NCBI GenBank assembly: GCA_963422465.1
Contig: OY730173.1
Span: forward strand, 3,938,567-4,002,566
DNA from: Lichina pygmaea
Lineage: Eukaryota; Ascomycota; Lichinomycetes; Lichinales; Lichinaceae
Direction of reading: 5' to 3'
DNA length: 64,000 nucleotides
The position numbers were made by a program, and so were the translations under genes. Shown here one piece after another: positions 1 to 64,000 of the stretch (positions within the stretch are counted from its first letter, which is position 1; every line of letters starts with the position of its first letter). The notes under the pieces were generated by a model. That model had not been told where the DNA came from. It made no database searches and saw only the letters and a list, made by a program, of their open reading frames with translations.

Positions 1-344
1 GCTTGACTCTCAGCACCTTCAAGAATCTTTCACTTTCAGGACACACAAGCCTGCAGCTTGGCAAGCTGCTCAACAAGAGCATCCTGCTTGGCCTCATCAA
101 CAGCCAAATCCTCGCGAAGGTTATCTCGGGTCATGTTCAGTGACTCCCAAGAAAGTGACACACAGAACTTCCCATGACAAGTGCATTCAGCGCACTTCAA
201 CTTATTGTTGTTGTCAGACATTTGGAAGCAGGGCTTGTGGTTCAAAACACAGAAGTCACACAGAGCAAGTGACATGAAGTTATGATCACAGATCTGGGCT
301 GCCAGTTGTTTTCAGTAAGCAGAGGCATGTGATTTTGCAGACAT
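1..344 (-). pseudogene. Antisense Zn2Cys6-like ORF of A0 (partial)
   Basis: This is the minus-strand ORF found near the 3' end of every family A element. The ATG is at 344. A TGA follows at codon 11, where an Arg CGA is the likely ancestor, and reading resumes through the cysteine array (CDFC, then KPC, then CAEC) into a leucine-rich region, SLNMTRDNLREDLAVDEAK. The third cysteine block reads CHGKFC. The C-terminal part is cut by the window edge. See 30466-30966 for the full description. It is inactive as it stands. Confidence 0.6.
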
Positions 345-388
345 ACTCAAGAATTCATCAGGACAATAAATGAAGGAGAGGAGGGTAG

Positions 389-948
389 TGTTACAACCTA
401 TGGGATGGGAGCCACTCATTTATAGGTAATCAGGCTGTGGGCCAGGCAAGAGGACACCATGGAAGTCAAGTGACCAACCAACAAGGGGTCACGTGACTGT
501 CAAGACACACATGGGTGGCTTGACGCAGCATGCATGAAGCATCAAGAGAATCTCACCAGTCTTGATGCAGGATGCAGGAAACATCAAGACAGCCTCACCA
601 GTCTTGACGCAGGGTGCATAACATAGTGGGACCATCAACACAATCTCACCTGTCTTGACGTCAAGACTGTCAAGACAATCTTGATCATCTTGACAGGCCA
701 GCACTATATAGTCTGGTGATAGTTCCCTTATGGAACAATTGTCTTCAACTCATGTTGTGATCCAGACAACTAGATCTACTTCAATACAATCCTTTTGTAC
801 AAAGCTATTGATCAGGTGTCACCACTACCATGTTCCACCAAACCCCTTCGCACTCCTTGACACTCCTCTCCTGCAAGAACCAACCTGTCTTCCACATCTC
901 ACCCTTAATCCTATACTCAGTTAGGACAGCACTGTACAGACTGCAACA
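389..948 (+). repeat. Family A type 1 LTR (3' LTR of A0)
   Basis: The 560 bp repeat begins TGTTACAACC and ends GCAACA. Features in order: a reverse-reading TATAAATGAG, a CACGTGAC box, a tandem array of about 42 bp units around TGCATGAAGCATCAAGACAA, the sense TATATAG, and a C-rich tail. It is shorter than the 599 bp A2 LTR because it has fewer 42 bp units. Confidence 0.9.
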
Positions 949-1102
949 TGCTCACGCATATGTGTGCTGCGGCGAGCAACCTCTGGTCAGTCTTGCCAGT
1001 CATGTGACTGCTTCCTGTGTTATGCTGCCTGGTACTTCTGTCCAGTATCCTGTCTGCTGTTTCTTGTGAGTATAAAGACTGTGTTCCTCCTGGGTCGTAA
1101 CA
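949..1102 (-). repeat. Type 2 LTR fragment (3' LTR of A1)
   Basis: Reverse-complement match to the first part of the type 2 LTRs at 44002 and 55897, with shared landmarks CACGTGAC (here mutated to CATGTGAC), the backward-reading TATAAAGACTGTG and the terminal GTAACA at 1102. It is broken at 949 by the A0 insertion. Confidence 0.8.
1071..1076 (+). promoter_or_regulatory. TATA box reading backwards out of the A1 3' LTR
   Basis: TATAAA lies 75 bases upstream of the ATG at 1146 of the antisense ORF. Other type 2 LTRs have TATATAAAG at the same place, and type 1 LTRs have TATAAAT at nearly the same distance. The sequence match is direct. Promoter function is inferred. Confidence 0.5.
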
Positions 1103-1145
1103 CTATCCTCCTCTCCATCTTTCATTGTCTTGATGAAACTTGGTC

Positions 1146-1646
1146 ATGTCTCCAAAGTCATGTGCGACTGTTAGCCAAACTCAGCTTACTGCTCAAATCC
1201 ACGATCAGGATTTTGTTTCGTGTACGCCCTGCAATTTTTGTGTTTTCTGTGGTCGTCCATGCTTCCAGATGCCAGGAGAAGATGATAAGTTGAAATGTGC
1301 TGTGTGCACTCAGCACGGGAAGTCTTGTGTCTCTGTGTCCTGGGAATCTCTGAACATATCCCAGGACAACCTTCGTGAGGATGTGGCTGCTGAAGAGGCA
1401 ACACGCAACACACTCTTCGAACAACTTGCTGTGGTGCAAGTTTGTCTGTCTCAGAAGTGAAAGGTGTTGGAAGGTGCCAAGGTCTGTGCAAGACAGAAGC
1501 TTCAGTGTCTGGTGAAAGAGATGGAGTCGGATGGCAAGGATTTGACTTGATCAGTCATTGACACATCCCTTCTGCAGGCTGAGCTGTTCAGTCTTGCTCC
1601 TGCTGAAACTGTCGCAGAAGGAGCTGGCAGTTCGCGAGGTTCTTGA
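1146..1646 (+). pseudogene. Antisense Zn2Cys6-like/coiled-coil ORF of A1
   Basis: The reading frame is 167 codons, the same length as in A2, A4 and A6, and runs opposite to A1 gag-pol. The ATG at 1146 is followed by MSPKSCATVSQTQ, a cysteine array (CNFC, then GRPC, then 11 residues, CAVC, GKSC: CX2CX6CX11CX2CX6C), and a heptad-like leucine region (SLNISQDNLREDVAAEEA). In this copy the whole N-terminal half with all six cysteines is open as far as a TGA at 1458-1460. A second TGA comes near 1549. The end overlaps the A1 chromodomain on the other strand. Known: this cysteine spacing is that of Gal4-type fungal zinc clusters. Inference: a DNA-binding or dimerising accessory protein. Confidence 0.65.
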
Positions 1647-1810
1647 GTGGTTCCCAGGTATTCTCTGAGTCTGGGTATCCTTTCCACTTGACAAGGTATT
1701 GCTGACCTTTTCTAGCCAGGATCTGTTTGACTTCAAACTCTTGTTCTTCTTCGGGTTAGTAATGAAATGTCTCCTGCAAGGGTGTGCTCTGGTCAGCTGG
1801 TTCAATCATT
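1551..1810 (-). pseudogene. A1 pol C-terminus: chromodomain
   Basis: Minus-strand reading gives the end of integrase and a chromodomain: Glu-rich EEEQEFEVKQIL, then a [18 protein letters not shown]-type core, with stops. It continues the pol at 7126-10190; the target sequence was split by D1 in codons for HISMIEPADQS. Chromodomains of chromoviruses bind modified histones and steer integration to heterochromatin. Confidence 0.75.
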
Positions 1811-1815
1811 GATAT

Positions 1816-2082
1816 TGTCACAGTTCTGGCCCAGTTGCATATCTGGCACAAGTCACACATCTTGCCAGGAAGTTCCATCTGCACTGTTGCCTGTTTGCTC
1901 CACTGTATCCCCTGCCTATAAGAACTTCTCCTACTCCCCCAGCTTCTTCTCTTCTTCTTTTCTCTTTTCCTTCCTTGTCTTTTGTTTTGTACATCAATCC
2001 AAGTCTCAAGTCTCAAGTCAAGTCAGGTCAAGGTTACCGAATCAGTTAGGCTTGAGTTCTGCTCTGCTATTGTCTTGTCACA
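1816..2082 (+). repeat. 5' LTR of D1
   Basis: 267 bp, TGTCACAGTT to CTTGTCACA. It holds a TATA-like CCTATAAGAAC near 1915-1925 and then a long pyrimidine tract (CTTCTTCTCTTC) typical of fungal core promoters. Confidence 0.9.
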
Positions 2083-2084
2083 CT

Positions 2085-2093
2085 ACGAAAGAC
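2085..2093 (+). other. Putative primer-binding site of D1, complementary to its own LTR
   Basis: ACGAAAGAC starts 3 bases after the LTR. Its reverse complement GTCTTTCGT occurs in the LTR about 60 bases after the TATA. In D2 the 9 bp match is perfect (16287-16295 against 16395-16403). In D1 the LTR copy (1977-1985) has one C-to-T change. I see no TGG-type tRNA 3' complement. This suggests self-priming of the Tf1 kind. Confidence 0.45.
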
Positions 2094-2140
2094 CTACCCA
2101 ACCATAACACACTTCACCAAGCCATGTTCACATCCTTGTC

Positions 2141-3097
2141 ATGTCTCAACAACCAGACCAAGCCATGCCAGTTGCTGGAAATGACAAGTTCCTTCGCAAC
2201 ATGTTTGCAGAGTTCATGTGAATTCAAGCTACCAACACCACTTCCAAGTCCAAGTCTGAACACACTGCTGACCCAGAGATCTTCAGTGGTGATGGCGGAA
2301 ACACAGAAATCACACATGAGAAGCTTGAGAGCTTCATCACATCACTGTCACTCAAGATGACACTCAACACTGACTGGTACCCCACAGAAATATTGCGGAT
2401 TGTGTACGTCTTTTCACGCACGACTGGCACTGCGCAGTCCTACATCTCAGCTAAGATCACAGCTGGCCAGTACATTGACTGGCACAACATTGTCCAAGAT
2501 CTCCGGAATGCCTTCTCTGACCCAGACCCAGAGTTCCTAGCTCAGAGAAAGCTTATCACCTTGTGTCAGGCCAACTGTTCCTTTGCCGAGTTCTTCACAG
2601 AGTTCAATCAGTATGCTCCACACACAGGCTTCAATGACAAGGCCTTGAAGTGCCATCTTTGATGTGCTGTCTCTGAAGAGCTTGCCAAGCAGCTTATCAG
2701 CATCAACCTCAAGGACATCAGCTATCAGAAGCTTGTTGAGGAATGCCAGCTGCAGGACAACCAGTTACATGCCACTTCTGCCAACTCTCACTGTCCACAT
2801 CAAGCACCTCCCACCCAAGCCTCAGTTCCACAGTCAGGAGCTTCAGTTCTGTGTCCAGGGTTCATCAAGCCAGCCTTCACACCACAGCCACCAAGTCCTA
2901 CCATAGATCTCAGCTGCTCTAAGCTGACACCAGAAGAGTGAGAACATCACTGAAGCAAAGGCCTCTGCTTCTACTGTGGGAACCAAGGTCATGTCTCAAC
3001 CTTCTGTCCAGTGAAAAGCATGCCTGTTGTTGCCACCACCACAACCACCACCAAGTCTGCCACTGTTGAGACTACTCCAAAGTCAGAAAACAAGTAG
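2141..3097 (+). pseudogene. D1 gag
   Basis: Starts MSQQPDQAMPVAGNDKF, as in D2. It meets a TGA at codon 27 (CGA Arg in D2, which reads FMRIQ), is open again through the capsid-like segment (YIDWHNIVQDLRNAFSDPD), and ends with a CX2CX4HX4C zinc knuckle (CFYCGNQGHVSTFC) near 2970. It encodes the structural capsid and nucleocapsid protein of the virus-like particle. It is inactive because of several in-frame stops. Confidence 0.8.
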
Positions 3098-3099
3098 TC

Positions 3100-6000
3100 C
3101 TTGGTTATCATCACACCCAAGGACATGAAAAGGATCTCCATGTTGGCTATCTGTCTCCAGACCAGCAATTGGACAGCAAGTGCTTGTTTCTTCCTTGTAT
3201 CCTAGATGGGAAATTCAAGTGCAATACTCTTATTGACTCTGGCTGTTCAGCATTTGGCTGCATTGGTGCTTCCTTTACGCAATCTCTTCACTAAGAACCT
3301 CTCCCCTACCCACGCACATTGTGATTGTTTGATGGCAAGACATCACAAACCACACATCTTGCGAAGACAATCATGACTATGGCACATGGTGTGCACCAGG
3401 AGGAAGTCTCTCTCTTGGTGTCTCCTGGTCCTCACTATGATGTGATTCTGGGGATGCCATGGCTCCAGAAGCACAGGCCACACATTGATTAGACAAACAC
3501 CTCAATCATGTTCAAGTCAGATCACTACTGATCCCCATGCCTCAAGTCAAACAATAGCTATCCAATCTCTTTGGATCTTAAAGCCAAGATGTCTGCTGGA
3601 AAGTCTCAGAATCCCAAGCCTCTTTCTGCCATGCCAATCCCTATCAATGCTGCCACATTTTCTCTCCTTGCTGCCAAGCCAGATCACCAGGTGTTCAGTG
3701 TTTCTCTGAGAGACATTGAGCAGGTGTTGAAGTCAAAGAAGTATGTGGATCCTGCCACACTTCTCCCTGCTCAGTACCACAAGTTCCTGGATGTCTTCAG
3801 CAAGGATGACGCTGACAAGCTTGCTCCTCTACGCCCAGGAGTTGACCACAAGATCAAGATGGAACCAGGAACCCAGGCACCCTCTGGACCTTTGTACAGC
3901 ATGAGCAGAGAAGAACTTGAAGTTCTCAAGAAGTACCTGACAGAGAACCTGAACAAGGGCTTCATTCAAGTATCTTCATCACCTGCTGCTACACCAGTCC
4001 TCTTTGTCAAGAAGCCAGAAGGTGGATTGTGTTTCTGTGTAGACTACAGAGCACTCAACACTATCACCATCAAGAACTGTTACCCCCTACCACTGATCCC
4101 GGAGATGTTGGACCAGCTTTGCAAAGCTGTGTGGTACACCAAGCTTGACATTGTTGGTGCCTTCAACTGTATCTGGATGAAGGAAGGTGAAGAATAGAAG
4201 ACTGTGTTCTGCACACGCTCAGGCCTCTACAAATACCTTGTCATGCCCTTTGGTCTTGCCAATACTCCAAGCATGTTCCAGAACTATATCAATGATGTTT
4301 TGAGACCTGACATCCTTGATGTCTTTGGCACTGCCTATGTGGATGACATTCTTGTCTACAGTCAGACACTCAAGAAACACTGGAAGCATGTCAAGCTTGT
4401 TCTCAGTCAACTACAAGATGCAAGCCTGCAAGTTGACATCTCCAAGTGTGACTTTGAAGTGCATCAAGTCAAGTACCTTAGCCTCATCATTCAGTCTGCC
4501 ACTGAAGATGGCTGACCCAGATCTGTGAGTATAGACCCAGCCAAGACTGACACCATCAAGGAGTGGAAGCCTCCTGCCAGTCTCAAGGAAGTGGAGAGCT
4601 TCATTGTCTTTGCAAACTTCTACCACTAGTTTATCAAAGACTTTGCCAAGCTTGCATCCCTACTCACAGCTCTGACCAAGAAGAATGTTGCCTTCAAGTG
4701 GGAAACCCCAGAGCAGCACCTGTTTGAAAGTATCAAGAAGGTCTTCAGAACTGCACCCATCCTGCAGCACTTTGATCTGGAGAAGGAGGGTGTTGTTGAG
4801 ACTGACACTTCTGACTACGTCTCTGGTGCTGTCCTGTCACAGCCAGATCATGAAGGAGTTCTACGCCCTGTTGCCTTCTTGTCACGCCACCACCTGCCGG
4901 CAGAATGCAACTACAAGATCTATAATAAAGAGTTGCTGGCAATTGTCTGTGCCTTTGAAGAATAGTGAGCAGAGCTTGAAGGATCTCCAGAACCTGTCAA
5001 AGTGATCTCTGATCACAAGAACTTGGAGTACTTCATGTTGTCAAAGTGCCTTTCCTGCTGTCAAGCCTGTTGGAGCAAGTTCTTGTCACACTTCAATTTC
5101 AAGATCAGCTACTGTCCAGGCAGTCAGTGCAAGTCTGACACTCTCACTTGATGTTCTCAAGACCTCCTGTCAGACAGTGATCCCTGTCAAGACTTCATGG
5201 AGCAAGTTGTCCTCAAGCCCAAGAATCTTGCATATTCAGAGGTTCAAGTCAAGCCTATCCAGATCCTGAGATGTTCAGAAGCTGCACCAGTTGACACTGA
5301 ACCTGGCACTGCACCTCTTTCAGACATCATCCAAGCTACCTATAACAACCTTGCTGAAGGTGATCCAGTGGCAACAGTGTCACAGATACTAAGGGATAGT
5401 GTCAGGCACAGTCAAGAAGTGTCTCTCTCAGACTGCAGCTTAGAAAATAACTATCTCTTCTACAAGAACTGACTCTGGATCTCTGAGAATGATGAGCTAC
5501 ACCTACACCTGTTCCAAGAAGCCCATGACCAAGCAATAGCTAGCCACACTGAGATTGCCAAGACCCACAATCTTCTGTCTTGTTGGTACTATTGGCCAAA
5601 GATGGTGAACATCATACAGCAGTACATCAGGAATTGTCATGTCTGCTCTAAAGCAAAGCCTGCCCGTGATCACCAAGGAGAGCTGCTGTCTCTTCCCATA
5701 CCTCAGCAATGTTGGCAGGATCTGGCTATAGATTTCATTACTGACTTGCCCAAGTCAAGAGATGCCTGCTTCCCTGGTGCCAAGCACATCTGGGTCATCA
5801 CTGACTGTCTCACCAAAGAACACCACTTTGTGCCATGTGCTGAGATGACAACCTCACATCTTGTCTGGATGTTCATCCAGTTTGTTGTCTGTACCCATGG
5901 CTTGCCCAGGAGTATTGTCTCAGACAGATGAGGTCAGTTTGTCAGCTTATTCTGGAAAGCACTCTGTACCCATCTTGACATCATGCTATGACTATTCTCA

Positions 6001-6858
6001 GGACACCACTCAGAGACAGATAGTCAGATAGAACAAGAGAATCAGGAGCTTGAACACTACCTGAGATCCTATGTCAACTATCTCCAAGATGACTGGGTCC
6101 AATAGCTTCCTCTGGCAGAGTTCATGCAGAACAACTCCCAGTCTGATTCCTCTGGCATGTCACTGTTCTTTGCCAACAAAGGGTTCTATCCACAGCTCAG
6201 CATCACACCCACGAGTGAAGTCTGCAACCAAGATGCTATGGAAATCTCTGGAGAAATGATGCAGATTCTGGAACAGTTGTAAGCTGAACTCCGACTATCC
6301 CAGGAAGCTCAAGCTCACACCACCAATTTGCATCAAGTCCTGTCACTGTCCTATCAAACTGGAGATCTTGTTTGGCTGAATACCAAGAACATCAGGGCAC
6401 ACCACCCATGCAAAAAGCTTGACAACAAGTGGATTGGACTATTCAAGTTGTTGAAGACAGTCAGAAGCTGTGCCTGCCATCTGGAGCTTCCACACACTCT
6501 CAAGATCCACTCTGTCTTTCACGTTTCCCTTCTACGTCTGACACCTGCTAATCCTATCCCTGGCCAATCAAATGAACACCCTGGCCCTGTCATTGGTCAA
6601 GACACAGATGAAGAGTTCCAGGTTGAAGAAATCCTTGACTCCAAGCCAGCAATGTCTTGACAGAAGTTCAAGTACCTGGTCAAATAGTCTGGATGGCCAA
6701 TTGAAGATGCCACTGAAGAGCCTATTGAGCATCTTGACAACACCAAAGACACTATCTACAACTTCCATGAGAAATACTCAAGGAAACCACAGCCACAGAA
6801 CTACAGCCACAAGCAGCCTGAGACTCACAGGAGTTCACCATGTGAAGGAGGGGGGTAA
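3100..6858 (+). pseudogene. D1 pol (PR-RT-RNase H-IN-chromodomain)
   Basis: All pieces lie in one frame. The aspartic protease site reads LIDSGCSAFG near 3230, with Cys where most elements have Ala or Thr. RT has LCFCVDYRALNTITIKN and the catalytic YVDD (about 4340). RNase H has ETDTSDYVSGAV, integrase has the zinc-binding NCHVC and the core DFITDLPKS, and a chromodomain-like FQVEEILDSK follows. The frame ends at TAA 6856-6858, directly against the LTR. Numerous TGA and TAG codons break it, for example in place of Trp after EGEE near 4195. Confidence 0.82.
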
Positions 6859-7125
6859 TGTCACAGTTCTGGCCCAGTTGCATATCTGGCACAAGTCACA
6901 CACCTTGCTGGGAAGTTCCATCTGCACTGTTGCCTGTTTGCTCTGCTGTATCCCCTGCCTATAAGAACTTCTCCTGCTCCCCCAGCTTCTTCTCTTCTTC
7001 TTTTCTTTTTTCCTTCGTTGTCTTTTGTCTTGTACATCAATCCAAGTCTCAAGTCTCAAGCCAAGTCAGGTCAAGGTTACTGAATCAGTTAGGCTTGAGT
7101 TCTGCTCTGCCATTGTCTTGTCACA
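6859..7125 (+). repeat. 3' LTR of D1
   Basis: 267 bp, the same length as the 5' LTR and collinear with it. The differences I can see are transitions. It is preceded by the purine tract and followed by the GATAT target duplication. Confidence 0.9.
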
Positions 7126-10100
7126 GATATATGAAAGTTTGGATGGACTCTGGCATCTCTTGGTAGTCGTATCTTGACGTTGACTAGTCCTGTTTTCTCT
7201 TCGACTGAAAATGGTCTGACCTTGATATTGTCAAGTTTCTTTGTCTTTGGCTTTTTTGTTTTCCAATTTTTTGTGAGAAGGTAGACTTTATCCCCCTTCT
7301 TTAGCTGAGGTGCCATTTTCAATTTTTTGTCTATTTAACACTGTATTTTTTTTGAGGTCTCTTGAAAGTAGTGCCTTATCATTGTGTGTGTTTGTCGCAG
7401 GAGCTTGTCATGTCAGAGTGCTTTCTCCATGTTCAGTGAAGCTCTGCTTGGTATTCCGATGTTTGCATGTTGTCCAAAATTAGCAAAAAATAGCGATTCC
7501 TTTGTTGAATCTGATCTGTGCTGGTTGATTGCCAGCTGTGCCACCAGTAATAACTGTACCCAATTGCTATAGGTCTGGTTGATGTAATGCCACAAGTAAG
7601 TCTCCAGGACTTGGCTTGCTTGCTCTGTCTGGCTGTCTGTCTGTGGGTGATAGGCTGTAGACATTTTGGGTTTTGTTCCTATGGCTGCACTGATTGTCTT
7701 CCAGTAGTTGGATGTGAAGAGTTTGTCTCTGTCTGTAATGATTGTGATTGGAACTCTGTAGTCTCTGACCAATCTGTCCAGTAAGAGGTGTCCCAACTGT
7801 TCTGCTGTGTGGGTCTCCTTGAATAGTACCACTATCAGATATTTTGTGAATCTGTCCACCATCACTATAATCAAGTTGTAGGTGATTCCTGTGACTGGGT
7901 CTTTGGACTTGGGTAGCTTTGTGATGAAGTCCATTGACACATCTTCCTACAGGCCTCTTGGTATTGTGTTCAGGTGTCCTTCTCCATATGGCTTGTGTCT
8001 TCTATGTTTGTTTTTCTGGCACAGTAGACATTTGCTGATGTAGCTTGTGACATGTTTTCAGAGATTGATGATATTGTTCTCTGCCTGTTAGATAAGGTCT
8101 GTGGTCTTGGTGATTCCTGGGTGACTATGTGCTGGGTTGTTGTGGTAGTTCCTTATTAATTCTTCAGTGTCTTTTGCTGTGAGCTTGTTGATCTGTGGTC
8201 AAGGCATCAGGTTTCCTTGCTGGTCCTGCTGTAAGATCATTCCTTGGTGTTCATCATCTTCCATATGGTCTTTTTGTCAGCTTAGTGTGTCTGCTCTCCT
8301 GTTGTCTTGTCCGGGGGTATACAAGATCTTGAACTTGTGTTGCTCTAGGAGTTCAGTCTATCTGACTTGTCATCTGTTCAGCTTCTTTGTTGTTGTGAAT
8401 ATTGTCAGATTCTTGTGGTCTGTGAGAATGGTGAGTTCAGAACTACTTTCTGCGTACACTCTCCAGTGTTCAAGTGTGTTGACAACTGCCAGTAGCTCTT
8501 TGTTGTGGATATCATAGTTCTGTTCTGCTTGTGTCATCTTGCGTGAGTAGTAGGCAACTGGGTGCCACTTGTCGTCTGCCTGTTGGTATAAACATGCTCC
8601 CACTGCTTGGTCTGAAGTGTCTGTTTTGATTTGTGTTGGTTGGCCTGTCTTGAAGTTGAGGAGAACTGGTTCCTTGGCGCAAGTGTCCTTGAGCTGTTGG
8701 AATGCTTTTTGTTGTCTCTCTGTCCACCAGTACTCCGCGTCCTTCTTTGTGAGTTCTGTCAGTAGTGTTACTATCTGTGAGTAGTTCTTAATGAACTGTC
8801 AGTTGAAGTTGGCAAATTCTAGGAAGGCTTGTACTTTCTTGACTGATGTCAGTGTTGGCTATTACTAAATCACTTTGATTTTCTCAGGGTCAATATTGAT
8901 CTCTTCAATCCCTAGGATGTATCCAAGGAATTCAACTTCCAGTTTGTTGAACTTGTATTTCTTCAGGTTGAGCTTGAGCCCTGCCTCTTGTAGGCATCAT
9001 AGAACATCCTTCACATGTTTGGTATGTTCCTGTTACGTGTTCGAGTAGACAAGAATATTGTCCAAGTAGGTGATAGCTGTTTGGTCCAGGTGTGCTCTGA
9101 TGATATTGTTGATCAAGGCTTGACATGTTGCTGGTGTGTTTGTGAGTCCGAATAGCATGACCAGATACTTGTAGTGTCTGTATCAGGTTCTGAAAGCTGT
9201 CTTCCATTCTTCTCCTTCTTTCATGCGTATCAGGTTGTATACTCCTTTCAAGTCCAGCTTGGTGAAGGTTGTAGCTTGTCTGATCCTGTCTTGCAGTTTG
9301 TTCGCATTTGGCAACAGATATCAGTTTTTGATGGTAATGTTGTTGAGTTTCCTGTAGTCCACACAAAGTCAAAGACTTCCATCTTTCTTTAGTGCAAATA
9401 GTATCAGATATCCTGCTGGCGATTGAGATTCTTGAATGAAACTCTTTTTCAGGTTCTCCTCCAGGTACTCGCAAAGTACTTGGAGCTCTTTCTCTGATAA
9501 CTGGTAAATTGGTCCAAATCCTGGCTCTGTCCCTGGTTGCAACTTGATCTCATGATCCCAAGGTTAGTGCTTAGGCAACACTGCTGTTGTTGTCTCTTCC
9601 TGAAAGAGGTTATCATACTCAGGTCAGTACTCTTCAGAGATCTCCAGAGAGTTAACAACTTCCTCTCTCTTCATCTCTGACTGTTTGGCCACCTGGTTCT
9701 GGGGTGTGCCTGTCAAGGCAGACCTCTTCTCTTGAGAGTTGTCCTTTCTGTCAGTGAGGTTCCACTGAGGGTTCCTTCCCTTATCTGTCCACACCTTCTG
9801 TAGCTAGTAACAGGTTCGAGCTGTGTTGTTAGTGCAGTTCCTAAACATGAGTAGTCCTGTCCTCCAGTTAACAACTGGGTTATGCTTCTTTAGCCAAGAC
9901 ATCCCCAAATAGATATTCTGAGTGGCCAACTTGACAATATCAAGGTAGATCCTTTCAGCATGGTGTCTGGTAACTATTTCCATTGGCTGCGTCTTGTGGC
10001 AGACTAGCTCTGTCTGTCTATTTGCCATCACAAGCTGATAGAGCTGCCGCTTGCGTCTTCTTCCAGTGCTGAGGGTGTCGTAAAGTTGTCTTGAAATGTA

Positions 10101-10190
10101 GTTTCCACTGGCTCCAGAATCAACAAGTGTGTATGTCTGTACTGGCGTGTTGGCGTGTAGTGACACAGGTAATCATAGGTGCTTTGTGTT
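7126..10190 (-). pseudogene. A1 pol: protease, RT, RNase H, integrase
   Basis: Right to left: protease LVDSGASGNYIS (about 10120), RT with YLDN where an active site has YLDD (about 9060), RNase H, integrase zinc finger, and the integrase core (7413-7940: MSMDFITKLPKSKDPV, ITDRDKLFTS, TDSQTEQA, giving the D,D,E triad). The surviving reading frames at 10166, 8603, 7940 and 7322 share the same frame, so decay is by point mutation rather than by indels. The C-terminal chromodomain was displaced to 1551-1810 by D1. Confidence 0.78.
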
Positions 10191-10240
10191 GCTAGGGGTC
10201 ATGTTGTTAAGCTCCTGATGTCACCCCTTGACAAGAGAGT

Positions 10241-10693
10241 TCAATCTTTTCCTGATTGAAGTGTTTTTCCACTGACTGGGCAATAGGTCCAGCTATTCCC
10301 ATCAGTTCTGAGGAATCTGTTCATGAATTTGTCTTGCTGATGCTTGTCACATCCAGGCTTGAGGCAGTACTGCCAAATGTTGATGTAGCAGTTGTGGTTG
10401 TTGCCTTGCTGTAGGAACATGAGGTGTTCATGCCAATCATGTGTGTGCCCGGGGAATGCGGTGTGTTGGTGTTTGTCCCAGAGATGGATCTCACACACAT
10501 TCTTCTTGCAGTTGGCCCAATGTTTGTGGCAGGTGGCGTGGTAGGGTGAATGCCCTCCATATCTTTGTAGCTGTTTGTGGTAGGTGCAGTAGTGCTTTAT
10601 GCAAAACCTCCACTGTAGTTCGCCGTGCTGTAGGTTTTGTGAGTCTATGCTGTAAGCATAGCTTTCTTGTGGTATTTCTTCTTTGATAGACAC
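10241..10693 (-). pseudogene. A1 gag-pol linker with triple WX2CX4CX2H motif
   Basis: 150 open codons with three copies of a Trp-x2-Cys-x4-Cys-x2-His motif (WRFC..HYCTYH, WANC..NVCEIH, WQYC..PGCDKH). It lies in the same frame as the gag knuckle to its right and ahead of the protease. The second partial motif has Asn for Asp, otherwise the pattern is intact. See 26515-27186. Confidence 0.65.
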
Positions 10694-10912
10694 AGGTTCA
10701 TCTCAGTCCCTATCAGAGGTGGTTAAGAGCTCCTGTCCCTTGTCCTGACCTGTCTGTTCTGGTAGGTCCTTGCCTCCTGATGTTGCCAGTTGGTGGGCTG
10801 CTTCCAATGTCTGGTTGTATTTGTCCTATTGTTTGAGGGATAGCTGCGCCTCTCCTGGTGGATCCTCTGGCTTGATGACATTCCAGTCTCCGTCAAGTGT
10901 ATTAAGTTGCTG

Positions 10913-11140
10913 TCAGTGCACCTTGTTCTTTGAACAACAGTCTCTTGCCATGTGGTCTAGCTTGCCACAGGCATAGCACTTCAGTGCTTTCCCCTTCTTG
11001 TTGTTCCTTCCTTTTGTGAACCTTCTCTTGTGGTGGACTGCATCCAGTTCCATGGGTGCGTAGCCATATAAGTCATGTGGCGGTGCATTCTTAGGTGACT
11101 TGTAGTGGTTGCTCACATGCCATGTGGGGTGGCTCTGTCC
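10913..11140 (-). pseudogene. A1 gag C-terminus with zinc knuckle
   Basis: Starts inside gag at the boundary with D2 (HVSNHYKSPKNAPPHD) and ends after the CCHC nucleocapsid knuckle (CYACGKLDHMARDC, CX2CX4HX4C). It stops at the same TGA that ends gag in all family A copies. The rest of gag is absent. Confidence 0.75.
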
Positions 11141-11521
11141 TGTGACAAGGCAATGGCAGAGCAGAACTTGAGCCTAACTGATTCAGTAACCTTGACCTGA
11201 CTTGGCTTGAGACTTGAGACTTGGATTGATGTACAAGATGAAAGACAAGGAAGGAAGAAAAAAAGAAAAGAAGAGAAGAAGCTGGGGGAGCAGGAGAAGT
11301 TCTTATAGGCAGGTGATCAGGCAATAGTGTAGCAAACAGGCAACAGTGCAGATGGAACTTCCCGGCAAGGTGCGTGCAGATGGAACTTCCCAGCAAGGTG
11401 CGTGACTTGTGCCAGATATGCAACAAGGCAATAGCAGAGCAAACAGGCAACAGTGCAGATAGAACTTCCCAGCAAGGTGTGTGACTTGTGCCAGATATGC
11501 AACTGGGCCAGAACTGTGATA
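11141..11521 (-). repeat. 3' LTR of D2, enlarged by internal duplication
   Basis: About 381 bp instead of 267 bp. The segment with CAGATGGAACTTCCC occurs three times (near 11349, 11378 and 11456), so the extra length is nested duplication within the LTR. The outer end at 11520-11521 reads GTGATA instead of GTGACA. Confidence 0.75.
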
Positions 11522-11525
11522 TTAC

Positions 11526-14500
11526 CCACCTCCTTCACATGGCAAACTCCTGTGAGCCTCAGGCCACTCGTGGCCGTAGTTCTGTGGCTGTGGTTTCCTT
11601 GGGTATTTCTTATGGAAGTTGTAGATAGTGTCTTTGGTGTTGTCAAGATGCTCAATAGGCTCTTCAGTGGCATCTTCAATTAGCCATCCAGACTATTTGA
11701 CCAGGTACTTGAACTTCTGTCAAGACATTGCTGGCTTGGAGTCAAGGATTTCTTCAACCTGGAACTCTTCATCTGTGTCTTGACCAATGACAGGGCCAGA
11801 GTGTTCATTTGATTGGCCAGGGATAGGATTAGCAGGTGTCAGACATAGAAGGGAAACATGAAAGACAGGGTGGATCTTGAGAGTGTGTGGAAGCTCCAGA
11901 TGGCAGGCACAGCTTCCGACTGTCTTCAACACCTTGAATGGTCTAATCCACTTGTCGTCAAGCTCTTTGCATAGGCGGTGTGTCCTGATGTTCTTGGTAT
12001 TCAGCCAAACAAGATCTCCAGTTTGATAGGACAGTGACAGGACTTGATGTAAATTGGCAGTGTGAGCTTGAGCTTCCTGGGATAGTCGGAGTTCAGCTTG
12101 CAACTGTTCCAGAATCTGTATCATTTCTCCAGAGATTTCTATAGTATCTTGGTTGCAGGCTTCACTTGTGGGTGTGATGCTGAGCTGTGGATGGAACTCT
12201 GTGTTGGCAAAGAACAGTGACATGCCAGAGGAATCAGACTGGGAGTTCTTCTGCGTGAACTCTGCCAGAGGAAGCTATTGGACCCAGTCATCTTGGAGAT
12301 AGTTGACATAGGATCTCAGGTAGTGTTCAAGCTCCTGATTCTCTTGTTCTGTCTGACCATCTGTCTCTGGGTGGTGTCCTGAGGATAGTCGTAGCATGAT
12401 GTCAAGATGGGTACAGAGTGCTTTCCAGAATAAGCTGACAAACTGACCTCCTCTGTCTGAGACAATACTCCTGGGCAAGCCATGGGTACAGACAACAAAC
12501 TGGATGACCGTCCAGACAAGATGCGAGGTTGTCATCTCAGCACATGGCACAAAGTGGTGTTCTTTGGTGAGACAGTCAGTGATGACCCAGATGTGCTTGG
12601 CACCAGGGAAGCAGGCATCTCTTGACTTGGGCAAGTCAGTAATGAAATCTATAGCCAGATCCTGCCAACATTGCTGAGGCACAGAAAGAGACAGCAGCTC
12701 TCCTTGGCGATCACAGGCAGGCTTTGCTCAAGAGTAGACATGACAATTCTGGATGTACTACTGTATGATGTTCACCATCTTTAGCCAATAGTACCAACAA
12801 GACAGAAGATTGTGGGTCTTGGCAATCCCAGTGTGGCCAGCCATTGCTTGGTCATGGACTTCTTGGAACAGGTGTAGGTGTAGCTCATTGTTCTCAGGGA
12901 TCCAGAGTCAGTTCTTGTAGAAGAGGCAGTTATTTTCCAAGCTGCAGTCTGAGAGAGACACTTCTTGACTGTGCCTGACACCATCCCTTAGCATCTGTGA
13001 CACTGTTACCACTGGATCACCTTCAGCAAGGTTGTTATAGGCAGCTTGGATGATGTCTGAAAGAGGTGCAGCATCAGGTTTAGTGTCAACTGGTGCAGCT
13101 TCTGAACATCTCAGGATCTGGATAGACTTGACTTGAACCTCTGAATGTGCAAGATTCTTGGGCTTGAGGACAACTTACTCCATGAAGTCTTGACAGGGAT
13201 CACTGTCTGACAGGAGGTCTTGGGAACATTGAGTGAGGGTGTCAGCCTTGCACTGACTGCCTGGACAGTAGCTGATCTTGAAATTGAAGTGTGACAAGAA
13301 CTCGCTCTAACAGGCTTGACAGCAGGAAAGGCACTTTGACGACATGAAGTACTCCAAGTTCTTGTGATCAGAGATCACCTTGACAGGTTCTGGAGATCCT
13401 TCAAGCTCTGCTCACTATTCTTCAAAGGCACAGACAATTGCCAGCAACTCTTTGTCGTAGATCTTGTAGTTGTATTCTGCTGGCAGGTGGTGGCGTGACA
13501 AGAAGGCAACAGAGTGTAGAACTCCTTCATGGTCTGGCTGTGACAGAACAGCACCAGAGACGTAGTCAGAAGTGTCAGTCTCAACAACACCCTCCTTCTC
13601 CAGATCAAAGTGCTGCAGGATGGGTACAGTTCTGAAGGCCTTCTTGATACTTTCAAACAAGTGCTGCTCTGGGGTTTCCCACTTGAAGGCAACATTCTTC
13701 TTGGTCAGAGCTGTGAGTGGGGATGCAAGCTTGGCAAAGTTTTTGATGAACTAGTGGTAGAAGTTTGCAAAGACAATAAAGCTCTGCACTTCCTTGAGAC
13801 TGGCAGGAAGCTTCCACTCCTTGATGGCATCAGTCTTGGCTGGGTCTATACTCACAGATCTGGGTCAGCCGTCTTCAGTGGCAGACTGAATGATGAGGCC
13901 AAGGTACTTGACTTGATGGACTTCAAAGTCACACTTGGAGATGTTGACTTGCAGGCTTACATCTCGTAGTCAACTGAGAACAAGCTTGACGTGCTTCCGG
14001 TGTTCCTTGAGTGTCTGACTGTAGATAAGGATGTCATCCACATAGGCAGTGCCAAAGACATCAAGGATGTCAGGTCTCAAAACATCATTGATGTAGTTCT
14101 GGAACGTGCTTGGAGTATTGGCAAGACCAAAGAGCATGACAAGGTATTCGTAGAGGCCTGAGCGTGTGCGGAACACAGTCTTCTATTCTTCACCTTCCTC
14201 CATCCGGATACAGTTGAAGGCACCAACAATGTCAAGCTTGGTGTACCACACAGCTTTGCAGAGCTGGTCCAATATCTCCCGGATCAGTGGTAGGGGGTAA
14301 CAGTTCTTGATGGTGATGGTGTTGAGTGCTCTGTAGTCTACACAGAAACACAATCCACCTTCTGGCTTCTTGACAAAAAGGACTGGTGCAGTAGCAGGTG
14401 ATGAAGATGCTTGAATGAAGCTCTTGTTCAGGTTCTCTGTCAGGTACTTCTTGAGAACTTCAAGTTCTTCTCTGCTCATGCTGTACAGAGGTCCAGAGGG

Positions 14501-15290
14501 TGCCTGGGTTCCTGGTTCTATCTTGATCTCGTGGTCAACTCCTGGGTGTAGAGGAGGAAGCTTGTCAGTGTCATCCTTGCTGAAGATGTCCAGGAACTTG
14601 TGGTACTGAGCAGGGAGAAGTGTGGCAGGATCCACACACTTCTTTGACTTCAACACCTGCTCAATATCTCTCAGAGAAACACTGAACACCTGGTGATCTG
14701 GCTTGGCAGCAAGGAGAGAAAATGTGGCAGCATTGATGGGGATTAGTGTAGCAGAAAGGGGCTTGGGATCCTGAGGCTTTCCAGCAGATGTCTTGGCTTC
14801 AAGATCCAAAGAGATTGGATAGCCATTGTTTGACTTGAGGCATGCGGATCAGCAGTGATCTGACTTGAACATGATTGAGGTGTTTGTCCAATCAATATGT
14901 GGCCTGTGCTTCTGGAGCCATGGCATCCCCAGAATCACATCATAGTGAAGACCAGGAGACATAAAGAGAGAGACTTCTTCCTGGTGCACGCCATGTGCTG
15001 TGGTCATGATTGTCTTGGCAAGATGTGTGGTTTGTGATGTCTTGCCATCAAACAATCACAATGTGTGTGGGTAGGGGAGAGGTTCTTGGTGAAGAGATTG
15101 CGCAAAGGAAGCACCAATGCAGCCAAATGCTGAACAGCCAGAGTCAATAAGAGTATTGCACTTGAATTTCCCATCTAGGATACAAGGAAGAAACAAGCAC
15201 TTGCTGTCCAACTGCTGGTCTGGAGACAGATAGCAAACATGGAGATCCTTTTCATGTCCTTGGGCGTGACAATAACCAAGGACTACTTGT
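11526..15290 (-). pseudogene. D2 pol
   Basis: Protease near 15150 (IDSGCSAFG). RT 14183-14809 (LCFCVDYRALNTITIKN) and 13970-14176 with intact YVDD. RNase H 13415-13660 (VVETDTSDYVSGAV), integrase core 12275-12682 (DFITDLPKSRDA, SDRGGQF, TDGQTEQ), and integrase C-terminus plus chromodomain start 11720-12223. All lie in one frame apart from stops such as TAG at the Trp after EGEE. Confidence 0.82.
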
Positions 15291-16239
15291 TTTCTGACTC
15301 TGGAGTAGTCTCAACAGTGGCAGACTTGGTGGTGGTTGTGGTGGTGGCAACAACAGGCATGCTTTTCACTGGACAGAAGGTTGAGATGTGAACTTGGTTC
15401 CCACAGTAGAAGCAGAGGCCTTTGCTTCAGCAATGTTCTCACTCTTCTGGCGTCAGCTTAGAGCGGCTGAGATCCATGGTAGGACTTGGTGGCTGTGGCG
15501 TGAAGGCTGACTTGATGAACCCTGGACACAGAACTGAAGCTCCTGACCGTGGAACTGAGGCTTGGGTGGGAGGTGCTTGACATGGACAGTGAGAGTTGGC
15601 AGAAGTGGCACGCAACTGGTTGTCCTGCAGCTGGCATTCCTCAACAAGCTTCTGATAGCTGATGTCCTTGAGGTTGATGCTGACAAGCTGCTTGGCAAGC
15701 TCTTCAGAGACAGCGCATCAAAGATGACACTTCAAGGTCTTGTTGTTGAAGCCTGTGCGTGGAGCATACTGATTGAACTCTGTGAAGAACTCGGCAAAGG
15801 AACAGTTGGCCTGACGCAAGGTGATGAGCTTTCTCTGAGCTAGGAACTCTGGGTCTGGGTCGGAGAAGGCATTCCGGAGATCTTGGACAATGTTGTGCCA
15901 GTCAATGTACTGGCAAGCTGTGATCTTAGCTGAGATATAGGACTGTGCAGTGCCAGTCGTGCATGAAAAGACGTACACAATCCGCGATGTTTCTGTGGGG
16001 TACCGGTCAGTGTTGAGTGTCATCTTGAGTGACAGTGATGTGATGAAGCTCTCAAGCTTCTCATGCGTGATTTCTGTGTTTCTGCCATCGCCACTGAAGA
16101 TCTCTGGGTCAGCAGTGCGTTCAGACTTGGACTTGGGAGTGGTGTTGGTAGCTTGAATTCGCATGAACTCTGCAAACATGTTGCAAAGGAACTTGTCATT
16201 TCCAGCAACTGGCATAGCTTGGTCTGGTTGTTGAGACAT
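15291..16239 (-). pseudogene. D2 gag
   Basis: Starts MSQQPDQAMPVAGND at 16239 and is open for 173 codons to 15718, where a TGA replaces a codon between CHL and CAVSEELAKQL. It continues in frame to a zinc knuckle (CFYCGNQVHISTFC) near 15400, whose expected Gly-His has become Val-His. It is better preserved than the D1 copy and gives the ancestral codons at D1 stops. Confidence 0.8.
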
Positions 16240-16297
16240 GACAAGGACGTGAACATGGCTTGGTGAAGTGTGTTATGGTTGGGTAGGTCTTTCGTAG

Positions 16298-16564
16298 TGT
16301 GACGAGGCAATGGCAGAGCAGAACTCAAGGCTAACTGATTCAGTAACCTTGACCTGACTTGGCTTGAGACTTGAGACTTGGATTGATGTACAAGACGAAA
16401 GACAAGGAAGGAAAAGAGAAAAGAAGAAGGGAAGAAGCTGGGGGAGCAGGAGAAGTTCTTACAGGCAGGAGATACAGCGGAGCAAGCAGGCAACAGTGCA
16501 GATGGGACTTTTCGGCAAGGTGCGTGACTTGTGCCAGATATGCAACTGGGCCAGAACTGTGACA
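16298..16564 (-). repeat. 5' LTR of D2
   Basis: 267 bp, TGTGACGAGG to CTGTGACA on the plus strand. It carries ACGAAAGAC at 16395-16403, the perfect complement of the primer-binding site at 16287-16295. Confidence 0.88.
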
Positions 16565-16795
16565 CAAGCTGTGCTTGCAAATCTTGACACATATGCATGC
16601 TGTGTCAAGTCTGTCAAGCTGTGCTTGTAAATCTTGTCACATGATGTATATGCACACAGTGTCAAGCCACCCCTGGTCAGTCTTGACAGTCACATGACTT
16701 CTTCCTGTGTTATGCTGCTTGGTACTTCCACTCAGTGTTCTGTCTGTTACTCCCTGTAAGTATATAAGAGCTGTGTTTCTCCTGGGTTGTAATAT
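16565..16795 (-). repeat. Type 2 LTR remnant, probably the A1 5' LTR
   Basis: Shares with the type 2 LTRs the run TGTGTTATGCTGCTTGGTAC, the backward TATATAAGAGCTGTG (16762) and the outer end GGGTTGTAAT, where GTAACA is expected. Only the outer half remains. It abuts D2, which fits A1 having extended to here before D2 inserted and a deletion took gag and the inner LTR half. Confidence 0.55.
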
Positions 16796-17747
16796 TGCAC
16801 AGTGACTGTGTAGATTCTCAGTGATAGTGTACAAGGTATGTAATGTACTCCTATACAAACCAGCCCAGCCACTAAAATTCCTGTCACTGCTTGGGTCACA
16901 GAGTATCCCTCTCCCTTCATATCTTGTTACAGAAGTGTGTGGAGAGATGTTAATCACAGAGTAACTCTGTGTTAGGGGGTTGATAACTAAACAGCTCTCT
17001 GAGCAGAAAAACATTACTCTGTAGGTGCACAAAAGCAATTTCACTTTCTAGCTAAAAAGATCACAGGATTTATCTCTGAGATAGAGATGTACTAGGAAGC
17101 AATTGATTGTCTTGCTGCCCTAGAAAGTTGTCCATGCTCTGTAGGGGTGCTCTGTCACAGTTGAGTGTAGCTGTATTGTAGCCAGCTTGTTGTGTGTGGA
17201 TTCTTCTGGCTGTTGTGCTCTAGTATCTTCTGACTCTCTGACTTCCCTGTGGCATCTTGTGTCAGCTTGTGTCAGCCAAGAGCACACTCCAGATAGTGCT
17301 TGAAGTACAGAGTATGTAACATACTGTACATATTGTACTTTGTACTCATACATAAATACAGTACTGTATGGAGGTATGAAAGTACTGAAGTAGCTACAAG
17401 GGATCCAGACACAGGTCACCACACAAGAGCGACTATTCTTGTCGCCTTACAAAAGTCTTGACCAGTCCATCTGTATGTATGTATGTACAGTACGGAAGTA
17501 AAATGTAAGAGTGTCCTGACTGAGCTTGCGAAGGAGGGGAGGTACGTACGGCAGTACCTCCTCGGCACGGGTATCGAACTATCTCGTTGATTGATCAAGA
17601 GAAACCTACAAAGGACGTACTATTCCTTACATATCTACGGTATGTTACGTACTCTAGGACATCCAAAAGAACGAAGGGAAGCTCTCAGGGGGCCGACCTA
17701 AGTGAGCCGTGGTGAGGTAGACCACCAGATGGACAAAGCAGATTTAG
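16796..17747. other. Non-coding spacer at the edge of the single-copy island
   Basis: About 950 bp with no ORF whose protein looks real. It is rich in GTAC and TACGTA steps (17440-17660) and in short direct repeats such as GTATGTATGTA. I recognise no repeat family, RNA gene or further LTR. It presumably holds the distal promoter of the IMP dehydrogenase gene. Confidence 0.5.
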
Positions 17748-17799
17748 TCACGTGAAGAAGCATGTGACGATAGTTTTGTGTGCTCAGACAGTATATATT
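17748..17799 (+). promoter_or_regulatory. Proximal promoter of the IMP dehydrogenase gene
   Basis: A palindromic TCACGTGA E-box (17748-17755) lies 37 bases before a TATA element (TATATATT, 17792-17799), which is 120 bases before the ATG. CACGTG is the core bound by fungal bHLH regulators such as Cbf1 and Pho4. Which factor acts here is not visible. Confidence 0.55.
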
Positions 17800-17918
17800 T
17801 CTGCCCTAACCGGTGCCGGAGCTACAACTATCTTCGATCATTACATCAGCTCCATTCGAACCCACACTACGCGAAGAGAAGCCGATCACTGCGTGTCGAC
17901 ATTGGTGCTTCCTTCAAG

Positions 17919-19919
17919 ATGGTCTCAGCAAATGGTGACGGGGCTTACAAGCGGCAATCCAGCAATGTGAATGGCGACGTCCTTGATTATAGTGCTGCAA
18001 GAGAGGTCCTTGGACAAGACTATGCCCGCCGGGATGGTCTCAGTGCCGAGGACCTACTTGACTCCACACGACACGGTGGCCTGGCTTACAATGATTTTCT
18101 CGTGCTGCCCGGATATATTGGTAGGCCGGCGATGCGGGCCAACGGCATGGAGAGACTGCGTTCCCTGTGGCTGACACTGGCTACAGGCTTTCCGGCATCT
18201 GATGTAAATTTGGACACACAGATCACTCGGCGTATCAGCTTGAAGACGCCTCTCATATCTTCTCCAATGGACACTGTCACCGAGCATTCCATGGCGATTC
18301 ACATGGCTTTGCTTGGCGGTTTGGGTGTTGTTCATCACAACTGCTCGGCAGAGGATCAAGCGGAGATGGTCCGGAAGGTCAAGCGGTACGAGAATGGCTT
18401 CATCCTGGATCCTGTCGTCATAAGCGCCAATACCACCGTAGGAGAGGCCAAACAACTGAAAGAGAAGTGGGGCTTTGGCGGCTTTCCAGTGACTGGTGAG
18501 TCAACGAAAAGGATAGAACTGCCGGGAGAATCTTTCAATGATGTTCAACCATTCTACCTTATAACTTTCGTTCAGCCGAAGTGGTCGAATGACCTTGGGG
18601 AATACCATGGAGATTTCTATCTGAGACTTTATTCACCTTTTGAAAGTCGCGTCGTCAACGAGGGTGCAACAGAAGACTGATCGTCTGTCATCACAAACAG
18701 AGAATGGTACACTGCGCTCGAAGCTCATCGGCATGGTCACAAATCGGGACATCCAATTTCACGCAACACTGGATGATCCTGTGACGGCGGTGATGTCTAC
18801 CGACCTTGTGACCGCGCCCTCGGGAACGACCCTGACAGAAGCAAATGAGGTGTTGAGGAAGTCAAAGAAGGGCAAGTTGCCCGTCGTCGATGAGCGGGGC
18901 AACCTGATATCCTTGCTCTCAAGATCAGATTTGATGAAGAACCTCCACTTTCCCTTGGCGTCGAAGCTACCACACTCGAAGCAGCTCATCTGTGCCGCCG
19001 CGATTGGTACCCGTCCGGACGACAGGCTTAGACTGCAGCGATTGGTCGATGCAGGGCTGGACATTGTGGTCTTGGACAGCTCTCAAGGTAACAGCGTGTA
19101 TCAGATTGAGATGATTCGGTATATCAAGGGACAGTATCCCGGACTGGACGTGATTGCCGGCAATGTCGTCACGCGAGACCAAGCGGCCTCACTCATTGTG
19201 GCCGGTGCAGACGGGTTACGGATTGGAATGGGCAGCGGCAGCGCTTGCATCACGCAGGAAGTCATGGCCGTGGGAAGACCTCAGGCAGCTGCCGTCTTCA
19301 ACGTCTCGTCCTTTGCTGCCCGGTTTGGAGTTCCTTGCGTCGCCGACGGAGGTGTTCAGAACATCGGTCACATTGTCAAGGGGCTGGCACTCGGAGCAAC
19401 AACGGTCATGATGGGCGGCTTGCTCGCTGGGACCACCGAATCACCTGGCAATTACTACGTCAGTCGTGAAGGGCAGTTGGTAAAAGCCTATCGCGGCATG
19501 GGCAGCATCGACGCGATGGAAGACAGGAGGGCGGGGGCGGGAGCGGAGGGCAAAGATAGCCAGCGAAGCAATGCGGGAACTGCCCGCTACTTCTCTGAAG
19601 CTGATCGACTGCTTGTCGCCCAAGGTGTCTCAGGGTCCGTTGTCGACCGAGGGTATGTGGAGGATCTGAGTCTATACGAGCACGGTTCCTGTTGGCCTGA
19701 ATGCTTGCTGACGTCAGTATCAGGTCTGTCACCAAGTTTGTGCCGTATCTCATCGCTGGTCTGCAGCACTCGATGCAGGATATTGGCGTCAAGAGCCTTC
19801 ATGGCCTAAGAGAAGACGTCCGGGAGGGTCAAGTGCGGTTCGAGTTCCGCACCACCAGCGCTCAAGTTGAGGGCAATGTGCACGGCTTGCATACCTTCGA
19901 TAAGAAGCTGTACTCCTGA
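17919..19919 (+). CDS. imdA: Inosine-5'-monophosphate dehydrogenase
   Basis: Converts IMP to XMP with NAD+, the first step towards GMP, in the cytosol. Three introns are inferred from GT-AG ends and family continuity: 18121-18186, 18496-18700 and 19653-19723. The four exons total 1659 nt, 552 aa, normal for the family. Visible features: substrate-domain start [25 protein letters not shown] pair (about residues 135-255), NAD-site DSSQGNS (296-301), catalytic loop GSGSACITQ with Cys353, ADGG with Asp386, flap YRGMGS (Tyr434) and the Arg466-Tyr467 dyad. The ATG (CAAGATGG) gives the usual short N-terminus. Odd: the phosphate-binding MMGS motif reads MMGG (Gly410). The frame is intact and CpG-rich, unlike the surrounding elements. 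Intron 1 is 66 bp and stop-free, so retention would insert 22 residues. Confidence in family is very high; exact activity is inferred. Confidence 0.95.
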
Positions 19920-20204
19920 TAGCACGTGTCTTGAGATGAAGCATTATTATTCCAACAAGTCAACCTCCTATATCGCTAGTGATGCTGCCTACGAGCCTCG
20001 ACCTTTCGGGGGCTTGGTGGTTTCCTGCCCTGTTGTAGGTTAGTGAAACGTACTGTACGTCCGGGCACATGTTCGTCAACAAGGAACTCGCACACAGCCA
20101 ATTGGCCAGTGAAGCAAACATACTCGCAGCACCTTCCTTGCCTCCACCTTTTAGGGTAGCCAACTTTTCACCTACCGCCCTTCCGTGTCCTGGCCAGACC
20201 ATGG

Positions 20205-21815
20205 ATGCACATGCTGCTGCACGTTCTACTCCGTTCAAGGCCGGCCAATCGGCTCGGCAACGGCATCGCCAATTTCCTTCCGCGATGGCTCACCCTACGA
20301 TGTTCTTCAGCAGAGAGACACCACGCCACATGCCCTCGAGGCCTGACCACTGTGACCATGGGCGTTCAGGGAGCAGATGTACCCATCCTCGGATCTCGAT
20401 CTAGACCAATTGCCTCTCCAAGGCCTAGCGCGAGGTACGTTTCGTCCGCCCCCACCACCACGGAGGCCTCGATCAGCATCCTCGCCAGCCCGGTCCATTC
20501 TCTCGTCAATACTCAAGTCCATACTAGCTGCAGCTGGACATCAAAGCTGATGTTCCCATGTGACTCAACAGTGTCATCCTCTTATCGCCGACCAACGAAG
20601 TACTCCTGCTGCACCGCGTCCAACAGGCGACATCGTTCCCCTCGGCGCACGTTTTCCCCGGTGGCAACGTCTCCCCGCAACAAGACGGGAGTCTCCCGGA
20701 TCGCGAAGATGCCCTTCGCTTCCACGCCGATACCCCAGTGTATCGCCTCACTGCTATCAGAGAGTGCTTTGAGGAGAGCGGATATCTGCTGGCTAGACCT
20801 AAAAGCTCGGCAGGGAATGCAGGTGGAGGTGCAGGCGAAGGTGCTGGTTCAGGAGAGAAGATTCAACTACTAGCGCTGGCAGACGACGTGATAAGTACAG
20901 CGAGGAAAGCCGTGCATAACAATGAGATTCGCTTCATGGATTGGCTCGAGGAGGTGGGTGGGATCCCTAATATAGGTAAATATCACCAGGGCTCTTTTTG
21001 CGTCAAAGATGAGTCCATGTCCTCAGCACGGCGTGATATGTTTCCGCGTACCAAAAATTGATCGGCTGATAAAGGTGCCTTACCGCTCAGAGAATCTTGT
21101 ACCCTTCACGCGCTGGGTTACTCCAGAACACATGCCTCGGCGATACTCGACGCAAATGTATCTATATTTCCTGCCACTAGGAGCAAGTGAAGCATGTTGT
21201 TCGCGGACCCAAGCATTCCTGGGGCCTCCTTCGTCCATGACACTATCAAGTCCGTCGTCATCATGGTCATCTTCCTCGTCGACAGAAGGTAAGGGATACA
21301 CCTTGCCAACACCCACAACCGACGGCGGAATCGAGCACACGGCCGCCCGTTTCCTGCATCCCAGCACATGGCTGTTGCTAGCACAGTCCGGCTCGATCAC
21401 CCTTTTCCCGCCGCAATATCTCCTGCTGCACCTGCTCGCCATCGTCCTCAATCTGCGAGGTCTTCCCCCTTCCGTCTCCGCATCACCTTCCCTCTCCCCC
21501 TCCCCCTCCTTCTCCTTGTCTCACCCGACCAGCAAGACGCAACAGCAGCGCGACGCTGTGCTCGACTTCGTGCGCAGCGGCGACCCGCCGTGGACGCAGA
21601 AATACTTCAGTCCGAGTGAGGCCCCGACGAAGATGCCGGACGGTCGGTCCATCCTGCTGCTCGACAGACCCATACCGGAGCTGGCGCGCTTGGGCAGGCG
21701 AGGTGATCCGTCGCGATGCATCCTCATCCGCTTCACCAAACAAGGCCCGAGGGACCTTGACGTGTGCTGGCGCGACGACGTCGAGCGCCTCATCGGTGGC
21801 TCAAGTAAACTGTGA
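20205..21815 (+). CDS. NUDT19-like peroxisomal Nudix hydrolase (acyl-CoA diphosphatase family)
   Basis: Two introns are inferred: 20435-20571 (GTACGT...CAACAG) and 20976-21090 (GTAAAT...CTCAG). The product is 452 aa from 20205, or 401 aa from the ATG at 20358 (GACCATGG), which I think more likely. Motifs: VILLSPTNEVLLLHR, FPSAHVFPGGN, then after an insertion the Nudix half-box RECFEESGYLL (REx2EE, metal-binding Glu), then FTRWVTPEHMPRRYSTQMY and HTAARFL, as in fungal NUDT19 relatives. The C-terminus is Ser-Lys-Leu, a canonical PTS1, so import into peroxisomes is expected. Family members cleave CoA and acyl-CoA to 3',5'-ADP and (acyl) phosphopantetheine. A Gly-Ala-rich insert follows the Nudix box. 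The frame is intact and lies 285 bp downstream of the IMP dehydrogenase gene, on the same strand. Confidence 0.88.
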
Positions 21816-22624
21816 CGATGGGTGGAATGGTCGGCGTTACGCGGATATGGTACAGGGTTGGCAAAGAAGAACTGTATGAGGTCGGATGGTCTGCAGATGG
21901 GTACCGTGTAACTTCATAGAGAATTGTAACTGGGGAGTAGCTCGAACATCTGAATGAATGTAGAAGTTTTTTCTTCCCTCTGAAACACTTTCGATGTAGG
22001 GGATTAATCTGAGAACGATGCCCTGCTCTCCAAGATAACAATATCCCGACAGATGGAAAAGGACCCACAACAACAGTATCAACAAGAACAACATCTCCTC
22101 TCCTATGGCATTACTCGAGAAAGTCGCCATGTTCTTTCTCCTCCTTCGTGCCCGACTCTAAAAAACAGTGCAAAAGGTCCGCGGGGCAGTCGCGAACAAC
22201 AAGCATGTAGATTTGGAGAGTACCGGTATGGGGGAAAGATTGGGGTCAAAAAGAGACGAGGGGACGTCCCTAGTGAGAATGAAGCCCTCTTGTGCTCCAG
22301 CGTACGACACACCAAATCCATCCATCTCCGAGGCGCGCCTGGCCTCGTCGGTATTGCCGACTTGTAGGGGATTATCGAAGGGTGGATGACGCGAGGCTTT
22401 TGCGGACACCACCCTGGCAGATCGTCCTCCCACTAACGGCGCAGTCCACGTAGCACGCAGCCCGCTTGAGTCATGCTCCCCGAGTCGTGGTCGCAGATGT
22501 GCTGCTGTAGATGCCTACAGCGTCATCGCGTGCTGTAACGGCGGGTGGAATCCATGTCCGGGTGCCTGGCGGCAACGAACCCATCGTCCGTAAAAGCGGT
22601 GTTGTCAAGGCGATCGTTGCGGAC
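21816..22624. other. Intergenic region between convergent genes
   Basis: About 800 bp between the Nudix stop (21815) and the end of the minus-strand RBR gene (22625). It should hold both 3' ends. Six-frame ORFs here are short and have no recognisable content, and I see no repeat or RNA gene. Confidence 0.5.
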
Positions 22625-24533
22625 CTAATAGAAGCGATTGACGATAACCATGCCGTTATGTTCGGAGACGTCGGTCCGTATCGCTGGAGCATCATGCGAA
22701 AACCAGTTTCCGGGATGATAGTTATGGATGACAACGTTGGGAATGGGTTCGATAGAGTGATACGGGGCGCGTTCGCCACCATCGGCAGCCATGCTTTCCG
22801 TGTCATGATCAACGTCGCCATCAGGGTGACCGTCAGGGCCACGAGTAAGCTCCGTGCCATCCTGACAGCCCAAGTCGTGGTCATTGTCCTGATAGTCCTC
22901 GTGATTATCAGAGGTGCTGTTTTCGTCTGGAGGCTCGACCTCGGCCACGCCAACTTGCCTGGCATTTGCTGTTTCAGTTGCGCCATTGCCAGGGTAGTCC
23001 GGGGTGACCTCGCTGATGAGCCTCCTGACAAACGCTGCATCTGTTTGCTGCTGCCGTCTTCTCTCGGTTTCCCTGGCCGCAGTGCGCTCTGCGAGGGCGA
23101 CCTGCGCGTCTCTCCTCGCGAAAGCTTCTTGCTTCGGCTCAGCAATTGAACATTCTGTGACTGCTATATGACCATATGTCCACGGCTTCATGCAGTCCCA
23201 GCAGAACTGGAACTGGCATCTGCTGCCTGGGTCAAAAAATAGCAAGTAAGCAAACCGACTGTGGTAATGGCAGACCAATGGCCGATCGCTCACATGTCAT
23301 ATGCTTGCATCCGCTATCCTTTTCCATCCTCCAGGTGCATCCAGGACCGATGCAACGCCTGGAAATCCTCTTGGCTTCCTGCTCACCAAGCTGCTCATCT
23401 CTCCGTCTTGCGACCACCCCAACCTCAGTTTCAGCAGCTCTGCCCGCCTCCAGCTCCGTCGCACGTTCGAACTCCTGGCACGTCATTCGATGATGCCATT
23501 CCTACTGATGTACGAAGCAGAAAAAACCACCGTATTGCACACATGTGACGGCGCCACCTGCATGTATTTGGCCGGCTCCACAGACACCGGATGGACACCA
23601 GATAAATCCGGGGACAAGTTTGATGACTTTGAGAGCAGCTCTCTCGTCGTAGCGAGCGAAGACTTCAGGGGTGGCGTGACGTTGCATATCTTCGTGAGAT
23701 ACAGGGGCAATGCATATCGGGCAGGTCATGGCTGATACATCCCTGTTTGCAAGAAGAGTTTCAAAGTGGGTTTTGATACACCTCTTGCAAATGTCACTGA
23801 GCGGATGAGTGCAAGTGGAGGTAAGCGGAGTAGTGGGGAAGTCCAGCGACATGACCTCCTCGGTACAGTACACATTGGACTCGTGCTGCGCTTGTATTCT
23901 GCATTGGCGGTGCTCAGCTCAGTCGTGGGAATAGGCCTGGCAGGGTTGGAAGTGGTGTCGGAAGTGGTGTCGGATGCAATGTCCGAAGTGGTGTCGGAAG
24001 GGATTACAGGCGTGTCCGGTGGGGCACTCCCTGATGAGCTTTGATCTTCTAGCTGGGTGTTGTCATGCCTGTCAAGCACAGAAAGGAATGGAGTAAGTGA
24101 CAGTGTCACTTCTGAAGGACGGGCTGCCACCTCTTTGCCGCACAGATGAAGCAAGTAAGCACGACATTTCTGGAGACTGAGCTTGATCAATGTCAAAGTG
24201 ACCAAAGCTTGAAGAAGTCCAATTAAAAGTCCAACTAGAAGCATGACATGTGGGAGGAAAATCAGAAGAAAATACAATATGGCAAATATGAACAGGGCTA
24301 TGACAGGTCTTCTGGATGATATCTCACAGTGAATGTGGTGACTGCAGTGCTGGAGCTGATGCCAATTATATAGGCTAATGCTAACAGAAAGAAGTGAAGT
24401 GAATATTGTAACCACACTTGAGGAAGTGGCTGATGGAAGTCTCCATAGTCCAAAATAGTAATCCTCTTTTTCAGAGGTGAGAGGAGGCAGTCTATTGTGG
24501 ATGAAAGCTGCATCATCACTTTTTCAAGAGGCC
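22625..24533 (-). pseudogene. RING-IBR-RING E3 ubiquitin ligase gene, probably inactivated, with N-terminal membrane segment
   Basis: Minus-strand gene. The upstream frame (24533 to about 24008) encodes two or three hydrophobic helices (for example ALFIFAILYFLLIFL) and a Ser/Thr-rich linker, but no ATG is visible. A tentative intron (24007-23886) joins it to RING1 (YCTEEV, CTHPLSDICKRC, CPIC), IBR (WCPSGVCGAGQIH, TCVQYGG, CFVHQ) and, after a further intron 23293-23227 (GTGAGC...CCCAG), RING2 with catalytic GCKHMTC and FCWDC, then an acidic tail ending at 22625. RBR ligases pass ubiquitin through the RING2 cysteine. Defects: in-frame TAG at 23502-23504 between CFVHQ and EWHHRMTC, Tyr for a zinc Cys in TCVQY, and Asn where the first RING1 Cys should be. 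It may be one gene or two; the 5' end is uncertain. Confidence 0.6.
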
Positions 24534-24675
24534 AAGTGTAAGGTCCCGTCGCAACAACTACTTACAATAGCCCGCATCCGGCAGCCCCACATCCGTCAAT
24601 CACGTGATGCGGCTCTACTCACATGACCAACAGAGAAATACAGCTCCAACCTGTATAGCTGACATAAGCCAGCTG

Positions 24676-25022
24676 TGTTAAGGCCCAGGCTGGAACAGCT
24701 GAGCTGACCTAAGCAAGTGTACTGAAGTACACAGAACAATGTTCACCTGACCCAGTGGCAGAGATAGCAGAGATGTGACAAGCTCTGCTAACTCTGCCAC
24801 ACAGAAAGCTGATACCCCTTGAGAAGAACCCCCCTCTCGGGTTCCTGTATATAAGAGAACCCAGATAGCTGGAGAGAATAGCTCTCCAGACTGAACACAC
24901 ATTACAAGTGATAATAGCAAGAGAGTTACCCCACTTGCTATTCATCTATTGAGTCTCTGCTCTTCTTGGTCAAGACACATAGACTACCTATATTTTGTGT
25001 GAACATAGACTGGCTCTTAACA
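24676..25022 (+). repeat. 5' LTR of element C
   Basis: 347 bp with 7 bp inverted ends TGTTAAG/CTTAACA. It contains TATATAAGAGAACC (24848) as a likely core promoter and then a segment similar to the B LTR (AATAGCTCTCCAGACTGAAC). The leader GTTTCAGCCTCTAA after it matches the B leader GTTTCAGTCTCTAA. Confidence 0.8.
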
Positions 25023-25069
25023 GTTTCAGCCTCTAATGAATAGGACACCAGCTTAATATGATAGCAGAT

Positions 25070-25668
25070 TGTTACGACCCAGGGATGGGAGCCACTCATT
25101 TATAGGCAATCAGGCCGCGGGCCAGGCAAGAGGACACCATGGAAGTCAAGTGACCAACCAACAAGGGGTCACGTGACTGTCGAGACACACACGGGAGTCT
25201 TGACACATGATGCATGAAGCATCGAGACAATCTCACCAGTCTTGACGCAGGGTGCATGAAGCATCAAGACAATCTCACCCGTCTCGACGCAGGATGCATG
25301 AAGCATCGAGACAATCTCACCCGTCTCGACGCAGGGTGCATAACATGGTGGGACTGTCAAGACAATCTCACCCGTCTCGACGTCAAGACTGTCGAGACAA
25401 TCTCGATTGTCTTGACAGGCCAGCACTATATAGTCCGGTGATAGTTCCCTTATGGAACAATCGTCTTCAACTCATGTTGTGATCCAGACAACTAGATCTA
25501 CTTCAATACAATCCTTTGTACGAAGCCATTGATCAGGTGTCACCACCACCACGTTCCACCAAACCCCTTCGCACTCCTTGACACTCCTCTCCTGCGAGAA
25601 CCAACCCGCCTTCCACCTCTCGCCCTAATCCTATACTCGGATAGGACGGTACGGTACAGACCGCAACA
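25070..25668 (+). repeat. 5' LTR of A2 (type 1)
   Basis: 599 bp, TGTTACGACC to CCGCAACA. From left: backward TATAAATGAG (about 25094-25103), TCACGTGAC (25168-25176), about three 42 bp tandem units plus a degenerate one (25208-25400), sense TATATAG (25427-25433), then the probable R/U5 part with pyrimidine-rich CACCACCACGTTCC and CTCTCCTGCG. Confidence 0.95.
25427..25433 (+). promoter_or_regulatory. Sense TATA box of the A2 5' LTR
   Basis: TATATAG, conserved in every family A LTR of both types (for example 695, 32771, 44204, 56135). The segment starting 36 bases downstream (GTCTTCAA) is the complement of the primer-binding site, which fits a transcript start close by. Confidence 0.6.
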
Positions 25669-25670
25669 CT

Positions 25671-25678
25671 TTGAAGAC
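25671..25678 (+). other. Putative self-complementary primer-binding site of A2
   Basis: TTGAAGAC lies 2 bases after the LTR and is the exact reverse complement of GTCTTCAA at 25463-25470 near the expected 5' end of the mRNA. Only 18 bases separate LTR and gag ATG, and no tRNA-like TGG complement is seen. The 8 bp match is short, so this is a hypothesis. Confidence 0.4.
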
Positions 25679-25686
25679 CCTCAAGG

Positions 25687-26514
25687 ATGAGTACCTCAGG
25701 AGTAACCAACCCCAACTTCCCAGATGGAAAGATTAGCGTCGCCAAGCCAGACCTGTTCTACGGCGAAAGGAACAAGGTTGACGATTGGCTCATGCAACTC
25801 CAAGTCTACTTTCAATTCCAACCAGAGACGAAGCTGCCTAAAGAAAAGTGGCCACTCTTTGCAACCACTTACATGAGAGGCAATGCTTATCGATGGATCA
25901 AGCCCTACGTCAACAAACATCTCTCAGGAAACAGAGACCATGACGGCACATCGGAATGGATGACGAAATGGACGCAATTCAAGGATGAGATCAAAAGGAT
26001 CCTTGGACTATCTAACGAAGATAAAGTGGCTATACAAATGATCCAGCACATCAAGCAACGACGCTCAGCCACAGAGTACACCACACAGTTCAAACAATAC
26101 TCAGTACTGACTGATTGGGACGACGACGCCCTGATGGTCATGTACCGACGTGGACTCAAGGAAAACGTGAAGGATGAAATTACCTTCGACAGACGAGCGG
26201 TCGACACACTGGACGAACTCATCGCACAAGCAATCAACATTGATGACAAACTATTCAAGCGAGCGATGGAGAAACGCCACGACGGAGGATACAGCCGCCC
26301 CGCATGGCATGTGAGCAACCACTACAAGCCACCTAACAAGGCACCGCCACATGACCCATATGGCTATGCACCCATGGAACTGGATGCAGTCCACCACAAG
26401 GGAAGGTTCACGAAGGGAAGGAACAACAAAAAGGGGAAAGCACTGAAGTGCTATGCCTGTGGCAAGCTAGGCCACATGGCGAAAGACTGTCGTTCAAAGA
26501 ACAAGGTGCACTGA
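25687..26514 (+). CDS. A2 Gag (capsid and nucleocapsid)
   Basis: 275 aa, intact. The N-terminal part (MSTSGVTNPNFPDGKI) leads to a retrotransposon Gag/capsid domain with LPKEKWPLFATTYMRGNAYRW (about residues 50-75) and the conserved YTTQFKQYSVLTDWDDDAL (about 137-155). A basic linker GRFTKGRNNKKGKA and one CCHC zinc knuckle, CYACGKLGHMAKDC (about 256-269), follow. It builds the virus-like particle and packages RNA. It stops at a TGA present in every family A copy, after which the same frame continues with further coding-like sequence. That stop may be natural, leaky, or an old CGA-to-TGA change in the master copy. Confidence 0.88.
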   Translation: MSTSGVTNPNFPDGKISVAKPDLFYGERNKVDDWLMQLQVYFQFQPETKLPKEKWPLFATTYMRGNAYRWIKPYVNKHLSGNRDHDGTSEWMTKWTQFKDEIKRILGLSNEDKVAIQMIQHIKQRRSATEYTTQFKQYSVLTDWDDDALMVMYRRGLKENVKDEITFDRRAVDTLDELIAQAINIDDKLFKRAMEKRHDGGYSRPAWHVSNHYKPPNKAPPHDPYGYAPMELDAVHHKGRFTKGRNNKKGKALKCYACGKLGHMAKDCRSKNKVH

Positions 26515-27186
26515 CAGCAACTTAATACACTCGACGGAGACTGGAATGTCATCGAGTGAGAGGACCCACCAGGAGAGGCTCAGCTATCCCTCGAACAATA
26601 GGACGACTACGATCAGATATTGGAAGCAGCCCACCAACTGGCAACATCAGGAGGCAAGGACCTACCAGAACTAACAGGTCAGGACAAGGGACAGGAGCCC
26701 TTAACCACCTCTGATGGGGACCGAGACGAACCCGCGTCTATCAAAGAAGAAATACCACGAGGAAGCTATGCTTACAGCATGGACCCACGAAATCTACGGC
26801 ATGGTGAACTACAGTGGAGGTTTTGCACAAGGCACTACTGCACCTACCACGAACAACTACGAAGGTACGGAGGACATTCACCCTACCACACCACCTGCCA
26901 CAAGCATTGGGTCAATTGCGAGAAGGATGCGTGTGAGATCCATCTTTGGGACAAACACCAACACACCACATTCCCCGAGCACACACATGATTGGCACGAA
27001 CGCCTCATGTTCCTACAGCAAGGCAACAACTACAACTGCTACGTTGACAATTGGCAGTACTGCCTCAAGCCTGGATGTGACAAGCATCAGCAAGACAAAT
27101 TCATGAACAGATTCCTCAGGACTGATGGGAATGGCTGGACCTATTGCCCAGTCAGTGGAAAGACACTTCAATCAGGAAAAGACTGA
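26515..27186 (+). pseudogene. A2 gag-frame extension with triple WX2CX4CX2H motif
   Basis: Same frame as gag, after TGA 26512-26514. Two more stops (TGA 26557-26559, TAG 26599-26601) precede a 188-codon open stretch from 26620. It holds three Trp-x2-Cys-x4-Cys-x2-His motifs: W66-H77, W97-H108 and W145-H156 counted from 26620. A fourth partial WTYC follows. Many fungal gypsy elements have a single W-x2-C-x4-C-x2-H of this kind before the protease; three in tandem with extra histidines is unusual to me. It overlaps the pol frame by 43 nt (27144-27186), consistent with a -1 shift to make Gag-Pol. A zinc-binding role is inferred. Confidence 0.7.
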
Positions 27187-30100
27187 ACTCCCTTGTCAAG
27201 GGGCGACATCGGGAGCTCAACAACATGACCCCTAGCAACGCAAAGCACCTGCGATTGCCTGTGTCACTACACGCCAACACGCCGATACAGACATACACAC
27301 TTGTTGACTCTGGAGCCAGTGGGAACTACATTTCAAGACAACTTTACGATACCCTCAGCACTGGAAGGAGACGCAAGCAGCAGCCCTATCAGCTCGCGAT
27401 GGCAAATAGACAGACAGAGCTAGTCTGCCATGAGACGCAGCCAATGGAAATGGTTACCGGACACCATGCTGAAAGGATCCACCTTGATATCGTCGAGTTG
27501 GCCACTCAGGATATCTACTTGGGGATGCCTTGGCTAAAGAAGCACAACCCAGTTGTTAACTGGAAGACAGGAGTACTCACGTTTAGGAACTGCACTAACA
27601 ACGCAGCTCAGACCTGTTACCAGCCGCAGAAGGCGTGGACAGATGAGGGAAGGAGTCCTCAGTGGAACCTCACCAACAGAAAGGACAACTCTCAAAAGAA
27701 GAGGTCTGCCTCGACAGGCACACCCCAGAACCAGGTGGCCAAACAGTCAGAGATGAAGAGAGAGGAAGTTGTTAACCCTCTGGAGATCCCTGAAGAGTAC
27801 CGACCTGGGTATGATAACCTCTTTCAGGAAGAGACAACGACAGCAGCGTTGCCTAAGCACCAACCTTGGGATCATGAGATCAAGTTGCAACCAGGGATGG
27901 AGCCAGGATTTGGACCAATTTACCAGTTATCAGAGAAAGAGCTCCAAGTACTTCGCGAGTACCTGGAGGAAAACCTGAAAAAGGGTTTCATTCGAGAATC
28001 TCAATTGCCAGCAGGATACCCGATACTATTTGCACCAAAGAAAGACAGAAGTCTTCGACTTTGTGTGGATTACAGGAAACTCAACAACATTACCATCAAG
28101 AATTGATATCCGCTGCCAAATGCGAACAAATTGCGAGACAGGATCAGCCAAGCTACAATCTTTACCAAGCTGGACTTGAAAGGAGCATACAACCTGATAC
28201 GCATGAAAAAAGAAGAAGAATGGAAGACAGCCTTCAGAACCTGATACAGACACTACGAGTATCTGGTTATGCCATTCGGACTCACAAACGCACCAGCAAC
28301 ATGTCAAGCATTGATCAACAACGTCATCAGAGCACACCTGGACCAAACAGCTATCGCCTACCTGGACGACATTCTTGTCTACTCGAACACGCAACAGGAA
28401 CATACCAAACATGTGAAGGATGTTCTACGATGCCTACAAAAGGCAGGGCTCAAGCTCAACCCGAAGAAATGTGAGTTCAACAAACCGGAAGTTGAATTCC
28501 TTGGATACATCATAGGGATTGAAGGGATCAAGATTGACCCTGAGAAAATCAAAGCGATTCAGCAATAGCCAACACCAACATCAGTTAAGGAAGTACAAGC
28601 CTTCCTGGGATTTGCCAACTTCAACTGACAGTTCATCAAGAACTACTCACAGATGGCAACTCCACTGACAGAACTCACGAAGAAGGACGTGGAGTACCGG
28701 TGGACGGAGAGACAACAAAAAGCATTCCAACAGCTCAAGGACACTTGCGCCAAGGAACCAGTTCTCCTCAACTTCAAGACAGGCCAACCGACGCGAATCA
28801 AGACAGACGCTTCAGATCAAGCAGTGGGAGCATGTCTATGCCAACAGGCAGACGGCAAGTGGCACCCAGTTGCCTACTACTCACAAAAAATGACACAAGC
28901 GGAACGAAACTATGATATCCACGATAAAGAGCTACTGGCAGTCGTCAACGCACTCGAACACTGGAGAGTGTACGCGGAAAGCAGTTCCGAACTCACTATT
29001 CTCACAGACCACAAGAATCTGACAACGTTCACGACAACCAAGAAGCTGAACAGACGGCAAGTCAGATGGGCTGAACTCCTAGGGCAACACAAGTTCAAGA
29101 TCTTGTACACCCCTGGACAAGACAATGGGAGAGCAGACACACTAAGCCGACGAAAAGACCACATGGAAGATGATGAACACCAAGGAACGATCTTACAGCA
29201 GGACCAGCAAGGAAACCTGGTACCTCAACCACAGATCAACAAGCTCACGGCAGAAGACACTGAAGAACTAATAAGGAACTACCACGATAATCCAGCACAT
29301 GGTCACCCAGGAATCACCAAAACTACAGACCTGATCCAACAGGCAGGGAACAATGTCATCAATCTCTGACAACATGTCACAAGCTACATCAACAAATGTC
29401 TACTATGCCAGAAAAACAAGCATGGAAGACACAAGCCATATGGAGAAGGACACCCAAACACGATACCGAGAGGCCTGTGGGAAGATGTGTCAATGGACTT
29501 CATCACAAAGCTACCCAAGTCCAAAGACCCAGTCACAGGAATCACCTACAACTTGATTATGGTGATAGTGGACAGATTCACAAAATACCTAATAGCGGTA
29601 CCATTCAAGGAAACCCACACAGCAGAGCAGTTGGGACACCTCCTACTGGACAGATTGGTCAGGGACCACGGAGTTCCAATCACGGTCATTACTGACAGAG
29701 ACAAACTCTTCACATCCAACTACTGGAAAACAATCAGTGCAGCCATGGGAACAAAACCCAAAATGTCTACAGCCTATCACCCACGAACTGACAGCCAGAC
29801 AGAGCGAGCGAACCAAGTCCTGGAGACTTACTTACGGCATTACATCAACAAGACCCACAGCAATTGGGCACAGTTATTACCGGTGGCACAGCTGGCAATC
29901 AACCAGCACAGATCAGACTCAACAAAGGAATCGCCATTTTTTGCCAATTTTGGACAACATGCGAACATCAGGATGCCAAGCAGAGCTTCACCAAACGTGG
30001 AGAAAGCACTCCAACACAACAAGCTCCTACGACAAACGCACACGATGATGAGGCACTACCTTCAAGAGACCTCAGAAAGAATGCAACGCCAAATGGACAA

Positions 30101-30557
30101 GAAATCGAAAATGGCACCTCAGCTAAAGAAGGGGGATAAAGTCTACCTCCTCACAAGAAATTGGAAAATGAAGAAACCAAGAACAAAGAAACTGGACCAT
30201 GTTAAGGTCGGACCATTTTCAATCGAAGAAAGAACTGGACCAGTCAACATCAGACTGCGACTACTGAGAGACGCTCGGGTACACCCAAACTTTCACATCT
30301 CAATGATCGAATTAGCCGACCAGAGCACACCCTTGCAGGAAACATTTCATTACCAACCAGAGGAAGAACAGGAATTCAAGGCCGAACAGATCCTGAAGAG
30401 AAAAGGTCAGCGATACCTTGTCAAGTGGAAAGACTACCCAGACTCGGAAAATACCTGGGAGCCACTCAGGAACCTCGCGAACTGCCAGCTCCTCCTGCAG
30501 CAGTTCCGGCAGGAGCAGGACCGAACAGCTCAGCCTGCAGCGTGGACGTGTCAATGA
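27144..30557 (+). pseudogene. A2 Pol polyprotein (PR-RT-RNase H-IN-chromodomain)
   Basis: 1137 codons in one frame with five in-frame stops and no indel: 28104 (TGA), 28242 (TGA), 28566 (TAG), 28626 (TGA), 29367 (TGA). Four are CGA-to-TGA and one TGG-to-TAG, judged by sister copies and family consensus. Domains: protease LVDSGASGNYIS (27297-27332), RT with [17 protein letters not shown] and AYLDDILVYS (about 28358), RNase H TDASDQAVGA with ELLAVVNALEHWR (about 28800-29130), integrase HHCC finger (HGHPG...CLLCQ), core D-D-E (MDFITKLPKS, ITDRDKLFTS, TERANQ), and chromodomain [19 protein letters not shown] (about 30410-30470). Chromovirus of the Ty3/gypsy group. Its 3' end overlaps the antisense ORF. 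Confidence 0.92.
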
Positions 30558-30966
30558 CTGTCACCGACAAGTCTTCACCATCCGCCTCCATTTCAGCAAC
30601 AAGGCACTGGAGCTTCTTCTTTGCTCGACCCTCAGCACCCTCAAGAACCTTTCGCTTTCGGGACACACAAGCCTGCAGCTCGGCAAGCTGCTCGACAAGA
30701 GCATCCCGCTTGGCCTCATCGACAGCCAAATCCTCGCGAAGGTTATCCCGAGTCATGTTCAGCGACTCCCAAGAAAGTGACACACAGGACTTTCCCCGAC
30801 GAGTGCACTCAGCGCACTTCAACTTATCGTTGTCGTCAGACATTCGGAAGCAGGGCTTGTGGTTCAAAACACAGAATTCACACGGAGCAAGCGACACGAA
30901 GTTATGATCACGGATCTGGGCTGCCAGTTGGTTTCAGTAAGCAGAGGCACGTGATTTTGCAGACAT
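30466..30966 (-). pseudogene. Antisense Zn2Cys6-like/coiled-coil ORF of A2
   Basis: Opposite strand to gag-pol, 167 codons from ATG 30966 (MSAKSRASAY) to TGA 30466-30468. One in-frame TGA at codon 11 has Arg in the type 2 copy at 55853; the rest is open. Cysteines 29, 32, 39, 51, 54, 61 give CX2CX6CX11CX2CX6C, the Gal4-type zinc binuclear cluster spacing, with a basic TRRGK in the second loop. Residues about 65-130 are rich in Leu, Glu, Lys and Arg with heptad-like spacing (LREDLAVDEAKRDALVEQL), suggesting a coiled coil. The tail is Gly/Ser-rich. It overlaps the pol end by 92 nt, tail-to-tail. No signal peptide or membrane segment, so not Env-like. Proposed: nuclear DNA-binding accessory protein, transcribed from the backward TATA in the 3' LTR. 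Confidence 0.7.
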
Positions 30967-30992
30967 ACTCAAGAATTCATCGGGACGATGAA

Positions 30993-31007
30993 TGAAGGAG
31001 AGGAGGG
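30993..31007 (+). other. Polypurine tract of A2
   Basis: GAAGGAGAGGAGGG lies directly before the 3' LTR (3 bases from TGTTAC). It is the usual primer site for plus-strand DNA synthesis. The same tract is seen before the LTRs at 389, 62737 and, reversed, after 36556. Confidence 0.8.
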
Positions 31008-31010
31008 TAG

Positions 31011-31609
31011 TGTTACAACCCAGGGATGGGAGCCACTTATTTATAGGCAATCAGGCTGTGGGCCAGGCAAGAGGACACCATGGAAGTCAAGTGACCAACC
31101 AACAAGGGGTCACATGACTGTCGAGACACACACAGGAGTCTCGACGCATGATGCATGAAGCATCAAGACAATCTCACCAGTCTCAACGCAGGGTGCATGA
31201 AGCATCGAGACAATCTCACCCATCTCAACGCAGGATGCATGAAGCATCGAGACAATCTCACCCGTCTCGACGCAGGGTGCATAACATGGTGGGACTGTCG
31301 AGACAATCTCACCTGTCTCGACGTCGAGACTGTCAAGACAATCTCGATTGTCTCGACAGGCCAGCACTATATAGTCCGGCGATAGTTCCCTTATGGAATG
31401 ATTGTCTTCAACTCATGTTGTGATCCAGACAACTAGATCTACTTCAATACAATCCTTTGTACGAAGCCATTGATCAGGTGTCACCACCACCACGTTCCAC
31501 CAAACCCCTTCGCACTCCTTGACACTCCTCTCCTGCGAGAACCAACCCGCCTTCCGCCTCTCGCCCTAATCCTATACTCGGATAGGACAGTACGGTACGG
31601 ACCGCAACA
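31011..31609 (+). repeat. 3' LTR of A2 (type 1)
   Basis: 599 bp, collinear with the 5' LTR and with no indel seen. It starts TGTTACAACC (5' copy CGACC) and ends GCAACA. The differences that I compared are all C/T or G/A, mostly at CpG (for example CGCGGG against TGTGGG, CACGTG against CACATG). Confidence 0.95.
31038..31045 (-). promoter_or_regulatory. Backward TATA in the A2 3' LTR
   Basis: On the minus strand TATAAATA, 79 bases upstream of the antisense ATG at 30966. The same arrangement recurs in A0, A4 and A6, and in type 2 elements with TATAAAG. Function is inferred from position and conservation. Confidence 0.5.
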
Positions 31610-32412
31610 CAGATCCACACAGTCCTACCCCTTCACAGACAGGCTAAGCTCAGACTGTGCCTCAGACACAGGCCCAGGCACTACCTACTCCTACCACCCT
31701 CACCTTACCTCTAAAGCTGTTGAAGGTAGGTACACTAAAAAGTATAATAGATTATAAAAAGGATTAGAATTATTTTTCTCTCAGCTTGAGCTTTACTATA
31801 GATTTAACACCACACAATTCCTGACAGAACAGGAGAAGGTACTGTTTGCAGTCTCTTACCTGGACAGACTAATATTCACCTGGTTCAATATCTACCTACA
31901 AGACTTTCTTGATAACAAGAAAGATCTCTCTAGCATAGAGACTATAACACAGCAGATTATTGGGAGTTTCTCTACCTTCAAGACCTAGATAAAGAAGATC
32001 TTCAGAGTTATTGACAAAAAACAAGATGTGGAACAAAAGCTCCAAGCACTACAGTAGACGGAGTCAGTATCAGACTTTGCAGCAAAGTTCTAACAGTTGT
32101 CAATGAGAACACAGTGGGAGGATAGTGTCTTGACAGCACTATTCTACCAAGCTCTCAAGAAACAAGTCAAAGATGATATCACACAAGAAGACTGACCTAC
32201 TGATCTTGAGAATATAATTAATGTAGTAGTACATATCAACAACTGACAGTTTAAACAAGAGCTTGAGAAGTGAGGCAAGCATATGAAGCTATAGGGTAAG
32301 AAGATAACACCAGCACAGGATAAGTACAGCCTGATGTCTATTGATATGACAACACTACAGGCAACAAAGAAGAAGACAGAAGTGTTACAATTGCCAGAAA
32401 GTAGAACACCTT
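31610..32412 (+). pseudogene. Element C gag, middle part
   Basis: Continues the gag begun at 25058. After a short non-matching stretch it is homologous to B gag: YRFNTTQFLTEQEKVLF, FTWFNIYLQDFLDNK (compare FTWFNIYLRDYLDNQ in B), then a knuckle start CYNCQKVEH at 32385-32411. Several TAG and TGA codons replace Trp and Arg or Gln. The knuckle is split exactly by the A3/A6 nest and resumes at 63342. Confidence 0.8.
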
Positions 32413-33014
32413 TGTTACAACCCATGGGATGGGAGCCACTCATTTATAGGCAATCAGGCTGCGGGCCAGGCAAGAGGACACCATGGAAGCCAAGTGACCA
32501 ACCAACAAGAGGTCACGTGACTGTCGAGACATACACGGGAGTCTCAACGCAGCATGCATGAAGCATCAAGACAATCTCACCAGTCTTGACACAGGATGCA
32601 TGAAGCATCAAGACAATCTCACCAGTCTTGACGCAGGATGCATGAAGTATCAAGACAATCTTACCAGTCTTGACGCAGGGTGCATAATATGGTGGGACTG
32701 TCAAGACAATCTCACCTGTCTTGACGTCAAGACTGTCAAGACAATCTTGATTGTCTTGACAGGCCAGCACTATATAGTCCAGTGATAGTTCCCTTATGGA
32801 ATGATTGTCTTCAACTCATGTTGTGATCCAGACAACTAGATCTACTTCAATACAATCTTTTTGTACGAAGCTATTGATCAGGTGTTACCACCACCATGTT
32901 CCACCAAACCTCTTCACACTCCTTGACACTCCTCTCCTGCAAGAACCAACCTGCCTTCCACATCTTACTCTTAATCCTATACTTGGTTAGGACAGCACAG
33001 TACAGACCGCAACA
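32413..33014 (+). repeat. 5' LTR of A3 (type 1)
   Basis: 602 bp, TGTTACAACC to CCGCAACA. The 42 bp tandem region is mostly TTGACG/CAAGAC where A2 has TCGACG/CGAGAC, that is, CpG sites turned to TpG or CpA. Confidence 0.92.
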
Positions 33015-33032
33015 CTTTGAAGACCCTCAAGG

Positions 33033-34548
33033 ATGAGTACCTCAGGAGTAACCAACCCCAGATTCCCAGATGGAAAGATTAGCGTTGCCAAGCCAGACCT
33101 GTTCTACAGCGAAAGAAACAAGGTTGATGACTGGCTCATGCAACTCCAAGTCTACTTTCAATTCTAACCAGAGACAAAGCTGCCTAAGGAAAAGTGGCCC
33201 CTCTTTGCAACCACTTACATAAGAGGCAATGCTTATTGATGGATCAAGCTCTACGTCAACAAACATCTCTCAGGAAACAGAGACCACGACAGCATGACAG
33301 AATGGATGACAAAATGGACATGATTCAAGGACAAGATCAAAAGGATCCTTGGACTATCTAACAAAGACAAAGTGGCTATACGAATGATCCAGCACATCAA
33401 ACAACAACACTCCACTGCAGAGTACACCACGCAGTTCAAGCAATACTCAGTACTGACTGACTGGGACGACAACACCCTGATAGTCATGTACTGACATGGA
33501 CTCAAAGAAAACATGAAGGATGAAATCATCTTTGACAGATGAGCAGTTGACACACTGGACAAGCTCATCGCACAAGCAATCAACATCGATGACAAGCTAT
33601 TCAAGCAAGCGATGGAGAAGTGCCATGACAGAGGATACAGCCACCCCACATAGCATGTGAGCAACCACTACAAGCCACCTAACAAGGCACCACCACATGA
33701 CCCATATAGCTATGCACCCATGGAACCGGATGCAGTCCACCACAAGAGAAGGTTCACAAAGAGAAGGAACAACAAAAAAAAGAAAGCACTGAAGTGCTAT
33801 GCCTGTGGCAAGCTAGGCCACATGACAAGAGACTGTTGTTCAAAGAACAAGGTGTACTGACAGAAACTTAATACACTTGACAGAGACTGGAATGTCATCA
33901 AGCTGGAGGACCCACCAGGAGAGGCTCAGCTATCCCTCAAACAATAGGACAACTACGATCAGACATTGGAAGCAGCCCACCAACTGGCAACATCAGGAGG
34001 CAAGGACCTACCAGAACAGACAGGTCAGGACAAGGGACAGAAGCCCTTAACCACCTCTGATAGGGACTGAGATAAACCTACATCTATCAAAGAAGAAATA
34101 CCACAAGGAAGCTATACTTACAGCATGGACCCACGAAACCTACAGCACAGCGAACTACAGTGGAGGTTTTGCACAAAACACTACTGCACCTACCATGAAC
34201 AACTACAAAGGTACAGAGAATATTCACCCTACTGTGCCACCTGCCACAAGCATTGGGTCAATTGCAAGAAGGATGTGTGTGAGATCCATCTTTGGGACAA
34301 ATGCCAACACACCACATTCCCCAGGCACACACATGATTGGCACAAACACCTCATGTTCCTACAGCAAGGCAACAACCACAACTGCTACATCAACAATTGG
34401 CAGTACTGCCTCAAGCCTGGATGTGACAAGCATCAGCAAGACAAATTCATGAACAGATTCCTCAGAACTGATGGGAATGGCTGGACCCATTGCCCAGTCA
34501 GTGGAAAAACACTTTGATCAGGAAAAGATTAAACTCCCTTGTCAAGGG
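33033..34548 (+). pseudogene. A3 gag and WX2CX4CX2H region
   Basis: Start codon and MSTSGVTNP as in A2, then repeated stops (for example TAA for CAA at 33166, TGA for CGA at 33237). The knuckle CYACGKLGHMTRDC is near 33800. The linker with three W/C/C/H motifs (34125-34517) is largely open: FCTKHYCTYH, HWVNC..DVCEIH, WQYC..PGCDKH. Confidence 0.75.
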
Positions 34549-34559
34549 GTGACATTGGG

Positions 34560-35904
34560 AGCTCAACAACATGACCCCTAGCAACACAAAGCACCTGTGA
34601 TTACCTGTGTCACTACATGCCAACACACCAGTACAGACATACACACTTGTTGACTCTGGAGCCAGTGGGAACTACATTTCAAGACAACTTTACGACACCC
34701 TCAGCACTGGAAGAAGACGCAAGCAGCAGCCCTATCAGCTTGCGATAGCAAATAGACAGACAGAGCTAGTCTGCCATGAGACACAGCCAATGGAAATAGT
34801 TACCGGACACCATGCTGAAAGGATCCACCTTGATATTGTCAAGTTGGCCACTCAGGATATCTATTTGGGGATGCCTTGGCTAAAGAAGTATAATCCAGTT
34901 GTTAACTGGAGGACAGGAGTACTCATGTTTAGGAACTGCACTAACAACACAGCTCAGACCTGTTACCAGCCGCAGAAGGTGTGGACAGATGAGGGAAGGA
35001 GTCTTCAGTGGAACCTCACTGACAGAAAGGACAACTCTCAAGAGAAAAGATCCACCTTGACAGGCACACCCCAGAACCAGGTGGCCAAACAGTCAGAGAT
35101 GAAGAGAGAGGAAGTTGTTAACCCTCTGGAGATCTCTGAAGAGTACTGACCTGAGTATGATAACCTCTTTCAGGAAGAGACAACAACAGCAGTGTTGCCT
35201 AAGCACCAACCTTGGGATTATGAGATCAAGTTGCAACCAGGGATGGAGCCAGGATTTAGACCAATTTACCAGTTATCAGAGAAAGAGCTCCAAGTACTTC
35301 GCGAGTACCTGGAGGAGAACCTGAAAAAAGGTTTCATTCAAGAATCTCAATCGCCAGCAGGATATCTGATACTATTTGCACTAAAGAAAGATGGAAGTCT
35401 TTGACTTTGTGTGGACTACAGGAAACTCAACAACATTACCATCAAAAACTGATATCTGTTGCCAAATGTGAACAAACTGCAAGACAGGATCAGACAAGCT
35501 ACAACCTTCACCAAGCTGGACTTGAAAGGAGTATACAACCTGATACACATGAAAGAAGGAGAAGAATGGAAGACAGCTTTCAGAACCTGATACAGACACT
35601 ACAAGTATCTGGTTATGCTATTCAGACTCACAAACACACCAGCAACATGTCAAGCATTGATCAACAACATCATCAGAGCACACCTGGACCAAACAGCTAT
35701 TGCCTACTTGGATAACATTCTTGTCTACTCGAACACGCAACAGGAATATACCAAACATGTGAAGGATGTTCTCTGATACCTACAAAAGGCAGGGCTCAAG
35801 CTCAACCTAAAGAAATGCGAGTTCAACAAACTGGAAGTTGAATTCCTTGGATACATTATAGGAATCAAAAGAATCAAGATTGACCCTGAGAAAATCAAAG
35901 TGAT
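34560..35904 (+). pseudogene. A3 pol, first part (PR and RT)
   Basis: Protease LVDSGASGNYIS at about 34640 in a 180-codon open frame to 35149. RT with [10 protein letters not shown] (stop before it). The catalytic motif is damaged to YLDN (about 35710). Broken at 35904 by A4 in the codons for KIKVI and resumed at 42514. Confidence 0.75.
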
Positions 35905-36556
35905 TGTTGCGGTCTGTACTGTACTGTCCTATCCGAGTATAGGATTAGGGCGAGAGGTGGAAGGCAGGTTGGTTCTCGCAGGAGAGGAGTGTCAAGGAGT
36001 GCGAAGGGGTTTGGTGGAACATGGTGGTGGTGACACCTGATCAATGGCTTCGTACAAAAGGATTGTATTGAAGTAGATCTAGTTGTCTGGATCACAACAT
36101 GAGTTGAAGACGATTGTTCCATAAGGGAACTATCGCCAGACTATATAGTGCTGGCCTGTCAAGACAATCAAGATTGTCTTGACAGTCTTGACATCAAGAC
36201 GGGTGAGATTGTCTTGACAGTCCCACTATGTTATGCACCCTGTGTTGAGACAGGTGAGATTGTCTTGACAGTCCCACCATGTTATGCACCCTGCGTTGAG
36301 ACTGGTGAGATTGTCTCGATGCTTCATGCATCCTGTGTCAAGACTGGTGAGATTGTCTTGATGCTTCATGCATCCTGCGTCAAGACTGGTGAGATTGTCT
36401 TGATGCTTCATGCATGCTGCGTCAAGACTCCCGTGTATGTCTCGACAGTCACGTGACCTCTTGTTGGTTAGTCACTTGACTTCCATTGTGTCCTCTTGCC
36501 TGGCCTGCGGCCTGATTGCCTATAAATAAGTAGCTCCCATCCCCTGGGTTGTAACA
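35905..36556 (-). repeat. 3' LTR of A4 (type 1, long)
   Basis: 652 bp, the longest type 1 LTR here. It holds two copies of the CCCACCATGTTATGCACCCTG unit and three TGCATGAAGCATC units (on the reverse strand), which explains the extra length over the right LTR. Confidence 0.9.
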
Positions 36557-36600
36557 CTACCCTCCTCTCCTTCATTCATTGTCCTGATGAATTCTTGAGT

Positions 36601-37101
36601 ATGTCTGCAAAATCACGTGCCTCTGCTTACTGAAACCAACTGGCAGCCCAGATCTGTGATCATAACTTTGTGTTGCTTGCTCTGTGTGACTTCTGTGTTT
36701 TGAACCACAAGCCCTGCTTCCGAATGTCTGACGACAACGATAAATTGAAGTGCGCTGAATGCACTTGTCGTGGGAAGTCCTGTGTGTCACTTTCTTGAGA
36801 GTCGCTGAACATGACTTGGGATAACCTTCACGAGGATTTGGCTGTTGATGAGGCCAAGCGGGATGCTCTTGTTGAGCAGCTTGCTGAGCTGCAGGCTTGT
36901 GTGTCCTGAAAGTGAAAGGTTCTTGAAGGTGCTGAGAGTCAAGCAAAGAAGAAGCTCCAGTGCCTTGTTGCCGAAATGGAGGCGGATGGTGAAGACTTGT
37001 CAGCGACAGTTATTGATGTGTCCACGCTGCAGGCTGAGCTATTTGGTCCTGCCTCTGCCAGAACTGCTGCAGGAGGAGCTGGCAGTTCGTGAGGTTCCTG
37101 A
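36601..37101 (+). pseudogene. Antisense Zn2Cys6-like ORF of A4
   Basis: 167 codons from ATG 36601 to TGA 37099-37101, opposite to the A4 gag-pol. Six cysteines with the CX2CX6CX11CX2CX6C spacing remain (CDFC, KPC, CAEC, GKSC). Stops at codon 11 and at Trp and Arg codons downstream (near 36798 and 36906) inactivate it. The length is identical to A2 and A1, so no indels have accumulated. Confidence 0.65.
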
Positions 37102-40100
37102 GTGGTTCCCAGGTATTTTCTGAGTCTGGGTAGTTTTTCCACTTGACAAGGTATCACTGACCTTTTCTCTTCAGGATCTGTTCAGCCTTGAATTCCTGTT
37201 CTTCCTCTGGTTGGTAATGAAATGTTTCCTGCAAGGGTGTGCTCTGGTCGGCTGGTTCAATCATCAATATATGAAAGTTTGGATAGACTCTGGCATCCCT
37301 TGGTAGTTGTATCTTGACGTTGACTGGTCCTGTTTTTTCTTCAACCAAAAATAGTCCGACCTTGATCTTGTCAAGTTTCTTTGTCTTTGGTTTCTTTGTT
37401 TTCCAATTTCTTGTGAGGAGGTAGACTTTATCCCCCTTCTTTAGCTGAGGTGCCATTTTCAATTTCTTGTCTATTTGATGTTGCATTCTTTCTGAGGTCT
37501 CTTGAAGGTAGTGCCTCATCATCGTGTGTGTTTGTTGTAGGAGCTTGTCATGTTGGAGTGCTTTCTCCGTGTTTGGTGAAGCTCTGCTTGGCATCCTGAT
37601 GTTTGCATGTTGTCCAAAATTGGCAAAAAATAGTGATTCCTTTGTTGAGTCTGATCTGTGCTGGTTGATTGCCAGCTGTGCCACCGGTAATAACTGTACC
37701 CAATTGCTGTGGGTCTGGTTGATGTAATGCTGTAAGTAAGTCTCCAGGACTTGGTTTGCTCACTCTGTCTGGCCATCAGTTTGTGGGTGATAGGCTGTAG
37801 ACATTTTGGGTTTTGTTCCCATGGCTGCACTGATTGTCTTCCAGTAGTTGGATGTGAAGAGTTTGTCTCTGTCTGTAATAATCATGATCAGAACTCTGTG
37901 GTCGCTGACCAATCTGTCCAGTAAGAGATGTCCCAACTGTTCTGCTGTGTGGGTCTCCTTGAATAGTACCACTATTAGATATTTTGTGAATCTGTCCACT
38001 ATCACCATGATCAAGTTGTAGGTGATTCCTGTGACTGGGTCTTTGGACTTGGGTAGCTTTGTGATAAAGTCTATTGACACGTCTTCCCACAGGCCTCTTG
38101 GTATCATGTTCGGGTGTCCTTCTCTGTATAGCTTATGTCTTCCATGTTTGTTTTTCTGGCATAGTAGACACTTGCTGATGTAGTTTGTGACATGTTGTCA
38201 GAGGTTAATGACATTGTTCCCTGCCTGTTGGATAAGGTCTGTGGTCTTGGAGATTCCTGGGTGACCATGTGCTAGATTATCGTGGTAGTTCCTTATTAGT
38301 TCTTCAGTGTCTTCTGCCGTGAGCTTGTTGATCTGTGGTTAAGGTACCAGGTTTCCTTGCTGGTCCTGCTGTAAGATTGTTCCTTGGTGTTCATCATCTT
38401 CCATGTGGTTTTTTTGTCAGCTTAGTGTATCTGCTCTCCTATTGTCTTGTCCAGGGGTATACAAGATCTTGAACTTGTGTTGCCCTAGGAGTTCAGCCCA
38501 TCTGACTTGCTGTCTGTTCAGCTTCTTGGTTGTTGTGAACATTGTCAGATTCTTGTGGTCTGTGAGAATAGTGAGTTCAGAACTGCTTTCCGCGTACACT
38601 CTCCAGTGTTTGAGTGCGTTGACAACTGCCAGTAGCTCTTTATTGTGGATATCATAGTTTTGTTCCACTTATGTTATTTTTCGTGAGTAGTAGGCAACTG
38701 GGTGCCACTTGCTGTCTGCCTGTTGGTATAGACATGCTCCCACTGCCTGATCTGAAGCGTCTGTCTTGATTTGTGTTGGTTGGCCTGTCTTGAAGTTGAG
38801 AAGAACTGGTTCCTTGGCGCAAGTGTCCTTGAGCTGTTAGAATACTTTTTGTTGTCTCTGCGTCCACTGGTACTCCACGTCCTTCTTTGTGAGTTCTGTT
38901 AGTGGTGTTACTATCTGTGAGTAGTTCTTTATGAACTGTCAGTTGAAGTTGGCAAATCCTAGGAAGGCTTGTACTTTCTTAACTGATGTCAGTGTTGGCC
39001 ATTGCTGAATCGCTTTAATTTTCTCAGAGTCAATCTTGATCCCTTTGATCCCTATGATATATCCAAGGAATTCAACTTCCAGTTTGTTGAACTCGCATTT
39101 CTTCGGGTTGAGCTTGAGCCCTGCCTGTTGTAGGCATTGTAGAACATCCTTCACGTGTTTGGTATGTTCCTGTTGTGTGTTTGAGTAGACAAGAATGTCA
39201 TCCAGGTAGGTGATAGCTGTTTGGTCCCGGTGTGCTCTGATGATGTTGTTGATCAATGCTTGACATGTTGCTGGTGTGTTCGTGAGTCTGAATAGCATAA
39301 CCAGATACTTGTAGTGTCTGTATCAGGTTCTGAAGGCTGTCTTCTATTCTTCTCCTTCTTTCATGTGTATCAGGTTGTATGCTCCTTTCAAGTCCAGCTT
39401 GGTAAAGATTGTAGCTTGGTTGATCCTGTCTCACAATTTGTTTGCATTTGGCAACAGATATTGGTTCTTGATGGTAATGTTGTTGAGTTTCCTGTAATCC
39501 ACACAAAGTCGAAGACTTCCATCTTTCTTTAGCGCAAATAGTATTGGGTATCCTGCTGGCGATTGAGATTCTTGAATGAAACTCTTTTTCAGGTTTTCCT
39601 CCAGGTACTCGCAAAGTACTTGGAGCTCTTTCTCTGATAACTGGTAAATTGGTCCAAATCCTGGCTCTGTCCCTGGTTGCAACTTGATCTCATGATCCCA
39701 AGGTTGGTGCTTAGGTAACACTGCTGTTGTTGTCTCTTCCTGAAAGAGGTTATCATACCCAGGTCAGTACTCTTCAGGGATCTCCAGAGAGTTAACAACT
39801 TCCTCTCTCTTCATCTCTGACTGTTTGGCCACCTGGTTCTGGGGTGTGCCTGTCAAGGCAGACCTCTTCTCTTGAGAGTTGTCCTTTCTGTTGGTGAGGT
39901 TCCACTGAGGACTTCTTCCCTCATCTGTCCATACCTTCTACGGCTGGTAACAGGTCTGAGCTGTGTTGTTAGTGCAGTTCCTAAATGTGAGTACTCCTGT
40001 CCTCCAGTTAACAACTGGGTTGTGCTTCTTTAGCCAAGGCATCCTCAAATAGATATCCTGAGTGGCCAACTCGACAATATCAAGGTGGATCCTTTCAGCA

Positions 40101-40425
40101 TAGTGTCTGGTAACTATTTCCATTGGCTGTGTCTTATGGCAGACTAGCTCTGTCTGTCTATTTGCCATCGTGAGCTGATAGGGCTGTTGCTTACGTCTCC
40201 TTCCAGTGCTGAGGGTGTTGTAAAGTTGTCTCAAGATGTAGTTTCCACTGGCTCCAGAGTCAACAAGTGCGTATGTCTGTACTGGCGTGTTGGCGTGTAG
40301 TGACACAGGCAATCACAGGTGCTTTGTGTTGCTAGGGGTCATGTTGTTGAGCTCCTGATGTCACCCCTTGACAAGGGAGTTCAGTCTTTTCCTGATTGAA
40401 GTGTCTTTCCACTGACTGGGCAATA
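37010..40425 (-). pseudogene. A4 pol
   Basis: Protease 39938-40312 (ALVDSGASGNYI). RT 39198-39721 and 38939-39298 with intact YLDDILVYS. RNase H 38417-38668 (NKELLAVVNALKHWR), integrase core 37760-38107 (VSIDFITKLPKS, ITDRDKLFTS, TDGQTE), integrase C-terminus and chromodomain start 37154-37684. Stops separate these pieces. Confidence 0.8.
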
Positions 40426-41880
40426 GGTCCAGCTATTCCCATCAGTCCTGAGGAATCTGTTCATGAATTTGTCTTGCTGATGCTTGTCACATCCAGGCTT
40501 GAGGCAGTACTGCCAATTGTTGACGTAGCAGTTGTGGTTGTTGCCTTGCTGTAGGAACATGAGGTGTTCGTGCCAGTCATGTGTGTGCCCAGGGAATGTG
40601 GTGTGTTGGCGTTTGTCCCAAAGGTAGATCTCACACGCATCCTTCTTGCAATTGACCCAATGCTTGTGGCAGGTGGCGTGGTAGGGTGAATGTCCTCCGT
40701 ACCTTTGTAGTTGTTCGTGGTAGGTGCAGTAGTGCTTTGTGCAAAACCTCCACTGTAGTTCACTGTGCTGTAGATTTCGTGAGTCTATGCTGTAAGTATA
40801 GCTTCCTTGTGGTATTTCTTCTTTGATAGACGTGGGTTTGTCTCAGTCCCCATCAGAGGTGGTTAAGGACTCCTGTCCCTTGTCCTGACCTGTCTGTTCT
40901 GGTAGGTCCTTGCCTCCTGATGTTGCCAGTTGGTGGGCTGCTTCCAATGTCTGATTGTAGTTGTCCTATTGTTCGAGAGATAGCTGAGCCTCTCCTGGTG
41001 GGTCCTCTGGCTTGATGATATTCCAGTCTCTGTCAAGTGTATTAAGTTGCTGTCAGTGCACCTTGTTCTTTGAACAACAGTCTTTCACCATGTGGTCTAG
41101 CTTGCCACAGGCATAGTACTTCAGTGCTTTCCTCTTTTTGTTGTTCCTTCCCTTCATGAACCTTCCCTTGTAGTGGACTGCATCCAGTTCCATGGGTGTA
41201 TAGCTATATGGGTCATGTGGCAGTGCCTTGTTAGGCAGCTTGTAGTGGTTGCTTACATACCATGTGGGGTGGCTGTATCCTCTGTTGTGGTGTTTCTCCA
41301 TCGCTCACTCGAATAGTTTGTCATTGATGTTGATTGCTTGTGTGATGAGTTCATCCAGTGTGTTGACTGCTTGTCTGTCAAAGGTGATTTCATCCTTCAT
41401 GTTTTCCTTGAGTCCATGTCAGTACATGACTATCAGGGTGTTGTTGTCCCAGTCAGTCAGTACTGAGTATTGTTTGAACTGCGTGGTGTACTCTGCAGCT
41501 GAGTGTTGTTGCTTGATGTGCTGGATCATTCGTATAGCCACTTTGTCTTTGTTAGATGGTCTGAGGATCCTTTTGATCTTGTCCTTGAATCACGTCCATT
41601 TTGTCATCCATTCCATTGTGCCATTGTGGTCTCTGTTTCCTGAGAGATGTTTGTTGACGTAGGGCTTGATCCATTGATAAGCATTACCTCTCATGTAAGT
41701 GGTTGTGAAGAGAGGCCACTTGTCCTTAGGCAGCTTTGTCTCTGGTTAGAATTGAAAGTAGACTTGGAGTTGCATAAGCCAGTTGTCAACCTTGTTTCTT
41801 TCACTGTAGAACAGGTCTGGCTTGGCGATGCTAATCTTTCCATCTGGGAAGTTGGGGTTGGTTGCTCCTGAGGTACTCAT
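40380..41880 (-). pseudogene. A4 gag and WX2CX4CX2H region
   Basis: ATG at 41880 (MSTSGATNPNFPDGK), many stops in the capsid part, and a degraded knuckle YYACGKLDHMVKDC at about 41070-41110, where the first Cys has become Tyr. The linker region (40400-40800) retains the W/C/C/H motifs in interrupted form. Confidence 0.72.
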
Positions 41881-41898
41881 CCTTGAGAATCTTCAAAG

Positions 41899-42508
41899 TA
41901 TTGTGGTCTGTACTGTACTGTCCTATCTGAGTATAGGATTAGGGTGAGAGGTGGAAGGCAGGTTGGTTCTTGCAGGAGAGGAGTGTCAAGGAGTGTGAAG
42001 GGGTTTGGTGGAACGTGGTGGTGGTGACACCTGATCAACAGCTTTGTACAAAAGGATTGTATTGAAGTAGATCTAGTTGTCTGGATCACAACATGAGTTG
42101 AAGACGATTGTTCCATAAGGGAACTATCGCCAGACTATATAGTGCTGGCCTGTCAAGACAATCAAGATTGTCTTGACAGTCTTGATGTCAAGACAGGTGA
42201 GATTGTCTTGACAGTCCCACTATGTTATGCACCCTGCGTCAAGACAGGTGAGATTGTCTTGACAGTCCCACCATGTTATGCACCCTGTGTCAAGACTGGT
42301 GAGATTGTCTTGATGCTTCATGCATCCTGCGTCAAGACTGGTGAGATTGTCTTGATGCTTCATGCATGCTGCGTCAAGACTCCCGTGTATGTCTCGACAG
42401 TCACATGACCCCTTGTTGGTTAGTCACTTGACTTCCATGGTGTCCTCTTGCCTGGCCTGTGGCCTGATTGCCTATAAATGAGTGGCTCCCATCCCCTGGG
42501 TTGTAACA
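41899..42508 (-). repeat. 5' LTR of A4 (type 1)
   Basis: 610 bp. Its inner end is mutated (TATTGTGG instead of TGTTGCGG) and its outer end GTAACA is intact. The leader CTTTGAAGATTCTCAAGG on the reverse strand separates it from the gag ATG by 18 bases, as in A2. Confidence 0.9.
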
Positions 42509-42513
42509 GTGAT

Positions 42514-44001
42514 TCAGCAATGGCCAACACTGACATCAGTCAAGGAAGTACAAGCCTTCCTAGGATTTGCCAACTTCAACTGACAGTTCATTAAGAACTA
42601 CTCCCAGACAGCAACACCACTGACAGAACTCACAAAGAAGGATGTAGAGTACTGGTGGATGGAGAGATAACAAAAAGTATTCCAACAGCTCAAGGACACT
42701 TGCGCCAAGGAACTAGTTCTCCTCAACTTCAAGACAGGCCAGCCAACACAAATCAAGATGGACACTTCAGATCAGGCAGTGGGAGCATGTTTATGCCAAC
42801 AAGCAGACAGCAAGTGGTACCCAGTTGCCTACTACTCACGAAAAATGACACAAGCAGAACAGAACTATGATATCCATGACAAAGAGCTACTGACAGTTGT
42901 CAACACACTTAAACACTGGAGAGTGTACACGGAAAGCAGTTCTGAACTCACTGTTCTCACAGACCACAAGAATCTGACAACATTCACAACAACCAAGAAG
43001 CTGAACAGACAGCAAGTCAGATAGGCTGAACTCCTAGGGCAACACAAGTTCAAGATCTTGTACACCCCTGGATAAGACAACAGGAGAGCAGATGCACTAA
43101 GCTGACAAAAAAACTACATGGAAGATGATGAACACCAAGAAACAATCTTACAGCAGGACCAGCAAGGAAACCTGGTGCCTTGACCACAGATCAACAAGCT
43201 CACGGCAGAAGACACTGAAGAATTAATAAGGAACTACCACAACAATCCAGCACATAGTCACCCAGGAATCTCCAAGACCACAGACCTTATCCAACAGGCA
43301 GGGAACAATATCATCAATCTCTGACAACACATCACAAGCTACATCAACAAATATCTACTATACCAGAAAAACAAGCATGGAAGATATAAGCCATATGGAG
43401 AAGGACACCTGAACACAATACTGAGAGGCCTGTGGGAAGACGTGTCAATGGACTTCATCACAAAGCTACCCAAGTCCAAAGACCCAGTCACAGGAATCAC
43501 CTACGACTTGATTATGGTGATAGTGGACAGATTCACAAAATATCTAATAGTAGTACCATTCAAGGAGACCCACACAGCAGAACAGTTGGGACACCTCTTA
43601 CTGGACAGATTGGTCAGAGACCACGGAGTTCTGATCATGATCATTACAGACAGAGACAAACTCTTCACATCCAACTACTGGAAAACAATCAGTGCAGCCA
43701 TGGGAACAAAACCCAAAATGTCTACGGCCTATCACCCACAAACTGACAGCCAGACAGAGCAAGCAAACCAAGTCCTGGAGACTTACTTACAGCATTACAT
43801 CAACCAGACCCACAGCAATTGGGTACAGTTATTACCGGTGGCACAGCTGGCAATCAACCAGCACAGATCAGACTCAACAAAGGAATCACTATTCTCTGCC
43901 AATTTTGGACAACACACAAACATCAGAATGCCAAGCAGAGCTTCACCAAACACGGAGAAAGTACTCCAACATGACAAGCTCCTACAACAAACACACACAA
44001 T
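42514..44001 (+). pseudogene. A3 pol, second part (RNase H and integrase)
   Basis: Resumes after A4 at QQWPTLTSVKEVQAFLGF. RNase H 42758-43024 (DTSDQAVGACLCQQ), integrase core 43442 onward (MSMDFITKLPKSKDPV, ITDRDKLFTS, TDSQTEQA). Broken at 44001 by A5 in the codons for LLQQTHTMM, and resumed at 56382. Confidence 0.8.
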
Positions 44002-44445
44002 TGTTACGACCCAGGAGGAACACAGTCTTTATATACTTACAGAAAGCAGCAGACAGGATACTGGACAGAAGTACCAGACAGTGTGGCACGGGAACCAGTC
44101 ACGTGACCGGCAAGACAAACCAGGGGGTGCTCGCCGCAGCATGCATATGCACGAACAAGTGAGCAAAGTGAGCAGAGCTCACTGTGCTCACGAACTGAGC
44201 ACTATATAGTCTGGTGATAGTTCCCCTATGGAATGATCATCTTCAACTCATGTTGTGATCCAGACAACTAGATCTACTTTAATACAATCCTTTTGTACAA
44301 AGCTGTTGATCAGGTGTCACCACCACCATGTTCCACCAAACCTCTTCGTACTCCTTGACACTCCTCTCCTGCAAGAACCAACCCGCCTTCCACCTCTCAC
44401 CCTAATCCTATACTCGGATAGGACAGTACAGTACAGACTGCAACA
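44002..44445 (+). repeat. 5' LTR of A5 (type 2)
   Basis: 444 bp. Backward TATATAAAGA (44026-44035), TCACGTGACC (44099-44108), one copy of the unit AGTGAGCAAAGTGAGCAGAG, sense TATATAG (44204), then the R/U5 part shared with type 1. Confidence 0.92.
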
Positions 44446-44463
44446 CTTTGAAGACCCTCAAGG

Positions 44464-45107
44464 ATGAGTACCTCAGGAGCAACCAACCCCAACTTCCCAG
44501 ATGGAAAGATTAGCGTTGCCAAGCCAGACCTGTTCTACAGTGAAAGAAACAAGGTTGACGACTGGCTCATGCAACTCCAAGTCTACTTTCAATTCCAACC
44601 AGAGACAAAGCTGCCTAAGGACAAGTGGCCCCTCTTCGCAACCACTTACATGAGAGGCAATGCTTATTGATGGATCAAGCCCTACGTCAACAAACATCTC
44701 TCAGGAAACAGAGACCACAACAGCACAACAGAATAGATGACAAAATAGACGTGATTCAAGGACAAGATTAAAAGGATCCTTGGACTATCTAACAAAGACA
44801 AAGTGGCTATACAGATGATCCAGCACATCAAGCAACAACGCTCAGCCGCAGAGTACACCACGCAGTTCAAACAATACTCAGTACTGACTGACTGGGACAA
44901 CAACACCCTGATAGTCATGTACTGACATGGACTCAAGGAAAACATGAAGGATGAAATCACCTTTGACAGACAAGTGGTTGACACACTGGACAAACTCATC
45001 ACACAAGCAATTGACATTGATGAAAAACTATTCGAGCAAGCAATGGAGAAACACCATGACAGAGGATACAGCTGCCCCGCATAGCATGTGAGCAACCACT
45101 ACAAGCC
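44464..45107 (+). pseudogene. A5 gag, 5' part
   Basis: MSTSGATNPNFPDGK to YMRGNAY open for 69 codons, then TGA for CGA and further stops. Ends at 45107 (SNHYK), where B inserted. The gag continues at 51301 with PPNKAPPH. Confidence 0.8.
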
Positions 45108-45504
45108 TGTTAAAGGCCAGGCTGGGTTCACACAGAAACCGGTACAGTCTGTTGCTTTGTGGGGCGGATTCTAGACAGGGACTCGGTAGAGGAATAGACA
45201 GGTGGGGTAACTCTCCTGTGCTATCGTCTCTGTACGATGGGTTTGTATTGCTTGCATGTGTTCAGCCTGGAGAGCTAATCCCTCTGGGCTCTTTGGGGGT
45301 CTTTATACAGATGCCCCAAGGGGGGGGGTCTCCTCGAGGGGTATCATCCTTTTGCGTGGACGAGCTCCTCGCTTAGCTCCTGCTTGTCCACCGGACGAGC
45401 TCCTCGCTTAGCTCTTGCTTGTCCACCAGATCAGTCAGATGTTGTTCCGCATAACTAACACTTCTCCCTCACTTACCTGGGCTGTTCCAGTCTAGGCCTT
45501 AACA
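45108..45504 (-). repeat. 3' LTR of B
   Basis: 397 bp. Contains two direct repeats of about 37 bp around GACGAGCTCCTCGCTTAGCTC, each able to pair with the flanking GCTTGTCCAC/GTGGACGAGC, and a sense-strand TATAAAG (minus). Confidence 0.92.
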
Positions 45505-45565
45505 CTATCCCCTCCCTCCAAGGGTTCTGTCCCCAGATCCTTTTTGTTCCTGCTCCTCTTTTGCC

Positions 45566-46138
45566 ATAAACCAAAGCCAGACAACTTGAACTTGTTGTTG
45601 TGGTTTTCTCTCTTGTCGTGTTGGCAAAATAGGCAAGGAATCGAAAATCACATGCGGTGCTTGTCGTCGCGACCACGCCAAGTGTGTCGTGAGTTCTGCA
45701 TCGTCTTTTTGTTGTCGGTGTATCAAGAAGGGTTGTCGCTACGACCTTCATCTCTCAGAATCAGAATGGAAGAAGATGGAGCTTGAGTGCAAGCAGCTTG
45801 AGGCTCAGCTGCGGGAGACTGATGACCAACTGTCAAAGCTGCTTCCCTGGCAGATCTGCCTCTGCCGGCAGCTGGTTTGTCTCTCACAGAAGGAGGCTGA
45901 TGCCATCCGTCGTGAGCTGTCAGCCATCAAGGATCAAGAGTCCCTTGATGCTCAGGAACAAGAGGCCCTCCACGTTATCTGCGAACAGGAGGCCTGTCAA
46001 GCTGCTGCTCCACCATCCTTTGAGGACATCTTCTCTTCGGAGGCTTTGGCTTCTCTTGAGCTGTTGTCTCTGTCAGACCTGGTCGCTGCGGATTTGCTTG
46101 GTGGTAATCCACCAGTTTCTGGTTCATTGCAGAGCTGA
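45566..46138 (+). pseudogene. Antisense Zn-cluster/coiled-coil ORF of B
   Basis: Opposite to B gag-pol and between chromodomain and 3' LTR, the same place as in family A. The frame is open from 45590 (after a TGA) to the stop 46136-46138. A likely original start at 45566 reads ATA, one G-to-A change from ATG. Cysteine array CGACRRDHAKC then SSFCCRCIKKGC: CX2CX6CX8CX2CX4C with basic residues (RRDHAK, IKKG), zinc-cluster-like with a shorter last loop. Next comes a Leu/Glu/Lys/Gln segment (SEWKKMELECKQLEAQLRETDD and more), probably a coiled coil, then an acidic Leu/Ser-rich tail (EALASLELLSLSDLVAADLL) reminiscent of an activation region. It overlaps the chromodomain frame by 164 nt. Little sequence identity to the A version; shared position and architecture. 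Confidence 0.65.
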
Positions 46139-49100
46139 AGTTCTCGGTTGGTTCCCACGAATTCTCCTCTTTGTCAAATCCTAACCACTTCACCAGGTAC
46201 TTAGTTTTCCGTCTGTTTCTTTGACTATCCAGGATTCTTTCGACATCGTACTCTTCTTCGTTGTCCTCGAAGTTCCATTCTGTTTCAACCTCCGCGTCGC
46301 TGGGTGCTGGTTCAAGCAGCGAGACGTGGAATACTTGGTGTATCCTTGCTTTTCGTGGCAGTCTCAGTTGATAGTTGACCTTCCCAGTGCGCTTCTCAAT
46401 TTCGAATGGTCTGATTTGTACATGGTCCAGCTTTTTGCTTGGTCACTTCAAGCGCAGGTTTTTTGTTGATAGGTAGACCTTATCCCCCCTTTCCAGGGTT
46501 GGTCCCTTCAACCTTTTGTCATGTAATCGGTGGGCGGTGGTGTTCTGGGCACGGTCGATCATTGTTTTCAGCATCTCGTGCATAGCAGCAAGTTTGCTAA
46601 CATCGACAACATTGCCTCCTGCTGTTGCCTGCTATCAGGGGTTTCTTCCGTAGTTCGCAAAGAACAGTGTTGTCCCTGTCACACTGTGTTGCTGGTTGTT
46701 GTACGCAAACTGGGCTATTGGTAGCAGTTCCACCCAGTTGTCCTGCTGGTGGTTGATGTAGTGTTGTAGATACTGCTCTATTGTCTGGTTTGTCTGCTCA
46801 GTTTGTCTGTCGGTTTGTGGGTGGTAGGCTGTTGACATCCTTGTATCAATGCCAAGTTGCCTTGTCCATGTGTTCCAGAATTTCGAGGTGAAGAGTTTGT
46901 CTTGATCTGAGATGATTGTCTTTGGTAGCCCTTGGTGGCTTACCAGCTCTCTGAGTAGAACACTCGTGAGTTTGTTCACAGTTCCTGACTCTTTCCACAG
47001 GACCAGGTGGGTGTATTTGGTGAGTTTGTCAACAACCACCAAAATACTATCGTATACCACCTTTGTTGCTGGGTCTGTTGACTTTGGCAACTTGACCACA
47101 AAATCCATCGTGATAGTTTCCCATAGTGCCTCAGGTAGGTCCATCTGCTGTGCCTGCCCGTAGGGCTTATGCCTTGATGGTTTGTTCTTCGCGCACTGTT
47201 CACAGTTGTGGATGAACTCTGTCACCTTGCGCTTCATTCTGTCAAAGTGGTAGTTCCTTTGGATTTTCTCCAAGGTTTTATCTCACCCGGGGTGTCTGTG
47301 CAAAGGCCTGTCATGGTGCCTCCGGATCACCTCCTCTTGTGCTCTTTCTGGCATAATTTTCTTTTTGTTTGCTGTCTTGTGGCCAAGGGTAAGGAGTGGA
47401 CCCTTTGTTTCTGTTGTTGCCAGTTGGGGTTGGGCATAGACCAAGGTTTGTCCTTTTGTCACTAGGATTGGGTGTTCCTCTGTTGTTTTCTCATCCATCA
47501 GGTCTGGTCGCCTGCTGAGGGTGTCTGCTTGAGCATTCTCAGTGCTCTTCCAGTAGAGAATTTGGAAGTTGTATAATGCTAACAACTCTGCCCATCAAAC
47601 TTGTTGTCAGTTTAGCTTCTTCGTCGTTGTGAAGTAAGCTAAGTTTTTGTGGTCTGAGTACATGTCTATTGTGTATTTTGCCCCCTCCAAGTAAGGCCTC
47701 CATTCTTGGAATACGTCGACGATTGCTAACAACTTTTTGTTGTGAACATCATATCTCAGTTCTGGGCCAGAGAACTTTCTCGATCAGTATGCGACAGGGT
47801 GTAAGTGGTTGTCGGTGTCTGGTTGACACAAGCAGGATCCCAATGCTTGGTCCGAGGCATCAGTCTCCAGAATGATCCTCTTCTCAGAATCAAATGATGC
47901 CAAAATAGGTGCGGAGATGAATTTATCCTTCAACTCCTGGAAGACTGCTTGTTGGCTCTCCCCCCACCTGAAAGATTTGTTCTTTCTGGTTAACTCTGTC
48001 AAGGCTGCTGCTGTTCTTGAGTAGTCCTTGATGAATTGTCGGTAGAAGTTTGCAAACCCTAGGAAGGATTGTACTTCTTTGAGGTTTTTGGGTGTTGGCC
48101 AGTCTTGTACTGCTGCCGTCTTCGTGTTGTCTATTCAGATTCCTTCTGTTGTCAGGATCAACCCCAAATATTCTACTTCCTTTGTGTGGAAAACACTTTT
48201 ATCCAGGCGTAACCTCATCCCTGCTCTCTGGAGCGCATGTAGGATCTTTTTGACATGCTGTCTGTGCTCCTCCAAGGTTCCATTGGTGTATACCAAGACG
48301 TCGTTGATATAAGCGGTGATAAATATGTCCAGGTATTGTCGGAGGACAGTGTTAATAAGTGATTGGAATGTCGCCGGTGCATTCGTAAGGCTGAATAGCA
48401 TCACAGTATACTTGTAGTGCCTGTACCTCGTACAAAAGGCTGTCTTCCATTCTTCACCGTCTTTCATCCTAACCAGGTTGAAAGCACCTTGAATGTTGAA
48501 CTTGGTAAACTATTTGGCTCCTTGGATCTGGTCTTGGATTTCTGATATCAATGGCAGTGGGTAGTGGTTTTTCACTGTAATCACATTTAGCTGCCGATAA
48601 TCAACACACAGTCGAAGTTTACTGTCTTTCTTTGGCACAAACAATATCAGGTATCCAGCCGGTGATGTTGAAGGTCTTATGAACTCTTTCGCTAGGTTCT
48701 TGTCCAGGTAGTCTCTCAGGGCCTCAAGCTCTTTTGCTGACAGAGTGTAGATAGAGCTGTGTGTGGGTTTTTTTCCATCTTCCAGCAGAATCTTGTGGTC
48801 CCACTCCTGATGTTCTGGTAGCGTCGCGATCGCTGTTTCTTTGAACATCTCCTGGTATTCTTTATACTCACTTGGCAACTGCGGTGCCTGAGTCTCGCCC
48901 ACGGCATCTTGCGTGGTGCAAAGTTGTTGTGTTCGGGGTTTCATCCAGGCCACACAGGCCTCCCCACACTGGTGGTATCTCTTCCACCGTGTCAGTGAGA
49001 TTTCTTTAATTGTCACCCCTGGTTCTGACGTGACCAGTGTCTCATCCAGAAAGACTAGTTGCCTTCTTTTCCAGTCAATCCTTGGGTTTTGTTTTTCCAA

Positions 49101-49571
49101 CCACGGAAGTCCCAATATAACTTTGTGTGGTATCCAGACCAAGTTGAATTCTTCTGTTCTGATCGTCATGCCATGGACACTCAGTCTCAGACTCTTAGTC
49201 TCCTTTGTCACTCATCCCTTGTCTTTGGAGAGTGGTGTTCCGTCCACTACCATCAACTAGTAGGGGTCTCTCTTGCCTTGGACTAGAACCTTGTTTCTTC
49301 TGGCAAAGCTTTCTGACATGAAGTTGCCAGTCGCACCAGAGTCAATCATGGCCTTAGCCAACCGCCCATTGACTCTGATCTTGATGTGAAAGTGCAGGCT
49401 GCAGGCTGTTGTGTCAAGACTTGGCTTGACTCCTTCCTCCCGGGGTGTTGTCTTGCCTGCTCTTCCAACCCCGGTTTTGAAGAGTGCTGCTAGTTTTTTG
49501 AGCTGCCTAGGCCCTGGGCCTGACGCTCTACCGCGTGTTGTTTGCATTGTGTGGTGGTGCATCATTCCCAC
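45975..49571 (-). pseudogene. B pol
   Basis: Protease AMIDSGATGNF (about 49340). RT 48510-49211 ([17 protein letters not shown]) and 48135-48467 with the catalytic motif changed to YIND. RNase H 47784-48002 (ETDASDQALGSCLC), connection 47283-47585, integrase 46635-47273 (zinc-binding HNCEQCAKNK, core MDFVVKLPKS, ISDQDKLFTS, TDRQTEQTNQ), and chromodomain at 45975-46193 (MKWLGFDKEENSWEPTENF). All in one frame; stops at the ends of these segments are transitions. Confidence 0.85.
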
Positions 49572-49599
49572 AGGTCTTGGTTACAGTCATCAGCAATGT

Positions 49600-50860
49600 C
49601 TCTGATCTGTATGATGCTGAGGGTATTGTCAACCCCTTGTGACACTTGTGTCTCCCCTATTTCTGATAGAGTTGTGTCCTGTCGTCAAAGGACAGGTTTG
49701 TCGGGGACTGGTGGTGGCTGGGTTTCCTTGTCGTCAACCTGTTCCTCCATATAGCTGGTTGTGTCAAACTCGGAGATCAGGTCTTCCTCCCAGTAGATCT
49801 TGTTGACCCTCCTTCAGACCTTGTCAAGGTGGTCCAAGGTTTCTTGGAGCATGTTCTCAAGTTTTTCGGCGTGTTGTCAGAGGTTGTCCTCCTCTCTGAG
49901 GAGTGCCACCTCAGGGTGATTGTGGGGCAGTGTGCCTTGGGGGGCTCTCTGGGGCTCCTCCATCTCCCTGCCTTTCCAGGCACTTGTGGCGTTCAACTGC
50001 TTCCCTTTGCCCTCCTTGTTCTTCTTCTTGCTCCTGCAGTTTACCGCAAGGTGGCCCACTTTCTGACAGTTGTAACACTTCCGTGTCTTCTTCTTTTGTG
50101 GTTCCGCCGCATCGATTTCCATAGGTACCAAGCCGTAGTTATCTTTGGCAGGTGTTGGCTTTTTCTTCACCCATAGTTTTGTCTGCTTGCCTCACTTCTC
50201 AAGCTCTCTCTCGAACTGTCGGTCGTTGATGCGAGCTGCAGTCTCAATCATTTCGTAGAGCTCGGTTGGTCAGTCTCCTCACGCGATGTCGTCCTTGACT
50301 TGTTCCTTGAGGCCTTGGTAGAATAGTGCTGTTAGTGCACTGTCCCCCCACTGAGTTCTCACTGCTAGTTGTTGGAACTTCGCTGCAAATTCTGATGCTG
50401 ATCCAGTTTGCTGCAGTGCTTGGAGCTTTCATTCCGCATCCTTTTCCTTGTCAAGGATCCCAAACATCTTTCTCATGGCTGTCTTAAAGGTTTTCAAGCT
50501 TCCCATGACCTGTCGGGTATTGTCTTCTTGCTCCTTGGGGTCTGCCTGATTGTCTAGGTAATCTCTTAAGTAGATGTTGAACCAAGTGAAGGCTGGTCCT
50601 TCCAGGTAGGAGGCTGCAAATAGCACCTTCTCCTGGTCTGTTGGGAACTGGGCTGTGTTGAACCTATAGTAGAGCTCCAGTTGTGAGAAGAACAACTCCA
50701 GTCCTCCCCTGGATCTATCGTACCTCTTCGGAGCACCTACCTTCAAGGGCTTCAGGGGTAGGTTAACAACAGGTGCCGCCTGGGCAGCCTGGGCCTGAGC
50801 TGCCTGAACAGCCTGGGCTTGGGCTGCCTGAGAAGGGGTAGGGCTTTGTGGATCCACCAT
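49600..50860 (-). pseudogene. B gag
   Basis: ATG 50860: MVDPQSPTPSQ, then an Ala/Gln-rich repeat (AQAQAVQAAQ), capsid-like YYRFNTAQFPTDQEKVLF and FTWFNIYLRDYLDNQ. A stop at 50429, then in the same frame a zinc knuckle CYNCQKVGHLAVNC at about 50050-50090, and a coiled-coil-like segment (AEKLENMLQETLDHLDKV) before the pol. Pol is in another frame, so Gag-Pol would need a frameshift. Confidence 0.8.
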
Positions 50861-50898
50861 TGTATCAAGTCAGTGTCCTGTACGTTAGAGACTGAAAC

Positions 50899-51295
50899 TG
50901 TTAAAGGCCAGGCCAGGTTCACACAGAAACTGGTACAGTCTGTTGCTTTGTGGGGTGGATTCTAGACAGGGACTCAGTAGAGGAATAGACAGGTGGGGTA
51001 ACTCTCCTGTGCTATCATCTCTGTACGATGGGTTTGTATTGCTTGCATGTGTTCAGCCTGGAGAGCTAATCTCTCCGGGCTCTTTGGGGGTCTTTATACA
51101 GATGCCCCAAGGGGGGGGGTCTCCTTGAGGGGTATCATCCTTTTGCGTGGACAAGCTCCTCGCTTAGCTCCTGCTTGTCCACTGGACGAGCTCCTCGCTT
51201 AGCTCTTGCTTGTCCACCGGATCAGTCGGATGTTGTTCCGCATGACTAACACTTCTCCCTCGCTTACCTGGGCTGTTCCGGCCTAGGCCTTAACA
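50899..51295 (-). repeat. 5' LTR of B
   Basis: 397 bp. The outer (right) end is followed by the AAGCC duplication. The leader on the minus strand starts GTTTCAGTCTCTAACG and reaches the gag ATG after 38 bases. Confidence 0.92.
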
Positions 51296-51300
51296 AAGCC

Positions 51301-52156
51301 GCCTAACAAGGCACCACCACATAACCCATATGGCTATGCACCCATGGAACTGGATGCAGTCCACTACAAGGGAAGGTTCATGAAGGGAAGGAATAATAAA
51401 AAAGGGAAAGCACTGAAGTGCTATGCCTGTGGCAAGCTAGGCCACATGGTGAAAGACTGTTGTTCAAAGAACAAGGTGCACTGACAGCAACTTAATACGC
51501 TTGACAGAGACTGGAATGTCATCAAGCCAGAGGACCCACCAGAAGAGGCTCAGCTATCTCTTGAACAATAGGACAACTACAATCAGACATTGGAAGCAGC
51601 CCACCAACTGGCAACATCAGGAGGTAAGGACCTACCAGAACAGATAGGTCAGGACAAGAGACAGGAGCTGTTAACCACCTCTGATGGGGACCAAGACAAA
51701 CCTGCGTCTATCAAAGAAGAAATACCACAAGGAAGCTATGCTTACAGCATGGACCCACAAAATCTACAGCATGGTGAACTACAGTGGAGGTTTTGCACAA
51801 AGTACTACTGCACCTACCACGAACAACTACGAAGGTACAGAGGACATTCACCCTACCACGCCACCTGCCACAAGCATTGGGTCAATTGCGAGAAGGATGT
51901 GTGTGAGATCCATCTTTGGGACAAACACCAACACACCGCATTCCCCGGGCACACACATGACTGGCACAAACACCTCATATTCCTACAGCAAGGCAACAAC
52001 CACAACTGCTATGTCAACAATTGGCAGTACTGCCTCAAGCCTGGATGTGACAAGTATCAGCAAGACAAATTCATGAACAGATTCCTCAGAACTGATGGGA
52101 ATAGCTGGACCTATTGCCCAGTCAGTGGAAAGACACTTCAATCAGGAAAAGACTGA
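51301..52156 (+). pseudogene. A5 gag C-terminus and WX2CX4CX2H region
   Basis: Resumes at PPNKAPPH after B. Knuckle CYACGKLGHMVKDC near 51420-51460, then the shared TGA, TAG at 51569, and 188 open codons from 51590 with the three motifs intact (FCTKYYCTYH with Tyr for the His, HWVNC..DVCEIH, WQYC..PGCDKY with Tyr replacing the last His). Confidence 0.75.
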
Positions 52157-52194
52157 ACTCCCTTGTCAAGGGGCAACATTGGGAGCTTAACAAC

Positions 52195-55100
52195 ATGACC
52201 CCTAGCAACACAAAGCACCTGCAATTGCCTGTGTCACTACACACCAACACGCCAGTACAGACATACACACTTGTTGACTCTGGAGCCAGCGGAAACTACA
52301 TCTCAAGATAACTTTACGACACCCTCAGCACTGGAAGGAGACGCAAGCAGCAGCCCTATCAGCTCACAATAGCAAATGGACAGACAGAGCTAGTCTGCCA
52401 TAAGACGCAGCCAATGGAAATAGTTACCAGACACTATGCTGAAAGGATCCACCTTGATATTGTTGAGTTGGCCACTCAGGATATCTATTTAAGGATGCCT
52501 TGGCTAAAGAAGCACAACCCAGTTGTTAACTGGAGGACAGGAGTACTCACATTTAGGAACTGCACTAACAACACAGCTCAGACCTGTTACCAGCCGCAGA
52601 AGGTATAGACAGATGAGGGAAGGAATCCTCAGTGGAACCTCACTGACAGAAAGGACAACTCTCAAGAGAAGAGGTCTGCCTTGACAGGCACACCCCAGAA
52701 CTAGGTGGCCAAACAGTCAGAGATGAAGAGAGAGGAAGTTGTTAACTCTCTGGAGATCCCTGAAGAGTACTGACCTGGGTATGATAACCTCTTTCAGGAA
52801 GAGACAACAACAGCAGTATTACCTAAGCACCAACCTTGGGATCATGAGATCAAGTTGCAACCAGGGACAGAGCCAGAATTTGGACCAATTTACCAGTTAT
52901 CAGAGAAAGAGCTCCAAGTACTTTGCGAGTACCTGGAGGAAAACCTGAAAAAGAGTTTCATTCAAGAATCTCAATCACCAGCAGGATACCCGATACTATT
53001 TGCGCCAAAGAAAGATGGAAGTCTTCGACTTTGTGTGGATTACAGGAAACTCAACAACATTACCATCAAGAACTGATATCTGTTGCCAAATACAAACAAA
53101 TTGTGAGACAGGATCAGCCAAGCTACAATCTTTACCAAGCTGGACTTGAAAGGAGCATACAACCTGATACGCATGAAAGAAGGAGAAGAATGGAAGATAG
53201 CCTTCAGAACCTGATACAGACACTACAAGTATCTGGTGATGCCATTCAGACTCACGAACACACCAGCAACATGTCAAGCATTGATCAATAACATCATCAG
53301 AGCACACCTGGACTAAACAGCTATCACCTACCTGGACAACATTCTTGTCTACTCGAACACACAACAAGAACATACCAAATATGTGAAGGATGTTCTACGA
53401 TGCCTACAAGAGGCAGGGCTCAAGCTTAACCCAAAGAAATGCAAGTTCAACAAACTGGAAGTTGAATTCCTCAGATACATCATAGGGATCAAAGGGATCA
53501 AGATTGACCCTGAGAAAATCAAAGTGATTCAGCAATGGCCAACACTGACATCAGTTAAGGAAGTACAAGCCTTCCTAGGATTTGCCAACTTCAACTGACA
53601 GTTCATAAAGAACTACTCACAGATGGCAACACCACTGACAGAACTCACAAAGAAGGACATGGAGTACTGGTGGACGGAGAGACAACAAAAAGTATTCCAA
53701 CAGCTCAAGGACACTTGCACCAAGGAGCCAGTTCTTCTCAACTTCAAGACAGGCCAACCAACATGAATCAAGACAGACACTTCAGATCAGGCAGTGGGAG
53801 CATGTCTATGCCAACAGGCAGACAGCAAGTGGCACCCAGTTGCCTACTACTCACGAAAAATGACACAAGCAGAACAAAACTATGATATCCACAATAAAGA
53901 GCTACTGGCAGTCATCAACACACTTGAACACTGGAGAGTGTACACGGAAAGCAGTTCTGAACCCACTATTCTCACAGACCACAAGAATCTGACAATGTTC
54001 ACGACAACCAAGAAGCTGAACAGACAGCAAGTCAGATGGGCTGAACTCCTAGGGCAACACAAGTTCAAGATCTTGTACACCCCTGGACAAGACAATAGGA
54101 GAGCAGACACACTAAGCTGACGAAAAGACCACATGGAAGATGATGAACACCAAGGAACAATCTTACAGCAGGACCAGCAAGGAAACCTGGTGCCTCAACT
54201 GCAGATCAATAAGCTCACAGCAGAAGACACTGAAGCACTAATAAGGAACTACCACGATAATCCAGCATATAGTCACCCAGGAATCTCCAAGACCACAGAC
54301 CTTATCCAACAGGCAGGGAACAATGTTATTAACCTCTGACAACATGTCACAAACTACATCAGCAAGTGTCTACTATGCCAGAAAAACAAACATGGAAGAC
54401 ATAAGCTATATGGAGAAGGACACCCGAACACAATACCGAGAGGTCTGTGGGAAGACATGTCAATAGACTTCATCACAAAGCTACCCAAGTCCAAAGACCC
54501 AGTCACAGGAATCACCTACGACTTGATTATGGTGATAGTGGACAGATTCACAAAATATCTAATAGCAGTACCATTCAAGGAGACCCACACAGCAGAACAG
54601 TTGGGACACCTCTTATTGGACAGATTGGTCAGAGACCACGGAGTTCTGATCATGATCATTACAGACAGAGACAAACTCTTCACATCCAACTACTGGAAAA
54701 CAATCAGTGCAGCCATGGGAACAAAACCTAAAATGTCTACGGCCTATCACCCACAAACTGACAGCCAGACAGAGCAAGCAAACCAAGTCCTGGAGACTTA
54801 CTTACAGCATTACATCAACCAGACCCACAGCAATTGGGTACAGTTATTACCGGTGGCACAGCTGGCAATCAACCAGCACAGATCAGACTCAACAAAGGAA
54901 TCACTATTTTTTGCTAATTTTAGACAACATGCAAACATCAGGATGCCAAGCAGAGCTTCACCAAACATGGAGAAAGCACTCCAACATGACAAGCTCCTAC
55001 AACAAACACACACGATGATGAGGCACTACCTTCAAGAGACCTCAGAAAGAATGCAACATCAAATAGACAAGAAATCAAAAATAGCACCTCAGCTAAAGAA

Positions 55101-55400
55101 GGGGGATAAAGTCTACCTCCTCACAAGAAATTGGAAAATGAAGAAACCAAAGACAAAGAAACTTGACAACATCAAGGTCAGACTATTTTTGGTTGAAGAA
55201 AAAACAGGACCAGTCAACATCAAGATACAACTACCAAGGGATGCCAGAGTCCATCCAAACTTTCATATATCAATGATTGAACCAGCCGACCAGAGCACAC
55301 TCTTGCAGGAAACATTCCATTATCAACCTGAAGAAGAACAAGAGTTTGAAGTTGAACAGATCCTGGCTAGAAAAGCTTCTTCTGCGACAGTTTCAGCAGG
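52195..55400 (+). pseudogene. A5 pol with chromodomain deletion
   Basis: Protease LVDSGASGNYIS at about 52275. RT with [10 protein letters not shown] and YLDN for YLDD (about 53330). RNase H 53794-54120, integrase core and C-terminus in one 346-codon frame 54457-55497 (MSIDFITKLPKS, ITDRDKLFTS, TDSQTEQA). The frame runs from QILARKA directly into SSATVSAGAG: about 90 bp holding the chromodomain core ([18 protein letters not shown] in A1) is missing at about 55373. Confidence 0.8.
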
Positions 55401-55853
55401 AGCAGGACTGAACAGCTCAGCCTGCAAGAGAGATGTGTCAATGACTGATCAAGTCAAATCCTCGCTATCTGACTCCATCTCTTTCACCAAGCACTGAAGC
55501 TTCTGCTTCGCACGGACCTTGGTGCCCTCCAACACTTTTCACTTCCGAGACAGACAAGCCTGCACTGTGGCAAGTTGTTCAAAGAGTGCATCGCGCGTTG
55601 CCTTGTCAGTGGCCACATCCTCACAGAGGTTGTCCTGGGACATGTCCAGAGATTCCCAGAACACAGAGACACAAGACCTTCCACGCTGAGTGCACACAGC
55701 ACATTTCAACTTATCGTCTTCTCCCAGCATCTGGAAGCACAGACAACCACGGAGAACACAAAAGTCGCAGGGCGTACACGAAACAAAACCCTGATTGCAG
55801 ATTTGAGCAGCAAGCTGAGTTCGGCTAACAGTTGCACGTGACTTTGGAGGCAT
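55380..55853 (-). pseudogene. Antisense Zn2Cys6-like ORF of A5 (type 2)
   Basis: ATG 55853: MPPKSRATVSRTQLAAQ, open for 104 codons with no stop at codon 11 (Arg here). This is the evidence that the TGA in type 1 copies is secondary. Cysteines CDFC, GCLC, CAVC, GRSC fit CX2CX6CX11CX2CX6C. Leu-rich region SLDMSQDNLCEDVATDKA follows, then TGA. The 3' end runs into the chromodomain deletion. Confidence 0.65.
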
Positions 55854-55896
55854 GACCAGATTTCATCAAGATGATGAAAGATAGAGAGAAGGATAG

Positions 55897-56376
55897 TGTT
55901 ACAACCCAGGAGGAACACAGTCTTTATATACTCACAGAAAGCAGTAGACAGGATACTGGACAGAAGTACCAGACAGCGTGGCACAGGAACCAGTCACGTG
56001 ACCGGCAAGACAAACCAGGGGGTGCTCGCCACAGCATGCATATGCACGAACAAGTGAGCAAAGTGAGCAGAGCTCACTGATCTCACCGAGTGAGCAAAGT
56101 GAGCAGAGCTCACTGTGCTCATGAACTGAGCACTATATAGTCTGGCGATAGTTCCCCTATGGAACAATCATCTTCAACTCATGTTGTGATCCAGACAACT
56201 AGATCTACTTCAATACAATCCTTTTGTATGAAGCTGTTGATCAGGTGTCACCACCACCACATTCCACCAAACCCCTTCGCACTTCTTGACACTCCTCTCC
56301 TGCGAGAACCAACCCGCCTTCCACCTCTCGCCCTAATCCTATACTCGGATAGGACAGTACAGTACAGACCGCAACA
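55897..56376 (+). repeat. 3' LTR of A5 (type 2)
   Basis: 480 bp, 36 bp longer than the 5' LTR because the segment with GAGTGAGCAAAGTGAGCAGAG is duplicated (56054-56115). Backward TATATAAAG at 55923-55931. Confidence 0.92.
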
Positions 56377-56381
56377 ACAAT

Positions 56382-56880
56382 AATGAAGTATTACCTTCAA
56401 GAGACCTCAGAAAAGATGCAATGCCAAATGGACAAAAAATCAAAAATAGCACCTCAGCTGAAGAAGAGGGATAAAGTCTACCTCCTCACAAAAAATTGGA
56501 AAATCAAGAAACCAAGAACAAAAAAACTGGACTATGTCAAGGTTGGACTATTTTCAGTCGAAGAAAGAACTGGACCAGTCAACGTCAGACTGCAACTACC
56601 AAGAGACACTCGGGTACACTCAAACTTTCACATCTCAATGATCAAATTAGCTGACCAGAGCATACCCTTGCAGGAAACATTTCATTACCAACCAGAGGAA
56701 GAACAGGAATTTGAGGTCAAACAGATCTTGAAGAGAAAAGGTCAGCGATACCTTGTCAAGTGGAAAAACTACCCAGACTCGGAAAATACCTGGGAACCAC
56801 TCAGGAACCTTGTGAACTGGCAGCTCCTCCTGCAGTAGTTCTGGCAGAAGCAGGACTGAACAGCTCAGCCTGCAGCGCGG
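56382..56880 (+). pseudogene. A3 pol, C-terminal part (integrase end and chromodomain)
   Basis: Resumes after A5 at the codons for MKYYLQETSEKMQ. GPY-like region TKKLDYVKVGLFSVEE, then chromodomain [19 protein letters not shown], then TAG at 56836. Ends at CCTGCAGCGCGG directly against the middle LTR; antisense ORF and purine tract are absent. Confidence 0.82.
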
Positions 56881-57396
56881 TGTTATGACCCATGGGATGG
56901 GAGCCACTTCTTTATAGGTAATCAGGCCGCGGGCCAGGCAAGAGGACACCATGGAAGTCAAGTGACCAACCAACAAGGGGTCACGTGACTGTCGAGACAC
57001 ACAGAAGTCTTGATGTAGGATGCATGAAGCATCAAGACAATCTCACCAGTCTTGACGCAGGGTGCATAACATGGTGGGACTGTCAAGACAATCTCACCTG
57101 TCTTGATGTTAAGACTGTCAAGACAATCTCAATTGTCTTGACAGGCCAGCACTATATAGTCTGACAATAGTTCCCCTATAGAATAATCATCTTCAACTCA
57201 TGTTGTGATCCAGACAACTAGATCTACTTCAATACAATCCTTTTGTATAAAGCTATTGATCAGGTGTCACCACCACCATGTTCCACTAAACCCCATCGTA
57301 CTCCTTGACATTCCTCTTCTGCAAGAACCAACCTGCCTTCCATATCTCACCCTTAATCCTATACTTGGTTAGGACAGCACAGTACAGACTGCAACA
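56881..57396 (+). repeat. Middle LTR of the A3/A6 dimer (type 1, short)
   Basis: 516 bp, TGTTATGACC to CTGCAACA, with fewer 42 bp units (one full TGCATGAAGCATC unit). No purine tract before it. Confidence 0.9.
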
Positions 57397-57414
57397 CTTT
57401 GAAGACTCTCAAGG

Positions 57415-58914
57415 ATGAGTACCTCAGGAGCAACCAACCCCAACTTCCCAGATGGAAAGATTAGTGTCACCAAGCCAGACCTGTTCTACAGTGAAAGAAA
57501 CAAGGTCAACAACTGGCTCATGCAACTCCAAGTCTACTTTCAATTCCAACCACAGACAAAGCTGCCTAAGGAGAAGTGGCCCCTCTTCGCAACCACTTAC
57601 ATGAGAGGTAATGCTTATTGATGGATCAAGCCCTACATCAACAAACATCTCTCAGGAATCAGAGACCATGATAGCACATCAGAATAGATAACAAAATAGA
57701 CACGATTCAAGGACAAGATCAAAAGGATCCTTGAACTATCTAACAAAGACAAAGTGGCTATACAAATGATCCAGCACATCAAACAACAACACTCCACTGC
57801 AGAGTACACCACGCAGTTCAAGCAATACTCAGTACTGACTGACTGGGACAACAACACCCTGATAGTCATGTACCAACATGGACTCAAGGAAAACATAAAG
57901 GATGAAATCACCTTTGACAGACAAGCAGTCAACACACTGGATAAGCTTATCACACAAGCAATCAACATTGATGACAAGCTATTCAAGCAAGCGATAGAGA
58001 AGTACCACAATAGAGGATACAGCCACCCCACATGGCATGTGAATAACCACTACAAGCCACCTAACAAGGCACCACCACATGACCTATATAGCTATGCACC
58101 TATGGAACTGGATGCAGTCCACTATAAGGGAAGGTTCACAAAGGGAAGGAACAACAAAAAGGGGAAAGCACTGAAGTACTATGCCTGTGGCAAGCTAGAC
58201 CACATGGTGAAAGACTGTTGTTCAAAGAACAAGGTGCACTGATAGCAACTTAATACACTTGACAGAGACTGGAATGTCATCAAGCCAGAGGACCCACCAG
58301 AAGAGGCTTAGCTATCCCTTGAACAATAGGATAACTACAATCAGACATTGGAAGCAGCCCACCAACTGGCAACATCAGGAGGTAAGGACCTACCAGAACA
58401 GACAGGTCAGGACAAGGGACAGGAGCTCTTAACCACCTCTGATGGGGACTGAGACAAACCTGCGTCTATCAAAGAAGAAATACCACAAGGAAGCTATACT
58501 TACAGCATAGACCCACAAAACCTATGGCATAGCAAACTACAGTGGAGATTTTGCACAAAACACTACTGCACCTACCACAAACAACTACGAAGGTACAGAG
58601 GACATTCACCCTACCGCACCACCTGCCACAAGCATTGGGTCAATTGCAGGAAGGATGTGTGTGAGATCCATCTTTGCGACAAACACCAACACACTGCATT
58701 CCCCGGGCACACACATGATTGGCACAAACACCTCATGTTCCTACAGCAAGGTAACAACCACAACTGCTATGTCAACAATTGGCAGTACTGCCTCAAGCCT
58801 GGATGTGACAAGCATCAGCAAGACAAATTCATAAACAGATTCCTCAGAACTGATGGGAATAGCTGGACCCATTGCCCAGTCAGTGGAAAGACACTTCAAT
58901 CAGGAAAAGACTGA
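57415..58914 (+). pseudogene. A6 gag and WX2CX4CX2H region
   Basis: ATG 57415 (MSTSGATNPNFPDGK), stops from 57619, then open again 57754-58242 to a degraded knuckle YYACGKLDHMVKDC (first Cys to Tyr). The W/C/H linker is broken in its first half, with intact third motif WQYC..PGCDKH (58780-58815). Confidence 0.75.
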
Positions 58915-61900
58915 ACTCTCTTGTCAAGGGGTGACATCGGGAGCTCAACAACATGACTCCTAGCAACACAAAGCACCTGCAATTGCCTGTGTCACTACAC
59001 ACCAACATGCCAGTACAGACATACACACTTGTTGACTCTGGAGCCAGTGGAAACTATATTTCAAGACAACTTTACGACACCCTCAGTACTGGAAGAAGAC
59101 GCAAGCGGCAGCCCTATCAGCTCACAATAGTAAATAGACAGACAGAGCTAGTCTGCCATAAGACACAGCCAATGGAAATAGTTACCAGACACTATACTGA
59201 AAGGATCCACCTTAATATTGTTGAGTTGGCCACTCAGGATATCTATTTGGGGATGTCTTGGCTAAAGAAGCACAACCCAGTTGTTAACTGGAGAACAGGA
59301 GTACTCACGTTTAGGAACTGCACTAACAACACAGCTCAGACCTGTTACCAGCCGCAGAAGGCGTGGACAGATGAGGGAAGGAGTTCTCAGTGGAACCTCA
59401 CTGACAGAAAGGACAACTCTCAAGAGAAGAGGTCTGCCTTGACAGACACACCCCAGAACCAGGTGGCCAAACAGTCAGAGATGAAGAGAGAGGAAGTTGT
59501 TAACTCTCTGGAGATCTCTGAAGAGTACTGACCTGGGTATGATAACCTCTTTCAGAAAGAGACAACAGCAGCAGTGTTGTCTAAGCACTAACCTTGGGAT
59601 TATGAGATCAAGTTGCAACTAGGGACAGAGCCAGGATTTGGACCAATTTACCAGTTATCAGAGAAAGAGCTCCAAGTACTTTACAAGTACCTGGAGGAAA
59701 ACCTGAAAAAGAGTTTCATTCAAGAATCTCAATTGCCAGCAGGATACCCGATACTGTTTGCACCAAAGAAAGACAGAAGTCTTCGACTTTGTGTGGATTA
59801 CAGGAAACTCAACAATATTACCATCAAAAACTGATATCCGTTACCAAATGTGAACGAATTGCGAGACAGGATCAGCCAAGCTACAATCTTCACCAAGCTG
59901 GACTTGAAAGGAGCATACAACCTGATATGCATGAAAGATGGAGAAGAATGGAAGACAGTCTTCAGAACCCAATACAGACACTACAAGTATCTGGTTATGC
60001 TATTCAGACTCACGAACACACCAGCAACATGTCAAGCATTGATCAACAACATCATCAGAGCACACCTGGACCAAACAGCTATCACCTACCTAGACAACAT
60101 TCTTGTCTACTCAAACACACAACAGGAACATACCAAACATGTGAAGAATATTCTATGATGCCTACAAAAGGCAGGGCTCAAGCTCAACCTGACAAAATAC
60201 AAGTTCAACAAACCAGAAGTTGAATTCCTCAGATACATCTTAGGAATTGAAGGGATCAAGATCAACCCTGAGAAAATCAAAGTGATTCAGCAATGGCTAA
60301 CACTGATATTAGTCAAGGAAGTACAAGCCTTCCTAGGATTTGCCAACTTCAACTGACAGTTTATTAAGAACTACTCACAGATGGCAACACCACTGACAGA
60401 ACTCACAAAGAAGGACGTGCAGTACTGGTGGACAGAGAGAACAAAAAGTATTCCAACAGCTCAAGGACACTTGTGCCAAGGAACCAGTTCTCCTCAACTT
60501 CAAGACAGGCCAGCCAACACAAATCAAAACAGACACTTCAGACAAAGTGGTGGGAGCATGTCTATACTAACAGGCAGACAGCAAGTGGTACCCAGTTACC
60601 TACTACTCACGCAAAATGTCACAAGCAGAACAAAACTATGATATCCACAACAAAGAGCTACTGGTAGTTGTCAACACACTCGAACATTGGAGAGTGTATG
60701 CAGAAAGTAGTTCTGAACTCACTATTCTCACAGACCACAAGAATCTGACAACATTCACAACAACCAAGAAGCTGAACAGAGGATAAGTCAGATAGGCTGA
60801 ACTCCTAGGGCAACACAAGTTCAAGATCTTGTACACCCCCGGACAAGATAATAGGAGAGCAGATGCACTAAGCTGACAAAAAGATCACATGGAAGATGAT
60901 GAATACCAAGGAACAATCTTACAGCAGGACCAGCAAGGAAACCTGGTACCTCAACCACAGATCAACAAGCTCACAGCAGAAGACACTGAAGAACTAATAA
61001 AGAACTACCACAATAATCCAGCACATAGTCACCCAGGAATCACCAAAACCACAGACCTTATCCAACAGGCAGGGAACAATGTCATCAACCTCTGACAACA
61101 TGTCACAAGCTACATCAGCAAGTGTCTACTATGCCAGAAAAACAAACATGGAAGACATAAGCTATATGGAGAGAGATACCTGAACACAATACCAAGAGGC
61201 CTGTGGGAAGATGTGTCAATAGACTTCATCACAAAGCTACCCAAGTCCAAAGACCCAGTCACAGGAATCACCTACAACTTGATTATGGTGATAGTGGACA
61301 GATTCACAAAATATCTGATAGTGGTACTATTCAAAGAGACCTACACAGCAGAGCAGTTGGGATACCTCTTACTGGACAGATTGGTCAGAGACCACGGAGT
61401 TCCAATCATGATTATTACAGACAGAGACAAACTCTTCACATCCAACTACTGGAAGACAATCAGTGCAGCCATGGGAACAAAACCCAAAATGTCTACAGCC
61501 TATCACCCACGAACTGACAGCCAGACAGAGCAAGCAAACCAAGTCCTGGAGACTTATTTGCAGCATTACATCAACCAGACCCACAGCAATTAGGTACAGT
61601 TATTACCAGTGGTACAGCTGGCAATCAACCAGCACAGATCAGACTCAACAAAGGAATCACCATTCTTTGCCAATTTTGGACAACACGCAAATATCAGAAT
61701 ACCAAGCAGAGCTTCACCAAACACAGAGAAACCACTCCAACATGACAAGCTCCTACGACAAACGCACACAATGATGAGGCATTACCTTCAAGAGACTTCA
61801 GAAAAGATACAATACCAAATGGACAAAAAATTGAAAATTACACCTCAGCTGAAGAAGGGGGATAAAGTCTACCTCCTCACAAAAAATTAGAAAGTCAAGA

Positions 61901-62283
61901 AACCAAGAACAAAGAAACAGGACCATGTCAAGGTTGGACTATTTTCAGTCAAAGAAAGAACCAGACCAGTCAATGTCAGACTGCGACTACTGAGAGACAC
62001 TCAGGTACACCCAAACTTTCACATCTCAATGATTGAATTAACTGACCAGAGCACACCCTTGCAGGAAATATTTTATTACCAACCAGAGGAAGAACAGGAA
62101 TTCAAGGTCAAACAGATCTTGAAAAGAAAAGGTCAGTGATACCTTGTCAAGTGGAAAAACTACCCAGACTCGGAAAATACCTGGGAACCACTCAGGAACC
62201 TCGCAAACTGGCAGCTTCTTCTGCAGTAGTTCTGGCAGCAGCAGGACTGAACAGCTCAGCCTGCAGTGTGGACATGTCAATAA
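58872..62283 (+). pseudogene. A6 pol
   Basis: Protease about 59030 (LVDSGASGNYIS). RT with YLDN for YLDD (about 60090). A 2 bp deletion near 60440 shifts the frame in RNase H, one of few indels in the window. Integrase 61213-61593 and 61609-61890, chromodomain about 62135-62190 ([18 protein letters not shown]). CAA at 59970-59972 shows the CGA ancestor of the TGA seen in A2 at 28242. Confidence 0.8.
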
Positions 62284-62692
62284 CTGTCACTGACAAGTCT
62301 TCACTATCCACCTCCATCTCAGCAACAAGGCACTGGAGCTTCTTCTTTGCTTGACCCTCAGCACCTTCAAGAACTTTTTGCTTTCAGGACACACAAGCCT
62401 GCAGCTTGGCAAGCTGCTCAACAAGAGTGTCCCGCTTGGTCTCATCAACAGCCAAATCCTTGCGAAGGTTATCTCAGGTCATGTTCAGTGACTCCCAAGA
62501 AAGTGACACACAGGACTTCCCACAACAAGTGCATTCAGTGCACTTCAACTTATTGTTGTTGTCAGATATTCGGAAGCAGGGCTTGTGGTTCAAAACACAG
62601 AAGTCACACAGAGCAAGCGACACAAAGTTATGATCACAGATCTGGGCTGCCAGTTGTTTTCAGTAAGCAGAAGCACATGATTTTGCAGACAT
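62192..62692 (-). pseudogene. Antisense Zn2Cys6-like ORF of A6
   Basis: 167 codons between ATG 62692 and TGA 62192-62194, the same length as in A1, A2 and A4. The cysteine codons (CDFC, KPC, CTEC, GKSC) are present, but stops at codon 11 and several later codons inactivate it. Confidence 0.6.
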
Positions 62693-62736
62693 ACTCAAGA
62701 ATTCATCAGGATGATGAATGAAGGAGAGGAGGGTAG

Positions 62737-63336
62737 TGTTACAACCCATAGGATAGGAGCCACTTATTTATAGACAATCAGGCTGCAGGCCAGGTAAGAG
62801 AACACCATGGAAGTCAAGTGACCAACCAACAAGGGGTCATGTGACTGTCGAGACACACAGAAGTCTTGACGCAGCATACATGAAGTATCAAGACAATCTC
62901 ACCAGTCTTGACACAGGATGCATGAAGCATCAAGACAATCTCACCAGTCTTGACACAGGATGCATGAAGCATTGAGACGATCTCACCAGTCTTGACACAG
63001 GGTGTATAACATGGTGGGACTGTCAAGACAATCTCACCTGTCTTGATGTCAAGACTGTCAAGACAATCTTGATTGTCTTGACAGGCCAGCACTATATAGT
63101 CTGATGATAGTTCCCCTATGGAACAATCATCTTCAACTCATGTTGTGATCCAGACAACTAGATCTACTTTAATACAATTCTTTTGTACGAAGCTATTGAT
63201 CAGGTGTCACCACCACCATGTTCCACCAAACCCCTTCGCACTCCTTGACACTCCTCTCCTGCGAGAACCAACCCACCTTCCACATCTCACCCTTAATCCT
63301 ATACTCGGTTAGGACAGCATGGTACAGACTGCAACA
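62737..63336 (+). repeat. 3' LTR of the A3/A6 dimer (type 1)
   Basis: 600 bp, TGTTACAACC to CTGCAACA, followed by ACCTT, the duplicate of the bases before 32413. Three TGCATGAAGCATC-type units. Confidence 0.92.
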
Positions 63337-63341
63337 ACCTT

Positions 63342-63836
63342 GCAGCTAACTACCAAAGCAAGAGAAACGAAGAAGGCAAGAGTAAGCAACTGAACACTAC
63401 TAGTACCTGGAAAGACAAAGGTATTCAGTAGCTACCAAGAGCTCCCAGAGGCATGCTACCCATGAACTGGTCAGAAGTGACACTTCTTGGACAGGAGAAT
63501 AATCTTAAACAGTATATCAAGAAACTGGAGAACAATCTACAGAGATTACTGGAGGACCTGCACATAGTTCAAGACCAGATTGATAAAGTTTATTGGGAGA
63601 ATAACCTGATCTCTGAATTTGATATGACAGACTACAAGATTGATATAACTAGTATGCCACCAGTTCCCAAGACACTATTACTCTGACAACAGGACATGAC
63701 TGTATCAGAGGACAGTGAAGCAAGAGTGACATGATGGGTAGACAACACTATCAGTATCTCACAGCCCCAAGACACCACAACCCAAGTGGACTTTCATCAG
63801 ACTATAACACCAGTCTGCAGACACCCTTATTGGAAA
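63342..63836 (+). pseudogene. Element C gag C-terminus, ending at the telomere
   Basis: Continues the zinc knuckle begun at 32385: LAANYQSKRNEEGKSKQLN (B: LAVNCRSKKKNKEGKGKQLN, so the third knuckle Cys is Tyr here). Then NNLKQYIKKLENNLQRLLED, a coiled coil as in B, and YWENNLISEFD (B: YWEEDLISEFD). The last codons HPYWKG run into TTAGGG. Stops at TAG 63428 and later. Confidence 0.78.
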
Positions 63837-64000
63837 GGGTTAGGGTTAGGGTTAGGGTTAGGGTTAGGGTTAGGGTTAGGGTTAGGGTTAGGGTTAGGGT
63901 TAGGGTTAGGGTTAGGGTTAGGGTTAGGGTTAGGGTTAGGGTTAGGGTTAGGGTTAGGGTTAGGGTTAGGGTTAGGGTTAGGGTTAGGGTTAGGGTTAGG
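63837..64000 (+). repeat. Telomere, (TTAGGG)n
   Basis: GGG followed by about 27 uninterrupted TTAGGG units to the window end. G-rich strand 5' to 3' pointing right, as at a right chromosome end. No degenerate telomere-like or telomere-associated repeat lies between it and element C. Confidence 0.98.

Follow-up and report, generated by a model that had tools for sequence, protein, structure and literature searches.

An antisense gene with a zinc-cluster-like cysteine pattern appears to be exchanged together with adjacent U3 repeats among Ty3/gypsy elements of Lichina pygmaea

The brtn gene of Boty-like retrotransposons is reportedly the subject of a study by Zhao et al. (2011, Virology 417:248). 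In the passages that deal with it, brtn is an antisense gene carried by Boty-like Ty3/gypsy elements of Botrytis cinerea (PMC7264820, PMC8365987, PMC4227169). Comparable antisense ORFs without known function, the aORF-3R of Grande (gene23), RIRE2 and Retand, have been reviewed for plants, and for Grande an antisense promoter of its own and a nuclear protein were reported (PMC7264820). A passage of the same review also cites an antisense promoter in the 3' LTR of HTLV (PMC7264820). An antisense accessory gene is thus not new as a kind, because Boty brtn and plant Grande are known, and the novelty for fungal gypsy elements that the sequence-only reading had attached to the gene described here falls away in view of what these passages say of brtn. 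Two further systems are relevant by analogy: the antisense gene product HBZ of HTLV-1 is a coiled-coil (bZIP) regulator, and in the immunity regions of lambdoid phages a regulator gene and its adjacent sites are swapped as a unit between similar backbones.

The window analyzed here, a stretch of 64,000 nt of the L. pygmaea genome (32.47 Mb, 8 contigs), contains several Ty3/gypsy copies, and Retrotrans_gag, zf-CCHC, rve and Chromo all score above the Pfam cut-off. One element of family A has its 5' LTR at 25070-25668 (plus strand; end set by register with the 3' LTR), a gag with CCHC knuckle at 25687-26514 (plus; ORF list and Pfam), the 3' part of pol with integrase core, SH3-like domain and chromodomain at 29487-30557 (plus; ORF list and Pfam) and its 3' LTR at 31011-31609 (plus; end read from the sequence), which is the order of domains between LTRs typical of Ty3/gypsy chromoviruses. 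The antisense gene (30466-30966, minus) runs opposite to pol and is placed between chromodomain and 3' LTR, whose U3 is directly upstream of it; its last ~92 nt, at its 3' end, overlap the end of pol, and its ATG is ~45 nt from the LTR. It had no match in a plasmid collection. As an antisense frame between pol and the 3' LTR that is kept among copies and is under selection, it qualifies as an aORF-3R, and it shares position, orientation and conservation among copies with the plant examples, for which, in contrast, the review gives no clear similarity to known proteins and mentions no exchange with U3 (PMC7264820). With Boty brtn, compared by description only, it shares the place before the 3' LTR of a Ty3/gypsy element, whereas the passages on brtn mention neither a zinc cluster nor cassette exchange.

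The sequence-only reading had taken 30466-30966 for a 167-codon frame with the spacing C-X2-C-X6-C-X11-C-X2-C-X6-C and a heptad-rich segment. The translations indeed show this spacing and, behind it, a helix-rich segment, but this copy is not one open frame of 167 codons because codon 11 is a stop, which is common to the copies at 30466, 36601 and 62192; it represents the type 1 (A1) cassette, which encodes the six-cysteine cluster, a long helix and a C-terminal tail. The proposed recurrence at the same place was likewise borne out, for type 1 at 36601-37101 (plus), at 62192-62692 (minus) and in part at 1-344 (minus), and for type 2 (A2) at 1146-1646 (plus) and approximately 55374-55853 (minus), as was the unbroken N-terminal half of the type 2 copies at 1146 and 55853. 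Among 53 full-length type 1 copies, the six-cysteine motif was found in 51, an unbroken frame in 23 and frame, ATG and motif together in 21; the corresponding numbers for 24 full-length type 2 copies are 16, 3 and 3. These copies are those of the window plus the best genome matches and no random sample, so that the fractions are not genome-wide rates. By eye count, 37 of the best 150 genome protein matches are free of stops over residues 12-166 of the type 1 gene. Loss of the frame from intact copies had been named beforehand as evidence against the gene; unbroken copies were found.

A second lineage, represented in the window by family B (45107 to ~51300), carries an antisense gene at the same place. 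The window copy (45566-46138, plus, with pol on the minus strand; 3' LTR at 45107-45506, minus, inner end approximate) is damaged: its start codon is lost, it contains an early stop, and the last cluster cysteine is absent. Better preserved B copies and their relatives show the pattern CX2CX6CX8CX2CX6C followed by a long helix and an acidic-hydrophobic tail, and 115 of the best 150 genome matches are stop-free by eye count over the aligned 141-149 residues, which start beyond the third cluster cysteine. The protein of a third family, C, is ~62% identical to that of B; here 53 of 61 matches with at least 85% identity are stop-free (eye count). The complete six-cysteine motif is present in 10 of 12 B/C loci, the exceptions being the window copy (L025) and L031. 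A further locus, L101, is nearest to C and heavily decayed, and is therefore not clearly a new cassette.

The antisense frame is a protein gene under purifying selection in both lineages. Between type 1 and type 2, five pairs compared outside the pol overlap gave a pS of 0.70-0.76 and a pN of 0.18-0.19, and omega was 0.07-0.11 in the three pairs in which it could be computed (pS not saturated). Opposite-strand frame -1 showed an omega of 0.18-0.19 and the other four frames of 1.2-2.6. With transversions only, the antisense frame had an omega of 0.30-0.32, frame -1 of 0.53-0.55 and the other four of at least 1.07; for the pair L018/L090 the value of 0.301 compares with a null mean of 1.09, and none of 2000 random placements was as low. 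Between B and C (four pairs, 156 codons), omega in the antisense frame was 0.19-0.24, or 0.41-0.45 with transversions only, compared to 0.31-0.38 (transversions only 0.88-0.96) in frame -1 and 1.1-2.5 in the remaining frames, with transversion-only values of at least 0.88 in all non-antisense frames; random placements were as low in 2, 0, 0 and 0 of 1000 cases for the four pairs. Inclusion of the open leader gave 0.26-0.33 and, for transversions, 0.51-0.62. The pol frame, used as a yardstick, had an omega of 0.13-0.19 between A1 and A2 (four pairs with long flanks). Where antisense gene and pol overlap there are only 2 transversions in 93 nt versus 54-56 in 408 nt outside, as double coding would predict. 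A chance open frame is ruled out by this frame-specific selection, and the mirror frame on the sense strand is rejected as a real gene since selection on it is weaker and it contains two stops in L018 and four in L089.

Transitions between the fetched A1, B and C copies are mostly of the CpG and not the CpA type (0.77, 0.61 and 0.71 in the three sets), and the CpG share of transitions in A1 pol is 0.37; the decay of these elements is thus more in keeping with CpG methylation or CpG-type RIP than with classic RIP. The key comparisons were for this reason also made on transversions alone, which keeps decay by methylation or RIP out of omega, and an artefact of decay is discarded as their source. 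The purifying selection that the sequence-only reading had made the touchstone of its gene survives the removal of all transitions, in A as well as in B/C.

A six-cysteine spacing of this kind is characteristic of the Gal4-type zinc clusters of fungi, most of which belong to host transcription factors. A profile search reached 235 relatives, and among the best 120 of these one comes from a metagenome-assembled genome of Watsoniomyces (Lichinomycetes, Ascomycota). In an alignment of 21 sequences, inspected by eye, every one of the 21 rows has the last three cysteines, each of the 15 whose sequence extends to the first three has those as well, and the Gal4-type spacing CX2CX6C...CX2CX6C is conserved among the relatives. 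The Pfam family Zn_clus (PF00172) scored 15.6, 14.9 and 14.2 bits with proteins P0190, P0119 and P0138 at a cut-off of 21; no protein scanned exceeded it (best 15.6 bits), the window's own translations had no Zn_clus match in Pfam, and unrelated Pfam families reached similar scores. All matches in an NCBIfam scan were far below cut-off. Weak DUF3716 matches, also below cut-off, were seen for P0001, P0187 and P0190, and relative P0168 bears the precomputed Pfam label PF27583.1. When PDB sequences were searched with P0119, all six matches up to an E-value of 10 were GAL4 or HAP1/CYP1 (E 0.088-0.9). Beyond P0119 such searches were weak and mixed: LEU3, CYP1, HAP1 and LAC9 made up 5 of 11 matches with profile A2, LEU3 two of six with profile A4 and GAL4 one of eight with profile A3, and no zinc cluster was among the matches of profile A1, P0190 or P0138. 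AlphaFold2 predicts for the A protein a short helix behind each CxxC and then a helix of 68 residues (50-117; mean pLDDT 79.9), and for the C protein, in a model of modest confidence (mean pLDDT 68.9), again a short helix behind each CxxC, followed by a helix of 71 residues (63-133). The A and B/C profiles align over the full set of six cysteines with E 1.1e-4 and a probability of 57%; in a shallower comparison the values were E 0.006 and 6%.

Judged from these sequence features, the antisense product is probably a small, Zn2Cys6-like, dimeric protein, and the architecture of cluster plus helix is supported, while membership in PF00172 is not established. It resembles Gal4-type Zn2Cys6 factors (PF00172) in the six-cysteine spacing, the acidic tail and, in the predicted structures, the helix behind each CxxC and the subsequent long helix; it differs from them in its Pfam score below cut-off, its very small size and its being encoded by a retrotransposon. 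A1 and A2 sequences have few basic residues between the second and third cysteine. We infer that the protein binds zinc and dimerizes. By analogy, an antisense gene at the 3' end that is putatively driven from the 3' LTR and encodes a putative coiled-coil regulator recalls HBZ of HTLV-1, but HBZ is a bZIP protein of an unrelated element, in contrast to the six-cysteine cluster seen here, and the Pfam scans gave no bZIP match.

The antisense genes appear to have a history different from that of the elements which carry them. In two pairs of types 1 and 2, pol carries 0-1 transversions per 100 nt; the density rises to 3-6 in the 300 nt around the pol end (3-4 in the last 200 nt of pol ahead of the gene) and to 11-28 in the remainder of the antisense gene and U3, and falls back to 0-1 in the 200 nt that start at the sense TATA box. 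Two pairs of B and C behave similarly, with 0-1 transversions per 100 nt within pol, 4 in the 100 nt directly preceding the gene, 6-20 across gene and U3, and 0 in R-U5. These comparisons cover 1.1-1.4 kb of 3' pol and, in one window pair, most of gag-pol: between the type 1 element at 25070 and the type 2 element at ~51-57 kb, gag-pol differs by 0-4 transversions per 250 nt from 26250 to 30000, followed beyond 30000 by 23 and 37 transversions in 295 and 249 aligned nt, and the alignable parts of the LTRs differ by 0-1. Rapid evolution of the antisense protein does not account for its low identity between types, as synonymous sites are near saturation in the gene (pS 0.70-0.76) and not in pol (~0.16-0.23, four pairs). 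The divergence of the genes must therefore be far older than that of pol, and the A1/A2 and B/C elements look like recombinants rather than carriers of fast-evolving genes.

The converse situation, one cassette on different backbones, is found in family B. The antisense genes of eight B copies differ by 0-1 transversions in 416-506 nt, yet they sit on two pol backbones that are 68-72 transversions apart in 1018-1091 nt; L026, L027 and L032 have a C-type backbone (0 transversions) and the other five the second one. In all four C copies compared, pol is free of transversions relative to one of the two B backbones, and six further C copies are 97.7-98.8% identical to the first backbone versus 79-80% to the other. 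Over the stretch that begins 100 nt before the gene and extends as far as the sense TATA region, L026 differs from L025 or L030 by 0-1 transversions in total, whereas pol shows 2-14 per 100 nt and the 100-nt bin of R-U5 has 9. When pol of family A was clustered at 2 transversions per 100 nt, 49 of 50 A1 and 17 of 22 A2 copies fell into one cluster; at 0.45, four A2 copies were placed inside two clusters holding 47 A1 copies, 12 A2 copies formed a cluster of their own, and the rest were small groups, some of them at pol distances large enough to hint at a flank that is broken or foreign. L088, which is of type A2, shows no pol transversion relative to an A1 copy. The repeat type in U3 matched the gene type in 86 of 89 copies, the other three having no repeat match, with no mismatch. 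Cassette mosaicism is thus present in both lineages, the gene is co-inherited with the U3 repeats in the copies examined, and the two behave as one exchangeable module, given the step relative to pol and R-U5 and the occurrence of cassette B on two backbones. Since gene and U3 are adjacent, co-inheritance is no proof of their interaction.

The explanation we favor, with a probability of roughly 0.55, is that the antisense gene encodes a zinc-cluster-type dimeric regulator of the element's own LTR and forms with U3 an exchangeable specificity cassette. In this chromovirus lineage, the gene between chromodomain and 3' LTR would be transcribed inward from an antisense promoter in the U3 of the 3' LTR, and its product, with an N-terminal Zn2Cys6-type cluster, a long dimerization helix and an acidic C-terminal tail, would enter the nucleus and bind as a dimer to the U3 tandem repeats of the element that encodes it. 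Bound there, it would tune LTR transcription, with activation slightly likelier than repression; the acidic-hydrophobic tail speaks for the former, the likeness to immunity regions for the latter. Indirect support for a role in the control of LTR transcription comes from the exchange of gene and U3 as a pair and from the antisense TATA box in the family A LTR. The sequence-only reading had likewise proposed a DNA-binding regulator encoded by the element: purifying selection and the Gal4-like cysteine pattern agree with this, the Zn_clus score below cut-off does not. In the usual route of reverse transcription, strong-stop DNA is transferred at R. The cassette might be passed between backbones during this process, with one boundary set by the obligatory strand transfer at R and the other by a template switch close to where pol ends: minus strong-stop DNA would move to a second RNA at R, copy its U3 and antisense gene, and switch back near the pol end. 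We infer U3 binding, the direction of regulation and the origin by template switching. Acquiring a different cassette would release an element from the control exerted by those already resident.

Alternatively, the antisense protein might act elsewhere than at U3, for example in nuclear import of the pre-integration complex, integration targeting or on chromatin, with the cassette varying simply because the 3' end recombines. Such roles have been suggested for plant antisense ORFs, and the Grande GENE23 protein is nuclear (PMC7264820); moreover, adjacency makes a joint exchange of gene and U3 likely regardless of function. We nevertheless consider this unlikely, as it leaves unexplained why U3 has diverged together with the gene while 3' pol, including the integrase, and R-U5 are near-identical.

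For the favored reading, an LTR regulator in a cassette with U3, the promoter regions are of particular interest. A TATAWA motif on the antisense strand is supported in family A: the 53 type 1 copies gave 39 occurrences at position -79 relative to the ATG and 11 at -80 (31040-31045, minus, 79 nt upstream, in the window copy), and in type 2 it is found at -75 in 23 of 24 copies, within otherwise diverged U3 sequence. About 300 nt deeper in the LTR is the sense TATA box (31368-31373, plus), close to which types 1 and 2 become nearly identical again. In B and C, the vicinity of the gene shows no antisense TATA. Between the two promoters, or promoter regions, lies a tandem repeat that is particular to each cassette, with units of ~42 nt in A1, 50 in A2, 35 in B and 69 in C; of the nine LTRs examined, eight hold 2.0 to 5.1 copies, and none was found in L014. 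In the window A1 element, ~42-nt units with GTCTCGA / TCGAGAC arms, candidate binding sites, occupy 31137-31280 (plus), limits which are taken from the register with locus L018 and not from a scan of this copy. Inverted arms inside the repeat units (GTCTCGA, GTGAGC, GGACGAGC, TGGACGAG) are not significant against shuffles for A1 and A2; for B and C they are so by 6-mer count only (32 and 13 of 1000 shuffles) and not by the longest arm (207 and 63 of 1000). We therefore do not regard them as proof of dimer sites. LTR repeats are also not specific to elements with the antisense gene, as they occur without such a gene in element D, whose repeat unit, a 72-nt stretch of approximate length and last base, served as a crude control. 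Because of both points, the U3 repeats are regarded as putative binding sites.

The repeats might instead be sites for host factors, in which case cassette diversity would reflect escape from repression of the promoter by the host, and the antisense protein would ride along or counter silencing. The repeats of element D, whose LTR is accompanied by no antisense ORF of at least 120 aa, fit this idea, and the predominance of CpG-type transitions suggests that the host modifies these elements. Selection on the protein and its divergence alongside U3 demand a role at the protein level too, which makes this explanation distinctly unlikely. That antisense RNA rather than protein is the effector, through dsRNA, small RNAs or transcriptional interference, is very improbable: the antisense TATA box of the family A LTR and the antisense RNA roles discussed in PMC7264820 would be in line with it, but the frame-specific synonymous excess calls for a protein and most of the gene lies outside the pol overlap.

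If the reading as a U3-directed regulator is correct, the arrangement would resemble the immunity regions of lambdoid phages in that a regulator gene and adjacent sites are exchanged as a unit; the carrier is a retrotransposon and no member of that group, and recognition of the sites by the regulator is only putative here. More tentatively, and with less than even odds, LTR retrotransposons might carry immunity-like modules in general, in which an antisense regulator and its cognate U3 sites diversify and swap together on a shared gag-pol by transfer at R and a switch at the pol end; elements with different modules would then be regulated independently within one genome (heteroimmunity). What appears to be new is the zinc-cluster-like product, the frame-specific selection in two lineages and the exchange of gene and U3 as a module; joint exchange of an antisense gene and U3 was absent from the titles and abstract openings among the matches listed, a search mostly outside the subscription literature. 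As far as compared, the elements constitute a natural experiment, differing chiefly in the antisense gene and the adjacent promoter repeats, and the function of the gene is therefore directly testable by cassette swaps in reporters. The same contrast suggests that the pressure to diversify falls on the self-regulation of these elements and not on their enzymes.

Several other features of the window were observed. Family D is another gypsy family (1813-7125 and 11141-16562) with repeats in its LTR, and the ORF list shows no antisense ORF of at least 120 aa between its pol and 3' LTR. A host gene, by its translation apparently an IMP dehydrogenase, is split over frames at 17778-19809. At 54457-55497, in the type 2 element, no counterpart exists for ~80 nt of pol near the chromodomain, so that part of the chromodomain is apparently absent from this copy. 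The last base of the window is also the last base of its contig, and because of this position at the contig end the window copies are perhaps subtelomeric. Finally, the family B element (45107-51300) is apparently nested in the gag of a type 2 A element (~44400-56900): A-type gag-like sequence ends near 45106, and gag-pol continues past the B 5' LTR.
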